From NCBI GenBank assembly GCA_964017185.1, contig OZ024875.1, forward strand, positions 23,941,456 through 24,005,455: a DNA stretch of 64,000 nucleotides, read 5' to 3'. Below are positions 1 through 64,000 of this stretch, in pieces. The notes below the pieces were generated by a model. It did no database searches. It was not told where the DNA came from and saw only the letters and a program-made list of their open reading frames with translations. Position 1 is the first letter of the stretch. Each line of letters starts with the position of its first letter. Position numbers and translations under genes: made by a program. The DNA is from Rugalucina vietnamica. Lineage: Eukaryota; Mollusca; Bivalvia; Lucinida; Lucinidae.

Positions 1-3000
1 GAGTGTCAACATGTAAGCACTAACCGTTGCAGTTGCAACCTTTAAAGGCAACACGTTAACATTAAGCATTGCAGTTGCAAGCGTTAGTGGCAACACGTTA
101 AAACTAAGCGCTGCAGTTACAACCGTTAGTGTCAACATTACAGTAAGTGTAGCATTTGCTTACGTTAATTTCAACACGTTAACACGTTGCGACCGTTTAT
201 GTCAACATGTTAACACTTAGCATTGCAGTTGCAACCGTTAGTGTCAACATGTTTACACTAAACGTTGCAGTTGCAACCGTTAATGACAACACGTTAACAC
301 TAAGCATTGCGGTTACAATGCGTTAAAACTAAGCGTTGTAGTTAAAACCGTTAATGACAACACGTAAACACTAAGCTTTGCATTTGCAACCATTAAAACC
401 ATGTCAACACGTTAAAACTAACCGTTGTAGTTATAACCGTTAATTGCAACACGTAAGCATTAAGCATTGGATTTGCAACCGTTAATACCGTGGCAACATG
501 TTATAACTAAGCGTTGCAGTTAAAACCGTTAATGACAACACGTAAACACTAAGCTTTGCATTTGCAACCATTAAGACCGTGTCAACACGTTAAAACTAAG
601 CGTTGTAGTTGAAACCGTTAATGGCAACACGTAAACACTAAGCTTTGCATTTGCAACCTTCAAAACAGTCGCAAACGTTAGTGTCAACATGTAAGCACTA
701 ACCGTTACAGTTGCAACCTTTAATGGCAAGACGTTAACATTAAGCGTTAGTGGCAACACGTTAAAGCTAAGCGTTGCAGTTGCAAATGTTAGTGTCAACA
801 TGTAAGCAATAACCGTTGCAGTTGCAACCTTTAAAGGCAACACGTTAACATTAAGCATTGCAGTTGCAAGCGTTAGTGGCAACACGTTAAAACTAAGCGT
901 TGCAGTTACAACCGTTAGTGTCAACATTACAGTAAGTGCAGCATTTGCTTACGTTAATATCAACACGTTAACACGTTGCAACCGTTTATGTCAACATGTT
1001 AACACTAAGCATTGCAGTTGCAACCGTTAGTGTCAACATGTTTACACTAAGCGTTGCAGTTGCAACCGTTAATGACAACACGTTAACACTAAGCATTGCG
1101 GTTACAATGCGTTAAAACTAAGCGTTGTAGTTAAAACCGTTAATGACAACTTGTAAACACTAAGCTTTGCATTTGCAACCATCAAAACCATGTCAACACG
1201 TTAAAACTAAGCGTTGTAGTTATAACCGTTAATTGCAACACGTTAGCACTAAGCATTGGATTTGCAAACGTTTACGTTAATTTCAACACGTTAACACGTT
1301 GCAACCGTGCAACCGTTAGTGTCAACATGTTTACACTAAGCGTTGCAGTTGCAACCGTTAATAACAACACGTTAACACTAAGCACTGCGGTTACAATGCG
1401 TTAAAACTAAGCGTTGTAGTTAAAACCGTTAATGACAACACGTAAACACTAAGCTTTGCATTTGCAACCATTAAAACCATGTCAACACGTTAAAACTAAG
1501 CGTTGTAGTTATAACCGTTAATTGCAACACGTTAGCACTAAGCATTGGATTTGTAACCGTTAGTACCGTGTCAACATGTTAAAACTAAGCGTTGCAGTTA
1601 AAACCGTTAATGACAACACGTAAACACTAAGCTTTGCATTTGCAACCGTTAAAACCGTGTCAACACGTTAAAACTAAGTGTTGTAGTTAAAACCGTTAAT
1701 GGCAACACGTAAACACTAAGCTTTGCATTTGCAACCGTTAAAACAGTTGCAAACTTTAGTGTCAACATGTAAGCACTAACCGTTACAGTTGCAACCTTTA
1801 ATGGCAACACGTTAACATTAAGCGTTAGTGGCAACACGTTAAAGCTAAGCGTTGCAGTTGCAACCTTTAAAGGCAACACGTTAACATTAAGCATTGCAGT
1901 TGCAAGCGTTAGTGGCAACACGTTAAAACTAAGCGTTGCAGTTACAACCGTTAGTGTCAACATTATAACAGTAAGTGTAGCATTTGCTTACGTTAATTTC
2001 AGCACGTTAACACGTTGCAACCGTTTATGCCAACATGTTAACACTTAGCATTGCAGTTGCAACCGTTAGTGTCAACATGTTTACACTAAGCGTTGCAGTT
2101 GCAACCGTTAATGACAACACGTTAACACTAAGCATTGCGGTTACAATGCTGTTAAAACTAAGCGTTGCAGTTACAACCGTTAGTGTCAACATTATAACAG
2201 TAAGTGTAGCATTTGCTTACGTTAATTTCAACACGTTAACACGTTGCAACCGTTTATGTCAACACTTAGCATTGCAGTTGCAACCGTTAGTGTCAACATG
2301 TTTACACTAAGCGTTGCAGTTGCAACCGTTAATGACAACACGTAAACACTAAGCTTTGCATTTGCAACCATTAAAACCATGTCAACACGTTAAAACTAAG
2401 CGTTGTAGTTATAACCGTTAATTGCAACACGTTAGCACTAAGCATTGGATTTGCAACCGTTAATACCGTGGCAACACGTTAAAACTAAGCGTTGCAGTTA
2501 AAACCGTTAATGACAACACGTAAACACTAAGCTTTACATTTGCAACCGTTAAAACCGTGTCAACACGTTAAAACTAAGCGTTGTAGTAAAAACCGTTTAT
2601 GGCAACACGTAAACACTAAGCTTTGCATTTGCTACCGTTAAAACAGTTGCAAACGTTAGTGTCAGCATGTAAGCACTAACCGTTACAGTTGCAACCTATA
2701 ATGGCAACACGTTAACATTAAGCGTTAGTGGCAACACGTTGAAGCTAAGCGTTGCAGTTGCAAACGTTAGTGTCAACATGTAAGCACTAACCGTTGCAGC
2801 TGCGACCTTTAAAGGCAACACGTTAACATTAAGCATTGCAGTTGCAAGCGTTAGTGGCAACACGTTAAAACTAAGCGTTGCAGTTACAACCGTTAGTGTC
2901 AACATTACAGTAAGTGTAGCATTTGCTTACGTTAATTTCAACACGTTAACACGTTGCAACCGTTTATGTCAACGCTTAGCATTGCAGTTGCAACCGCTAG

Positions 3001-5872
3001 TGTCAACATGTTTACACTAAGCGTTGCAGTTGCAACCGTTAATGACAACACGTAAACACTAAGCTTTGCATTTGCAACCATTAAAACCATGTCAACACGT
3101 TAAAACTAAGCGTTGTAGTTATAACCGTTAATTGCAACACGTTAGCACTAAGCATTGGATTTGCAACCGTTAATACCGTGGCAACATGTTAAAACTAAGC
3201 ATTGCAGTTAAAACCGTTAATGACAACACGTTAACACTAAGCATTGCGGTTACAATGCGTTAAAACTAAGCGTTGCAGTTACAACCGTTAGTGTCAACAT
3301 TATAACAGTAAGTGTAGCAGTTGCAACCGTTAATGACAACACGTAAACACTAAGCTTTGCATTTGCAACCATTAAAACCATGTCAACACGTTAAAACTAA
3401 GCGTTGTAGTTATAACCGTTAATTGCAACACGTTAGCACTAAGCATTGGATTTGCAAACGTTAATACCGTGGCAACATGTAAAAACTAAGCGATGCAGTT
3501 ACAACCGTTAGTGTCAACATTATAACAGTAAGTGTAGCATTTGCTTACGTTAATTTCAACACGTTAACACGTTGCAACCGTTTATGTCAACATGTTTACA
3601 CTAAGCGTTGCAGTTGCAACCGTTGATGACAACACGTTAACACTAAGCGTTGCGGTTACAATGCGTTAAAACTAAGCATTGCAGTTGCAACCGTTAGTGT
3701 CAACATGTTTACACTAAGCGTTGCAGTTGCAACCGTTAATGACAACACGTAAACACTAAGCTTTGCATTTGCAACCATTAAAACCATGTCAACACGTTAA
3801 AACTAAGCGTTGTAGTTATAACCGTTAATTGCAACACGTTAGCACTAAGCATTGGATTTGCAAACGTTAATACCGTGGCAACATGTAAAAACTAAGCGAT
3901 GCAGTTAAAACCGTTAATGACAACACGTAAACACTAAGCTTTACATTTGCAACCATTAAAACCGTGTCAACACGTTAAAACTAAGCGTTGTAGTTAAAAC
4001 CGTTAATGGCAACACGTAAACACTAAGCTTTGCATTTGCAACCGTTAAAACAGTTGCAAACGTTACTGTCAACATGTAAGCACTAACCGTTACAGTTGCA
4101 ACCTTTAATGGCAAGACGTTAACATTAAGCGTTAGTGGCAACACGTTAAAGCTAAGCGTTGCAGTTGCAAACGTTAGTGTCAACATGTAAGCATTAACCG
4201 TTGCAGTTGCAACCTTTAAAGGCAACACGTTATCATTAAGCATTGCAGTTGCAAGCGTTAGTGGCAACACGTTAAAACTAAGCGTTGCAGTTACAACCGT
4301 TAGTGTCAACATTACAGTAAGTGTAGCATTTGTTTACGTTAATTTCAACACGTTAACACGTTGCAACCGTTTATGTCAACATGTTAACACTTAGCATTGC
4401 AGTTGCAACCGTTATTGTCAACATGTTTACACTAAGCGTTGCAGTTGCAACCGTTAATGACAACACGTTAACACTAAGCATTGAGGTTACAATGCGTTAA
4501 AACTAAGCGTTGTAGTTAAAACCGTTAATGACAACACGTAAACACTAAGCTTTGCATTTGCAAACATTAAAACCATGTCAACACGTTAAAACTAAGCGTT
4601 GCAGTTAAAACCGTTGCAACCGTTTATGTCAACATGTTTACACTAAGCGTTGCAGTTGCAACCGTTAATGACAACACGTAAACACTAGGATTTGCAACCG
4701 TTAATACCGTGGCAACATGTTAAAACAAAGCGTTGCAGTTAAAACCGTTAATGACAACACGTAAACACTAAGCTTTACATTTGCAACCATTAAAACCGTG
4801 TCAACATGTTAAAACTAAGCGTTGTAGTTAAAACCGTTAATGGCAACACGTAAACACTAAGCTTTGCATTTGCAACCGTTAAAACAGTTGCAAACGTTAG
4901 TGTCAACACTAACCGTTACAGTTGCAACCTTTAATGGCAAGACGTTAACATTAAGCGTTAGTGGCAACACGCTAAAGCTAAGCGTTGCAGTTGCAAACGC
5001 GAGTGTCAACATGTAAGCACTAACCGTTGCAGTTGCAACCTTTAAAGGCAACACGTTAACATTAAGCATTGCAGTTGCAAGCGTTAGTGGCAACACGTTA
5101 AAACTAAGCGTTGCAGTTACAACCGTTAGTGTCAACATTACAGTAAGTGTAGCATTTGCTTACGTTAATTTCAACACGTAAACACGTTGCAACCGTTTAT
5201 GTCAACATGTTAACACTTAGCATTGCAGTTGCAACCGTTAGTGTCAACATGTTTACACTAAACGTTGCAGTTGCAACCGTTAATGACAACACGTTAACAC
5301 TAAGCATTGCGGTTAAAACTAAGCGTTGTAGTTATAACCGTTAATTGCAACACGTTAGCACTAAGCATTGGATTTGCAACCGTTAATACCGTGGCAACAT
5401 GTTAAAACTAAGCGTTGTATTTAAAACCGTTAATGGCAACTCGTAAACACTAAGCTTTGCATTTGCAACCGTTAAAACAGTTGCAAACGTTAGTGTCAAC
5501 ATGTAAGCACTAACCGTTACAGTTGCAACCTTTAATGGCAACACGTTAACATTAAGCGTTAGTGGCAACACGTTAAAGCTAAGCGTTGCAGTTGCAAACG
5601 TTAGTGTCAACATGTAAGCAACCTTTAAAGGCAACACGTTAACATTAAGCATTGCAGTTGCAAGCGTTAGTGGCAACACGTTATAACTAAGCGTTGCAGT
5701 TACAACCGTTAGTGTCAACATTATAACAGTAAGTGTAGCATTTGCTTACGTTAATTTCAACACGTTAACGCGTTGCAACCGTTTATGTCAACATGTTAAC
5801 ATTGCAGTTGCAACCGTTAGTGTCAACATGTTTACACTAAGCGTTGCAGTTGCAAACGTTAATGACAACACG
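1..5872 (+). repeat. 42-bp satellite array, forward orientation, left edge open
   Basis: Tandem copies of a 42-bp unit that starts near GTCAACATGTTTACAC and ends with GTTGCAGTTGCAACCG run without a break from the first base. Adjacent units alternate between CATG and CACG variants. A distinct multi-unit block, marked by the variants TTGTAGTTATAACCG and GCATTGGATTTGCAACC, recurs many times, giving an irregular higher-order repeat. Because 42 is a multiple of three, open frames of about 60-120 codons appear on both strands with a 14-residue period (LTLSVAVATVSVN on plus, LTLTVATATLSVN on minus). No start context, splice signal or non-repetitive coding supports a gene, so I treat them as a by-product of the repeat. 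Confidence 0.95.
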
Positions 5873-6280
5873 CATCCCGAACTTATCTCGTATTTCAAGG
5901 TAGGCCCAGAAGCAAACGATCGATTTTAACTAATGCTCAGGTAAATTTACGGAGACTTTCCGATGATATCCGATATTGGCCGGCAATATTCGATTATCAT
6001 CCGGCTAATCTGTCCAGGTAATGTCAATGCCTGGGGACAGTTGTCTTATCGATATAAATCAATTGTTGATCCCTTAGCTGTCTTGGTTGAGTGGTTTAGG
6101 TCGCCGATTTCATAAACCGAGTTAAAATTTAATAATGTGCAATGGACGTGGTTGTGAAGTTACATTTTTCATCGGACCAGTTCTGATAACATGGATGACA
6201 GAAATATTCAATTATGACGCACAGCGAAATGCTTACATATCTGTACATAAAGCTAACAAAAATATGCCTTTCTTTCTTTT

Positions 6281-6347
6281 ATGAATGAATGAATGAAGAA
6301 AGGAAGGAAGGAAGGAAGGAAGGAAGTAGGGAAGGAACGAAGGAACG
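6281..6347. repeat. GAAT then GGAA microsatellite
   Basis: About four copies of GAAT are followed by about ten imperfect copies of GGAA. This is a simple sequence repeat inside the anonymous insertion. Confidence 0.9.
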
Positions 6348-7201
6348 AATTACCGTTTTAACGAAAACTGTGAATGTTGATGCTCGTGTATCTTTATGAA
6401 AAATATGCAATTTAAAAAAATCTTAAGTTTTTACTGAGGGACTTTACCTGCGCCTATAATCCCTGCTACTAGTTGAATTTTTTTCGTTGCAAAAAACATC
6501 ATTAAAATTGCAATTACATAATTGAAAAAGTTGTTTTTGAGCACAAGTCTTATTTTCTATTTCTTTCGAACATTATCTTAATCTGCACTATCTTGCTACA
6601 ATACGATGCCCCTATCTGTGAAAAAGTCTTTTCATGACAAAACTACATGTGCGTCAAAATTACATACGGATCAGCATGCACAAATGTTAACCCATTTTTT
6701 GAGAAACAAAAAATGAAGAAAAAAAACATATTTATGTTAATTCGTTTATCATTATTATTATAATAAATATTGTTGTTATTTTTATTTTCTGATCCAATCC
6801 AATATGATACTGATTTTGTTCGAACAGTACACTTTGTGGGAAAATGTCTTAAGTAGCTATCCCAGGCACGCGCCAGTATTTCGCTGAAGGGCTTGAAAGG
6901 CAAGCGTTATAAAAACATATTATAAAGTTTTGACACCTCTCTTAATGACCCGATAAAGTGAGCCGCGTCGCACGCAAACCTGCCTTTGGTGTTTCCAAAT
7001 TTTGACAAAATCGACATGAATAAAGACAGAAGATAAGTTCATTGCTGAAAAAGCATTTCCCCATTTATGAAAAAAATGTACGTTTACAATGTACATTTAC
7101 AGCAAACACACATTTTGATAGTTACCGCTAAGATCATATAATTATAGGCATTAGTTTTGATATGCAAAACAATGATTTTCTCAATACTGGCTGCTAACCT
7201 A

Positions 7202-7437
7202 TGAGCCTTCGCGTGAGAAAACAAACAGTCTGGTTTTCCGACCAGGACGACACAAGCCGGTTTATTACATTACAGAAGCAAGCTAGAAGCTTGAAATTTC
7301 CGATTTAACTGGAAGAGAGGTCAACCTATCTGTGTAGCGAAAACAATGGCGATAAGAGCTGTGCACGTATTGGACAGCGTATCTGCACCTTTTTTTTCGG
7401 CATATTAAGAATGTTTGTTTTCTCACGCATTGGCTTA
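7202..7437 (+). mobile_element. MITE-like element of about 236 bp, family M1, diverged copy
   Basis: The left end reads GAGCCTTCGCGTGAGAAAAC and the right end is close to its reverse complement (GTTTTCTCACGCATTGGCTT), giving inverted termini of about 24 bp. The interior (TTTTCCGACCAGG, CAAGCCGG, TGTGTAGCGAAAACAATGGC) matches copies at 31721-32020 and 61921-62155. It has no coding capacity. The family is named M1 here only for cross-reference. I could not identify a clear target duplication. Confidence 0.65.
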
Positions 7438-8024
7438 AAGTGCATATTTTATTTCCATATACAGTACATGTATGAGCGATAATCTTCGCCCGCGGCATTA
7501 TCACCTGGAAGCTTGGTCGGGTCTTATCGGAGCATTTTACGGAGATGCACGGAAAATCAAGGGAGAAAAAAAATATTTATATTATTTTGCTGAATACTCA
7601 AACAGACCATTTTTTCGTTGTGCTACAAAAACAAAAGTTGCACCAGTTGAAAATATATTCTTTCCTTTAAACTAGACCGTTTGTGACGCATAACATTTTT
7701 TAACTATTATGTCCTAAACTTGCCGTTGAAGTCATGTACCATGACAATTTTTACCACTTTTTACGGAAATTTCACTATATATTTAATTATTTTGCGCACT
7801 ACTAGGTTACCTAACCCAAACAGACCATCTTATAATAGTGCTACTACAAAAATTTAAAAACCATGTCAAAGATAAAGAATTGTTCTTTCTAATGCCGTTC
7901 GTGATGCAAAAATATCGCAAGAATTAAGAAAGTTATGAAAAGATAAAAAATCATTTCCTATATGCCGTATATAATAAATTGACCAATACCTGTAGACTTG
8001 CTAGTACGATTTTTGTCCCCCTTG

Positions 8025-9671
8025 TTAACACTAAGCATTGCGGTTACAATGCGTTAAAACTAAGCGTTGTAGTTAAAACCGTTAATGACAACACGTAAAC
8101 ACTAAGCTTTGCATTTGCAACCATTAAAACCATGTCAACACGTTAAAACTAATCGTTGTAGTTATAACCGTTAATTGCAACACGTTAGCACTAAGCATTG
8201 GATTTGCAACCGTTAATACCGTGGCAACACGTTAAAACTAAGCGTTGCAGTTAAAACCGTTAATGACAACACGTAAACACTAAGCTTTGCATTTGCAACC
8301 GTTAAAACCATGTCAACACGTTAAAACTAAGCGTTGTAGTTATAACCGTTAATTGCAACACGTTAGCACTAAGCATTGGGTTTGTAACCGTTAATACCGT
8401 GTCAACATGTTAAAACTAAGCTTTGCAATTAAAACCGTTAATGACAACACGTAAACACTAAGCTTTGCATTTGCAACCGTTAAAACCGTGTCAACACGTT
8501 AAAACTAAGTGTTGTAGTTAAAACCGTTAATGGCAACACGTAAACACTAAGCTTTGCATTTGCAACCGTTAAAACAGTTGCAAACTTTAGTGTCAACATG
8601 TAAGCACTAACCGTTACAGTTGCAACCTTTAATGGCAACACGTTAACATTAAGCGTTAGTGGCAACACGTTAAAGCTAACCGTTGCAGTTGCAACCTTTA
8701 AAAGCAACACGTTAACATTAAGCATTGCAGTTGCAAGCGTTAGTGGCAACACGTTAAAACTAAGCGTTGCAGTTACAACCGTTAGTGTCAACATTATAAC
8801 AGTAAGTGTAGCATTTGCTTACGTTAATTTCAACACGTTAACACGTTGCAACCGTTTATGCCAACATGTTAACACTTAGCATTGCAGTTGCAACCGTTAG
8901 TGTCAACATGTTTACACTAAGCGTTGCAGTTGCAACCGTTAATGACAACACGTTAACACTAAGCATTGCGGTTACAATGCGTTAGAACTAAGCGTTGCAG
9001 TTACAACCGTTAGTGTCAACATTATAACAGTAAGTGTAGCATTTGCTTCCGTTAATTTCAACACGTTAACACGTTGCAACCGTTTATGTCAACACTTAGC
9101 ATTGCAGTTGCAACCGTTAGTGTCAACATGTTTACACTAAGCGTTGCAGTTGCAACCGTTAATGACAACACGTAAACACTAAGCTTTGCATTTGCAACCA
9201 TTAAAACCATGTCAACACGTTAAAACTAAGCGTTGTAGTTATAACCGTTAATTGCAACACGTTAGCACTAAGCATTGGATTTGCAACCGTTAATACCGTG
9301 GCAACACGTTACAGTTAAAACGGTTAATGACAACACGTAAAGACTAAGCTTTGCATTTGCAACCATTAAAACCATGTCAACACGTTAAAACTAAGCGTTG
9401 TAGTTATAACCGTTAATTGCAACACGTTAGCACTAAGCATTGGATTTGCAACCGTTAATACCGTGGCAACATGATAAAACTAAGCGTTGCAGTTAAAACC
9501 GTTAATGACAACACGTAAACACTAAGCTTTGCATTTGCAACCGTTAAAACCGTGTCAACACGTTAAAACTAAGCGTTGTAGTTAAAACCGTTAATGGCAA
9601 CACGTAAACACTAAGCTTTGCATTTGCAACCCTTAAAACAGTTGCAAACGTTAGTGTCAACATGTAAGCAC
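8025..9671 (+). repeat. 42-bp satellite array, forward orientation
   Basis: This continues the same array, with the same higher-order block (TTGTAGTTATAACCG followed by GCATTGGATTTGCAACC) seen three to four times. It ends in the exact 8-bp target duplication of the hAT-like element. Confidence 0.95.
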
Positions 9672-10484
9672 CAGACCTGGGTTAATCTTAATCGTTAATC
9701 ATGATTACTTTTATTCGATTGAAATTTTTTTTAATCAAAAGTTATTCTGTAATCGTAGATTTTTACGATTAAAATCAATCTTATTCTTATTTGAATACTT
9801 TTCAAAAATGCCTGTAATCGTGATTAATTTCCCGAATACATTTAGATTACATTTGAAAATGTGCTTCCTCAGAAAAGGAAGAAAGTAAATAAATTTATAT
9901 CAATAATTATGATAACAACAGGAATAATGGGATACAGTACAATATTTAATACAAACAACATTAATAAATTGGTCATTAAGTGTCAGTTATAGAACAGATT
10001 ATTACAGTGACATTGGTACATTTTGAAAGCAAACTGGCCAACAAATTTAACACTGTTATATTTTTTCTAGTCCTGTTTGCTTTTCACCTAAGTTCTCTCC
10101 TCTGACATTTTCTATATCTGTTCAGAATTCCTCTTAGAATACTCCTTTTTGCTTAAATTACTAACATACTGATCTCACCATGCTTATCAAAAAAAATTAA
10201 TCACTGTATTTTTTGATATTGCAAATAATTAATTAAAGCTATATATTAACATATATATTGTTACCTGGTTGTAACACCTTAAGTACTCAACAAGTGTCAT
10301 TTGATAAGAATATGCATTTTCTTAAAAGTTGTGTTGTCAAAACACAAGTGACAATAAACAATAGGATTAAAGCAATCAACAACTGTAAGAGTCATATTGA
10401 AAATTTTATCTTATTTGTTACTGCAGTACTCAAACAAAAAGATCTAGAAACTTCTTTAATTTTTGTCTGATTTTGACAATTTTT

Positions 10485-11568
10485 TAGCTCGCCTGCACGA
10501 AGTGCATAGAGCTATTGTAGTCACCTCGGTCGTCCGCGTTTACGTTTACGTCCGCGTCACACTTTCGGTTAAAGTTTTTTACAAGTCTATATCTCTTGAC
10601 CATGTTGATGGATCAAGTTGATACTTTGCATGTGGATAGATATTGGTCTGAAGTTTTACGCAGTACCATCATGACCCACCCTGGGTGACCTTAGGTCAAG
10701 GTCACGGACTTAGAAATTTTATGTTTAAGTTTTTGGTTAAAGTTTTTGTAAGTCAATATCTCTTGACCATATTGATGGATTGAGTTGATACTTTGCATGT
10801 TGCTAGATATTGGTCTGAAGTTTTACGCAGTACCATCATGACCCAACCTGGGTCACCTTGAGGTCAAGGTCACGGACTTAGAAAATTTGTGTTTAAGTTT
10901 TTGATTTAAGTTTTTGTAAGTCTATATCTCTTGACCATATTGATGGATTGAGTTGATACTTTGCATGTTGCTAGATATTGGTCTGAAGTTTTATGCAGTA
11001 CCATCATGACCCACTCTCAGTGACCTTGAGGTCAAGGTCATAGACTTGGAAATTTTGTGTTTAAGTTTTTGATTTAAGTTTTTGTAAGTCTATATCTCTT
11101 GACCATGTTGATTGATCGAGTTGATACTTTGCATGTTGGTAGATATTGGTCTGAAGTTTTATGCAGTACCATCATGACCTACCCTGGGTGACCTTGAGGT
11201 CAAGGTCACAGACTTAGAAATTTTGTGTTAAATTTTTGGTTAAAGTCTAAATCTCTTGAACATGTTAATGGATAAAGTTGATACTTGCATGTTGATAGAT
11301 ATTGGTCTCAGGTTTTATGCTGTACATCACAACTCACCTGGATGACCTCGAGGTCAGGGTCACGGACTTGGAAGTTTTGTGTTTAAGTTTTGGTTAATGT
11401 TTTTATAAGTCTATATCTCTTGAATATGTAGATTGATCAAGTTGATACTTTGCATTGGTCTGAAGTTTTATGTTGTACCATGATGACCCACCTGAGTGAC
11501 CTTGAGGTCAAGGTCATGGGTCATAGATTTTAACAGATGAAGTGGCAAAGCACAAGTCAGGCGAGCTA
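10485..11568 (+). mobile_element. Pearl/HINE-like repeat nested in the hAT-like element
   Basis: The ends are TAGCTCGCCTG and CAGGCGAGCTA, a perfect 11-bp inverted pair, and the core is six tandem copies of a unit of about 167 bp. Just beyond the right end is a small hairpin (GCTGTC, loop CTGC, GACAGC), a feature seen at the 3' ends of Helitron-related HINE elements. The combination of short inverted ends plus a central run of tandem repeats of about 160 bp is known from bivalve pearl elements. The insertion mechanism and the exact right boundary (11568 or about 11590) are uncertain. Confidence 0.6.
10586..11530 (+). repeat. Six tandem copies of a 167-bp unit with paired TCAAGGTCA sites
   Basis: Units start at about 10586, 10753, 10921, 11087, 11250 and 11410, each with TATATCTCTTGACCAT near its start (variant in the last two). 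Each contains TGACCTTGAGGTCAAGGTCA or a one- or two-base variant. This is an inverted pair of TCAAGGTCA, the known extended half-site for ERR/SF-1/FTZ-F1 nuclear receptors. Whether it is bound is unknown. The last two units are shorter and more diverged. Confidence 0.85.
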
Positions 11569-11951
11569 TGCTGTCCTGCGACAGCTCTTATTACCAAAAT
11601 ATACGACACAGAATGTAGTTGAAACCGAAAATAATGTTTATGATTTACTATGTCTTTGTTTTTTATTTAAGTCTACAATCTGAGCATAGAATAAGAGGAT
11701 TCCTGTAAGTCATACCAATCTAGTTAGTACTGTTAGTATGCTGAGTTAAGACATAAGCACATAAATCAAGACTGACCTGACTATTAAGGCAAAAGTAATC
11801 GATTGATTATTCGATTACTTTTGCAAATCAATTGTAATTGTAATCGATTACATTCAGGAAAAATTATTTTCAATTGTAATCGTTAATCGTAAGATTGAAA
11901 TTAATTGTAATCGTTAGTGATTAAATTTAAAAGTAATCGATAACAGGTCTG

Positions 11952-14900
11952 GTAAGCACTAACCGTTGCAGTTGCAACCTTTAAAGGCAACACGTTAACA
12001 TTAAGCATTGCAGTTGCAAGCGTTAGTGGCAACACGTTAAAACTAAGCGTTGCAGTTACAACCGTTAGTGTCAACATTACAGTAAGTGTAGCATTTGTTT
12101 ACGTTAATTTCAACACGTTAACACGTTGCAACCGTTTATGTCAACATGTTAACACTTAGCATTGCAGTTGCAACCGTTAGTGTCAACATGTTTACACTAA
12201 GCGTTGCAGTTGCAACCGTTAATGACAACACGTTAACACTAAGCATTGCGGTTACAATGCGTTAAAACTAAGCGTTGTAGTTAAAACCGTTAATGACAAC
12301 ACGTAAACACTAAGCTTTGCATTTGCAACCATTAAAACCATGTCAACACGTTAAAACTAAGCGTTGTAGTTATAACCGTTAATTGCAACAGGTTAGCACT
12401 AAGCATTGGATTTGCAACCGTTAATACCGTGGCAACACGTTAAAACTAAGCGTTGCAGTTAAAACCGTTAATGACAACACGTAAACACTAAGCGTTGCAT
12501 TTGCAACCGTTTAAACCGTGTCAACACGTTAAAACTAAGCGTTGTAGTTAAAACCGTTAATGGCAACACGTAAACACTAAGCTTTGCATTTGCAACCGTT
12601 AAAACAGTTGCAAACGTTAGTGTCAACATGTAAGCACTAACCGTTACAGTTGCAACCTTTAATGGCAACACGTTAACATTAAGCGTTAGTGGCAACACGT
12701 TAAAGCTAAGCGTTGCAGTTGCAAACGTTAGTGTCAACATGTAAGCACTAACCGTTGCAGTTGCAACCTTTAAAGGCAACACGTTAACATTAAGCATTGC
12801 AGTTGCAAGCGTTAGTGGCAACACGTTAAAACTAAGCGTTGCAGTTACAACCGTTAGTGTCAACATTATAACAGTAAGTGTAGCATTTGCTTACGTTAAT
12901 TTCAACACGTTAACACGTTGCAACCGTTTATGTCAACATGTTAACACTTAGCATTGCAGTTGCAACCGTTAGTGTCAACATGTTTACACTAAGCGTTGCA
13001 GTTGCAACCGTTAATGACAACACGTTAACACTAAGCATTGCGGTTACAATGCGTTAAAACTAAGCGTTGTAGTTAAAACCGTTAATGACAACACGTAAAC
13101 ACTAAGCTTTGCATTTGCAACCATTAAAACCATGTCAACACGTTAAAACTAAGCGTTGTAGTTATAACCGTTAATTGCAACACGTTAGCACTAAGCATTG
13201 GATTTGCAACCGTTAATACCGTGGCAACACGTTAAAACTAAGCGTTGCAGTCAAAACCGTTAATGACAACACGTAAACACTAAGCTTTGCATTTGCAACC
13301 ATTTAAACCATGTCAACACGTTAAAACTAAGCGTTGTAGTTATAACCGTTAATTGCAACACGTTAGCACTAAGCATTTGCAACACGTGGCAACACATTAA
13401 AACTAAGCGTTGCAGTTAAAACCGTTAATGACAACAAGTTTGCTTTGCATTTGCAACCGTCAACACGTTAAAACTAAGCGTTGTAGTTAAAACCGTTAAT
13501 GGCAACATGTTAGCACTAAGCACTGTAGTTGCAAATGATCGTGTCAACATTATATCACTAAGTTTTGCAGTTGCAACCGTTAGTGGCAACACGTTAAAAC
13601 TAAGCGTTGCAGTTACAACAGTTAGTGTCAACATTATAACACTAAGTGTAGCAGTTACATACGTTAACACGTTAACACGTTGAAGCCGTCAATGTCAACA
13701 TGCGTTAGTGTCAACATGTTAACACTAAGTGTTGCAGTTGCAACCGTTAATGGCAACACGTTAACATTAAGCATTTCAGTTGCAACCGTTAGTGGCAACA
13801 CGTTAAAACTAAGCGTTGCAGTTACAACCGTTAGTGTCAACATGTTAGCACTAAGCTTTGCTGATAATATAACACTAAGCGTTGCAGTTGCAACCGTTAG
13901 TGTCAACATGTTAGCACTAAGCTTTGCTGTTGCAACCGTTAGTATAAACATGTTAACACTAAGCGTTGCAGTTGGAAAAATTAGTGTCAACATGTTAACA
14001 CAAAGCAATGCAGTTGCAACCATTAATGGCAACACGTTAAATCAAAGCGTTGCCCTTAGCGTCAACAAGCTAATACTTAGCGTTGCAGTTATAAACACTA
14101 AACATTGCAGTTGCAACAGATTTTGTCAACCTGTTAAACTATGCGTTAACACTAAGCGTTGCAGTTGCAACCGTTAGTGTCAACATTTTAACACTAAGAG
14201 TTGCAATTGCAACCCTTAGAGGCAACACGTTCAAACTAAATGATGCAGTTACAACTGTTAGTGTCAACACGCTTCAGTTGCAACCGTTAGTGTTACATGT
14301 AATATGTTAATCGTTGCATTTGCAACCATTAGTGTCAACATGTTAACACTAAACGTTGCAGTTGCAACCGTTAGTGACAACAAGTTAACATCAAGTATTG
14401 CTGTTGCAACCGTTAGTAGCACCTTAAAACTCATTGTCAACATTATAACAACATTATTGCAGTTGCAATCGTTCGTGTCAACACGTTAAAACTATGCGTT
14501 GCAGGTACAACCGTTATTGTCAACAATATAACACTAAGCGATGCAGTTCCAACCGTTAGTGTCAACATGTTAACACTTAGCGTTGCAGTGCAACCGTGAG
14601 TTAACCATATTAACACTAAGCTTTGCTGTTGCAACCGTTAGTGTTGCAGTTGCAAAAGTTAGTGTCAGCATGTTAAAACTAAGCGTTGCAGTTACAACCC
14701 TTAGCGCCATACGTTAATACTAAGCATTGCTACCGTTAGTGTCAACATGTTAACATTAAGCGTTGCAGTTGCAGCCGTTAGTGTCAACATGTTAAAAATA
14801 TGCGTTGTAGTTACAACCGTTAGTTGCAACAGATTTTGTCAAAATGTAAAACTATGCGTTGCAGTTACAACCGTTAGTGTCAACAATATAACACTAAGCG

Positions 14901-15482
14901 TTGCTGTTGCAACCGTTAGTGTCAACATTTTAACACTAAGCGTTGCAATTGCAACTGTTAGAGGCAACACGTTAAAACTAAGCGTTGCGGTTACAACCCT
15001 TAGCGTCAACAAGCTAATACTAAGCGTTGCAGTTATAAACACTAAACATTGCAGTTGCAACAGATTCTGCCAACATGTAAAACTATGCGTTGCAGTTACA
15101 ACCGTAAGTGTCAACAATATAACACTATGCGTTGCAGTTGCAACCGTTAATGTCAACATTTTAACACTAACGGTTCCAACTGCGGTTCCATTTTAACACC
15201 AACGATTCCAAACTGCATTGCTTAGTATTATCATGATAACACGTTAACACAAAGCATTGCAGTTACAACCGTTAGTGCCAACAAGTTAAAACTAACCGTT
15301 ACAGTTACAACAGTTAGTGTCAAGAATATAGCACTAAGCGTTGCTGTTGCAACCGTTCGTGTCAACATGTTAACACTAAGCGTTGCAGTTGCAATCGATT
15401 GAGTAAACATGTTAACACTAAGCGTTGCAGTTGGAACCGGTAGTGGCAACACGATAAAACTAAGCGTTGCAGTTACAACCGT
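11952..15482 (+). repeat. 42-bp satellite array, forward orientation; higher-order then plain
   Basis: Up to about 13400 the array keeps the higher-order block found further left. From about 13450 to 15482 the units are plain, more diverged 42-mers without that block. Open frames on both strands (for example 13680-14177 plus and 12468-12866 minus) follow the 14-codon period only. A few bases near 15165-15200 read in the opposite orientation, a one-unit local flip. Confidence 0.93.
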
Positions 15483-15704
15483 TACATACTAAGCAGAACT
15501 ACTACGCAGTTACAGGCAGAACTACTATAAAAAAAATCCCATTGCTTCTAGTGCAAAATCAGGTCATTTCACCAACCTGTCAAATTTAGTCTGGGCTAAA
15601 GTCACTATTATGAACTGTAACATTCAGCGGACAAGAACATTATTTACATTAGCAGTCAAAAATATGGGGTTATGCGGCTTTTCTTTTAGCAAACTGTCAT
15701 CCAA
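15483..15704. other. 0.22-kb non-satellite insertion
   Basis: The satellite breaks after GTTACAACCGTTA and resumes at CCGTTTCAGTTACAACC. The intervening bases are AT-rich, begin with two nearby copies of GCAGAACTACTA and hold an A-run. I see no coding and no clear inverted ends. Confidence 0.6.
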
Positions 15705-16190
15705 GCCGTTTCAGTTACAACCATTAGTATCAACATTATAACACTAAGCGTTGCAGTTGCAACCGTTCGTGTCAACAATTTAACTGCAACCGTTAGTGGC
15801 AACAAGTTAAAACTAAGCATATCAGTTTCAAACGTAAATGGCAACACGTTAAAACTAAGCATTGCAGTTACAACCGTTAGCGTCAACACGTTAAAACCAA
15901 TCGTTGCAGTTACAACTGTTATTGTCAACTTTATTTCACTAAGTGTTGCAGTTGCAACCGTTAGTGTAAACACGTTAAAACTATGCGTTACAGTTGCAAC
16001 CTTTAGTGTCAACATGTTAACGCTAGGCATTGCAGTTGCAACCGTAAGTGTCAATATATTAACACTAAGCGTTGCAGTTGCACTCGTTAGTGTCAACATG
16101 TTAACACTAAGCTTTGCAGTTGCAATCGTTATTGTCAACACGTTAAAACTAAAGGTTGCAGATACAACCGTTCGTGTCAACATTGTAACA
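15705..16190 (+). repeat. 42-bp satellite array, forward orientation
   Basis: Plain 42-bp units lie between the small insert and the LINE. They are more diverged from each other than units near the left edge of the window. Confidence 0.92.
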
Positions 16191-16407
16191 ATAAACTGTG
16201 TATCAAATCAAACTGACAACAACACTGGACCACACATGGATGCATGGTTTGTTAGCAAGGGTCTTCATATCTGTCACCTTAATGTTCATTACCTTTATCC
16301 AAAATTAGATGAGATAATGAGATAAAAATTCTGCTTCATGAACAAAAAACATAGACATCTTTTGTCTAGGTGAAACTTTTTTAAATGACCAATTTACTGA
16401 CTCAGAA

Positions 16408-17193
16408 TTGAATATTCCAAATTATAACTTTGTACGGAGGGACCGCCAAAGTAATGGTGGTGGTTTAATCATTTACTACAGAAACAATCTACGTGTTGAT
16501 CTAGAATCCAGTAGTGTAGAAATGATATGGCTGGAAGTACGCAATAACAGACAGAAGCCATTTCTCATATGTTATGTGTATAGGCCACCTACGGCCTCTA
16601 GTGATTGGACTGATTACGTGGAACAATCCCTAGAAAAGGGAAGTTCCAAAAACAAAGAAGTACTACTCTTAGGTGACTTAAATTTCAATATATTAAACAA
16701 AACAGGACCTGTTAGAGCATGGCTACTAAAAACTGAAGCTTTGAACTTTTCACAACTTGTGTGCTCACCAACTAGAGTGACAGATGTATCTGAAACTATC
16801 ATTGACCATGCATATTCAAATGAGCCTAATAACATTATCACAGTTTCACTACCTAAATACTCAATAAGTGACCACTACCCTGTGTGTATAACTAGGAAAA
16901 TTTCCAAGACCTTTGAATGTGGTCCAGTGCATAAATTTATAAGTTACAGGGATACCAGTTCGTTTAATGAAACTGATTTTATACGTGACTTAGAAGAACA
17001 ACCATGGTCAGTGATAGATATATTTGACACAGCAAGTGATGCTCTTGATTATTTCACAACAACTTTTAACTCAGTCCTAGATAAACATGTACCTAAAAAG
17101 AAACGTAGAGTGAAAAAATCAAAGCAGTCAAACATAATGGCTACAAGGAGAACAAGAGACTCCATAGATAAATCAAACAACATGGCCGAATAA
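16408..17193 (+). pseudogene. LINE ORF2 part: endonuclease domain
   Basis: This 261-codon frame holds most of an exonuclease-endonuclease-phosphatase fold. Visible motifs are GGGLIIYYR (residues 17-25), YRPP (58-61), the catalytic GDLNFNIL (89-96), TIIDHAY (130-136) and SDHYPV (154-159), the last containing the catalytic Asp-His pair. The enzyme nicks target DNA to prime reverse transcription. The methionine here is only the first in frame; the N-terminal strand of the domain lies upstream at 16255-16320 in another frame. The frame ends at 17193 by a frame change rather than at the natural domain boundary, and the downstream linker (AKKEFYSQ...) continues in the frame of the next part. Confidence 0.9.
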
Positions 17194-17287
17194 CAGAACC
17201 TCCAATCTCATTCACACTGCTAAGAAAGAGTTCTACTCCCAAAGTATAAATGATAATTACAAAAATCCAAAATGCCTCTGGCAAAAT

Positions 17288-17796
17288 TTGCATGATGTTA
17301 CTCATAAATCACCAAAACAACAATCAAACTTAATTCATGATAAACATGGAGATCCTATCCTAGATCCTGAAACATCTGCAAATCATTTCAATGAGTTTAT
17401 CACATCTCTATATAAAGACTTAAATCATAATGACACCAGACAAACTGCAACCTGTACCAAGTTAAAAGACTTTGTAGATGAAAAAGTACCTGATGGTACA
17501 GAATTTGAAATTCCCCTGGTCTCACCATCATTTATATTCCAGCAGCTACAAAATCTCAAAGTCAACAAGGCCACAGGAATAGATGACATAAGTGCCAAAT
17601 ATCTCAAATTATCTGCATCTGTCATATCTCAGCCCCTAGCAACTATACTTAATGTTAGTATTGCCAATGGAATATATCCCGATGACCTGAAAAAAGCCAA
17701 AGTTACACCTATTTTCAAAAAAGGCGATAAGCATGACATTAATAACTATAGACTCCCGATTATTACTGGGATTTTTGAACGGCATATCAGTACAAA
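17288..17796 (+). pseudogene. LINE ORF2 part: start of reverse transcriptase
   Basis: The frame encodes the linker and the first reverse transcriptase blocks: LKVNKATGIDDISAKYLK (residues 90-107), NGIYPDDLKKAKVTPIFKKG (127-146) and NNYR (152-155), followed by GIFERHIS. These are the RT0-RT1 motifs of CR1/L2-type LINEs. The reading stays open for another 25 codons, but those belong to the inserted antisense LINE piece that starts at about 17797. The polymerase domain resumes at about 18573. Confidence 0.88.
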
Positions 17797-18567
17797 GATT
17801 CAAAGATTCAAAGATTCAAAATTTAATCTGCATTCAATCCAAAACATACAGGATTATGACAGAAACATATAACATACATACAAGATGAAAAATGACAACT
17901 ACATGTACACTACATTTACAGTACATTTGCATTATACGATGTACATTCTACTATGAATATGACTTATGTAAGTGTGACATAACATTACACTTGGCAGTGC
18001 AGCCGTAACAGTGTATAAATGTATTTTTATTATGTCCATAAAATGTCAAATAAAACTAGTTGGAAACTAATGTACCTGAATGTTGACTGGAGTCCTGATA
18101 TTGTTGCCTAATCTTTAAACAATTATCTACATACAGGACAACAATTGGCATCATGTCCAAACTTATCATAAAGACAAAAATTGTCAAAATTAGGAACTAT
18201 GGATGACATATCTTTGAACAACTGTTTTCTCAAATCGTCATATGTTTTACAGATGCAAATAAAATGAAACTCGTCTTCTATGGCTTTCAAGTTGCATGTT
18301 TTACAAAGCCTTAACTGTTTTGCTGTTCTAGCATATCTTCCAACTTCTACCTCTAGTCTATGATTAGATATGCGAAGTTTCGTAAATTTTGCGAGTATAG
18401 ATCTATCAACATTTGCCGATAAATACTTTTCGAAGCAGATTTTCTTCTTGAATTCACTGTTTGTTAGTCTTAACTCTTGTAGAAGTACCTGATATGACGG
18501 AATTAAAATATGCTTCGTATCTGTCAAGTAAAATTCGCTTAATAGCCTATATTAACTTATTAACAGA
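17797..18567 (-). mobile_element. Antisense 3' piece of a second LINE inside the first LINE
   Basis: The insertion separates FERHIS of the host LINE from its continuation DFLDKHKLIYDNQSG. On the minus strand it reads as a coding end (18527-18123), then about 320 bp of 3' UTR, then a tail of three TTTGAATC repeats at 17797-17821. Short tandem octamers at the 3' end and truncation at the 5' end are typical of LINE insertions. It therefore arrived by target-primed reverse transcription into an existing LINE copy and is younger than its host. Confidence 0.8.
18123..18527 (-). pseudogene. C-terminal zinc-binding segment of a LINE reverse transcriptase
   Basis: This 134-codon minus-strand frame contains KLRISNHRLEVEVGRYAR (about residues 50-67), then CKTC (75-78) and DEFHFICIC (85-93). 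The pattern resembles the Cys/His zinc-binding tail seen after reverse transcriptase in many invertebrate LINEs. Only the very C-terminus is present, ending in CCPVCR and a stop. The apparent start is simply the first methionine after the truncated edge. It does not belong to the LINE around it, which runs on the other strand. Confidence 0.75.
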
Positions 18568-18572
18568 CCTGC

Positions 18573-19001
18573 TTGATAGATTTTCTAGACAAGCATAAGC
18601 TTATTTATGACAATCAGTCTGGCTTAAGACGGCATCATTCTTGCCAAACCTCCTTAACCAAAATGATTGACAACTGGTTTACAGCTATGAACAGCAATGA
18701 AATAGTAGGGACAGTTTTGTTAGATCTTTCCAAAGCCTTTGATCTTGTAAACCATCAGATTCTAAAACAAAAGTTAGCAGCCTACAAATTCAGTCAGTCA
18801 TCCCAAAATTGGTTTAATTCATATCTAAGTAATCGATCCCAGCAAGTCCAAGTCTCTGGGAAACTCTCCAAGAACAAAGAGATAAAAGCAGGTGTCCCTC
18901 AGGGTTCAGTACTTGGACCACTGCTATTTTTACTTTATATAAATGATCTACCATTATACATGTATATTAAATACTGTATTTTTGGACTTGTTTGCAGATG
19001 A
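18573..19001 (+). pseudogene. LINE ORF2 part: reverse transcriptase palm, first half
   Basis: The frame begins DFLDKHKLIYDNQSG and carries the catalytic motif A as VLLDLSKAFD (residues 48-57, Asp51) and motif B as AGVPQGSVLGPLLFLLYIND (106-125). These copy RNA into DNA at the nicked target. The natural reading leaves this frame shortly after YINDLP. The last residues (from about LYMYIKYC) are out-of-frame, because the second catalytic motif is encoded in the overlapping frame that follows. Confidence 0.9.
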
Positions 19002-19842
19002 TGGCACACTGCACACTTCTAGTGTCCATCTTCCAACCATAACAACCTCAATAAATGCAGATCTAGACAACTTCTCAGATTGGTGTGATGATAATGATAT
19101 GAAAAAGAATACTTCAAAATCCAAAGCTTTATTCTTAGCATCCAAAAATACAGCCAACAAGATAATGGAAGCACCACCAATTCTGACCATTAGAGGAGAG
19201 CAAATTCAAATTTCTCAAACTGAAAAACTGCTAGGTGTTCACGTCAACAACACCCTAACATGGTCTGTCCACATTGAGGCAACCTTGAAAAAATGTAACT
19301 CATTACTTTATCTCTTAAACAGGATAAAACAATACATTAATGTCCCAACCAGGAAACTGTTCTATAATGCCTACATTCTCCCTCATTTAGATTATTGCTG
19401 CTCAATATGGGGCAATGCAAATACTGAGCTTATGAGTGCAGTAATCAAATTTCAGAAGAGAGCAGCACGATCAATATTAGATAAGCCAATAGACACACCA
19501 TCAGAACAACTCTTTGCTGAACTAAAATGGATGGAATTCCCAGTGAGGGTTACCTACCAGAAGGCAATCCTTATGTACAAAATTATGCATAACTTGACCC
19601 CACCCTACCTAACTAGTCTTTTCAAGTTTTCCAAAGAAGTCCATGATAGAACCCTTAGATCTACATCAGAAAATCTTCTGTATGTTCCTAAACCAAACTT
19701 TGAATTTTACAGAAACAGTCTTGCATATTCAGGATCTAAGATATGGAACTCCATTCCAGACCATCTCAGGAGTGCAACTTCTCTTCAATACTTCAGGAGT
19801 GGTTATCTAAATTGGATAGCGAATAATTCACTTAAGGCGTAG
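18943..19842 (+). pseudogene. LINE ORF2 part: reverse transcriptase palm to C-terminus
   Basis: This 299-codon frame carries the catalytic motif C as LFADDGTLHTSS (residues 16-27), then motif D/E territory with KLLGVHVNNTLTW (95-107), and the helical C-terminal region of CR1/L2-type LINEs (YILPHLDYCCSIWG, FQKRAARSILDKP). It ends at a natural stop at 19842, so the C-terminus is intact. The true content begins at about residue 14; the earlier codons overlap the previous frame. The frame change between the two parts lies between 18955 and 18995. Confidence 0.9.
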
Positions 19843-19971
19843 AACTCTTTTGTTTGTTTGTATTCATTTGTATGTCTGTATATTTATGTTTAAATGTTTG
19901 TAAATATTGTTTTAATAGAGGGCCTCAGGGAAGATTGGACTTGTCCAACTGAGCCCCCTTTCTAAATAAAG

Positions 19972-19974
<3 letters not shown>

Positions 19975-20005
<31 letters not shown>

Positions 20006-20026
20006 CATTATTATTATTATTATTAT
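19975..20026 (+). repeat. (ATT)n tail of the LINE
   Basis: About 17 copies of ATT follow AATAAAGTC. The tail is the 3' terminus of the LINE and abuts the satellite. Confidence 0.92.
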
Positions 20027-21836
20027 AACACTAAGTGTAGCAGTTGCACCTGTTAATGTCAACACCTTTACACTAAGCGTTGCAGTTGCAACCGTTAGCG
20101 TCATCACGTTTAAACTAATCATTGCAGTTACAACCGTTATTGTCAACTTTATTACACTAAGCGTTGCAGTTGCAACCGTTAGTGTAAACACGTTAAAACC
20201 ATGCCTTTAGTGTCAACATGTTAAAGCTAAGCATTGCAGTTGCAACCGTTTATGTCAACAGGTCGTTTCAGTTACAACCGTTAGTGTCAACATAATAACA
20301 CTGATCGTTGCAGTTGTAACCGTTAGTGTCAAGACGTTAAACCTTTGCTTTGCAATATAACACTAATCGTTGCAGTTGCAACCGTTTATGTCAACATGTG
20401 AACACTAAGCTTTGCAATTTCAGTGTCAACATGTTAACACTTAGCAAAGTAGTTGCAACCATCAGTGTCAATATGTTAACACTAAGCGTTGCAGTTGCAA
20501 CCGTTAGTGTCAACATTTTAACACTAAACGTTCCAGGTGACACCAATAGTGTCAACATATTAACACTTAGTGTTGCAGTTACAACCGTTTGTGTAAACAT
20601 GTTAACACTAAACGTTGCAATTGCCACCGTCAGTGTCAACACGTTAACATTAAGCGGTGCAGTTGCAAATGTCATAGTCAACATGTTAACTCTAAGTGTA
20701 GCAGTTGCAACCTTAAGTTTCAACATGTTAACACTAAGAATTAATTTCAACACGCTTACAGTAAGCGTTGCAGTTGCAACCGTTTATGTCAACATATTAA
20801 CACTAAGCGTTGCAGTTGCATACGTTTGTGTCAACATGTTAACACTAAGCGTTGCAGTTGCAACCGTTAATGGCAAAACGTTAACATTAAGCATTGCATT
20901 TGCAACCGTTAGTGGCAACACGTTAAAACTGAGAGCTGCAGTTTCAACCGTTAGTGTCAATAATATAACACTAAGCGTTGCAGTTGCAGCCGTTAGTGGC
21001 AACATGTTATCACTAAGCGTTGCAGTTGCAACCGTTATTATAAACATGTTAACACTAAGCAATGCAGTTGCCACCGTTAGTGGCAACATGTCAACACTAA
21101 GCATTGCAGTTGCCACCGGTAGAGGCAACACGTTAAATCTAAGCGTTGCAGTTACAACCCTTAGCGTCAACAAGTTAATACTAAGCGTTGCAGTTACAAC
21201 CGTTAGTGTCAACATTATAACACTAAGTGATGCAGTTGCTACAGTTTTTGTCAAGACGTTAAAACTATGCGTTGCAGTTGCAACCGAGTGTCAACAATAT
21301 AACACTAAGCGTTGCAGTTACAACCGTTAGGGACAACACGTTGAAACTAAGCGACGCAGTTACAACTGCTAGTGTCAACACGTTAAAACCAACCGTTTTA
21401 GTTACTACCGTTAGTGTCAACATAATAACACTATACGTTGCAGTTGCAACCGTAAGTGTCAACATGTTAATACTAAGCGTTGCAGTTGCAACCGTTAGTG
21501 TCAAGACATTAACAGTATAACAGTGTTGCAGTAGCAACCATCAGTGTCAACATGTTAGCAGTTGCCACCGTTAGTGGCAGCACGTTAGCGTTGCAGTTGC
21601 CACCGTTAGTGGCAACACGTTAAAACTCAGCGTTGCAGTTACAATCTTTTACGTCAACACGTTAATAATAAGCGTTGCAGTTGGAACCGCTAGTGTCAAC
21701 ATTATAACACTGAGCGTGGCAGTTGCAACCGTTAGTGTCAACAATATAACAATAACCGTTGCAGTTGCAACCGTTCGTGTCAACTTTATAAAACTAAGTG
21801 TTACAGTTGTAGTCGTTAATGTCAACACGTTAACAC
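20027..21836 (+). repeat. 42-bp satellite array, forward orientation, up to the inversion axis
   Basis: These are plain 42-bp units. The longest forward open frame here (20350-21330, 326 codons) is almost pure 14-residue repeat. The array ends at the point where the unit flips direction, after GTCAACACGTTAACAC. Confidence 0.94.
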
Positions 21837-22378
21837 ACTTAATATAAACATGTTGACATTAACGGTTGCAACTGCCACGCTCAGTGCTATAATGTTGTCA
21901 CTAACTGTTCCAACTGCAACGCTTATTATTAACGTGTTGAAGTAAAGGATTGTAACTGCAAAGCTTACTTTTATCGTGTTACCATTAAGTGTTATAATGT
22001 TGACACTAAAGGTTGTAACTGTAACGCTTAGTGTTAACGTGTTGACAATAACGGTTGCAACTGCAGCGGTTAGTGTAAAACGGTTGCAACAGCAACGCTC
22101 TGTTCTAATGTGTTGCCACTTACGGTTGCAACTGCAATGCTTAGTGTTAACATGTTGACATTAACGGTTGCAACTGCAACCCTTTGCCACCAACGGTTGC
22201 AACTGCAACGCTTAGTGTTAACATGTTGACATTAACGGTTGCAACTGCAACCCTTTGCCACCAACGGTTGCAACTGCAACGCTTAGTGTTAACATGTTGA
22301 CATTAACGGTTGCAACTGCAACGCTTAGTGTTTTAATGTTGACACTAACGGTTGCAACTGCAATGCTTAGTTTTGGTT
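21837..22378 (-). repeat. 42-bp satellite array, reverse orientation
   Basis: From about 21845 every unit reads as the reverse complement of the left arm (GTTGACATTAACGGTTGCAA). One 66-bp piece containing CCCTTTGCCACCAACGG is present in two tandem copies near 22180-22260. The first bases (ACTTAATATAAAC) form the short spacer at the inversion axis. Confidence 0.93.
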
Positions 22379-22489
22379 TAAACATATTTTATTTGAATTA
22401 TTTACATACATTTCTTTTCATAGACATATACATTTACAAACATACAAACTGGGATTTGAACGAAAGCATAGCTTATTAAGTTCATCTCC
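22379..22489 (-). mobile_element. Short LINE-like 3' scrap in the satellite
   Basis: About 110 bp of non-satellite DNA is flanked on both sides by ATGCTTAGTTTT, a possible 12-bp target duplication, although satellite units share that sequence by descent. On the minus strand it reads GGGGAGATGAACTTAATAAG near its start and ends with AATAAAATATGTTTAAACC. This looks like the last bases of a 5'-truncated LINE or SINE. It is too short to assign to a family. Confidence 0.5.
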
Positions 22490-23370
22490 CCATGCTTAGT
22501 TTTAACATGTTGACACTAGCGGTTGCAAGTGCAACACTTAGTGTAAACGTGTTGACATTAACGGTTGCAACTGCTACACTTGGTTTTATTTTGTTGACTC
22601 TAACTGTTGTAACTGCAACGCATAGTTGTAACGTGTTGACACTAACGGTTGCAACTGCAACGCTTAGTGTTATAATGTTGACACTAACGGTTGTAAATAC
22701 AACGCTTAGTTTTAACGTGTTCAAGCTAACGGTCGTAACTGCAACGCTTAGCTTTAACGTGTTCAAGCTAACGGTCGTAACTGCAACGCTTAGCTTTAAC
22801 GTGTTGACACTAACGGTTGCAACTGCAACGCTTAGTGAAAACGTGTTGCCACTAACGGTCGCAACTGTAACGCGTAGTTTTAACATGTTGAAACTAACGG
22901 CTGCAACTGCAACGATTAGTGTTAATATGTTGACATAAATGGCTGCAACTGCAACGCTCAGTGTTATAATGTTGACACTATCTGTTGTAACTGCAACATG
23001 TAGTTTTAACATGTTGACACCTAACTGCAACGCTTAGTGTTAATATGTTGACACTAACGGTTGCAACAGCAACGCTTAGTGTTAACATGTTGACACTTAC
23101 GGTTGCTTCTGCAACGCTTAGTGTTCTAATGTTGACAGTAATGGTTGCAACTGCAACGCTTAGTGTAATTATGTTGTCACTAGCGGTTGTAACTGCAACG
23201 CATAGTTTTAACGTGTTGACACTAACGGTTGCAAATGCAACGCTTAGTGTTATAACTAACGGTGTTATCTGCAACGCTTTATTTTAACATGTTGATGCTA
23301 AAGCTTATAACTACAACGCTTAGTTTTAACGTGTTGCCATTAACGGTTGCAACTGCAATTATTAGTGTTA
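22490..23370 (-). repeat. 42-bp satellite array, reverse orientation
   Basis: Reverse-orientation 42-bp units, including a tandem duplication of GTTCAAGCTAACGGTCGTAA with its unit at about 22718-22800. The array is broken at 23370 by the LTR/Penelope composite and resumes at 29371 so exactly that joining GTGTTAA to CATGTTGAC restores a normal unit. Confidence 0.94.
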
Positions 23371-23377
23371 AATGCAT

Positions 23378-25164
23378 AAAAAGGTACAAGTAGGCAAAGA
23401 TCAGGAAAAGGCGCAATCAGAAAAAGATTCCCACTCCAAAAACCGAGGTGGGAAAAAACCAAACTAACAATCAGGTACTTATACCATGAAACATATCGTA
23501 AGCCGAATGAGCAGCTATTTTCCCAATAGGTGGCCACTCAGTTACCTTAACTTAACTAAAAATATGAAAACATACATAAGGCGCCAACAGCACAAAAAAT
23601 TTTAAACACCAAGACATAAAACAAAAAGAACCACTACAGAAGTATCGACTTGGAACGATCAGTAACACAAAGTTACTGGCGGGCTTAAACCGGTTTTACA
23701 GGTACCTAACCTCACCCTCAGCTTCTGCAGTGGTTCACAACATTTAGTTAGTTCTTCGGTCCTCGTGGTGAATCTCTAACTAGTCAATGAATCATCAAGA
23801 ACAAACAAATAAATCATGATAAACATCCTGATGAATCAAAAACCAGGACTCACAGATTGAGTAAGCTGCCCGACGATGGAGATCCCTGGGCGCCGAATAA
23901 CCTACTAACTCCGGAGCAAAAGAAAAACACCAGTTGGACCCCGGTGGGCCAAGCAACAGACAAGAAGCTCCGGCCCCAACCAACTAAAATGAATAGCTTT
24001 ATGTCGGGGCCATCATAGAGTCTGACGCCCGACCCACCGGCGTGCAATTAAAGAAGGCAGCATAGTTATCAACCATGATTGGGTTAAAAACTAAGCATGC
24101 AGACTGTCGCATAACATTCAAGTTATAACCTATACGTCTGTAACGTGATATGATTTTTCCGAACTGAAGAGAAAAATCATTTATTCCTTTAAGTTTCTTT
24201 AATTTGTAAACCAAGTCACCATAAAATTCAGGTTCCGAAAGGCCCTCACTTAAAAGTGTCTTTAACCCAACATTATATTTGGAAATCAATTCATAGTGTC
24301 TACGATAAAATTTAGAAAAGGTTTTTCGAAGTTTATGATACCGATAGCCCTGTTGGAGAAGTTTTGCCGTTAAACATTTATTTCGAGCGTTGAAGTCTGT
24401 AACATGATTGCAGACTCTAGCAAACCTAATAAGTTGCGAAATGTATACACCATAAGAAGCACGACGAGGAACGTCACCATCCAAAAAAGGAAAATTTACT
24501 ATATCAAAATCAAAGTCATCGCGCTTATCATAAATTTTAGAAGAAACAAATCCATTTGCAACAGAAAGATGTAGATCTAAAAAGGGGGCTTCGGTATCTG
24601 AGATATTAGCTTTGTTCAACTGAAGTTCAGGTGGATAAATTTGATTGACCATACCTTCGAAATAAGGGTTGTCAATGTTCAAAAGGTCATCGAGGTACCT
24701 AGATGTGGAATTAAAAGCCTCGATAACATCAGCTTGATTATCATGGTTAAGAGAATCCATGAAATCTCTTTCGTAGCAGTATAAAAATAAATCAGCTACG
24801 AGAGGTGCGCAATTTGTACCCATCGGAATTCCAACAATTTGTCTGTATAACTTGGTCCCAAATCTAATATAAATATTATCAAGTAGATAGGATAAGGCGT
24901 CGCACACATTCTGACATGACCAAAGGGTATACCGACTTTGGTCAGAGGAAGTGAAAAAAGCCTTTCTGTCATTACATGCCAAATAAAGTGAACCATAGTT
25001 TTTTAATGCCCTTTTGAAGGTCCACTCTATCAAATCCAGAAGTTTTTCTTTAATTAGATTATGTGGTAATGTTGTATACAGAGTAGAAAAATCATATGTG
25101 GACAAGCTTGTCGCACGGAACCCTCTACACTTCAATTTACTGAGCACCTCACCAGAATTTTTTA
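23378..25164 (-). mobile_element. Penelope-like retroelement, copy 1, 5'-truncated
   Basis: A retroelement on the minus strand, bounded by TAAATGCAT on both sides (23369-23377 and 25165-25173). The right-hand copy is continuous with the LTR sequence ATTTATACTAGG, so this element inserted into the LTR fossil. Its 5' end is at 25164, inside the reverse transcriptase, and its 3' end reads GCCTACTTGTACC followed by T-rich sequence. Between the reverse transcriptase stop at about 23999 and the 3' end I see no GIY-YIG endonuclease. A second copy at 44940-46346 shares the same 3' end. Confidence 0.8.
23999..25147 (-). CDS. Penelope-type reverse transcriptase, partial
   Basis: An open 382-codon frame. 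Motifs are YDFSTLYTTLPH (residues 18-29, catalytic Asp19), YRQIVGIPMGTNCAPLVAD (101-119) and RYLDDLLNIDN (150-160, catalytic Asp pair), followed by LDLHLSVANG, KIYDKRDDFDFDIVNFPF and YGVYISQLIRFARVC. This order and these exact signatures are those of Penelope-like elements and separate them from LINEs (FADD) and LTR elements. The C-terminus (NCTPVGRASDSMMAPT) is reached at a stop. The N-terminal part of the polymerase is absent because the element is truncated there. The first Met is not a real start. No introns are evident. Confidence 0.85.
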   Translation of the reverse strand: MLSKLKCRGFRATSLSTYDFSTLYTTLPHNLIKEKLLDLIEWTFKRALKNYGSLYLACNDRKAFFTSSDQSRYTLWSCQNVCDALSYLLDNIYIRFGTKLYRQIVGIPMGTNCAPLVADLFLYCYERDFMDSLNHDNQADVIEAFNSTSRYLDDLLNIDNPYFEGMVNQIYPPELQLNKANISDTEAPFLDLHLSVANGFVSSKIYDKRDDFDFDIVNFPFLDGDVPRRASYGVYISQLIRFARVCNHVTDFNARNKCLTAKLLQQGYRYHKLRKTFSKFYRRHYELISKYNVGLKTLLSEGLSEPEFYGDLVYKLKKLKGINDFSLQFGKIISRYRRIGYNLNVMRQSACLVFNPIMVDNYAAFFNCTPVGRASDSMMAPT

Positions 25165-25165
25165 T

Positions 25166-25665
25166 AAATGCATTTATACTAGGTGGCTATGATTTTCATA
25201 GCTGTCGGTTCTCTCCCCAAGTTTTCGCCGTTGTATTTACGACGGACGGTCTTCTTTCTCGTCGTATCAAAGTATACGTACCACTACCTTCGTATCTTAG
25301 AATACGTACTTTTTGATGACTCCGTACCTAAATTATAGTTTTTATTTTTCTTTCCGGACTCTAAAACTTCTAAATTTTGGAGAATCAATTATTAGGGATC
25401 TTAAACTTAAATTAATTTAATTTGCAAATTTATTTGTAAACATATCAAATAGTAAAATCAAATTTCAACTTCAAAAGCTTCTTCACTACTTCAACCCACA
25501 TCCAGCGATACGAACCACACTAGCGATCACTTTTGTGGAGATTGGTCACAGTGCGGATTGCATTGATCGCCAGCTTTAGGACAAAGCTTTATTTTTGCTG
25601 TTGTCCGATCGTCTGTCTGTCGGCTTGTGCGTCCGTCTGTCCGTCTCTACCCCTGGCCTACTACA
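25166..25665 (+). repeat. 5' LTR portion
   Basis: The inner portion of the left LTR. Its first 155 bp match the right LTR piece, and its last bases CTACTACA mirror the TGTAGTAG start of the right LTR. The primer-binding-like site starts at 25666. Confidence 0.7.
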
Positions 25666-25891
25666 TTGGTGCCGTGACCAGGATGTGGTTAAATTGAAGT
25701 CAGTATTTGTGAAGCTCAAAATAAATAGGTTCAGTTATAATCATTAATGTAAGGGTAAAATTTAAGTGTAGGAAATTACTACAACTTACCCCACCCCATT
25801 CAGTAACAGTAAGGTTAAAGTTAAAATCATAAATTAAAACTTGTAAGGATTGTAACAATCAGAATTAAATTCCTAGGCCGTTCGTAGCAAA

Positions 25892-27351
25892 ATGCTTTCG
25901 TATTACGATGACTTTGATAGCCAGCAAGATCTTATAGATCTTTGTATCTCAAGTAGGGTTAGGGATGGAACCACCCAGACTATACCCCCCTCTTATACAA
26001 GGTCCAACACTTTAGGGGAAACAACACATGTGCCCTCGTTACATACGAGTAGAGTTCATTTTGAACAGCCAAGTATGTCTACTTTATATGTAGATACCAA
26101 TTTACCCAGCTACATGGATTCTCGTACTGATTCGAGGTACTTTCTTCCTTCCCCGGGGCCATCGGGCCATGTATATGGGGCTTGTGCCCCTTCCCATTAT
26201 GAGACACCTTACCACGACTTTAATGATCAAGGTTTAACGAGCAGGAACATTTGGTAGATCAACGTCTGAATTTAATAGACCCCTACCCCAGTATATCCCA
26301 ATCCCACGTCCAGCTGCCAATAGTCCATCGCGTGGTAGGGTTAAGGTGCTCGAACCTGAGACCTTTGATGGGTCAACATCGGGTGTCGAAATATCTGAAT
26401 ATTTGATTCATTTTGAACAAGTAGCAGACTGGAATCAATGGGATGACTCTCAGAAAGCAAAAATGCTGAAATTTAAGTTACGTGGTGAAGCTCAGAAGTT
26501 TGTTTCTACTTTGACCTACTTACAAGTGACAAATTATGCTACCTTGAAATAATGCCTTATTCATAGATTCGATCCAATTGAAAGGGCCGTAACCTACCGC
26601 TGTGAATTCTTAACTCGGAAACGCGAGAAGAATGAGCTTTGCTCTGATTATGGCTATGCCTTACTCAGACTTGCACGGCATGCATACCCATACACACACC
26701 AGGATGATTATGATCTTGATGCAACTGTGTTAGATCAATTCATTTCTGGCTTAGGGTCCTTAGAGCTTCAAAAGCATGTACAATTCCAGCATCCTGAAAC
26801 TTTGTATGAAGCCATCTACTATGCGATGGAGTATACTTCAGTCAGTGAAATTCGTGATCAAACATCTCAATTTCATGAACCAGTTACTCCTGTTACACCA
26901 TTACAACCAAAAGTAAACTCTGAAGAGCAGTTAACTTTCACCCATTCACCCAAAAGCAATTAGAAGAGCTCATTAATCTGAGCATTGACATGGCATTAGC
27001 AGCTAAGAAAGAGTCAGATCAACAGGGAAATAACTCTGAAACAAATACCCCCACTGATAAGGTGCTCGCCTTGAGGCCTACTGCTTCTGATGAAAATCAA
27101 TCAAAGAGAAAGCTTTCTGGAAATTCAGAGAATATAACTATGCAAGAGAGTTCAGACATGAGAATTTGTAATTCCAGTGACTCTGAATCAGAATTGTTGA
27201 TGTTGAGAATCACTAATGAAGAGTTAAAAACCCAACAATTAGTAACGGGTTCAAATACAGTCAGTCAAAATTTAGGTTTAGATATGTCAACATCACCGCA
27301 ATTGACAAACAGTTTGAACCTCATGACACAGTTTGACTGCCAGATTAATAA
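25892..27351 (+). pseudogene. gag-like coding remnant of the LTR element
   Basis: The region between the primer-binding site and the nested MITE is mostly coding-like on the plus strand. The most recognisable stretch, from about 26346, reads PETFDGSTSGVEISEYLIHF and contains KAKMLKFKLRGEAQKF, the usual capsid-domain signature of Ty3/Gypsy Gag. The stretch before it is a Ser/Thr/Pro-rich leader. The region is broken in a few places and is a fossil. I see no convincing protease, reverse transcriptase or integrase further downstream. Confidence 0.65.
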
Positions 27352-27731
27352 GGGTCCTTGACACTTCGCCGAAAACCACTCTGCCGAAAAGACACTTCGC
27401 CGAAACGACACTTTGCCGAATGCGACACTTCGCCGAAATATTGCCGAAATTCGGCAAAAATGCCGAAAAAGATGTTTTTAAGAGTACTTCATACAATGTG
27501 ATTTTTTCATAACTTTTACTTAAATCCACAGCATTATAACGATTTTAACGATTAAATTTGTATAAATCTATCAAAAGAGGCATTCTACATTCTTAAGTAA
27601 TTAAGCATGACTCATTGTTAATCATTTAAAACTTTCGGCGAAGTGTCGCACCGGAGAAGAATTTTCGGCATTGTGTCGTTTCGGCGAAATGTCTTTTCGG
27701 CGAAGTGGTTTTCGGCAAAGTGTCGTGCACC
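27352..27731. mobile_element. 380-bp MITE with long inverted repeats and 9-bp duplication
   Basis: The terminal inverted repeats are about 60 bp (27352-27411 and 27673-27731) and continue more weakly inwards. They are built from repeated TTCGCCGAAAA/GACACTTCGCCG motifs. The flanking GATTAATAA is present exactly at 27343-27351 and 27732-27740. Long inverted repeats with a 9-bp duplication fit Mutator-like (MULE) MITEs best. There is no coding. It is younger than the LTR element that contains it. Confidence 0.88.
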
Positions 27732-28986
27732 GATTAATAATGGGCCCGAGAGTCTGTGGCCGGGAAATAGTTTGATTCCCGTGGGCCAAGATTGTAATGT
27801 CCTAACTCATGGCTTTGCATGTCAAAGGTCATTAACTGATCTTGGTGCCCCTGAGCAGACCCTGGTAGTAGAATATGAGCATTCGGATCCCCAAATGCAG
27901 ACTCCGGTACTTATGACCAGAGAAAAGATAATGAAATAAAATCTAATGGACCTGAAAGTAACTCAGGCACCCTAGAACAGGAAAATGAAATTGAAATTGC
28001 TAAAGAATGCAATGAAGCCTTTGGAGTAGATCCTATAAATGAGCAGCCACGCCTTGAGTATACAAGCAAATCAATTGAGACTGAAACTTACTTTGAAAAA
28101 AAAAAGGATTCTGTGAACTCAGTTCCACACACTTGTTACAATGTCAATGGGAAAGTAGGACCCGTTAAGGGTAGAAAATTATTCCTACTTCATGGGAAAT
28201 CAACCCAAGCTCAAACATAATCATAAAATTGAGCCATTTACAGTCAGACAAATATGACTTAAATGCTTATCAGTATGTAACATGAGAAGTCTTATATAAA
28301 TTTTCAATAAAATGACTAAATAAAAATTATTAAAATATTATATACATAAAACGTTGGGAAAAAATACTTAAAGTTTGAAAATAGGCAAGTAATTGGCAGT
28401 GGTAAAGTTATGTTGCTGTCTATGGTTGAGAAGTTGGTCTATGGCTATGGTTTCTATGGAGAAAGATGTTCTATTGGGTCAGTTCTGTCGATGGTTATGA
28501 CATACTCCTGTCCATGGTTGTAGTTTGTTCCTGTCAATGGTTATGTACTACCAATGCTGTGAACAACTGGTTGCTCTAAAGACGACATATGGTTTACAAT
28601 CTACATATAAAACTTCATACGTTATGCAGCTGTTTATGGTTCTTAATCACCGAAGTCTATGAGATGTACCGAGGATGATACTTTAATACCTGTTGAGAGC
28701 TGTTAGACGTCTATTACTGTGTGCAGTATTGTTGACTGTCGTCTGGGCCTATGAACACGAGTCGTATTACCGGGATGGATCTATGATCAACTTGGCCGAG
28801 ACCTAAAGGCTATTGCGCGATGATGACCAACTAGCTATGGATGATGAAACAGATGGATGCCTTTTGCTATTTTGACATTTTTGAGCTTGTGTTGTTCATT
28901 TATTTAGTGACATTTATGACCAGTTTGTTTTCATGCTTTAATTTAAAATATTCGCTTTGCTCATATTTTTTCAAAGGATGGAGGAA

Positions 28987-29370
28987 TGTAGTAGAAGTGC
29001 CTTCATAGGGTCTTCATTAATTGACATTTCTTGAATTAAATGCCGGTTTAGAGTTTTAAGTCACCATTCTTTCTCCATCTTTTGAAAGTAACTTTTGTAA
29101 ATAAAATTATTTCATTTTATGAGCAAATTATTGAATATTTTAATATTTTTCATTTGTTTGACATATTTCATAAAGTCAAAATTATCTCTTTTTGTACACC
29201 TTTTTGTAATGAAAATGCATTTATACTAGGTGGCTATGATTTTCATAGCTGTCGGTTCTCTCCCCAAGTTTTCGCCGTTGTATTTACGACGGACGGTCTT
29301 CTTTCTCGTCGTATCAAAGTAAACGTACCACTACCTTCGTATCTTAGAATTCGTACTTTTTGCTCCGTAC
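28987..29370 (+). repeat. 3' LTR portion
   Basis: Begins TGTAGTAGAAG directly after the purine tract AAAGGATGGAGGAA and runs to CTCCGTAC, where the satellite resumes. The segment from 29213 matches 25166-25320. Confidence 0.7.
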
Positions 29371-30152
29371 ATGTTGACACTATCGGTTGGATCTGCAATG
29401 CTTAGTGTTAATATGTTTACATTAACGTTTGCAACAGGAACGCTTAATGTTAACACGTGACACTAACAGTTGCAACTGCAATGCTCAGTGTTAATACATA
29501 TATACTAACGGTTGCAACCGCAACGCTAAGTATTAACATTTTGGCATCTGCAAAGCGTAGTGTTAACATTTTAGCATTAACGGTTGCAACTGCAACGCTT
29601 CGTGTTAACATGTTGACAAAAACTGTTGCAACCGCAATGTTTAGTGTTACCATATTAACACTAACGGTTGCAACTGCAACGCCAAGTATTAACATGTTGA
29701 CAAAAACTGTTGCAACCGCAATGTTTAGTGTTACCATATTAACACTAACGGTTGCAACTGCAACGCCAAGTATTAACATGTTGATATAAACGGTTGCAAC
29801 TGCTACACTTAGTGTTATAATGTTGATATTATCGGTTGCAACTGCAACGCTAAGTGTTATCATCTTGACACTAGCAGATGCAACCGCAATGCTTAGTGTT
29901 ACAGTTGCAACTGCAACACTTATTGTTACCATGTTGACACTAACGTTTGCAACTGCAACGCTTAGTAGTATCGTGTTGACACTAACGGTTGCAACTGCAA
30001 CGCTTAGTGTTATAATGTCGATACTAACGGTTGCAACTGCAGCGCTTCGTGTTAACATGTTGACACTAACAGTTACAACCGCAATGCTTAGTGGTAACAT
30101 ATTAACACTAAGGGTTGCAATTGCAACGCTTAGTATTAACATGTTGACATTA
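29371..30152 (-). repeat. 42-bp satellite array, reverse orientation
   Basis: Reverse-orientation 42-bp units. A two-unit block containing CAAAAACTGTTGCAACCGCA and CAACGCCAAGTATTAACATG is tandemly duplicated at about 29640-29780. The minus-strand open frame at 29450-30142 is the 14-codon repeat and not a gene. Confidence 0.94.
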
Positions 30153-30879
30153 ATGCATACGGAGAAATATTGTGCCGATACCTTACCTGTAATTGGTAAC
30201 TGGACAACTCGGCTTATTCAGTTTATTGCCGATAAATAATGTACATAAATGAATAGGACATTGACTTTCAATGTTTAATTAAAACTTAATTACGGCAGAT
30301 ATCAAATTTGTTCTTTCGGAATATTGTAATTTAATGTATTCCTGATTTAATGGATATTGTTTCGTTCAATTATCTTGATTTTTTGAATGGACAAAATCAA
30401 AATTTAAAAAGGTCCTGTTTGGTCGCATCATTTCTTATATCTGATATACAAAAAGTGTAAAATCTACCAAAGGGGCTTTGGTTAAATGCCAAATATATCG
30501 TTTCCAAAACCTTTTTTCTAAATTTGTTCTTTCGGATTATTCATCAGAAGAAAATGATCTTTCTAAAGACATGCTTAACTTCAAAATCAAGCGACATTTG
30601 GCGTGTACAAATTGCGTGTGTTTTATAGCTACTTTGAGTTGTTTTTTTTTTTTTTTTTTTTTTCTAATTTCCGTAAATCAATAGTTTTATCGGCAAATCC
30701 CGTAAACCGGGCGGAGAATTACGAAATAAATACCTGTGCATAAGCGTCTGCTATTTCGCATAAAGGTGTAATACTTCTTTTCCTTGTTATTTATTTATTT
30801 ATTTATTTATTTGTTTATTTATTTATTTTCTTTAACATGGAGATTACTTATTTACACAAAAGAAAAAAAAATAAAAAGT
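30153..30879. other. Single-copy spacer between satellite and duplicated cluster
   Basis: AT-rich sequence that I do not find elsewhere in the window. It holds a T-run (about 30640-30663) and a TTTA microsatellite (about 30789-30829). I see no coding or structured feature. Confidence 0.6.
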
Positions 30880-31200
30880 CTTTTTTTCTCACCTCGAATG
30901 ATAATCGATTTAAAATTTATGAAAGATGCTACACAATGATCGCGATTAACTTTTGAGTATAATTTTATAAACATTACATATCCTCACAGAATGTGACACC
31001 TCTGAACAACAAACGCATTGTGCATTGTAAGAATGCACATCAACATTATTGTCGTAATTGCAATTGGTCCAATTAAAGTTTGCATTTCACACCTAAGTAA
31101 CTCTTTTTACTCAATCTGATGACCAAACGATAGCGTCTCCGTGTCCCAGTTTGAACAAAGCAAAAACCGACATAAAAATTCTTAATTATCTTCATTCAAA

Positions 31201-31256
<56 letters not shown>
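31201..31256 (+). repeat. (CT)n microsatellite
   Basis: About 28 CT repeats with one interruption. The equivalent tracts in sister copies (37635-37675, 42047-42087, 54972-55016) have different lengths, as expected for replication slippage. Confidence 0.95.
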
Positions 31257-31260
<4 letters not shown>

Positions 31261-31720
31261 AAGCTGCAGAAAAACACTGAAACTGTACACTGTTTTCAAT
31301 GAAATTAAGATTTGTTTTTACTGTGCTGCTACTTTTTACGCTGATTCGTTCTTATTTTCTTATTTTATTTCTGCTCTCAGCCACGGTCTAGATCATCCCG
31401 TTGAGTTTTCTGGAATCGCATATTCATTCATTCATTCTCAGTCACAAGTCGCAAGATACATCAATTCATTATTATTGTTTTTTTACTTTTTAAAAATTCA
31501 TTAAATGTTTTTTGTTGTTGTTGTTTTTTATCAAAAGATTAGTACTAGATCTATAATTAATATTACACAAAAATGCAGATATTGACGATACGATTTTGAA
31601 CAGTTCAGTGGCGCATCAATGTTGTTTTAGTTAATCTATGACCTAAGGGTATGATTTAAAGCGTGACTGATTTTATGACATGCAGTCTCGGATTATAAAA
31701 CCTTAACCATTTCACATTTT

Positions 31721-32020
31721 AGCCGCGGCGTGAGAAAACCGGTATTAGGGGTTTTCCGACCAGGTCTGACACTAACCGGCTTTTTTTTTTTTTGGTGTGA
31801 GAAAACCGGTACTAGGGGTTTCCGATCAGGTCTGACACAAACCGGCTTGTGTACTACACCATTTGGCAAGAAGCTTGAAAATTCGGATTGAGGAAGATAA
31901 GGAATTGTATTACCCGTGTAGCGAAAACAATGGCGCTGATCAGCTAGGCAACTGTTACACAGCTGACCTGAGCCTTTGTTTTTGCATAGTTAAATTCCGG
32001 TTTTCGCATGACGCGGCTCA
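31721..32020 (+). mobile_element. Family M1 MITE with partial tandem left end
   Basis: A full element runs from about 31794 (GTGTGAGAAAACCGG) to TCCGGTTTTCGCATGACGCG and GGCTCA ending at 32020. It is preceded by a second, partial copy of the left end (31721-31785, GCCGCGGCGTGAGAAAACCG). The two left ends are separated by a T-run. The inverted ends are GAGCCGCG.GTGAGAAAACCGG and its near complement. It has no coding. Confidence 0.7.
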
Positions 32021-32376
32021 TTTTTAATGGAAGGTGTACTTGTTATATAAATATTGCGAAAATGCAAGGAGTCGATCAGTCTGTGCACTTGAAAAACTTG
32101 TCCAAGCGAGGTTTGACGGATTCAAAAGCAAACCGGTCTACGCATACATAAATACTTGAAAATTGGAAATAAAGATTAAGCTAGTCATCAGGCTGCGAGG
32201 TGGTTCTAATATGTGCCCACAATATATGTTTTGAGCAATAATAAGAAAAATATCAAATAATTTCTACTTTTACAATTTGGGAAAAATCTATATATTGCAT
32301 GGGCGTGTTTTCGTAATGCTTACATTTAATATGTAACATATATCATATACTCATAGCATTTATTTTGAGGAAGCAA

Positions 32377-32377
<1 letters not shown>

Positions 32378-32407
<30 letters not shown>

Positions 32408-32409
32408 AT
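32378..32409 (+). repeat. (TAAA)n microsatellite
   Basis: About eight TAAA repeats. The orthologous tract in the right-hand copy of block B is at about 62511-62541. Confidence 0.9.
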
Positions 32410-33134
32410 ACATGAATAAATAATTAAATAAAAATAATACAACTGAATGCTTACAGTACAAACTGGTCCATGAGTTTAACCGCGACGATGCGATTGTCAC
32501 GGGTACCCACAATGTGCATTTGAATGGGAAAAACACGAGTTTTCTTTCATTCGAAATCGTGTTGTTTTTTTTTTACCGTCATCAAAGCCACACATTTTGT
32601 ATTTCTTTTTTTTTTTCATATTATTTCATAGTCGAAGTTTTGAGTTCATAAATTTTTAAGACAATATATGATCAAGTTTTATGGTTGCCCTCGGGCTAAA
32701 GTTACACAGGTAATTTTACGGACAGAGGCGCCAAGTAAATCGTAAATCACCGGAAAGAACCGAAGATGATTTACCTGTACCACTAATCCCCTAAGCTGAT
32801 AATACGATAAGACGCGCTGAGGAGACTTTTTCCACATGAAGGTAGCGACCCGGCTAGTATCAATCACAAAAAAGATAACGAAGACAACAGAGAGACAGAC
32901 AAATTACACAGAAGATATATCCTAAAGATAAATTACCTCACTGGGACAGTGACGTTTGACTGGACGGCGAACATGCCAATCTGGACGGTGAAGTTTTTAA
33001 TGGGATGACAATCACCACAATGGGACGGTATCGTTTTTACTCGGACTTGCCAGTTACGATATTATTAAATAAAATTACGCATTGCGCTCATCAGTTAAAA
33101 CTTCAAACTTACAATGTTTATCAACAAAATTTTA

Positions 33135-33138
<4 letters not shown>

Positions 33139-33180
<42 letters not shown>
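33139..33180 (+). repeat. A-run next to the tRNA-like sequence
   Basis: About 42 adenines. In sister copies the tract is an A-rich mixture (36470-36524, 40884-40938, 53804-53862) with interspersed C and G. On the minus strand it is a T-run immediately downstream of the tRNA-like sequence. Confidence 0.95.
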
Positions 33181-33184
<4 letters not shown>

Positions 33185-33286
33185 TTTCCGTTGGTGGGGT
33201 TTGAACAAACTACCCATTTCCTTAACGATCGCAATGACGAACAAATGTTGCATTTGCGACCTTAACCACTCGGCCATGATATTGGG
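33181..33286 (-). tRNA. tRNA-Ser/Leu-like sequence, likely a SINE head or relic
   Basis: On the minus strand it reads ATGGCCGAGTGGTTAAGG, a good internal promoter A box of the Ser/Leu type, followed about 50 bp later by GTTTGTTCAAACCCC, a degenerate B box. A T-run follows, which would end RNA polymerase III transcription. The T arm does not pair well and the spacing is long, so I doubt that it is a working tRNA. A tRNA-derived relic or SINE head is more likely. Copies lie at 36525-36630, 40939-41044 and 53863-53968. Confidence 0.45.
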
Positions 33287-33817
33287 CCTGTTTACATGAC
33301 AGAAAGATTATCCCTTTATATTAGATTCGAATCCAAGGGAAAATACTCAATTTTTCATTTACTCAAATGGTCCCACTATAAAACGGGCTACACACGATAG
33401 TTGTCTCAAATGTAAATGCAATTTAGCATATCAATATTTATTCAGATTTTGCAAAGAGCATGAACACGTGTTTAATGCCAACATTATCTAGTTTCATTAT
33501 AAAGAATGAAACACTATTACACCTTGTTAAATTAATATTTGGTTCACCCATAAGCTTTGTTTTAACTCATATACGGTTAACCTGGTTCAATACCAATTAT
33601 TTTACCTGTCCCGGCGTTACGCTGTGGGCGGTTCCATGCCAAAGAGGTAAATCCGAGGCCTGGTTATCGCTATTGCACTGCAGCAGGGCCCCGGAGAAGG
33701 TACTAGTTCGACACAAAGTTGAACTATACTCCGCTTAGACTTAGTCTAAGCGAAGAGCGTTGGTGCTGTGCCTTCGCTTCAACTAAGCGGTTCCCTCGGT
33801 GAGGGGCCGCACATCTG

Positions 33818-33950
33818 GGGTAAGGGGGTGGGTATGGAGACCTTCTGGGCCATGGGGACTGGTTTGGTGGGAACGATGAGGGAATGGGTATGGTGGGGGC
33901 CATAGGGAGGGATGGTTGGGAATGGGTGGCGGCGTGGCCCATGAGGTGTG
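33818..33950 (+). repeat. G-rich tract with G-quadruplex potential
   Basis: The plus strand carries many GGG runs with short spacers (for example GGGGTAAGGGGGTGGGTATG and ATGGTGGGGGCCATAGGGAG). Six copies exist because the tract lies in both full and partial block A (about 33.8, 37.2, 38.2, 41.6, 42.7 and 54.5 kb). On the minus strand this gives Pro-rich open frames that I reject as genes. Confidence 0.7.
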
Positions 33951-35069
33951 GTTGAGGTGGATGGATGTTGCTTTATTTTGACGGACCCCCGTAAGGGTGT
34001 GTTGAAATTTTTAGAGATGGGCTTTTATTTAGTAACAAAATATATTACTCTTTTTTGTCAGTTTTCTTCTATGATGCTTTTCTCTCATACAACATACGAG
34101 TGTTATGCCCAGTCTGCATTTAGTCATTCTATGGTTTCTTATTCGTCCGTTTAACGTGCCATGCTCAAACACAATATGGCGGCATTATGTTTTACCTCAA
34201 TTAATACGCACGTAAATAATGATTCTGGCCGGTATTCACTTGTGGTATTATCCACCCTTTAGGGGTTATTCTGAACATTTAACGATACATAAGCTGTATT
34301 CAAGTTTCTGCTCTAAATACCCCCGAATATGTGGTCTGGGGTGCAGGACACACTTTTTACCCACTTGTCCTGGACAAAATGGTCAATATATTAGGGTATG
34401 ACTACATTTTGGTTTGTAAATTTGTGTAAAATTATTTTTAAGCAGCGTTTGATTTTTATTTCACTCAAGCAGTTGTTATTGGTTATTTAAACTGAATTTT
34501 GTCAGGTCACATGACCTTTTATATTTTCATTAGTGCAGAACTAACTTGTTGGATTTTACCCCTAAACCTGGAAATCGGCTTTTCAAAAATGGTTCTTTTT
34601 AAGTGGAATTTACTGTGAGAAGTCAACGGCTGCCATGTATTCAATAATCATTGCGCATATATTTAAAGCAGTAGGCTTTATCTACACATGATCATGCACT
34701 TTATGGTCATTGTATGGGCCAGTGACATGTCATAACTTCAAGGAAAATGTGTCTTTTTGGGGCGAAAAAATGCCCTTAAAGTGCAGGGGTGTGGTAGGTT
34801 TACATTTGCATAGAGCTTGTCCCAGTCAGCAGAAACTGTTTCTGTTACTGTGAGATGATTTTATGGTCTGTATTTTATTAACTGTGGGTATAATTGAATG
34901 GTTATTAAGGTTTTGAAATTAGGGTGTTCGTTTCAAGCATGTTGCCGTCTGCTCAGCCTCTATGACTACTCGCCAGTGATCGGTGCAATATATGCGAAGG
35001 GGTCAACTTCTTATGCGACATTGCAGAGGTATATTATTTTTGGAACGCAGCTGTAGACACCAGGCGAAT

Positions 35070-36100
35070 GGGTTGTCATCAGTTCATCGAGATTATTGAT
35101 GCGTCGTGGTTTGTTAATGGATAGTATACATATATAACGGGATTCATATGCGTCGGGAGATCGTTACTAATGCGTTACTCCATATCTTTTGTCCTTATAA
35201 GGTAAGTTCTAGATGTGTTGATTTTGCAAACGAAAACAATGTCGACTATGCAAAATCGGTGTCGGCTTTGATCTGTGAAAATCATTTTTCCACATGAGTC
35301 CAGTTAGTAAGAATTCTTGCATGCTCAACAATTTTAGCTAATGGTTTATAAATGTGGTCAGTAGGTACCACAGGGCCACGAAAACTGGTTGTTTCTTTTC
35401 TGCTCCTATTGTTTGAAGTCTTGAGTGTAAACTAGCAAGTCACAACACAGTCTTTGGGCATTTCTTATCAATCATACATCCAAGTTAGCCTTTAAAACTA
35501 TTTTAAATAATGCGGGCTCGATAACCACCGTTTTAAGTGCCAAAGATAATGATTACAAGTTTTGTATTGGTCCAGGAATTCCATATGGAATACATAATTG
35601 TTAGCTTATCGATTCTGCATACGAAAATACGAAAACATGTGTATCGTCGCTAAATGTAACTGAATGGTCTATTTTCATACGTGGGGTTCAGCTAAGTTCC
35701 CTCGCATCTGTGAAATCAATATAAACTAGCATTTTTTTTTTGTTTGACGACAGAGAGGTATAATTTATAGATATTGTCACTTTTTGTAGCTTTTCGTCTA
35801 CTGGTCGCGTTCATAAACGAATAGCTGAAAAACCACAGATGGCACAAGGATTCCGAATCATTTTCATTGACAAAATAGAAGATTTTTTGCACATCACATC
35901 GGTCGCTGATTTTGCAAACGCGACTTAATTTTCTCGCACGGAAGCAAAAAGTATGATTCTAACAGTCCACAGGCAAAGGATGTATAGAACGCATTCCTAA
36001 CGATCACCAAGGCGCATACAAAGTTACTATAGAATGTATTGAGAAACCACGGCGCATCAATAATTTCGATTAACAGATGGGTCCCAATGAGACTGGAAAG
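35070..36100. repeat. Diverged inverted repeat inside block C
   Basis: The sequence around 35075-35260 (CGAGATTATTGATGCGTCGT) is matched in reverse complement by 35895-36100 (CGAAATTATTGATGCGCCGT on the minus strand) along about 190 bp with many substitutions. This suggests an old TIR-type element of about 1.0 kb. Copies lie in units 2 and 3. The minus-strand 79-codon frame over the right arm has no recognisable domain. Confidence 0.55.
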
Positions 36101-36165
36101 AAAATAATCACAAGTCATTTTCCGACAGCACACTTGAAGAGAAAGATGACTAGCTCTTACCCATC

Positions 36166-37629
36166 AAGGTAGCGACCCGGCTAGTATCAATCAAAAACAA
36201 AGATAACGAAGACAACAGAGAGACAGACAAATTACACAGAAGATATATCATAAAGATAAATTACCTCACTGGGACAGTGACGTTTGACTGGACGGCGAAC
36301 ATGCCAATCTGGACGGTGAAGTTTTTAATGGGATGACAATCACCACAATGGGACGGTATCGTTTTTACTCGGACTTGCCAGTTACGATATTATTAAATAA
36401 AATTACGCATTGCGCTCATCAGTTAAAACTTCAAACTTACAATGTTTATCAACAAAATTTTAATATTAAAACAACAAAAAAAAAAAACAACAAAAAACGA
36501 AAAACAAAACAAAAAAAAAAAAAATCATTTTCCGTTGGTGGGGTTTGAACGAACTACCCATTTCCTTAACGATCGCAATGACGAACAAATGTTGCATTTG
36601 CGACCTTAACCACTCGGCCATGATATTGGGCCTGTTTACATGACAGAAAGATTATCCCTTTATATTAGATTCGAATCCAAGGGAAAATACTCAATTTTTC
36701 ATTTACTCAAATGGTCCCACTATAAAACGGGCTACACACGATAGTTGTCTCAAATGTAAATGCAATTTAGCATATCAATATTTATTCAGATTTTGCAAAG
36801 AGCATGAACACGTGTTTAATGCCAACATTATCTAGTTTCATTATAAAGAATGAAACACTATTACACCTTGTTAAATTAATATTTGGTTCACCCATAAGCT
36901 TTGTTTTAACTCATATACGGTTAACCTGGTTCAATACCAATTATTTTACCTGTCCCGGCGTTACGCTGTGGGCGGTTCCATGCCAAAGGGGTAAATCCGA
37001 GGCCTGGTTATCGCTATTGCACTGCAGTAGGGCCCCGGAGAAGGTACTAGTTCGACACAAAGTTGAACTATACTCCGCTTAGACAGTCTAAGCGAAGAGC
37101 GTTGGTGCTGTGCCTTCGCTTCAACTAAGCGGTTCCCTCGGTGAGGGGCCGCACATCTGGGGTAAGGGGATGGGTATGGAGACCTTCTGGGCCATGGGGA
37201 CTGGTTTGGTGGGAACGATGAGGGAATGGGTATGGTGGGGGCCATAGGGAGGGATGGTTGGGAATGGGTGGCGGCGTGGCCCATGAGGTGTGGTTGAGGT
37301 GGATGGATGTTGCTTTTTTTCTCACCTCGAATGATAATCGATTTAAAATTTATGAAAGATGCTACACAATGATCGCGATTAACTTTTGAGTATAATTTTA
37401 TAAACATTACATATCCTAACAGAATGTGACACCTCTGAACCACAAACGCATTGTGCATTGTAAGAATACACATCAACATTATTGTCGTAATTGCAATTGG
37501 TCCAATTAAAGTTTGCATTTCACACCTAAGTAACTCTTTTTACTCAATCTGATGACCAAATGATAGCGTCTCCGTGTCCCAGTTTGAACAAAGCAAAAAC
37601 CGACATAAAAATTCTTAATTATCTTCATT

Positions 37630-37679
<50 letters not shown>

Positions 37680-40579
37680 AAGCTGCAGAAAAACACTGAA
37701 ACTGTACACTGTTTTCAATGAAATTAAGATTTGTTTTTACTGTGCTGCTACTTTTTACGCTGATTCGTTCTTATTTTCTTATTTTATTTCTGCTCTCAGC
37801 CACGGTCTAGATCATCCCGTTGAGTTTTCTGGAATCGCATATTCATTCATTCATTCTCAGTCACAAGTCGCAAGATACATCAATTCATTATTATTGTTTT
37901 TTTACTTTTTAAAAATTCATTAAATGTTTTTTGTTGTTGTTGTTTTTTATCAAAAGATTAGTACTAGATCTATAATTAATATTACACAAAAATGCAGATA
38001 TTGACGATACGATTTTGAACAGTTACGCGTTACGCTGTGGGCGGTTCCATGCCAAAGAGGTAAATCCGAGGCCTGGTTATCGCTATTGCACTGCAGCAGG
38101 GCCCCGGAGAAGGTACTAGTTCGACACAAAGTTGAACTATACTCCGCTTAGACTTAGTCTAAGCGAAGAGCGTTGGTGCTGTGCCTTCGCTTCAACTAAG
38201 CGGTTCCCTCGGTGAGGGGCCGCACATCTGGGGTAAGGGGGTGGGTATGGAGACCTTCTGGGCCATGGGGACTGGTTTGGTGGGAACGATGAGGGAATGG
38301 GTATGGTGGGGGCCATAGGGAGGGATGGTTGGGAATGGGTGGCGGCGTGGCCCATGAGGTGTGGTTGAGGTGGATGGATGTTGCTTTATTTTGACGGACC
38401 CCCGTAAGGGTGTGTTGAAATTTTTAGAGATGGGCTTTTATTTAGTAACAAAATATATTACTCTTTTTTGTCAGTTTTCTTCTATGATGCTTTTCTCTCA
38501 TACAACATACGAGTGTTATGCCCAGTCTGCATTTAGTCATTCTATGGTTTCTTATTCGTCCGTTTAACGTGCCATGCTCAAACACAATATGGCGGCATTA
38601 TGTTTTACCTCAATTAATACGCACGTAAATAATGATTCTGGCCGGTATTCACTTGTGGTATTATCCACCCTTTAGGGGTTATTCTGAACATTTAACGATA
38701 CATAAGCTGTATTCAAGTTTCTGCTCTAAATACCCCCGAATATGTGGTCTGGGGTGCAGGACACACTTTTTACCCACTTGTCCTGGACAAAATGGTCAAT
38801 ATATTAGGGTATGACTACATTTTGGTTTGTAAATTTGTGTAAAATTATTTTTAAGCAGCGTTTGATTTTTATTTCACTCAAGCAGTTGTTATTGGTTATT
38901 TAAACTGAATTTTGTCAGGTCACATGACCTTTTATATTTTCATTAGTGCAGAACTAACTTGTTGGATTTTACCCCTAAACCTGGAAATCGGCTTTTCAAA
39001 AATGGTTCTTTTTAAGTGGAATTTACTGTGAGAAGTCAACGGCTGCCATGTATTCAATAATCATTGCGCATATATTTAAAGCAGTAGGCTTTATCTACAC
39101 ATGATCATGCACTTTATGGTCATTGTATGGGCCAGTGACATGTCATAACTTCAAGGAAAATGTGTCTTTTTGGGGCGAAAAAATGCCCTTAAAGTGCAGG
39201 GGTGTGGTAGGTTTACATTTGCATAGAGCTTGTCCCAGTCAGCAGAAACTGTTTCTGTTACTGTGAGATGATTTTATGGTCTGTATTTTATTAACTGTGG
39301 GTATAATTGAATGGTTATTAAGGTTTTGAAATTAGGGTGTTCGTTTCAAGCATGTTGCCGTCTGCTCAGCCTCTATGACTACTCGCCAGTGATCGGTGCA
39401 ATATATGCGAAGGGGTCAACTTCTTATGCGACATTGCAGAGGTATATTATTTTTGGAACGCAGCTGTAGACACCAGGCGAATGGGTTGTCATCAGTTCAT
39501 CGAGATTATTGATGCGTCGTGGTTTGTTAATGGATAGTATACATATATAACGGGATTCATATGCGTCGGGAGATCGTTACTAATGCGTTACTCCATATCT
39601 TTTGTCCTTATAAGGTAAGTTCTAGATGTGTTGATTTTGCAAACGAAAACAATGTCGACTATGCAAAATCGGTGTCGGCTTTGATCTGTGAAAATCATTT
39701 TTCCACATGAGTCCAGTTAGTAAGAATTCTTGCATGCTCAACAATTTTAGCTAATGGTTTATAAATGTGGTCAGTAGGTACCACAGGGCCACGAAAACTG
39801 GTTGTTTCTTTTCTGCTCCTATTGTTTGAAGTCTTGAGTGTAAACTAGCAAGTCACAACACAGTCTTTGGGCATTTCTTATCAATCATACATCCAAGTTA
39901 GCCTTTAAAACTATTTTAAATAATGCGGGCTCGATAACCACCGTTTTAAGTGCCAAAGATAATGATTACAAGTTTTGTATTGGTCCAGGAATTCCATATG
40001 GAATACATAATTGTTAGCTTATCGATTCTGCATACGAAAATACGAAAACATGTGTATCGTCGCTAAATGTAACTGAATGGTCTATTTTCATACGTGGGGT
40101 TCAGCTAAGTTCCCTCGCATCTGTGAAATCAATATAAACTAGCATTTTTTTTTTTGTTTGACGACAGAGAGGTATAATTTATAGATATTGTCACTTTTTG
40201 TAGCTTTTCGTCTACTGGTCGCGTTCATAAACGAATAGCTGAAAAACCACAGATGGCACAAGGATTCCGAATCATTTTCATTGACAAAATAGAAGATTTT
40301 TTGCACATCACATCGGTCGCTGATTTTGCAAACGCGACTTAATTTTCTCGCACGGAAGCAAAAAGTATGATTCTAACAGTCCACAGGCAAAGGATGTATA
40401 GAACGCATTCCTAACGATCACCAAGGCGCATACAAAGTTACTATAGAATGTATTGAGAAACCACGGCGCATCAATAATTTCGATTAACAGATGGGTCCCA
40501 ATGAGACTGGAAAGAAAATAATCACAAGTCATTTTCCGACAGCACACTTGAAGAGAAAGATGACTAGCTCTTACCCATC
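36166..40579 (+). repeat. Segmental duplication unit 2 (A + B' + partial A + C)
   Basis: Period 4414 bp to the next unit. Order: block A (36166-37311), B' (37312-38024), a second copy of the last third of A starting GCGTTACGCTGTGGGCGG (38026 to about 38385), then C (to 40579). B' is thus framed by two direct copies of about 350 bp of A. Differences from unit 3 are only a handful of bases and homopolymer lengths. No gene is recognised. It contains a tRNA-like copy (36525-36630), a CT microsatellite (37635-37675) and two G-rich tracts. Confidence 0.9.
36525..36630 (-). tRNA. tRNA-Ser/Leu-like sequence, unit 2 copy
   Basis: Nearly identical to the sequence at 33181-33286, with the A box GGCCGAGTGGTTAAGG on the minus strand. 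It has GTTCGTTCAAACC where unit 1 has GTTTGTTCAAACC. Same doubts about function. Confidence 0.45.
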
Positions 40580-40938
40580 AAGGTAGCGACCCGGCTAGTA
40601 TCAATCAAAAACAAAGATAACGAAGACAACAGAGAGACAGACAAATTACACAGAAGATATATCATAAAGATAAATTACCTCACTGGGACAGTGACGTTTG
40701 ACTGGACGGCGAACATGCCAATCTGGACGGTGAAGTTTTTAATGGGATGACAATCACCACAATGGGACGGTATCGTTTTTACTCGGACTTGCCAGTTACG
40801 ATATTATTAAATAAAATTACGCATTGCGCTCATCAGTTAAAACTTCAAACTTACAATGTTTATCAACAAAATTTTAATATTAAAACAACAAAAAAAAAAA
40901 CAACAAAAAACGAAAAACAAAACAAAAAAAAAAAAAAA

Positions 40939-41044
40939 TCATTTTCCGTTGGTGGGGTTTGAACGAACTACCCATTTCCTTAACGATCGCAATGACGAAC
41001 AAATGTTGCATTTGCGACCTTAACCACTCGGCCATGATATTGGG
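40939..41044 (-). tRNA. tRNA-Ser/Leu-like sequence, unit 3 copy
   Basis: Same sequence and caveats as the copies in units 1 and 2. It matches the unit 2 copy as far as I can read. Confidence 0.45.
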
Positions 41045-42043
41045 CCTGTTTACATGACAGAAAGATTATCCCTTTATATTAGATTCGAATCCAAGGGAAA
41101 ATACTCAATTTTTCATTTACTCAAATGGTCCCACTATAAAACGGGCTACACACGATAGTTGTCTCAAATGTAAATGCAATTTAGCATATCAATATTTATT
41201 CAGATTTTGCAAAGAGCATGAACACGTGTTTAATGCCAACATTATCTAGTTTCATTATAAAGAATGAAACACTATTACACCTTGTTAAATTAATATTTGG
41301 TTCACCCATAAGCTTTGTTTTAACTCATATACGGTTAACCTGGTTCAATACCAATTATTTTACCTGTCCCGGCGTTACGCTGTGGGCGGTTCCATGCCAA
41401 AGGGGTAAATCCGAGGCCTGGTTATCGCTATTGCACTGCAGCAGGGCCCCGGAGAAGGTACTAGTTCGACACAAAGTTGAACTATACTCCGCTTAGACAG
41501 TCTAAGCGAAGAGCGTTGGTGCTGTGCCTTCGCTTCAACTAAGCGGTTCCCTCGGTGAGGGGCCGCACATCTGGGGTAAGGGGATGGGTATGGAGACCTT
41601 CTGGGCCATGGGGACTGGTTTGGTGGGAACGATGAGGGAATGGGTATGGTGGGGGCCATAGGGAGGGATGGTTGGGAATGGGTGGCGGCGTGGCCCATGA
41701 GGTGTGGTTGAGGTGGATGGATGTTGCTTTTTTTCTCACCTCGAATGATAATCGATTTAAAATTTATGAAAGATGCTACACAATGATCGCGATTAACTTT
41801 TGAGTATAATTTTATAAACATTACATATCCTAACAGAATGTGACACCTCTGAACCACAAACGCATTGTGCATTGTAAGAATACACATCAACATTATTGTC
41901 GTAATTGCAATTGGTCCAATTAAAGTTTGCATTTCACACCTAAGTAACTCTTTTTACTCAATCTGATGACCAAATGATAGCGTCTCCGTGTCCCAGTTTG
42001 AACAAAGCAAAAACCGACATAAAAATTCTTAATTATCTTCATT

Positions 42044-42091
<48 letters not shown>

Positions 42092-44939
42092 AAGCTGCAG
42101 AAAAACACTGAAACTGTACACTGTTTTCAATGAAATTAAGATTTGTTTTTACTGTGCTGCTACTTTTTACGCTGATTCGTTCTTATTTTCTTATTTTATT
42201 TCTGCTCTCAGCCACGGTCTAGATCATCCCGTTGAGTTTTCTGGAATCGCATATTCATTCATTCATTCTCAGTCACAAGTCGCAAGATACATCAATTCAT
42301 TATTATTGTTTTTTTACTTTTTAAAAATTCATTAAATGTTTTTTGTTGTTGTTGTTTTTTATCAAAAGATTAGTACTAGATCTATAATTAATATTACACA
42401 AAAATGCAGATATTGACGATACGATTTTGAACAGTTACGCGTTACGCTGTGGGCGGTTCCATGCCAAAGAGGTAAATCCGAGGCCTGGTTATCGCTATTG
42501 CACTGCAGCAGGGCCCCGGAGAAGGTACTAGTTCGACACAAAGTTGAACTATACTCCGCTTAGACTTAGTCTAAGCGAAGAGCGTTGGTGCTGTGCCTTC
42601 GCTTCAACTAAGCGGTTCCCTCGGTGAGGGGCCGCACATCTGGGGTAAGGGGGTGGGTATGGAGACCTTCTGGGCCATGGGGACTGGTTTGGTGGGAACG
42701 ATGAGGGAATGGGTATGGTGGGGGCCATAGGGAGGGATGGTTGGGAATGGGTGGCGGCGTGGCCCATGAGGTGTGGTTGAGGTGGATGGATGTTGCTTTA
42801 TTTTGACGGACCCCCGTAAGGGTGTGTTGAAATTTTTAGAGATGGGCTTTTATTTAGTAACAAAATATATTACTCTTTTTTGTCAGTTTTCTTCTATGAT
42901 GCTTTTCTCTCATACAACATACGAGTGTTATGCCCAGTCTGCATTTAGTCATTCTATGGTTTCTTATTCGTCCGTTTAACGTGCCATGCTCAAACACAAT
43001 ATGGCGGCATTATGTTTTACCTCAATTAATACGCACGTAAATAATGATTCTGGCCGGTATTCACTTGTGGTATTATCCACCCTTTAGGGGTTATTCTGAA
43101 CATTTAACGATACATAAGCTGTATTCAAGTTTCTGCTCTAAATACCCCCGAATATGTGGTCTGGGGTGCAGGACACACTTTTTACCCACTTGTCCTGGAC
43201 AAAATGGTCAATATATTAGGGTATGACTACATTTTGGTTTGTAAATTTGTGTAAAATTATTTTTAAGCAGCGTTTGATTTTTATTTCACTCAAGCAGTTG
43301 TTATTGGTTATTTAAACTGAATTTTGTCAGGTCACATGACCTTTTATATTTTCATTAGTGCAGAACTAACTTGTTGGATTTTACCCCTAAACCTGGAAAT
43401 CGGCTTTTCAAAAATGGTTCTTTTTAAGTGGAATTTACTGTGAGAAGTCAACGGCTGCCATGTATTCAATAATCATTGCGCATATATTTAAAGCAGTAGG
43501 CTTTATCTACACATGATCATGCACTTTATGGTCATTGTATGGGCCAGTGACATGTCATAACTTCAAGGAAAATGTGTCTTTTTGGGGCGAAAAAATGCCC
43601 TTAAAGTGCAGGGGTGTGGTAGGTTTACATTTGCATAGAGCTTGTCCCAGTCAGCAGAAACTGTTTCTGTTACTGTGAGATGATTTTATGGTCTGTATTT
43701 TATTAACTGTGGGTATAATTGAATGGTTATTAAGGTTTTGAAATTAGGGTGTTCGTTTCAAGCATGTTGCCGTCTGCTCAGCCTCTATGACTACTCGCCA
43801 GTGATCGGTGCAATATATGCGAAGGGGTCAACTTCTTATGCGACATTGCAGAGGTATATTATTTTTGGAACGCAGCTGTAGACACCAGGCGAATGGGTTG
43901 TCATCAGTTCATCGAGATTATTGATGCGTCGTGGTTTGTTAATGGATAGTATACATATATAACGGGATTCATATGCGTCGGGAGATCGTTACTAATGCGT
44001 TACTCCATATCTTTTGTCCTTATAAGGTAAGTTCTAGATGTGTTGATTTTGCAAACGAAAACAATGTCGACTATGCAAAATCGGTGTCGGCTTTGATCTG
44101 TGAAAATCATTTTTCCACATGAGTCCAGTTAGTAAGAATTCTTGCATGCTCAACAATTTTAGCTAATGGTTTATAAATGTGGTCAGTAGGTACCACAGGG
44201 CCACGAAAACTGGTTGTTTCTTTTCTGCTCCTATTGTTTGAAGTCTTGAGTGTAAACTAGCAAGTCACAACACAGTCTTTGGGCATTTCTTATCAATCAT
44301 ACATCCAAGTTAGCCTTTAAAACTATTTTAAATAATGCGGGCTCGATAACCACCGTTTTAAGTGCCAAAGATAATGATTACAAGTTTTGTATTGGTCCAG
44401 GAATTCCATATGGAATACATAATTGTTAGCTTATCGATTCTGCATACGAAAATACGAAAACATGTGTATCGTCGCTAAATGTAACTGAATGGTCTATTTT
44501 CATACGTGGGGTTCAGCTAAGTTCCCTCGCATCTGTGAAATCAATATAAACTAGCATTTTTTTTTTGTTTGACGACAGAGAGGTATAATTTATAGATATT
44601 GTCACTTTTTGTAGCTTTTCGTCTACTGGTCGCGTTCATAAACGAATAGCTGAAAAACCACAGATGGCACAAGGATTCCGAATCATTTTCATTGACAAAA
44701 TAGAAGATTTTTTGCACATCACATCGGTCGCTGATTTTGCAAACGCGACTTAATTTTCTCGCACGGAAGCAAAAAGTATGATTCTAACAGTCCACAGGCA
44801 AAGGATGTATAGAACGCATTCCTAACGATCACCAAGGCGCATACAAAGTTACTATAGAATGTATTGAGAAACCACGGCGCATCAATAATTTCGATTAACA
44901 GATGGGTCCCAATGAGACTGGAAAGAAAATAATCACAAG

Positions 44940-46346
44940 AAGGTACAAGTAGGCAAAGATCAGGAAAAGGTGCAATCAGAAAAAGATTCCCACTCCAAAA
45001 ACCGAGGCGGGAAAAAACCAAACCAACAACCAGGCACTTATACCATGAAACATATCGTAAGCCGAATGAGCAGCTATTTTCCCAATAGGTGGCCACTCAG
45101 TTACCTTAACTTAACTAAAAATATGAAAACATACATAAGGCGCCAACAGCACAAAAAAATTTTCAAACACCAAGACATAAAACGAAAAGAACCACCACAG
45201 AAGTATCGACTTGGAACGATCAGTAACACAAAGTTACTGGCGGGCTTAAACCGGTTTTACATGGTCATAACCTCACCCTCAGCTTCTGCAGTGGTTCATA
45301 ACATTTAGTTAGTTATTCGGTCCTCGTGGTGAATCTCTAACTAGTCAATGAATCATCAAGAACAAACAAATAAATCATGATAAACATCCTGATGAATCAA
45401 AAACCAGGACTCACAGACTGAGTAAGCTGCCCGACGATGGAGATCCCTGGGCGCCGAATAACCTACTAACTCCGGAGCAAAAGAAAAACACCAGTTGGAC
45501 CCCGGTGGGCCAAGCAACAGACAAGAAGCTCCGGCCCCAACCAACTAAAATGAATAGCTTTATGTCGGGGCCATCATAGAGTCTGACGCCCGACCCACCG
45601 GCGTGCAATTAAAGAAGGCAGCATAGTTATCAACCATGATTGGGTTAAAAACTAAGCATGCAGACTGTCGCATAACATTCAAGTTATAACCTATACGTTT
45701 GTAACGTGTTATGATTTTTCTGAACTGAAAAGAAAAATCATTAATTCCTTTAAGTTTCTTAAATTTGTAAACCAAGTCACCATAAAATTCAGGTTCCGAA
45801 AGGCCCTCACTTAAAAGCGTCTTTAACCCAACATTATATTTGGAAATCAATTCATAGTGTCTACGATAAAATTTAGAAAATGTTTTTCGAAGTTTATGAT
45901 ACCGATAGCCCTGTTGGAGAAGTTTTGCCGTTAAACATTTATTTCGAGCGTTGAAGTCTGTAACATGATTGCAGACTCTAGCAAACCTAATAAGTTGCGA
46001 AATGTATACACCATAAGAAGCACGACGAGGAACGTCACCATCCAAAAAAGGAAAATTTACTATATCAAAATCAAAGTCATCGCGCTTGTCATAAATTTTA
46101 GAAGAAACAAATCCATTTGCAACAGAAAGATGTAGATCTAAAAAGGGGGCTTCAGTATCTGAGATATTGGCTTTGTTCAACTGAAGTTCAGGTGGATAAA
46201 TTTGATTGACCATACCTTCAAAATAAGGATTGTCAATGTTCAAAAGGTCATCGAGGTACCTAGATGTGGAATTAAAAGCCTCGATAACATCAGCTTGATT
46301 ATCATGGTTAAGAGAATCCATGAAATCTCTTTCGTAGCAGTATAAA
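44940..46346 (-). mobile_element. Penelope-like retroelement, copy 2, 5'-truncated
   Basis: A minus-strand element within block C of unit 3. The empty site AATCACAAGTCATTTT is intact in units 1 and 2, which places the insertion exactly and shows a short duplication of about AAG. It starts later in the reverse transcriptase than copy 1 and shares the same 3' end. The two copies differ by scattered substitutions, so they are separate insertions and not part of the duplication. Confidence 0.85.
45560..46345 (-). CDS. Penelope-type reverse transcriptase, C-terminal part
   Basis: The frame begins inside the polymerase at LYCYERDFMDSLNHDNQ and continues through RYLDDLLNIDN, KIYDKRDDFDFDIVNFPF and YGVYISQLIRFARVC to the C-terminus NCTPVGRASDSMMAPT. 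About 260 residues match copy 1 closely, with a few conservative changes (for example GKIISRYRR in copy 1 against RKIITRYKR). The open frame extends a few codons upstream into the host repeat (MCCRKMT), which is chance. A partial, non-functional polymerase. Confidence 0.85.
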   Translation of the reverse strand, partial: LYCYERDFMDSLNHDNQADVIEAFNSTSRYLDDLLNIDNPYFEGMVNQIYPPELQLNKANISDTEAPFLDLHLSVANGFVSSKIYDKRDDFDFDIVNFPFLDGDVPRRASYGVYISQLIRFARVCNHVTDFNARNKCLTAKLLQQGYRYHKLRKTFSKFYRRHYELISKYNVGLKTLLSEGLSEPEFYGDLVYKFKKLKGINDFSFQFRKIITRYKRIGYNLNVMRQSACLVFNPIMVDNYAAFFNCTPVGRASDSMMAPT

Positions 46347-46398
46347 GTCATTTTCCGACAGCACACTTGAAGAGAAAGATGACTAGCTCTTACCCATC

Positions 46399-46629
46399 AA
46401 GGTAGCGACCCGGCTAGTATCAATCAAAAACAAAGATAACGAAGACAACAGAGAGACAGACAAATTACACAGAAGATATATCATAAAGATAAATTACCTC
46501 ACTGGGACAGTGACGTTTGACTGGACGGCGAACATGCCAATCTGGACGGTGAAGTTTTTAATGGGATGACAATCACCACAATGGGACGGTATCGTTTTTA
46601 CTCGGACTTGCCAGTTACGATATTATTAA
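46399..46629 (+). repeat. Segmental duplication unit 4, start of block A
   Basis: The first 230 bp of block A, up to the TTAA at 46626-46629. It continues at 53731 after a 7.1-kb insertion. Confidence 0.9.
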
Positions 46630-46644
46630 GGTAAAGAACCATAA

Positions 46645-47045
46645 AATTGCTGATCCATAGAATTTTTTTATTTTTTGATATTTTAGAGAAAATATTTATA
46701 TCTATCGATTCGTGTAATAAAAAAACATGGTTACCAGGTTAGTTTTCCTGCAAATCGCTCCCCTGAAATGGCTAAAAATGCCTTTATTTGTACGTGACGT
46801 AATGGGAAAGTAATAAAAATGCGTCGCTTTTTGCACTTGAGCGCCGTTTACAAGAGAACTAATCCATAGAATTTTTTTAAAAACTAAATATGGTCTCGTT
46901 TTTGTATTGTGAGTCAAAAAGTTAAATAAAAGTCCTTGACTACCAGGTTGGTTTCGGCGGTATTTGTCAACGAATGAAGACAGGTAAGCTAAAAATCTTA
47001 ATTTTCCGTAAGTGACGTTGACTTCATAAAAATGGCGCCTTTTGA
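46645..47045 (+). repeat. Two diverged tandem subrepeats of about 200 bp
   Basis: The motif GATCCATAGAATTTTTTT near 46653 recurs as AATCCATAGAATTTTTTT near 46861. TACCAGGTTAGTTTTC near 46732 recurs as TACCAGGTTGGTTTCG near 46940. GTGACGTAATGG near 46793 recurs as GTGACGTTGACTTC near 47020. No coding. Confidence 0.6.
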
Positions 47046-47271
47046 CTTTTCGGACGTCTTTCATAAACGTTCGGCATTTGGTTTATTAGAATGTGCTTTA
47101 GGCGGCGAATTTAAGATCATTAACGCGTGCTTGTATCTGTCTGAGTAATTTTCAACTCGAATGATCTTTCAGTCATATCACGACCGTGAATGGTTCAAAT
47201 TCGGCCCAAGTTCAACAGTATGTATACATAGAGGTACTGTTCAAAATATTTGACCCCAAATTTCAGTCAAC

Positions 47272-47345
47272 ATGTTTGTTTGTTAGTTTGTTTGGATTGA
47301 TGCTTAACGTCCCAGTCAACAGCTATGGTCATGCCGGGACGTTGC
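47272..47345 (+). repeat. Short widespread-type motif GCTTAACGTCCCAGTCAACA
   Basis: TTTGTTTGGATTGATGC, then TTAACGTCCCAGTCAACAGC and GGTCATGCCGGGACG. A motif of this shape (TTAACGTCC...AACAGC...GGTCAT...GGACG) is, from memory, dispersed in many invertebrate genomes. Its role is unknown and I cannot test the match here. Confidence 0.3.
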
Positions 47346-47656
47346 CTCTATTTTATTGGACTTTTACCCCAAATTAGAATGTCAAAATGACGGCTTAACA
47401 TATAACCACCCAACTAAGCCAGTAATGCGTATATGTATGGATGGTTTGACTTGAAACCACTTTTCCTGGGCAGGCTCAATCCTGAGCGGTTAACCAGTAA
47501 TCAGATGGCATTCAATTATAAACTTATCACAATTATTGTTCAACAAAACTATCATTTCATCAAACGCGCAATGCATGCGATGTAAGGTCTGTCTTTTAGT
47601 ATAATTCATTGCTTGTAAAGGATATAAAGAGTCTGTTTTAGTTTTATTTCCCGTAC

Positions 47657-47659
<3 letters not shown>

Positions 47660-47706
<47 letters not shown>

Positions 47707-47862
47707 AATCCCGAGAAAAACATCTGACACACCCGCAAGAAGACTTTGGCTAGTCTCACATGCGTCTGATGTGATGCTCGAACCAACACCAGACACAGCG
47801 GTGAAAAGGTCGATGATGGTTAAGCGCGTTAATGGAATCACCACTCGACCATCGACCATGGG
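47660..47862 (-). mobile_element. tRNA-derived SINE, minus strand
   Basis: Read on the minus strand it starts GATGGTCGAGTGGTGATTCC, an A box of Ser/Leu type, has a B box GGTTCGAGCATC about 60 bp later, then a body of about 100 bp (GTGAGACTAGCCAAAG, GGGTGTGTCAGATG) and a T-run of about 42. A T-rich rather than A-rich end is unusual and may mean that the run belongs to another element or that the terminator was expanded. A short open frame across it is chance. Confidence 0.55.
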
Positions 47863-47875
47863 TCGCTGGATAAAT

Positions 47876-48031
47876 AGAATCCATCATGGGTGTCCAGTGG
47901 AGATAGGAAAATCCCAACCCGAGGGTCCACCCGTTCCAGTGGGAAACGAGGCTCGCCGAGTTTCCCACTGGAACGGTGGACCCGAGGGTTGGGATTTTCC
48001 TTTCTCCACTGGGCACCCATGATCGATTCTT
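47876..48031. repeat. Long hairpin H1, arms of about 70 bp
   Basis: The left arm (47876-47946) and right arm (47960-48031) are reverse complements with about five differences and one single-base gap, separated by 13 bp. Key blocks are CATGGGTGTCCAGTGGAGAT, AAAATCCCAACCC and CCGTTCCAGTGGGAAAC. A foldback MITE is the likeliest explanation. The frames seen on both strands here are mirror images of each other and not genes. Confidence 0.85.
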
Positions 48032-49841
48032 TTTCTTACATACTCCGATTTTATCTTTTTACCGGTAACGTAACCTGGTACCGTGATTTAACCCTTGTGA
48101 CGTTGTGCATATTACGGATGTGACGTCAAATGTAGATAAATCGTTGTCAAAGTCAATAGAGATGTAGTTTTTATTTGTTCTTATTTTAAAACGAGCGTGA
48201 TTCAAGAATACTCGCTGTGAAAAACATCACTTTTGTCTAGTTTTGGTGAACGCCATTGCTGCAAGCAGTAGAAACGATCGAATTACATCACGTGCTTTTC
48301 TTATCTTGCATGAGCAACCAAACCAGCAGTGTAAGATCGATTTATCTACCACCACTAAAATACCGGAATTTTTCTATCTTTATGATAGAGGTATGTAAGA
48401 AAAAGTTTTGTCAGCTGATTATGTTTCATATACAGTCAATAGACATAATTGTTCGTCACCTTCGGAAAACTCCATAGACTTCAATGTATTTTCATGTTTG
48501 CAAGAAAAAATATCCTGCTTCTCCTGGTCAACACTTTTTATTGTTTTTGGTGTCTACGGAAACGTATATGCGCCACCACTTGCTAAATAAAAGCCGTCAG
48601 AAATTTATTTTTTTACCGCTTTTACATTTATCTTTTGTGTCATTCATATCTGCCATTGCTATATATTTTACTTGCTAACGGTGATAGATTTACCAACATT
48701 AAGCGTAAAGATTAAACAATCAGTCATAAATATGTCGCAGTGCGAGTCCATTTTTGTTTATTGTTACATTATTTACTAACCATTCGAGAAATTTTAAATG
48801 AAATTTACAAAGAAAACGCTGCTACACAATTATTTAACAGTTGTTGTGGCAAAAATTTTCAAACGACGAAGTCCTAGAATTATTTAAAATTGTTTCCTGA
48901 AGCACCCTCCCCTATCCTACCCCGACACTTGTTCCTACTAAATATACGATAACCCACAGGTATTTATAGAATTTGTTAATTAGATAATCAGGACCGAAAC
49001 GGATCCGCAGCCGAAACCTACCAAGATCTAAACGACCTGGAACCAAAACGACTACCTGGACCAAAACGACACGCGACTTACACGACTCCGTCCGAAACGA
49101 TCTAGGAACGAAATAACCAGGGACAGAAAGAAACCCGTGGTATCAAAATTGTGGTTTCCATGGCAACAGATAGATCCCATAGACTTACATTGGGAAAAAC
49201 TAAATTTATCTTCTTCTCTGAAACCATGAGGCCCAGAGCTTCTATATTTTGTAGGTAGCAATGTTTGGTAGTCCCCATTATAAATTGTGCCAATCATGGC
49301 CCTGGGGTCAAATTTGGCAACGCGGCGTTTAGTGGCGGATTTAGAGGTTCGCTCGAACCCCCCTCTGGAGCCAACATATTTCATTTTCATGGGGAATTTC
49401 AATAAATTTCGTGTATAATTTGGCAATCGAACCCCCCTTTTCAACATTTGAACCCCCTCATCAGAAATCCTGCATCAGTTCAGCCCCAAGAGCCCAAATA
49501 AGCCTCAAGTAACTAGCACAGATGACTCTACAGGACCTACATGACTCCGGTACAACCCAACCTTTGCGACCAAGCCCACACCCCAAAATGCCTAATATTC
49601 ATGTGTCTTAACCAGGCATAGAAAATGCTTAAAGGACAAAACTCCCATAAAGCTGCTAATCCAGACTATCTCCTTCATACTCTGCTTAATGAACTTGCCC
49701 CCATCCTACAGCTAATCTACTTCATTTGAAGGGAAAAACTTACAGGAAATGGCAAAGGCTGAAAATGTATGATTCTGAAAACTGAAAAAAAAAATGAACC
49801 CAATGAGCTGGTCTGCCCCCTCCACGGGGCAATATTTATAG

Positions 49842-49963
49842 GTTATTGAATGAATATCGTAAGATATTCGGAACGAGTTCATATGGCGAGGACGCACGAG
49901 CTTGCGACTGCCTCTCCGCCATTTGAACGAGTTCCGAATATTTTATGATATTCATTCAATAAC
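49842..49963. repeat. Hairpin H2, arms of about 50 bp
   Basis: The left arm starts GTTATTGAATGAATATCGTA and the right arm ends TATGATATTCATTCAATAAC. The centre is GACGCACGAGCTTGCGACTG. The arms differ at roughly five positions. It has the shape of a foldback MITE. Confidence 0.85.
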
Positions 49964-51885
49964 TTTTTATTATATACCCTTTAATAAGCAATGGAATGAT
50001 TTCAAATGCTTATTCATGCCATCTCCTGGCCCGGCTTTAAATTGGCCATAGTTTATGTAAAAAGTATCGTTTCTAACGACTGATCACCATATTACTACAT
50101 ACGCGAAACTCCGCCTTTGACGGGAAATGTTAGCCAACGTTAACGCGAGAAATGTGACGTTGCATAAAAATTGATGATGTTGACGTAACTTTTGGACAAC
50201 GTTGCGGTCGATCATTTAATGAAAATCGGAGTGTCAGCATTTTATTTTTTGTTCAGAATTACAGGTATTTGTCTGTAGATGATATTTTGTGTATTTACTA
50301 TGCGACGCGTTTTGTAAATTTTCTAAAATCGCCATTTGTTCAGTTGAAGTAGAAAAGGAAAATGGCTGCCAATGATTTTTCTGTGGTGACCAACTAGCAA
50401 AAGTAGTCCTGTCGGGGAAGGGCGCTTCCTTGGACACATGCAATATGACAGAACGGCCCTTGGACGCGTGCAATATGACATAAGTTTCCATGGAAAACAT
50501 TCTACAACATTGAACATGGAAATCTATGCAATGTTTTTAGCAATGTAAATTGAACGGAGCAATTTCTTGGGTATATAATAAACATGTATATTACCATAAT
50601 GATCAAAGATATTCTTCTCTGAAACTGCTTTGCTGCTTAAAACCAAATTTGATATGAAGCAACTATAAGAAGGGGAAACCAATGTGTACATAAATAATCC
50701 AGGTCATGTGACCAAGATGGCCACCATGCCCATATATGGTAAAAACCCTTCAAAATTGTCTTTGTAACCGGCGAACTGATTCCAACAAAAACTGGCATGT
50801 AGCATCTGGAACTAGAGTACTACAATGTATATACATTATAAATTATGAGCCTGTGATGACCTTAACCTATTTTATGTCAAGTTTAGTTTGCATATGCAGT
50901 AAACGGTTAAAATATTATTGAAGGCCAAAACTTCCGAGAAATGAGCAAATAGACAGAATATCTATGATTCTGAAAACGAAATTGACCACAGGGTTCATCT
51001 GTCCCTGTCCTGGGGCTATATACTTGTAAATGAGAGAAAAAAAAATGTTAATTGGCATGTATCCCAGATCATTCCCGCCAAGAGTCTCAATGATGACAAA
51101 ATTTACACGACATGTGACTTATTATCTTTTTTTTAAACACAATTAATGTGAAAAATCACATAATTAATGTAAAATATTTAGTTAAGTGCGTTATGTACGC
51201 GACAATTGCAATATATATATTGTTCATAATGAGATATTTTTTAGATACGTCTTGAAAATTATTACAATCGCTACTTGTTTTAAAGCATTAAACATAGTTT
51301 AAAAACAACTGGAAATAATTATATCATCAAATGAAAAACATTTTAGGATTGCATCATAATAATGTAGATATTTTTTTAAAGCGCAGATTTTTTTAACAAA
51401 ATAGAAAATTATCTCGATATGACAAATATAAATTTACCAATGCGATATGCTCAATGAGATTTGCTAAATATTTATTAAAGCTTGCTACTAATTTAATTTT
51501 GCTGAAAGAAATATAACTATTGCTGAACGAAATGTTTCCACGTAGCCAAAAGTATTTTTCATTACGGACAAAAACATTGCTAGATCTCTTTTAAGCTTCA
51601 TATTTTTCTAGCAGAACAACATACTAAAATGTCGAATGGGATAATTATCAATTAAAAGATATAATCATCTATGTAAATGGGATATTCATTTGTCGGACAA
51701 GAACATGAAACTCGCGCGCTCATTTTTAAACAGCCATGTCTACAAGAAAATGACGCAAAAACTATCTTTTTTCAACATTCCAAATATTATCTCGCTAAAT
51801 CCAGTTATATCTGGCATTTTTGCTAGAAAAAATAAATTTCTGGCAGATTTTATTTAGCAAGTGGTGGCGCATATACGTTTCCGTA

Positions 51886-52155
51886 GGTGTCATTTGAAAG
51901 GTAAATGAATAACGCAATAAACAAAGGTTTTTTCATTAAATTCCATGCATGCATTTTCAAGCTACAAATTTTTAAAAAGTCGCGAGAATTTTTTTGGCAA
52001 TTTTTGGGCAACGTCACCATTGACGTCAATGGGAAAGTGTCTTTTTCAAAATTTCGCTAAAATTTAAACTTTTGTTTTTCAAAAGTGAAAAGTCGAAACT
52101 TCACCAAATGACCTTTGTTTATTGCTTTATTTATCTAACTTTCCAATGACACCAA
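51886..52155. repeat. Inverted repeat with 43-bp arms
   Basis: GGTGTCATTTGAAAGGTAAA at the left and CTAACTTTCCAATGACACC at the right are inverted copies, with CAATAAACAAAGG matched by CCTTTGTTTATTG. The loop is about 185 bp. It lies within the right arm of the 3.9-kb inverted-repeat element, in a stretch that has no counterpart in the left arm. Confidence 0.75.
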
Positions 52156-52449
52156 AATCATAAAAATGTATCGACCAGAAGAGGCAGGATAATTTTTACA
52201 GTAAATGTGAAAATACATTGAAGTCTATGGAGTTTTCGAAAGTGACGAACAATTATGTCTATTGACTGTAATACATTTGGTCGGTCTTTCCTACATGCTT
52301 TTCGTTTAAATTATAGAGTGTCTCTTAAACTTATGTGCGAGCCGCTGCTTCAGAAAACCAACAATCTGCATATGCGAAACCAAAGGCGCAGATTAGCAAT
52401 GCAGTAACTGCATACCTGATCAGCACCATTCGTTTTTGTTTTCGTACGG

Positions 52450-52742
52450 CCGCGGTGGTGTAATGTATAGCGTGTTCGCTTAGCAATCAAGGGGTTGCGG
52501 GTTCGAAACCCGGCTCAGTACATATGTCCGTCATAAAATTCTAAAATTCAAAGCTTCTATCCTGCTTCTGTGGCTGTACAGTCTGGTTTGTGTCAGATTT
52601 GGTCGGAAACCCCGATTGTTGGTTTTCTCATGCATAGGCTCACTCAAAAGCTCAAGTTCCTTCCACGAGGCTTGAAAGCTCGATCGGATAAGCCACCAAA
52701 ACACCACGAATATATAAACAAAATTTTAATAAAAAAAAAAGA
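52450..52742 (+). mobile_element. tRNA-derived SINE, plus strand
   Basis: The head reads GCCGCGGTGGTGTAATGTAT with a perfect B box GGGTTCGAAACCC at about 52498-52510. The body is about 210 bp, and the 3' end is AAAATTTTAATAAAAAAAAAA. This is a standard SINE layout with an RNA polymerase III promoter. The same 3' phrase ACAAAATTTTAATA precedes the A-run in block A, which hints that the two share a tail or partner LINE. Confidence 0.7.
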
Positions 52743-52779
52743 ATATCAGGCGAATGAACAGACTGAATAAATAAATGAT

Positions 52780-52835
52780 AATAATGAGGCTTTGGCGGGT
52801 TCGATCCTCGAGTCCCGCACATCACCTTCCACACG
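52780..52835 (+). repeat. tRNA 3'-half-like fragment
   Basis: GAGGCTTTGGCGGGTTCGAT followed by CCTCGAGTCCCGC has a B-box-like core GGGTTCGATCC just downstream of the SINE A-tail. It may be the end of a second, truncated SINE. Confidence 0.35.
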
Positions 52836-53076
52836 ATAAAGCCGTCCGAAATGAATGAGTGTACAAAATAACGTACACCTTCTATAAATTCATTTTTGTC
52901 AGTTCTTTCGGCAGACTTTCTAAGCCAGGGCGTTGATGCTCGTTACGGAGAGTCACGGAATAAACTGCATCCAGAAAGTTGTTCCCCTTTACACATCAGG
53001 AAAACATGCCCGTGAAATATTTACCCCCTTATACCCTACTTTTATATAATAAAACTGGGGTATGCAGGGGTATACA

Positions 53077-53192
53077 TATTTTTCTTATTTTTGCTCCAAA
53101 CCATAGATTGTGGGTACTCGTTAGAACCGCCTCGGCGAGGCGGTTCTAACGTATGCCCACAATCTATGTTTGAGCAAAAATAAGAAAAGTAT
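53077..53192. repeat. Hairpin H3 with GC-rich tip
   Basis: The tip is the near-perfect palindrome CCGCCTCGGCGAGGCGG at about 53128-53144. The arms continue outward through GAACCG, CATAGATTGTGGG and CTTATTTTTGCTC for about 58 bp, with a few mismatches. The right arm and its downstream sequence resemble 32198-32350 and 62326-62480 in block B (GAGGTGGTTCTAATATGTGC, then CCCACAATATATG), so block B carries a single-armed relative. Confidence 0.8.
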
Positions 53193-53726
53193 CAAAAATT
53201 TTCTACTGAAAATTTTCAATTTTTACAGCTTCAGAAAATTCTTTTTATTGCATGGGCAAGTTTTCGTAATGAATAAACAAAGAAAATAATATGAAAATTA
53301 GGTTTATTGCGTGTTAAATATTTCATAACTATAAGTCTGAGAAATCTGGAGCGTGGGTGGGGTGGTAATATAGCGCCGGGAAATATATACGGAAATATAC
53401 GAGCAGCAATGTCACCAGGTTTATACTATAAACCGAAAGCACACGCTCGAAATCTAAAATAAAGAGATATGCATAAAACTGGAAAAGGGATTTGATTATC
53501 GCCGTTAGCATTTTCTGGACCTTCTTTTCTCTCCATTATAATATGCATCTGTTTTAACAATAAAAGCGACCCGTTTCTTTGCTTCTGTCGATATTTACTG
53601 TGTGTTCAGAACGCACACCTACAGCCGACGCCATCTTGAAAACGACGTCATTGGCGCGACGTTATGGCATTTCGTCCTTCGCGACGCACGGACCTTTAAG
53701 CGCCACGGTTTTTATGGTTCTTTACC

Positions 53727-54967
53727 TTAAATAAAATTACGCATTGCGCTCATCAGTTAAAACTTCAAACTTACAATGTTTATCAACAAAATTTTAATAT
53801 TAAAACAACAAAAAAAAAAAAAAAAACAACAAAAAACGAAAAACAAAACAAAAAAAAAAAAATCATTTTCCGTTGGTGGGGTTTGAACGAACTACCCATT
53901 TCCTTAACGATCGCAATGACGAACAAATGTTGCATTTGCGACCTTAACCACTCGGCCATGATATTGGGCCTGTTTACATGACAGAAAGATTATCCCTTTA
54001 TATTAGATTCGAATCCAAGGGAAAATACTCAATTTTTCATTTACTCAAATGGTCCCACTATAAAACGGGCTACACACGATAGTTGTCTCAAATGTAAATG
54101 CAATTTAGCATATCAATATTTATTCAGATTTTGCAAAGAGCATGAACACGTGTTTAATGCCAACATTATCTAGTTTCATTATAAAGAATGAAACACTATT
54201 ACACCTTGTTAAATTAATATTTGGTTCACCCATAAGCTTTGTTTTAACTCATATACGGTTAACCTGGTTCAATACCAATTATTTTACCTGTCCCGGCGTT
54301 ACGCTGTGGGCGGTTCCATGCCAAAGGGGTAAATCCGAGGCCTGGTTATCGCTATTGCACTGCAGCAGGGCCCCGGAGAAGGTACTAGTTCGACACAAAG
54401 TTGAACTATACTCCGCTTAGACAGTCTAAGCGAAGAGCGTTGGTGCTGTGCCTTCGCTTCAACTAAGCGGTTCCCTCGGTGAGGGGCCGCACATCTGGGG
54501 TAAGGGGATGGGTATGGAGACCTTCTGGGCCATGGGGACTGGTTTGGTGGGAACGATGAGGGAATGGGTATGGTGGGGGCCATAGGGAGGGATGGTTGGG
54601 AATGGGTGGCGGCGTGGCCCATGAGGTGTGGTTGAGGTGGATGGATGTTGCTTTTTTTCTCACCTCGAATGATAATCGATTTAAAATTTATGAAAGATGC
54701 TACACAATGATCGCGATTAACTTTTGAGTATAATTTTATAAACATTACATATCCTAACAGAATGTGACACCTCTGAACCACAAACGCATTGTGCATTGTA
54801 AGAATACACATCAACATTATTGTCGTAATTGCAATTGGTCCAATTAAAGTTTGCATTTCACACCTAAGTAACTCTTTTTACTCAATCTGATGACCAAATG
54901 ATAGCGTCTCCGTGTCCCAGTTTGAACAAAGCAAAAACCGACATAAAAATTCTTAATTATCTTCATT

Positions 54968-55021
<54 letters not shown>

Positions 55022-55079
55022 AAGCTGCAGAAAAACACTGAAACTGTACACTGTTTTCAATGAAATTAAGATTTGTTTT
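53727..55079 (+). repeat. Segmental duplication unit 4, rest of A and start of B'
   Basis: This continues block A from the restored TTAA site, includes an A-rich tract, a tRNA-like copy (53863-53968) and a G-rich tract, then enters B' at about 54652 with its CT microsatellite (54972-55016). It stops at GATTTGTTTT where the Crypton-like dimer is inserted. Confidence 0.9.
53863..53968 (-). tRNA. tRNA-Ser/Leu-like sequence, unit 4 copy
   Basis: Fourth copy of the sequence at 33181-33286, in the unit 2/3 version of the B box. Same doubts about function. Confidence 0.45.
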
Positions 55080-56088
55080 AAATGATATATAACATATAGA
55101 GGCAATGATCACCCTTCATTCGCCGCAACAAAACCTTATATGCAACATACATTCTGTTCTATATAAAATACACGCCAATAACGAGCTTACGCTTTCAGTG
55201 AGGGTGGAGCCCTGTAGGAGGACAGAGGCACCCTGTGTGACTGAAAACTGGGGTTTCAGTGAGGGTGTGGCCAGCACCCTGTGTGACTGAAACGAGGATT
55301 CAGTGAGGATGGAGCCCTCTGCAAAGAGGACAGAACACCCTGTGAGACTGAATGTTTGCATGTAACCCCAGTGAGGATGGAGCTCATGGCATGATTGAGC
55401 AGAAGCATCCTGTGTGACTGGGGTTGCCAGTGAGGATGGAGCCCAAATGGCAGGCAGATGCATCCTGTGTGACTGGCGTGTGGCGTGGATGTAGCCCAAA
55501 CGACAGGCATGTACATCCGGCACCGAGGATGGAGCCCTGATGGCGGGCTGAAGTTGGAGTATGGTAAGTGCGGATGGAGCCTGAATGAAGGCAGAAGCAT
55601 CCTGCACCGAGGATGGAGCCCTAATGACGGGCAGATGCATCCTGCAAATAGTATAGTGCGGATGGAGCCTGAATGGAAGGCTGATACATCCTGCACCGTG
55701 GATGGAGCCCAAATGATGAGCAGAAGCATCCATGGAATTGATTACCGGCGTTTATTCCACATAGATGTATGTAATGTGATTTTGGGTATAAGATTCTCTA
55801 ATGAAGGGTAAGCATCCCCGGAAAGAGTGCAAAGACAAAAAAAAAAAAAACAGACACAAAGACGATTGGAGGCGGATGGGGAAGGTGGTGGTTAGCGTTA
55901 AAATTAGCTCCGCTCTGACTGAAAATTGCTACAACACTAGGCTGGCCAAAACTCTGCATATCATTAAATGAACTTTTGCAATGATTGGCTGAAAAAAAAA
56001 AAAAATAAAACAAGCATATACTGTTGCTAGAGGCGCTGTGAGGAATTAAACATACACCATTTAAAATTCATGTCTAAACGACATCCAC
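55080..56088 (-). mobile_element. Crypton-like element, internally deleted copy (first of dimer)
   Basis: A 1.0-kb element starting AAATGATATATAACA and ending ACGACATCCAC, joined by a shared TTT to a second, longer copy with the same ends. It keeps about 700 bp of the left terminal region (55095-55797) and about 205 bp of the right (55884-56088), with about 85 bp of its own in between. It has no recombinase coding. The strand is that of the coding in its partner. Confidence 0.75.
55195..55740 (+). repeat. Imperfect tandem repeats of about 60 bp, GGATGGAGCCC type
   Basis: About nine diverged units centred on GAGGATGGAGCC and GCATCCTGTGTGACTG. The identical array recurs at 56313-56858 in the second copy. 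Open frames on both strands over it (up to 205 codons) show only this repeat and are rejected as genes. The position next to one element end suggests a subterminal array. Confidence 0.8.
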
Positions 56089-56312
56089 TTTAAATGATAT
56101 ATAACACAAGGCTTATAAGGTTTAATGAATATGGATGCATATATTCAGCATAACTACAACAACAACTTATATACGTCATTTCAAACATACATACTCAATA
56201 ATCATTTGGCAATATAGAGGCAATGATCACCCTTCATTCGCCGCAACAAAACCTTATATGCAACATACATTCTGTTCTATATAAAATACACGCCAATAAC
56301 GAGCTTACGCTT

Positions 56313-56858
56313 TCAGTGAGGGTGGAGCCCTGTAGGAGGACAGAGGCACCCTGTGTGACTGAAAACTGGGGTTTCAGTGAGGGTGTGGCCAGCACCCTGT
56401 GTGACTGAAACGAGGATTCAGTGAGGATGGAGCCCTCTGCAAAGAGGACAGAACACCCTGTGAGACTGAATGTTTGCATGTAACCCCAGTGAGGATGGAG
56501 CTCATGGCATGATTGAGCAGAAGCATCCTGTGTGACTGGGGTTGCCAGTGAGGATGGAGCCCAAATGGCAGGCAGATGCATCCTGTGTGACTGGCGTGTG
56601 GCGTGGATGTAGCCCAAACGACAGGCATGTACATCCGGCACCGAGGATGGAGCCCTGATGGCGGGCTGAAGTTGGAGTATGGTAAGTGCGGATGGAGCCT
56701 GAATGAAGGCAGAAGCATCCTGCACCGAGGATGGAGCCCTAATGACGGGCAGATGCATCCTGCAAATAGTATAGTGCGGATGGAGCCTGAATGGAAGGCT
56801 GATACATCCTGCACCGTGGATGGAGCCCAAATGATGAGCAGAAGCATCCATGGAATTG
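56313..56858 (+). repeat. Imperfect tandem repeats of about 60 bp, second copy
   Basis: Essentially identical to 55195-55740, one element length apart. Confidence 0.8.
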
Positions 56859-57126
56859 ATTACCGGCGTTTATTCCATATAGATGTATGTGATGTGATTT
56901 TGGGTATAAGATTCTCCAAACATAAACCTGATTTAATGAACAGTAATCAAGGCCTCCACATCATAATATACTCAAAAGTGAAATTTAATCAGGTGATTGT
57001 CCCAAAATCAATGTAGGAAAGTATTTGAAGGAAATATAGATTGATATACAATATTTACAAAACATTAAACAAAGGGAAAGCAATCGAAAATACAGGAACA
57101 CAAAGCAATAATCAATGTCATCGTTC

Positions 57127-57636
57127 TTAAACTGCAGCTAAGGCTAATTGTGCATTGCGAAGAGCAGACTCATTTACATCAACATACACTTTCCAATCAT
57201 CAGATGACCACCTGCCTAACTTTTGCAGAACACTAATGGACAGCTTAGCTGAATGGCCTGCACAGGCAGCTCCTCGTCGCAGGCTGTGTCCGTTAAAGTC
57301 GACATCATTGTAATGTAATAAACGGATTACCGTGCGCATTTCTTCAATGAAATATTGTCTACTCAACACCTCACCATTTGCAAGTAAAAATAACGGATCA
57401 TTGGCTTTGGCTCCAGATTTTAAACGTAAACTGTAGAATCGTCTCATCAACATGACAGGACAAATGTCTGTATCATTAGCAAAAATCGGAATATTTACAC
57501 CCGCAGAGCTTGTGTCTGACTTTGAATGCTTGAGATGAAGTGAGAAATTGGTGTTATCAGATGCGAACTGAATATCAGCCATGCATAGATTGTACTCCCT
57601 ATCGACTTGTAAATTCTCCACATCGCAGAAACCCAA
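57127..57636 (-). CDS. Tyrosine recombinase catalytic domain, partial
   Basis: A 169-codon minus-strand frame. HLKHSKSD (residues 34-41) fits the beta-hairpin lysine, NGHSLRRGAA (115-124) is the H-x-x-R box, LGRWSSDD (140-147) has Trp in the second His position, and Tyr151 in VYVDV is the likely nucleophile. This is the C-terminal half of the integrase/recombinase fold that cuts and rejoins DNA through a covalent tyrosine link. The first catalytic arginine region and the N-terminal DNA-binding domain are not in this frame, so the methionine is unlikely to be the true start. The product resembles Crypton/DIRS-type recombinases common in invertebrates. Confidence 0.8.
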   Translation of the reverse strand: MGFCDVENLQVDREYNLCMADIQFASDNTNFSLHLKHSKSDTSSAGVNIPIFANDTDICPVMLMRRFYSLRLKSGAKANDPLFLLANGEVLSRQYFIEEMRTVIRLLHYNDVDFNGHSLRRGAACAGHSAKLSISVLQKLGRWSSDDWKVYVDVNESALRNAQLALAAV

Positions 57637-57939
57637 AAAATGCCATTGTACAAGCTACAGACATTAAAAGATTGTTGTACATAGACGTACGTTTTCCTAC
57701 GAGATATTGTACCATCGATTGCAAAATTGTGTAAGTGACAGGCAATCGTGTTCGTTTAACATGTTTTTGCAACCTTTTGACTCCCCGTAAAACTAATCTT
57801 AACTTCCCTGAATTGCTATATCAGGAAAATTGGCAACCATATCCCTGACAACATAACAGTGTTTAATGCCTGACAAATATTCAAACATTGGCCCGTAAAT
57901 GCACTATCTTCACTGTATACAAAAGCCATCAAGAACTAT

Positions 57940-58160
57940 AAAGGGAAGTAACTCAAAAGGGACTGGCCCCTAGCCCTTAATTTTTGCATGTGCATATTTG
58001 CCCCATTTATCTCCAGATGCCTGTAAAGTTTCATGAAATTCCATCTATGGGTCTTCAAGATATTAAAGAAACAAATCGTTACGGACGGACGCACGGACGG
58101 ACACACGGACGCACAGACGGACGCACGGATGAACTCCCGGTCCTGAGTGTAAGCTGGGCA
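57940..58160 (+). repeat. Insert with GGAC-type microsatellite
   Basis: Sequence lying between two related recombinase-gene segments. The middle (about 58078-58132) consists of imperfect ACGGACGGACGC repeats. Frames on both strands over it (Arg/Ser/Val-rich) are repeat artefacts. Confidence 0.65.
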
Positions 58161-58179
58161 AAATTCCTGTACCATTATC

Positions 58180-58520
58180 ATCGGAATATTTACACCCGAA
58201 CAGCTCTGTCCGATTTTGAATGCTTGAGTGGAAGTGAGCATTTGATGTAAACAGATGCGAACTTAATATCAGCCATACATAGATTGTACTTCCTTTCGAA
58301 TTAATATTGCGATTGTAAAATGGCAAAATAAATAATAAAAATAAAATGACATGGTACAAGCAACAGACAGCAAAACATTGGTGCTAACAGTTGTAAGCTT
58401 CACTAAGAGATATTACATCATTGATTGCAAAATTGTGTAAGTGAACTTTTAACATGTTTTTGCAACCTTTAAAATTTTCCGCTCCCAGTAAGACTAATCT
58501 AAACTTGGCAACCACAACCT
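58180..58520 (-). pseudogene. Diverged partial duplicate of the recombinase gene region
   Basis: GAATATTTACACCCG, TTTGAATGCTTGAG, ATATCAGCCAT.CATAGATTG and GCAAAATTGTGTAAGTGA all recur here from 57485-57800, in the same order and strand, with many substitutions and small gaps. Only the segment around the beta-hairpin and the upstream flank is duplicated. It cannot encode a recombinase. It shows that the element has an older internal tandem duplication or is a mosaic of two related elements. Confidence 0.65.
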
Positions 58521-58626
58521 TGACTACATAAAGGATTGTTTAATTGAGATATATGTCAAGCCCGTATCAAAGCAAAATGGTACGAAATGAAAGACAAAAT
58601 AAACAAACATGTGTTAGTGCGTATAC

Positions 58627-58630
<4 letters not shown>

Positions 58631-58661
<31 letters not shown>
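58631..58661 (+). repeat. A-run
   Basis: About 31 adenines inside the Crypton-like element. No element could be assigned to it. Short frames downstream (58666-58866) have no recognisable domain. Confidence 0.9.
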
Positions 58662-58664
<3 letters not shown>

Positions 58665-59689
58665 AATGCAGACGGATACTAGTGGTGTGTTCCTTCCGAA
58701 AGACCGTTGTAAAGAATTCTTTGTACAGTGTTCATTATATGAGAACTCAGGCTTCTTCGGAGGGACTAGTTGGACAGGTTCTGCCGATGGCACAATATGT
58801 CTAAAGGTCGCATGTCTGATTGGTTTGTGTAAAGCATGTAGAAAGGAGTTATGGATGCTGAACTAGCTATTATGATGTAATTGGTTTGCCCAGTGGTGGC
58901 CTGGAGAATGCCGAAGTTGGCTTCACTAGAAATGTCAATAGCTTATCATTAGGAACTCGTGCCATTTCATGCAATTGCTGTAACAGCTATGTTGTGGTCG
59001 CACAAATGGGTCAGAAAGCGTATCTGATTTCATGTGTTAGATATCGTTGCAGTTTGTGCGAGTAATTATTTTCAAAGGAAGAAGTAGGTCAGCACTAGAC
59101 TGGCTACAGCCGAAACATGCTTATGTTTGAAAATGTGCATAATTATTAAGATACATGTTCATCTCTAGTTAAATTATTTCTTTCTTTTGACAAATTCCAT
59201 CTCTGCTCCGATCCACTATTTCATGTTTGAAACAGAGCCATCAGAACAAGACTAGAATAAAACTAATTGATGAAAGACATGTTTTATGGACTGGAGCCAG
59301 TCTAAGTCAGCACTTATTTAAATACGAATCTAGTGCTACAGTAATAATAGTGTCTAGCAGTTACCGCCTCTACACTGCTGCACATTGATGATACAGTAGT
59401 TTTTTATCCGACGCAGCGAGGCTTAGCTGCCGAATAATTCATGTGATTAAACAAGCTAGGCTATTCCTGTCTTGTTGTTCGTTGTTGTACATTCCCTTTT
59501 TAAAAAGTTCATGTTTATAGCGATTATCTTGAATACATATCAGCTGTCATATTAACGAAATCCCAGGCACGCCCCTAAATTTCCCAACGCGGTTACAAGT
59601 CCGCTACACTTTTGTGTCATAGCAGGTTGTAATTCGAGTTTCGTTGTTGATTAATAATTGTCTTTCACAACACAAGATCGAAAGCCTGA

Positions 59690-60065
59690 AAACGTTGATA
59701 GATGTCCACATGGCCCAACATGACAGTGTGTGTGTACATGTAACTCATAGCCAACGGCAGACACATGAAGAAACTTTCATGATAATATTGACACTATGCG
59801 GCTGTATAATTTAGGAAGACATCACAGTAGGGTAGCCCTTGCTTTAAGTGTCAAACAGGTTTGTTCCATCCGTTATCCCTGTCTTGAAAAATACATAGCT
59901 CATAGCCAACCGCATACACACGAAGGAACTGCCATGATAATATTGACATCATGTGGCTGTATGAACAGTAGAATAACTGTGCGTTAAGTATCATAAAGTT
60001 TGATTCCCTTCGGTACCCCTGTCCTTTGAATACACAGAGCATCGCCAACGGCATAATGAAGGAAA
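59690..60065 (+). repeat. Three diverged tandem units of about 150 bp
   Basis: CTCATAGCCAACGGCAGACA, CTCATAGCCAACCGCATACA and AGCATCGCCAACGGCATAAT mark successive units, each followed by a GAAG/GAAA and ATGATAATATTGACA phrase (weak in the last). No coding is supported. Confidence 0.7.
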
Positions 60066-60655
60066 TCTGAAACTAGACCAAACACTATACAGTTATATCC
60101 GACATCACCGATACCTTAAAGTACATTATGTGAGTCATAATAAAAGTGTTGTGGTGTATGAAGTTGCATAAGCCCAGAAAAGAAGAACTACTGCAATTAT
60201 ATAACTCAGAGAGAGAGATTGGAGAACATAATGTTTAATGAAGAGATGGATGCCTTAAGTAAATGTCTCATATATATGTTGTATATTATAGAAATATACT
60301 TATCTTAGTCTAAATCGCTGTATTGCAGCATAAGCATAACTGCGCTGTATCTATTCGGTCTTTCCGTCTCTGATTTGTGGATTCATTCAGGACGACTTCT
60401 TCAACCTAGCCATCGTGTAGTGTTAGTCCCTTCTGATTCTCAACATTGATCGGGGATCGCAAGCAAGGTTAATGTAGAGGTTCAATCTGGCCATTGCAGA
60501 CTGCGGCTCCATTAATGACTAGCACACGCTGCATATCTATGAATCACCCGCTTGGGTCCATTGTGAGCCTGATCCCGTCTGATTCCCTCCAGTAGCAGTG
60601 GTATCGGTCGAGTTGAGGCGGTGATTTATACTTGCAACGGCTGATTGTAACTCGA

Positions 60656-61015
60656 TTAATTGTCGGCACACCTCAGCTGATGACTCATTCGCTGAATTCC
60701 CGGGTGACCCATTTCCAGCTGCGTTTGTCTCCCGGCAGAAATGTTTTCGTTAGGTGCAACGTTTTGAATTTGATTTTGGGTCCCTGTTGTCCACGTTAAT
60801 CTATCGTACACTTGACGTATATATCTAACCCCAAGGGTTGATGGTAATTCCACACCCAGTGACTTAAGTCCCAACAACAATTGTTCTTTAGACATGGTTT
60901 CTGAACCCAATCCTGCATCACTGAGCGGTGAACGGCTTCTTTCGACGGTTCGTCCACGGTTACGTCTCCTCAGATTATTTGTCCGTTCCTTGCTACGTCC
61001 AGTACGTTCCGACAT
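60656..61015 (-). CDS. N-terminal exon-like frame of the Crypton-like element
   Basis: A 119-codon minus-strand frame near the 5' side of the element. It opens with a basic Arg/Ser-rich segment (residues 1-32), then MSKEQLLLGLKSLGVELPST (41-60) and RYIRQVYDRLTW (64-75), a helix-turn-helix pattern reminiscent of SAP/LEM-type DNA-binding helices. It lies on the same strand as, and upstream of, the recombinase domain, with about 3 kb between them. It may be the first exon or first part of the recombinase gene. Function is inferred from position and composition only. Confidence 0.5.
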   Translation of the reverse strand: MSERTGRSKERTNNLRRRNRGRTVERSRSPLSDAGLGSETMSKEQLLLGLKSLGVELPSTLGVRYIRQVYDRLTWTTGTQNQIQNVAPNENISAGRQTQLEMGHPGIQRMSHQLRCADN

Positions 61016-61049
61016 GATTGTTTGTAATCCGTAAACGAATTATGGAAGA

Positions 61050-61254
61050 AATAAAATATTAGCGTTAAAATTAGCTCCGCTCTGACTGAAAATTGCTACA
61101 ACACTAGGCTGGCCAAAACTCTGCATATCATTAAATGAACTTTTGCAATGATTGGCTGAAAAAAAAAAAAATAAAACAAGCATATACTGTTGCTAGAGGC
61201 GCTGTGAGGAATTAAACATACACCATTTAAAATTCATGTCTAAACGACATCCAC
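61050..61254 (+). repeat. Right terminal region shared by both Crypton-like copies
   Basis: About 205 bp from TTAGCGTTAAAATTAGC to ACGACATCCAC, matching 55884-56088 almost base for base apart from an A-run length difference. Confidence 0.9.
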
Positions 61255-61719
61255 TTTTACTGTGCTGCTACTTTTTACGCTGATTCGTTCTTATTTTCTT
61301 ATTTTATTTCTGCTCTCAGCCACGGTCTAGATCATCCCGTTGAGTTTTCTGGAATCGCATATTCATTCATTCATTCTCAGTCACAAGTCGCAAGATACAT
61401 CAATTCATTATTATTGTTTTTTTACTTTTTAAAAATTCATTAAATGTTTTTTGTTGTTGTTGTTTTTTATCAAAAGATTAGTACTAGATCTATAATTAAT
61501 ATTACACAAAAATGCAGATATTGACGATACGATTTTGAACAGTTCAGTGGCGCATCAATGTTGTTTTAGTTAATCTATGACCTAAGGGTATGATTTAAAG
61601 CGTGACTGATTTTATGACATGCAGTCTCGGATTATAAAACCTTAACCATTTCACATTTTAGCCGCGGCGTGAGAAAACCGGTATTAGGGGTTATCTTCAT
61701 TCAAATCTCTCTAACCGGC

Positions 61720-61760
<41 letters not shown>

Positions 61761-62974
61761 CTATAATTCAATATTACACAAAAAATGCGACACGATTTTG
61801 ATCACGATCAGTGGCGCATCAATGTTGTTTTAGTTTATCTATGACCTAGGGGTATGATTTAAAGCGTGCCTGATTTTATGACATGCAGTCTCGGATTATA
61901 AAACTATACCATTTCACATTTGAGCCGCGGTGTGAGAAAACCGGTACTAGGGGTTTCCGATCAGGTCTGACACAAACCGGCTTGTGTACTACACCATTTG
62001 GCAAGAAGCTTGAAAATTCGGATTGAGGAAGATAAGGAATTGTATTACCCGTGTAGCGAAAACAATGGTGCTGATCAGCTAGGCAACTGCTACACAGCTG
62101 ACCTGAGCCTTTGTTTTTGCATAGTTAAATTCCGGTTTTCGCATGACGCGGCTCATTTTTAATGGAAGGTGTACTTGTTATATAAATATTGCGAAAATGC
62201 AAGGAGTCGATCAGCCTGTGCACTTGAAAAACTTGTCCAAGCGAGGTTTGACGGATTCAAAAGCAAACCGGTCTACGCATACATAAATACTTGAAAATTG
62301 GAAATAAAGATTAAGCTAGTCATCAGGCTGCGAGGTGGTTCTAATATGTGCCCACAATATATGTTTTGAGCAATAATAAGAAAAATATCAAATAATTTCT
62401 ACTTTTACAATTTGGGAAAAATCTATATATTGCATGGGCGTGTTTTCGTAATGCTTACATTTAATATGTAACATATATCATATACTCATAGCATTTATTT
62501 TGAGGAAGCAATAAATAAATAAATAAATAAATAAATAAATACATGAATAAATAATTAAATAAAAATAATACAACTGAATGCTTACAGTACAAACTGGTCC
62601 ATGAGTTTAACCGCGACGATGCGATTGTCACGGGTACCCACAATGTGCATTCAAGTTTGAATGGGAAAAACACGAGTTTTCTTTCATTCGAAATCGTGTT
62701 GTTGTTTTTTTTACCGTCATCAAAGCCACACATTTTGTATTTCTTTTTTTTTTTCATATTATTTCATAGTCGAAGTTTTGAGTTCATAAATTTTTAAGAC
62801 AATTTATGATCAAATTTTATGGTTGCCCTTAGGCTAAAGTTACACAGGTAATTTTACGGACAGAGGCGCCAAGTAAATCGTAAATCACCGGAAAGAACCG
62901 AAGATGATTTACCTGTACAACTAATCCCCTAAGCTGATAATACGATAAGACGCGCTGAGGAGACTTTTTCCACA
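61255..62974 (+). repeat. Block B, right copy, remainder
   Basis: B' resumes with TTTTACTGTGCTGCTAC and continues into the rest of block B as at 31318-32838, ending CTTTTTCCACATG. Compared with the left copy it contains an extra segment of about 230 bp with an A-run (61727-61757) and a diverged second copy of CAGTGGCGCATCAATGTTGT. The following base starts the satellite. Confidence 0.88.
61921..62155 (+). mobile_element. Family M1 MITE, right copy
   Basis: Starts GAGCCGCGGTGTGAGAAAAC and ends CGCATGACGCGGCTCA. The inverted ends are about 24 bp. It is almost identical to 31794-32020, as expected from the block duplication, and diverged from 7202-7437. Confidence 0.75.
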
Positions 62975-63058
62975 TGGGTTGCAACATCTACACTAAGTGT
63001 TTTTATGTTGACACTAATGGTTGCAACTGCAACGCTTAGTGTTAACATGTTGACACTT
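62975..63058 (-). repeat. 42-bp satellite, two reverse-orientation units
   Basis: GGTTGCAACATCTACACTAA opens two units of the satellite directly after block B. Confidence 0.9.
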
Positions 63059-63197
63059 GGGAAAGATTTGATTTTGTGAATCGCATTATTTGAACGCAGA
63101 TGTGTGTTCATAAATACTTTTTTTAGCCGCATTCATATTTTGCGCAGTCTGGAGAGCCAAACTTTAAATAGTTTAGCTTGCCCACCCTCTGCGGTTA
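63059..63197. other. 0.14-kb non-satellite insertion
   Basis: The satellite breaks after GTTGACACTTGG and resumes near TACACACTAACTGTTGC. The intervening sequence is AT-rich, with no inverted ends or coding that I can see. Confidence 0.55.
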
Positions 63198-64000
63198 CAC
63201 ACTAACTGTTGCAACTGCAACGCTTAGTGTGAACATGTTGACACTAACGGTTGCAACTGCAGCGCTTAGTGAAAAAATATGTTGTCACTAACGGTTGCAA
63301 CTGCAACGCTGGTCTTAAGATGATGACACTAACGGTTGCAACTGCAACGGTTAGTGTTAACATGTTGACACTAACGGTTGCAACTGCAATGCTTAGTGTC
63401 AACGTGTTGATATTAACGGTTGCAACTGCTACACTTAGAGATAAAATGTCAACATTAACGGTTGTAACAGCAACATTTAGTTTTAACGTGTTGACACTTG
63501 CGGTTGCAACTGCAACGCTTAGTATTAACATGTTGACACTAACGGTTGCAACTGCAACGCTTAGTGTTAACATGTTGACACTAACGGTTGCGACTGCAAC
63601 GGTTAGTATTAACATGTTGACACTAACGGTTGCAACTGTAACGATTGGTGTTAACATCTTGACACTAACGATTGCAACTACAATGCTTATTGTTAACGTG
63701 TTGACATTAACGGATGCAACTGCTACACTTATTGTTATAATGTTGACACTAATGGTTGCAACTGCAACGCTTAGTGTTAACATGTTGACACTAACGGTTG
63801 CAATTGCAATGCTTAATGTTATTTTGTTAACATTAACGGTTACAACTGCTACACTTAGTGTTATAATGTTGACACTCGCGTTTGCAACTGCAACGCTTAG
63901 TGTTAACATGTTGAAATTAATGTTTGAAACTGCAACGCTTAGTGTTAACATGTTGACACTAACGGTCGCAACTGCAATGCTTAGTGTTAATATGTTGACA
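63198..64000 (-). repeat. 42-bp satellite array, reverse orientation, right edge open
   Basis: Reverse-orientation units run off the end of the window. Units here are closer to a single consensus than those in the middle of the window. The 235-codon minus-strand frame at 63244-63951 is the 14-residue repeat (MLTLSVAVATVSVN). Confidence 0.95.

Follow-up and report, generated by a model that had tools for sequence, protein, structure and literature searches.

A probable Ngaro-type tyrosine-recombinase retrotransposon whose split direct repeats resemble a head-to-tail dimer

Two units with common ends lie in tandem in the window (the whole 64,000-nucleotide stretch of DNA that was analysed; Table 1). 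A 1,009-bp unit is joined by TTT to a 5,163-bp unit and the blocks that the two share are almost identical, at 703 of 705 positions on the left and 196 of 197 on the right, as an earlier note on this DNA had described. The junctions of this copy also read as given there: G-TTTT-AAATG on the left, CCAC-TTT-AAATG in the middle and CCAC-TTTT-ACTG on the right. The empty site reported for sister duplicates, GATTTGTTTTTACTG, was found at three positions of the window, in segmental duplicates whose insertion-flanking blocks are 96.8-100% identical, and the T residues balance (5 + 3 + 3 = 4 + 3 + 4). The short unit lacks 106 bp that are present in the long unit, just inside the left end.

The recombinase motifs noted earlier (H-x-x-R, GRW and Tyr) are present as HSLRR, GRW and Y in a minus-strand fragment that matches PF00589 below the cut-off (E 2.9e-4, 21.1 bits; cut-off 27.1). 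An upstream box of the recombinase, MAFFGFLRCGEFT, sits in a different frame from this fragment, and a 14-nt deletion near 57606 breaks the recombinase frame. Since the same deletion occurs in two dispersed copies, the window copy probably moved in trans. The recombinase fragment had no match in a PDB sequence search, and no close relatives of it were confirmed in viral and prokaryote collections. No reverse transcriptase (RT) was seen in the interior frames, which were inspected and of which two were searched against Pfam; positions 54500-62000 matched none of the Rfam families, with hits accepted to E 1.

Table 1. Features of the two-unit copy and of its empty sister sites, in window positions.
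Feature	Position	Strand	Remark
Empty target site, sister duplicate	31309..31323	+	
Empty target site, sister duplicate	37728..37742	+	
Empty target site, sister duplicate	42140..42154	+	
Left core, TTT	55077..55079		probably circle-derived
Short unit	55080-56088		1,009 bp
B2, 3' terminal repeat	55080..55798	-	106 bp missing inside terminal 14-15 bp
Hairpin array, B2	55193..55735	-	identical to B1 array
A2-B2 spacer	55799..55891	-	in 11/12 two-unit elements
A2, internal copy of A1	55892..56088	-	
Internal circle-junction copy, TTT (coding strand AAA)	56089..56091		
Long unit	56092-61254		5,163 bp
B1, internal copy of 3' repeat	56092..56919	-	contains hairpin array
Array of 11 hairpin-like units, B1	56311..56853	-	
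Tyrosine recombinase (YR), C-terminal part	57127..57654	-	HSLRR, GRW, Y
RT-less interior	57800..60650	-	remainder of Gag plus RT and RNase H-like frames in RT-bearing relatives
Gag-like ORF1 start, truncated here	60656..61039	-	N-terminus matches 427-aa frame of L038
A1, 5' terminal repeat (coding strand)	61059..61254	-	one gap is the sole difference from A2
Right core, TTT	61255..61257		probably target-derived

The family was compared across the genome at the 16 family-1 loci that carry a terminal right end (terminal A1) at a scored match of at least 90%. At 12 of them a short unit, TTT or TCT, and a long unit follow one another, in one constant order that reads A1-ORFs-YR-B1-AAA-A2-B2 on the minus (coding) strand; the short unit stands solo at 1 of the 16. 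When up to 3 mismatches are allowed, the 24-nt middle junction has 37 occurrences, 12 of them exact (controls 0 and 2), a set that includes at least 2 outer left ends. The two-unit layout, which the earlier note read as a dimer, is the commonest form of the family. Of the 12 two-unit elements, 11 contain a 93-bp spacer ("filler") in the short unit, the window copy among them, and the solo short unit has it too; the short unit at C4:34.92 has neither array nor spacer. Both solo forms expected from A1xA2 and B1xB2 recombination occur (C3:76.42; C5:26.27). A point against this layout is that, of 40 left ends scored in a second subfamily, 18 lack a partner at a distance of 1.1-1.2 kb.

A reverse transcriptase in relatives, which the earlier note had itself set against its Crypton-like reading, was looked for and found in three copies with the same ends (C4:46.73, C1:32.83 and C11:10.45). 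Two of these members matched RVT_1 at E 1.8e-9 and 1.2e-8; the 411-aa RT frame of C1:32.83 scored 38 bits and C11:10.45 scored 35.3 bits (cut-off 29.6). The RT piece of L038 alone fell below the cut-off (E 0.051), and a PDB sequence search with the RT fragment returned one match, to an unrelated protein (E 0.95). In the 427-aa Gag-like frame of L038 a CCHC match was weak and did not reach the cut-off (PF14787, E 0.014). The YR frame of L038 matched the SAM-like PF13102 above the cut-off (25 vs 22.3) and PF00589 below it (E 7.4e-5). A further frame, L038:3555-4166, had no match in Pfam or PDB and is one that we take, from recognised motifs, to be RNase H-like; it overlaps the YR frame, so there is no room for a methyltransferase between the two. 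A Pfam search of six frames, with matches accepted to E 0.1, brought up no methyltransferase, and no hydrolase match was obtained in the frames tested. The YR frame is broken in the RT-bearing copies compared, and no intact autonomous copy was present among the copies examined.

On these grounds we are confident that the feature is a single integrated retrotransposon, one of those that use a tyrosine recombinase and have split direct repeats, and most likely of the Ngaro type. Along the minus (coding) strand its order is A1 - Gag-like ORF - (RT/RNase H) - YR - B1 - AAA - A2 - spacer - B2. This is most likely a known kind of element, RNA-copied, circle-forming and YR-inserted, of which the window copy is damaged; it is probably an RT-less, YR-broken derivative that was mobilised in trans. 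Elements with split repeats of this kind are little studied, and if RT-less copies spread when their recombinase was already broken, they would constitute an animal case of a trans-mobilised split-repeat element. The element's ends recur inside the element and it therefore looks like a dimer; split direct repeats seen in one lone copy invite that tempting misreading, which is corrected here.

Placement with Ngaro is most likely on the basis of architecture and not of a tree. A1 lies at the 5' end, B1-A2-B2 follow YR at the 3' end, and there are Gag-like, RT, RNase H-like and YR frames with no methyltransferase found. Compared with the Ngaro element DIRS-53_XT of Xenopus, for which PMC9210276 gives an A repeat of 236 bp and a B repeat of 152 bp, the B repeat here is longer (828 bp with boundaries as set here) and contains a hairpin array. 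This family also differs from Ngaro in that the tested frames gave no hydrolase match, and in the RT-less interior, parts of which are present at 10 of the 16 family-1 loci. The DIRS1-like elements resemble the present one in their 3-bp circular junction and integration without target duplication, and differ in the inverted terminal repeats, internal complementary regions and methyltransferase described for them (PMC3266345). The inverted-end score of the long unit was not above that of shuffled sequences, unlike what the inverted terminal repeats of a DIRS1-like element would give. Descent from a PAT-like element, or from another of the DIRS group, with loss of the methyltransferase, a reading that differs from the Ngaro one in placement only, is unlikely. 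PAT elements also have split direct repeats, and loss of the methyltransferase has been suggested for a Caenorhabditis briggsae lineage (PMC4157794); PAT-like elements are, however, described with a methyltransferase, whereas the RNase H-like and YR frames of L038 overlap and the six frames tested yielded no match to one. Loss and original absence would be told apart by a tree.

The two copies of each repeat match one another better within elements than between them. In 12 elements A1 and A2 differ at 10 positions altogether, against a mean of 35.8 for random pairing, and in 9 elements B1 and B2 differ at 20 (mean 165.2); in either case 0 of 20,000 shuffles were as low. When the family-2 element was set aside, the B1/B2 total was 14 against 30.4 for random pairing, and 1 of 20,000 shuffles was as low. 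Individual marks are also held in common: an 8-bp duplication is present in both A1 and A2 of C4:46.73, and C2:58.07 has TCT at its left and middle junctions alike. As a point against this, A1 and A2 show 5 mismatches at C11:10.45. Homologous recombination of a circle with a copy already in place is highly improbable as the origin of the tandem, and so is unequal crossing-over, in place of templated copying of the internal junction. Extra A2-B2-type units at C6:36.36, C4:6.57 and C13:51.87 could arise in this way, but recombination between copies is not favoured as the source of the usual two-unit form, which is the commonest, contains the spacer in all but one of its 12 examples and bears element-specific marks in both repeats.

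The earlier proposal of a Crypton-like DNA transposon joined head to tail with a short non-autonomous derivative by a second site-specific event is highly improbable. The T bookkeeping and exact junctions agree with it, and Cryptons share a tyrosine recombinase, a circle model and the lack of inverted repeats; PMC3212892 also reports a Rhodnius Crypton with a non-autonomous derivative, animal Cryptons without terminal repeats and, for the Cryptons that were described first, ends with short direct repeats. Cryptons, however, encode no reverse transcriptase, and split repeats do not appear in the sections of PMC3212892 consulted. A Crypton was rejected because three members with the same ends carry RT, and independent dimerisation because of the constant unit order at 12 of 16 loci, with a solo short unit at one, and the identity of repeats within elements.

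For the split-repeat retrotransposon, the published model of the group offers a route to this layout. The element RNA would be copied into DNA, and a circle would form as both ends are joined by a 3-nt junction, with the internal B1-AAA-A2 junction as template. The recombinase would then exchange the circle junction with a T-rich target, and no target duplication of the ordinary sort would result. The TTT between the units is what an internal copy of such a junction would look like. The exact ends, the 3-nt T junction and the layout are likewise consistent with integration of a circle by a YR without ordinary target duplication; this part of the earlier scheme stands, and the second integration event falls away. 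Cores were compared in 15 insertions, the second subfamily being represented by one paired insertion. The left core is TTT in 14 of the 15 and TCT in 1, and the right core is TTT in 7 and something else in 8, so an "identical target trinucleotide" is too strict a description. In 8 of the 8 distinguishable insertions, the B2-side end carries the trinucleotide of the circle and the A1-side end that of the target, whereas a symmetric double-stranded circle would be expected to give both outcomes about equally. We tentatively suggest, as a possibility that we would not rate highly, that integration is strand-asymmetric, as might be the case with an intermediate that is single-stranded or has some other strand bias, perhaps with the array as a cis signal. 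Several DIRS1-like elements tabulated in PMC3266345 retain the junction trinucleotide at one end and differ at the other, and AcasDIRS1 retains it at the opposite end from those. The junction set of this genome, including the locus with three empty sister sites, can be used to test circle closure and target choice.

In that tentative reading, the hairpin arrays of the two B repeats could act in cis to direct copying or the closing of the circle. Folding z-scores for positions 56300-56860 were -6.95 for RNA of the coding strand, -3.50 for RNA of the other strand and -4.91 for DNA of the plus strand. Among 15 array copies, one pair was altered on both sides, which 159 of 500 shuffles reached; 12 of the 500 equalled the covariation score and 24 the percentage of paired positions, figures that, according to the tool, related sequences without structure can also produce. 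We therefore claim no proven RNA structure for the array. Publications on hairpin arrays in such elements were not evident, by title, among the matches listed. When the units of one array are compared with each other, both sides vary at outer-stem positions 5-7 (five units compared) and at middle-stem position 3 (10 of 11 units); pairing is mostly retained, with breaks at positions 7-9 of the outer stem.

The feature at 55076..61258 is a damaged copy without a reverse transcriptase (RT); it belongs to a family of tyrosine recombinase (YR) retrotransposons whose direct repeats are long and split. As the earlier note described, it consists of two units with identical ends, a short and a long one, in tandem with TTT between them. 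Relatives were sought in 1.09 Gb of the genome (47 contigs; loci are written contig:Mb), with the window at C7:23941456-24005455 on the plus strand. The 11-mers suggested in that note were too short for this purpose, yielding 76 and 86 matches compared to 185 and 175 in controls. The 24-nt middle junction was specific, occurring at 37 places with at most three mismatches (12 exact; controls 0 and 2). These include places that are not internal: at C11:10447017 and C15:38255603 the match is an element's outer left end, C3:22407385 and C16:23207440 resemble such ends, and C2:73188251 is an exact match with no recognisable A repeat in front. A 200-bp right-end query gave 64 candidates, of which 40 were scored, so that family counts are lower bounds. 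Of the 40, 29 belong to the window's family (identity ≥90%): 13 are internal, followed by a TTT or TCT junction, and 16 are terminal, marking 16 loci.

At 12 of the 16 loci, a short unit, a junction and a long unit follow in the same order. Among these 12, C6:36.36 has one additional short unit and C4:34.92 has a short unit that lacks both array and spacer. The halves lie 22.8 kb apart at C14:46.7 and 10 kb apart at C2:58.07; their identical A repeats suggest that each pair is one element split by later insertions. C3:76.42 is a solo short unit and C5:26.27 an A1-B form without A2. None of the 37 middle-junction places lies at C5:26.24 or C1:8.71, two loci covered from the right end but not as far as the other end. 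C5:26.27 and C5:26.24 have their right flank in common and may be a single duplicated insertion.

Along its coding strand the element runs A1-ORF1-...-YR-B1-AAA-A2-spacer-B2, with A repeats of about 196 bp and B repeats of 828 bp as bounded here. In the portions of PMC9210276, PMC4157794 and PMC6681497 drawn upon, split direct repeats with A1 at the 5' end, and with the 3' end holding B1, A2 and B2, are described for Ngaro, PAT and VIPER elements, the same arrangement as in the window's family.

The earlier note read the feature as a head-to-tail dimer, and this fails on two counts, the recurrence of the two-unit order and the agreement of A1 with A2 and B1 with B2 within elements. Differences were counted as mismatches plus gap events after trimming of ends, and compared to random pairings between elements (20,000 shuffles). 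A1 and A2 differed by 10 changes summed over the 12 two-unit elements (random mean 35.8; no shuffle as low), and B1 and B2 by 20 changes over nine elements (165.2; no shuffle as low). The nine are eight of the two-unit elements plus C2:12.49, from a second subfamily; C1:32.83, C2:58.07, C4:34.92 and C11:10.45 were omitted, one B being truncated or incomplete in the compared sequence. Without C2:12.49 there were 14 changes against 30.4 (1 of 20,000 shuffles as low). Private marks are also shared by the two repeat copies within the same element; together with the within-element similarity, this is not expected from separate insertions of independent copies. True multimers of the repeat unit do exist, with extra tandem units joined through the same TTT at L039 (C6:36353800-36363700; spacing 1714 bp), C4:6.57M (1155 bp) and C13:51.87M (1107 bp).

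The second subfamily, found genome-wide (e.g. the extracted stretches L036 and L059-L074), has the junction CATACAC-TTT-AAATAATATATAAC. Of 45 left-end candidates 40 were scored; 22 have a neighbour at the distance expected from the two-unit layout (1.1-1.2 kb), whereas 18 have none. Solo, truncated or interrupted copies could account for these 18; alternatively, the 18 may speak against a general layout in this subfamily.

A Crypton-like identity was not borne out, RT being present in three family members. C4:46.73 (L038) has the ends and repeats of the window copy and, inside, a Gag-like frame of 427 aa, RT-like frames, an RNase H-like frame and the YR. Its RT piece by itself falls under the Pfam cut-off. 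When the genome was searched with this piece (151 matches; 150 of the 514 candidates were scored), two further members proved to contain the same protein, 98% and 91% identical; the next match by score among those scored has 56%. The RT frames of these two members exceed the RVT_1 cut-off (38 and 35.3 bits vs 29.6), so retrotransposons are among the family; two more distant relatives scored 44 bits (above) and 19.9 bits (below). In the sequence covered, 10 of the 16 loci, the window's included, contain pieces of an RT-less interior, three contain RT and three neither. Five interiors were partly covered (C1:8.71, C11:39.94, C12:36.0, C14:46.7 and C15:38.26), and no close RT was among the matches listed there. 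No methyltransferase was found in the frames tested. From this and the long split direct repeats, rather than from a tree, the family is most likely Ngaro-type. Ngaro is present in most animal phyla examined, one mollusc included, according to the portion of PMC4157794 consulted.

Among six elements spanning the site, a 14-nt recombinase deletion is common to the window, C6:47.53 and C4:34.92, and is absent from C4:46.73, C1:32.83 and C6:36.36. The flanks of the first three are unlike one another, so the broken form spread after breakage, presumably using proteins made elsewhere. The two RT-bearing copies compared share a different gap, of 2 nt, at the recombinase.

Features of the window
Position	Feature	Remark
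1-5872; 11952-15494	Diverged tandem satellite	Long arrays
20022-23358; 29544-30153; 63199-64000	Satellite-related stretches	Inside these intervals
16342-19839	Frames resembling LINE-type endonuclease/RT	
24002-25186	Further RT-like frame	Presumably of a kind known from Penelope-like elements; overlaps block 23371-24785, repeated at 44931-46346 (97.8%)
33614-40528 / 38027-44939	Tandem segmental duplication	99.9% identity over 6.9 kb; region carries empty sister sites
55080-56088	Short unit	
55094	Start of deletion in B2	Just inside terminal AAATGATATATAA of the B repeat, as in B1 of C11:10.45 (L058/L102)
56092-61254	Long unit	
57513-57738; 58207-58444	Doubled part of recombinase gene	Second copy in RT-less interior, diverged (about 78-85%)
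58081-58130	ACGG-type microsatellite in RT-less interior	Of a kind known from mollusc repeats

Three empty sites were located in sister segmental duplicates in the window, and the T counts at junctions and empty sites are consistent with insertion of a body bearing a 3-nt junction. Cores, the trinucleotides at element/target junctions, were compared across 15 insertions for which the two flanks were available: the 12 two-unit loci, the solo unit, the A1-B form and an element of the second subfamily. The left core was TTT in 14 and TCT in one, which has TCT at its own internal junction as well. Right cores were TTT (7), TAA (3) and TCA, TTA, AAA, ATT and TCG (1 each). The base preceding the left core was T in 12/15 and that following the right core A in 12/15. 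On the simplest reading the circle supplies the left core and the target the right one. Empty sites prove the original target sequence for the window copy only, and right-end cores may have been altered by later mutation. The model in the part of PMC3266345 consulted has the 3-bp junction recombine with identical genomic sequence without target duplication, whereas in the window's family core identity seems favoured and not required. Polarity was identical in all eight informative insertions; under a coin-toss model, any given direction would have a chance of 1 in 256. The mechanism proposed in the earlier note (circle, recombinase, T core) largely stands; the note's Crypton identity and dimer reading do not.

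Each B repeat carries an array of 11 hairpin-capable units of 42-62 nt, one of which (G) has lost an arm. The array stretch outperforms shuffles in folding, with z of -6.95 as coding-strand RNA, -3.50 as other-strand RNA and -4.91 as DNA. As to the array's role, the leading candidate, held with low confidence, is action in cis, either in copying or in stabilising RNA. No clear covariation was seen across 15 array copies; between array units, some stem columns vary on both sides.
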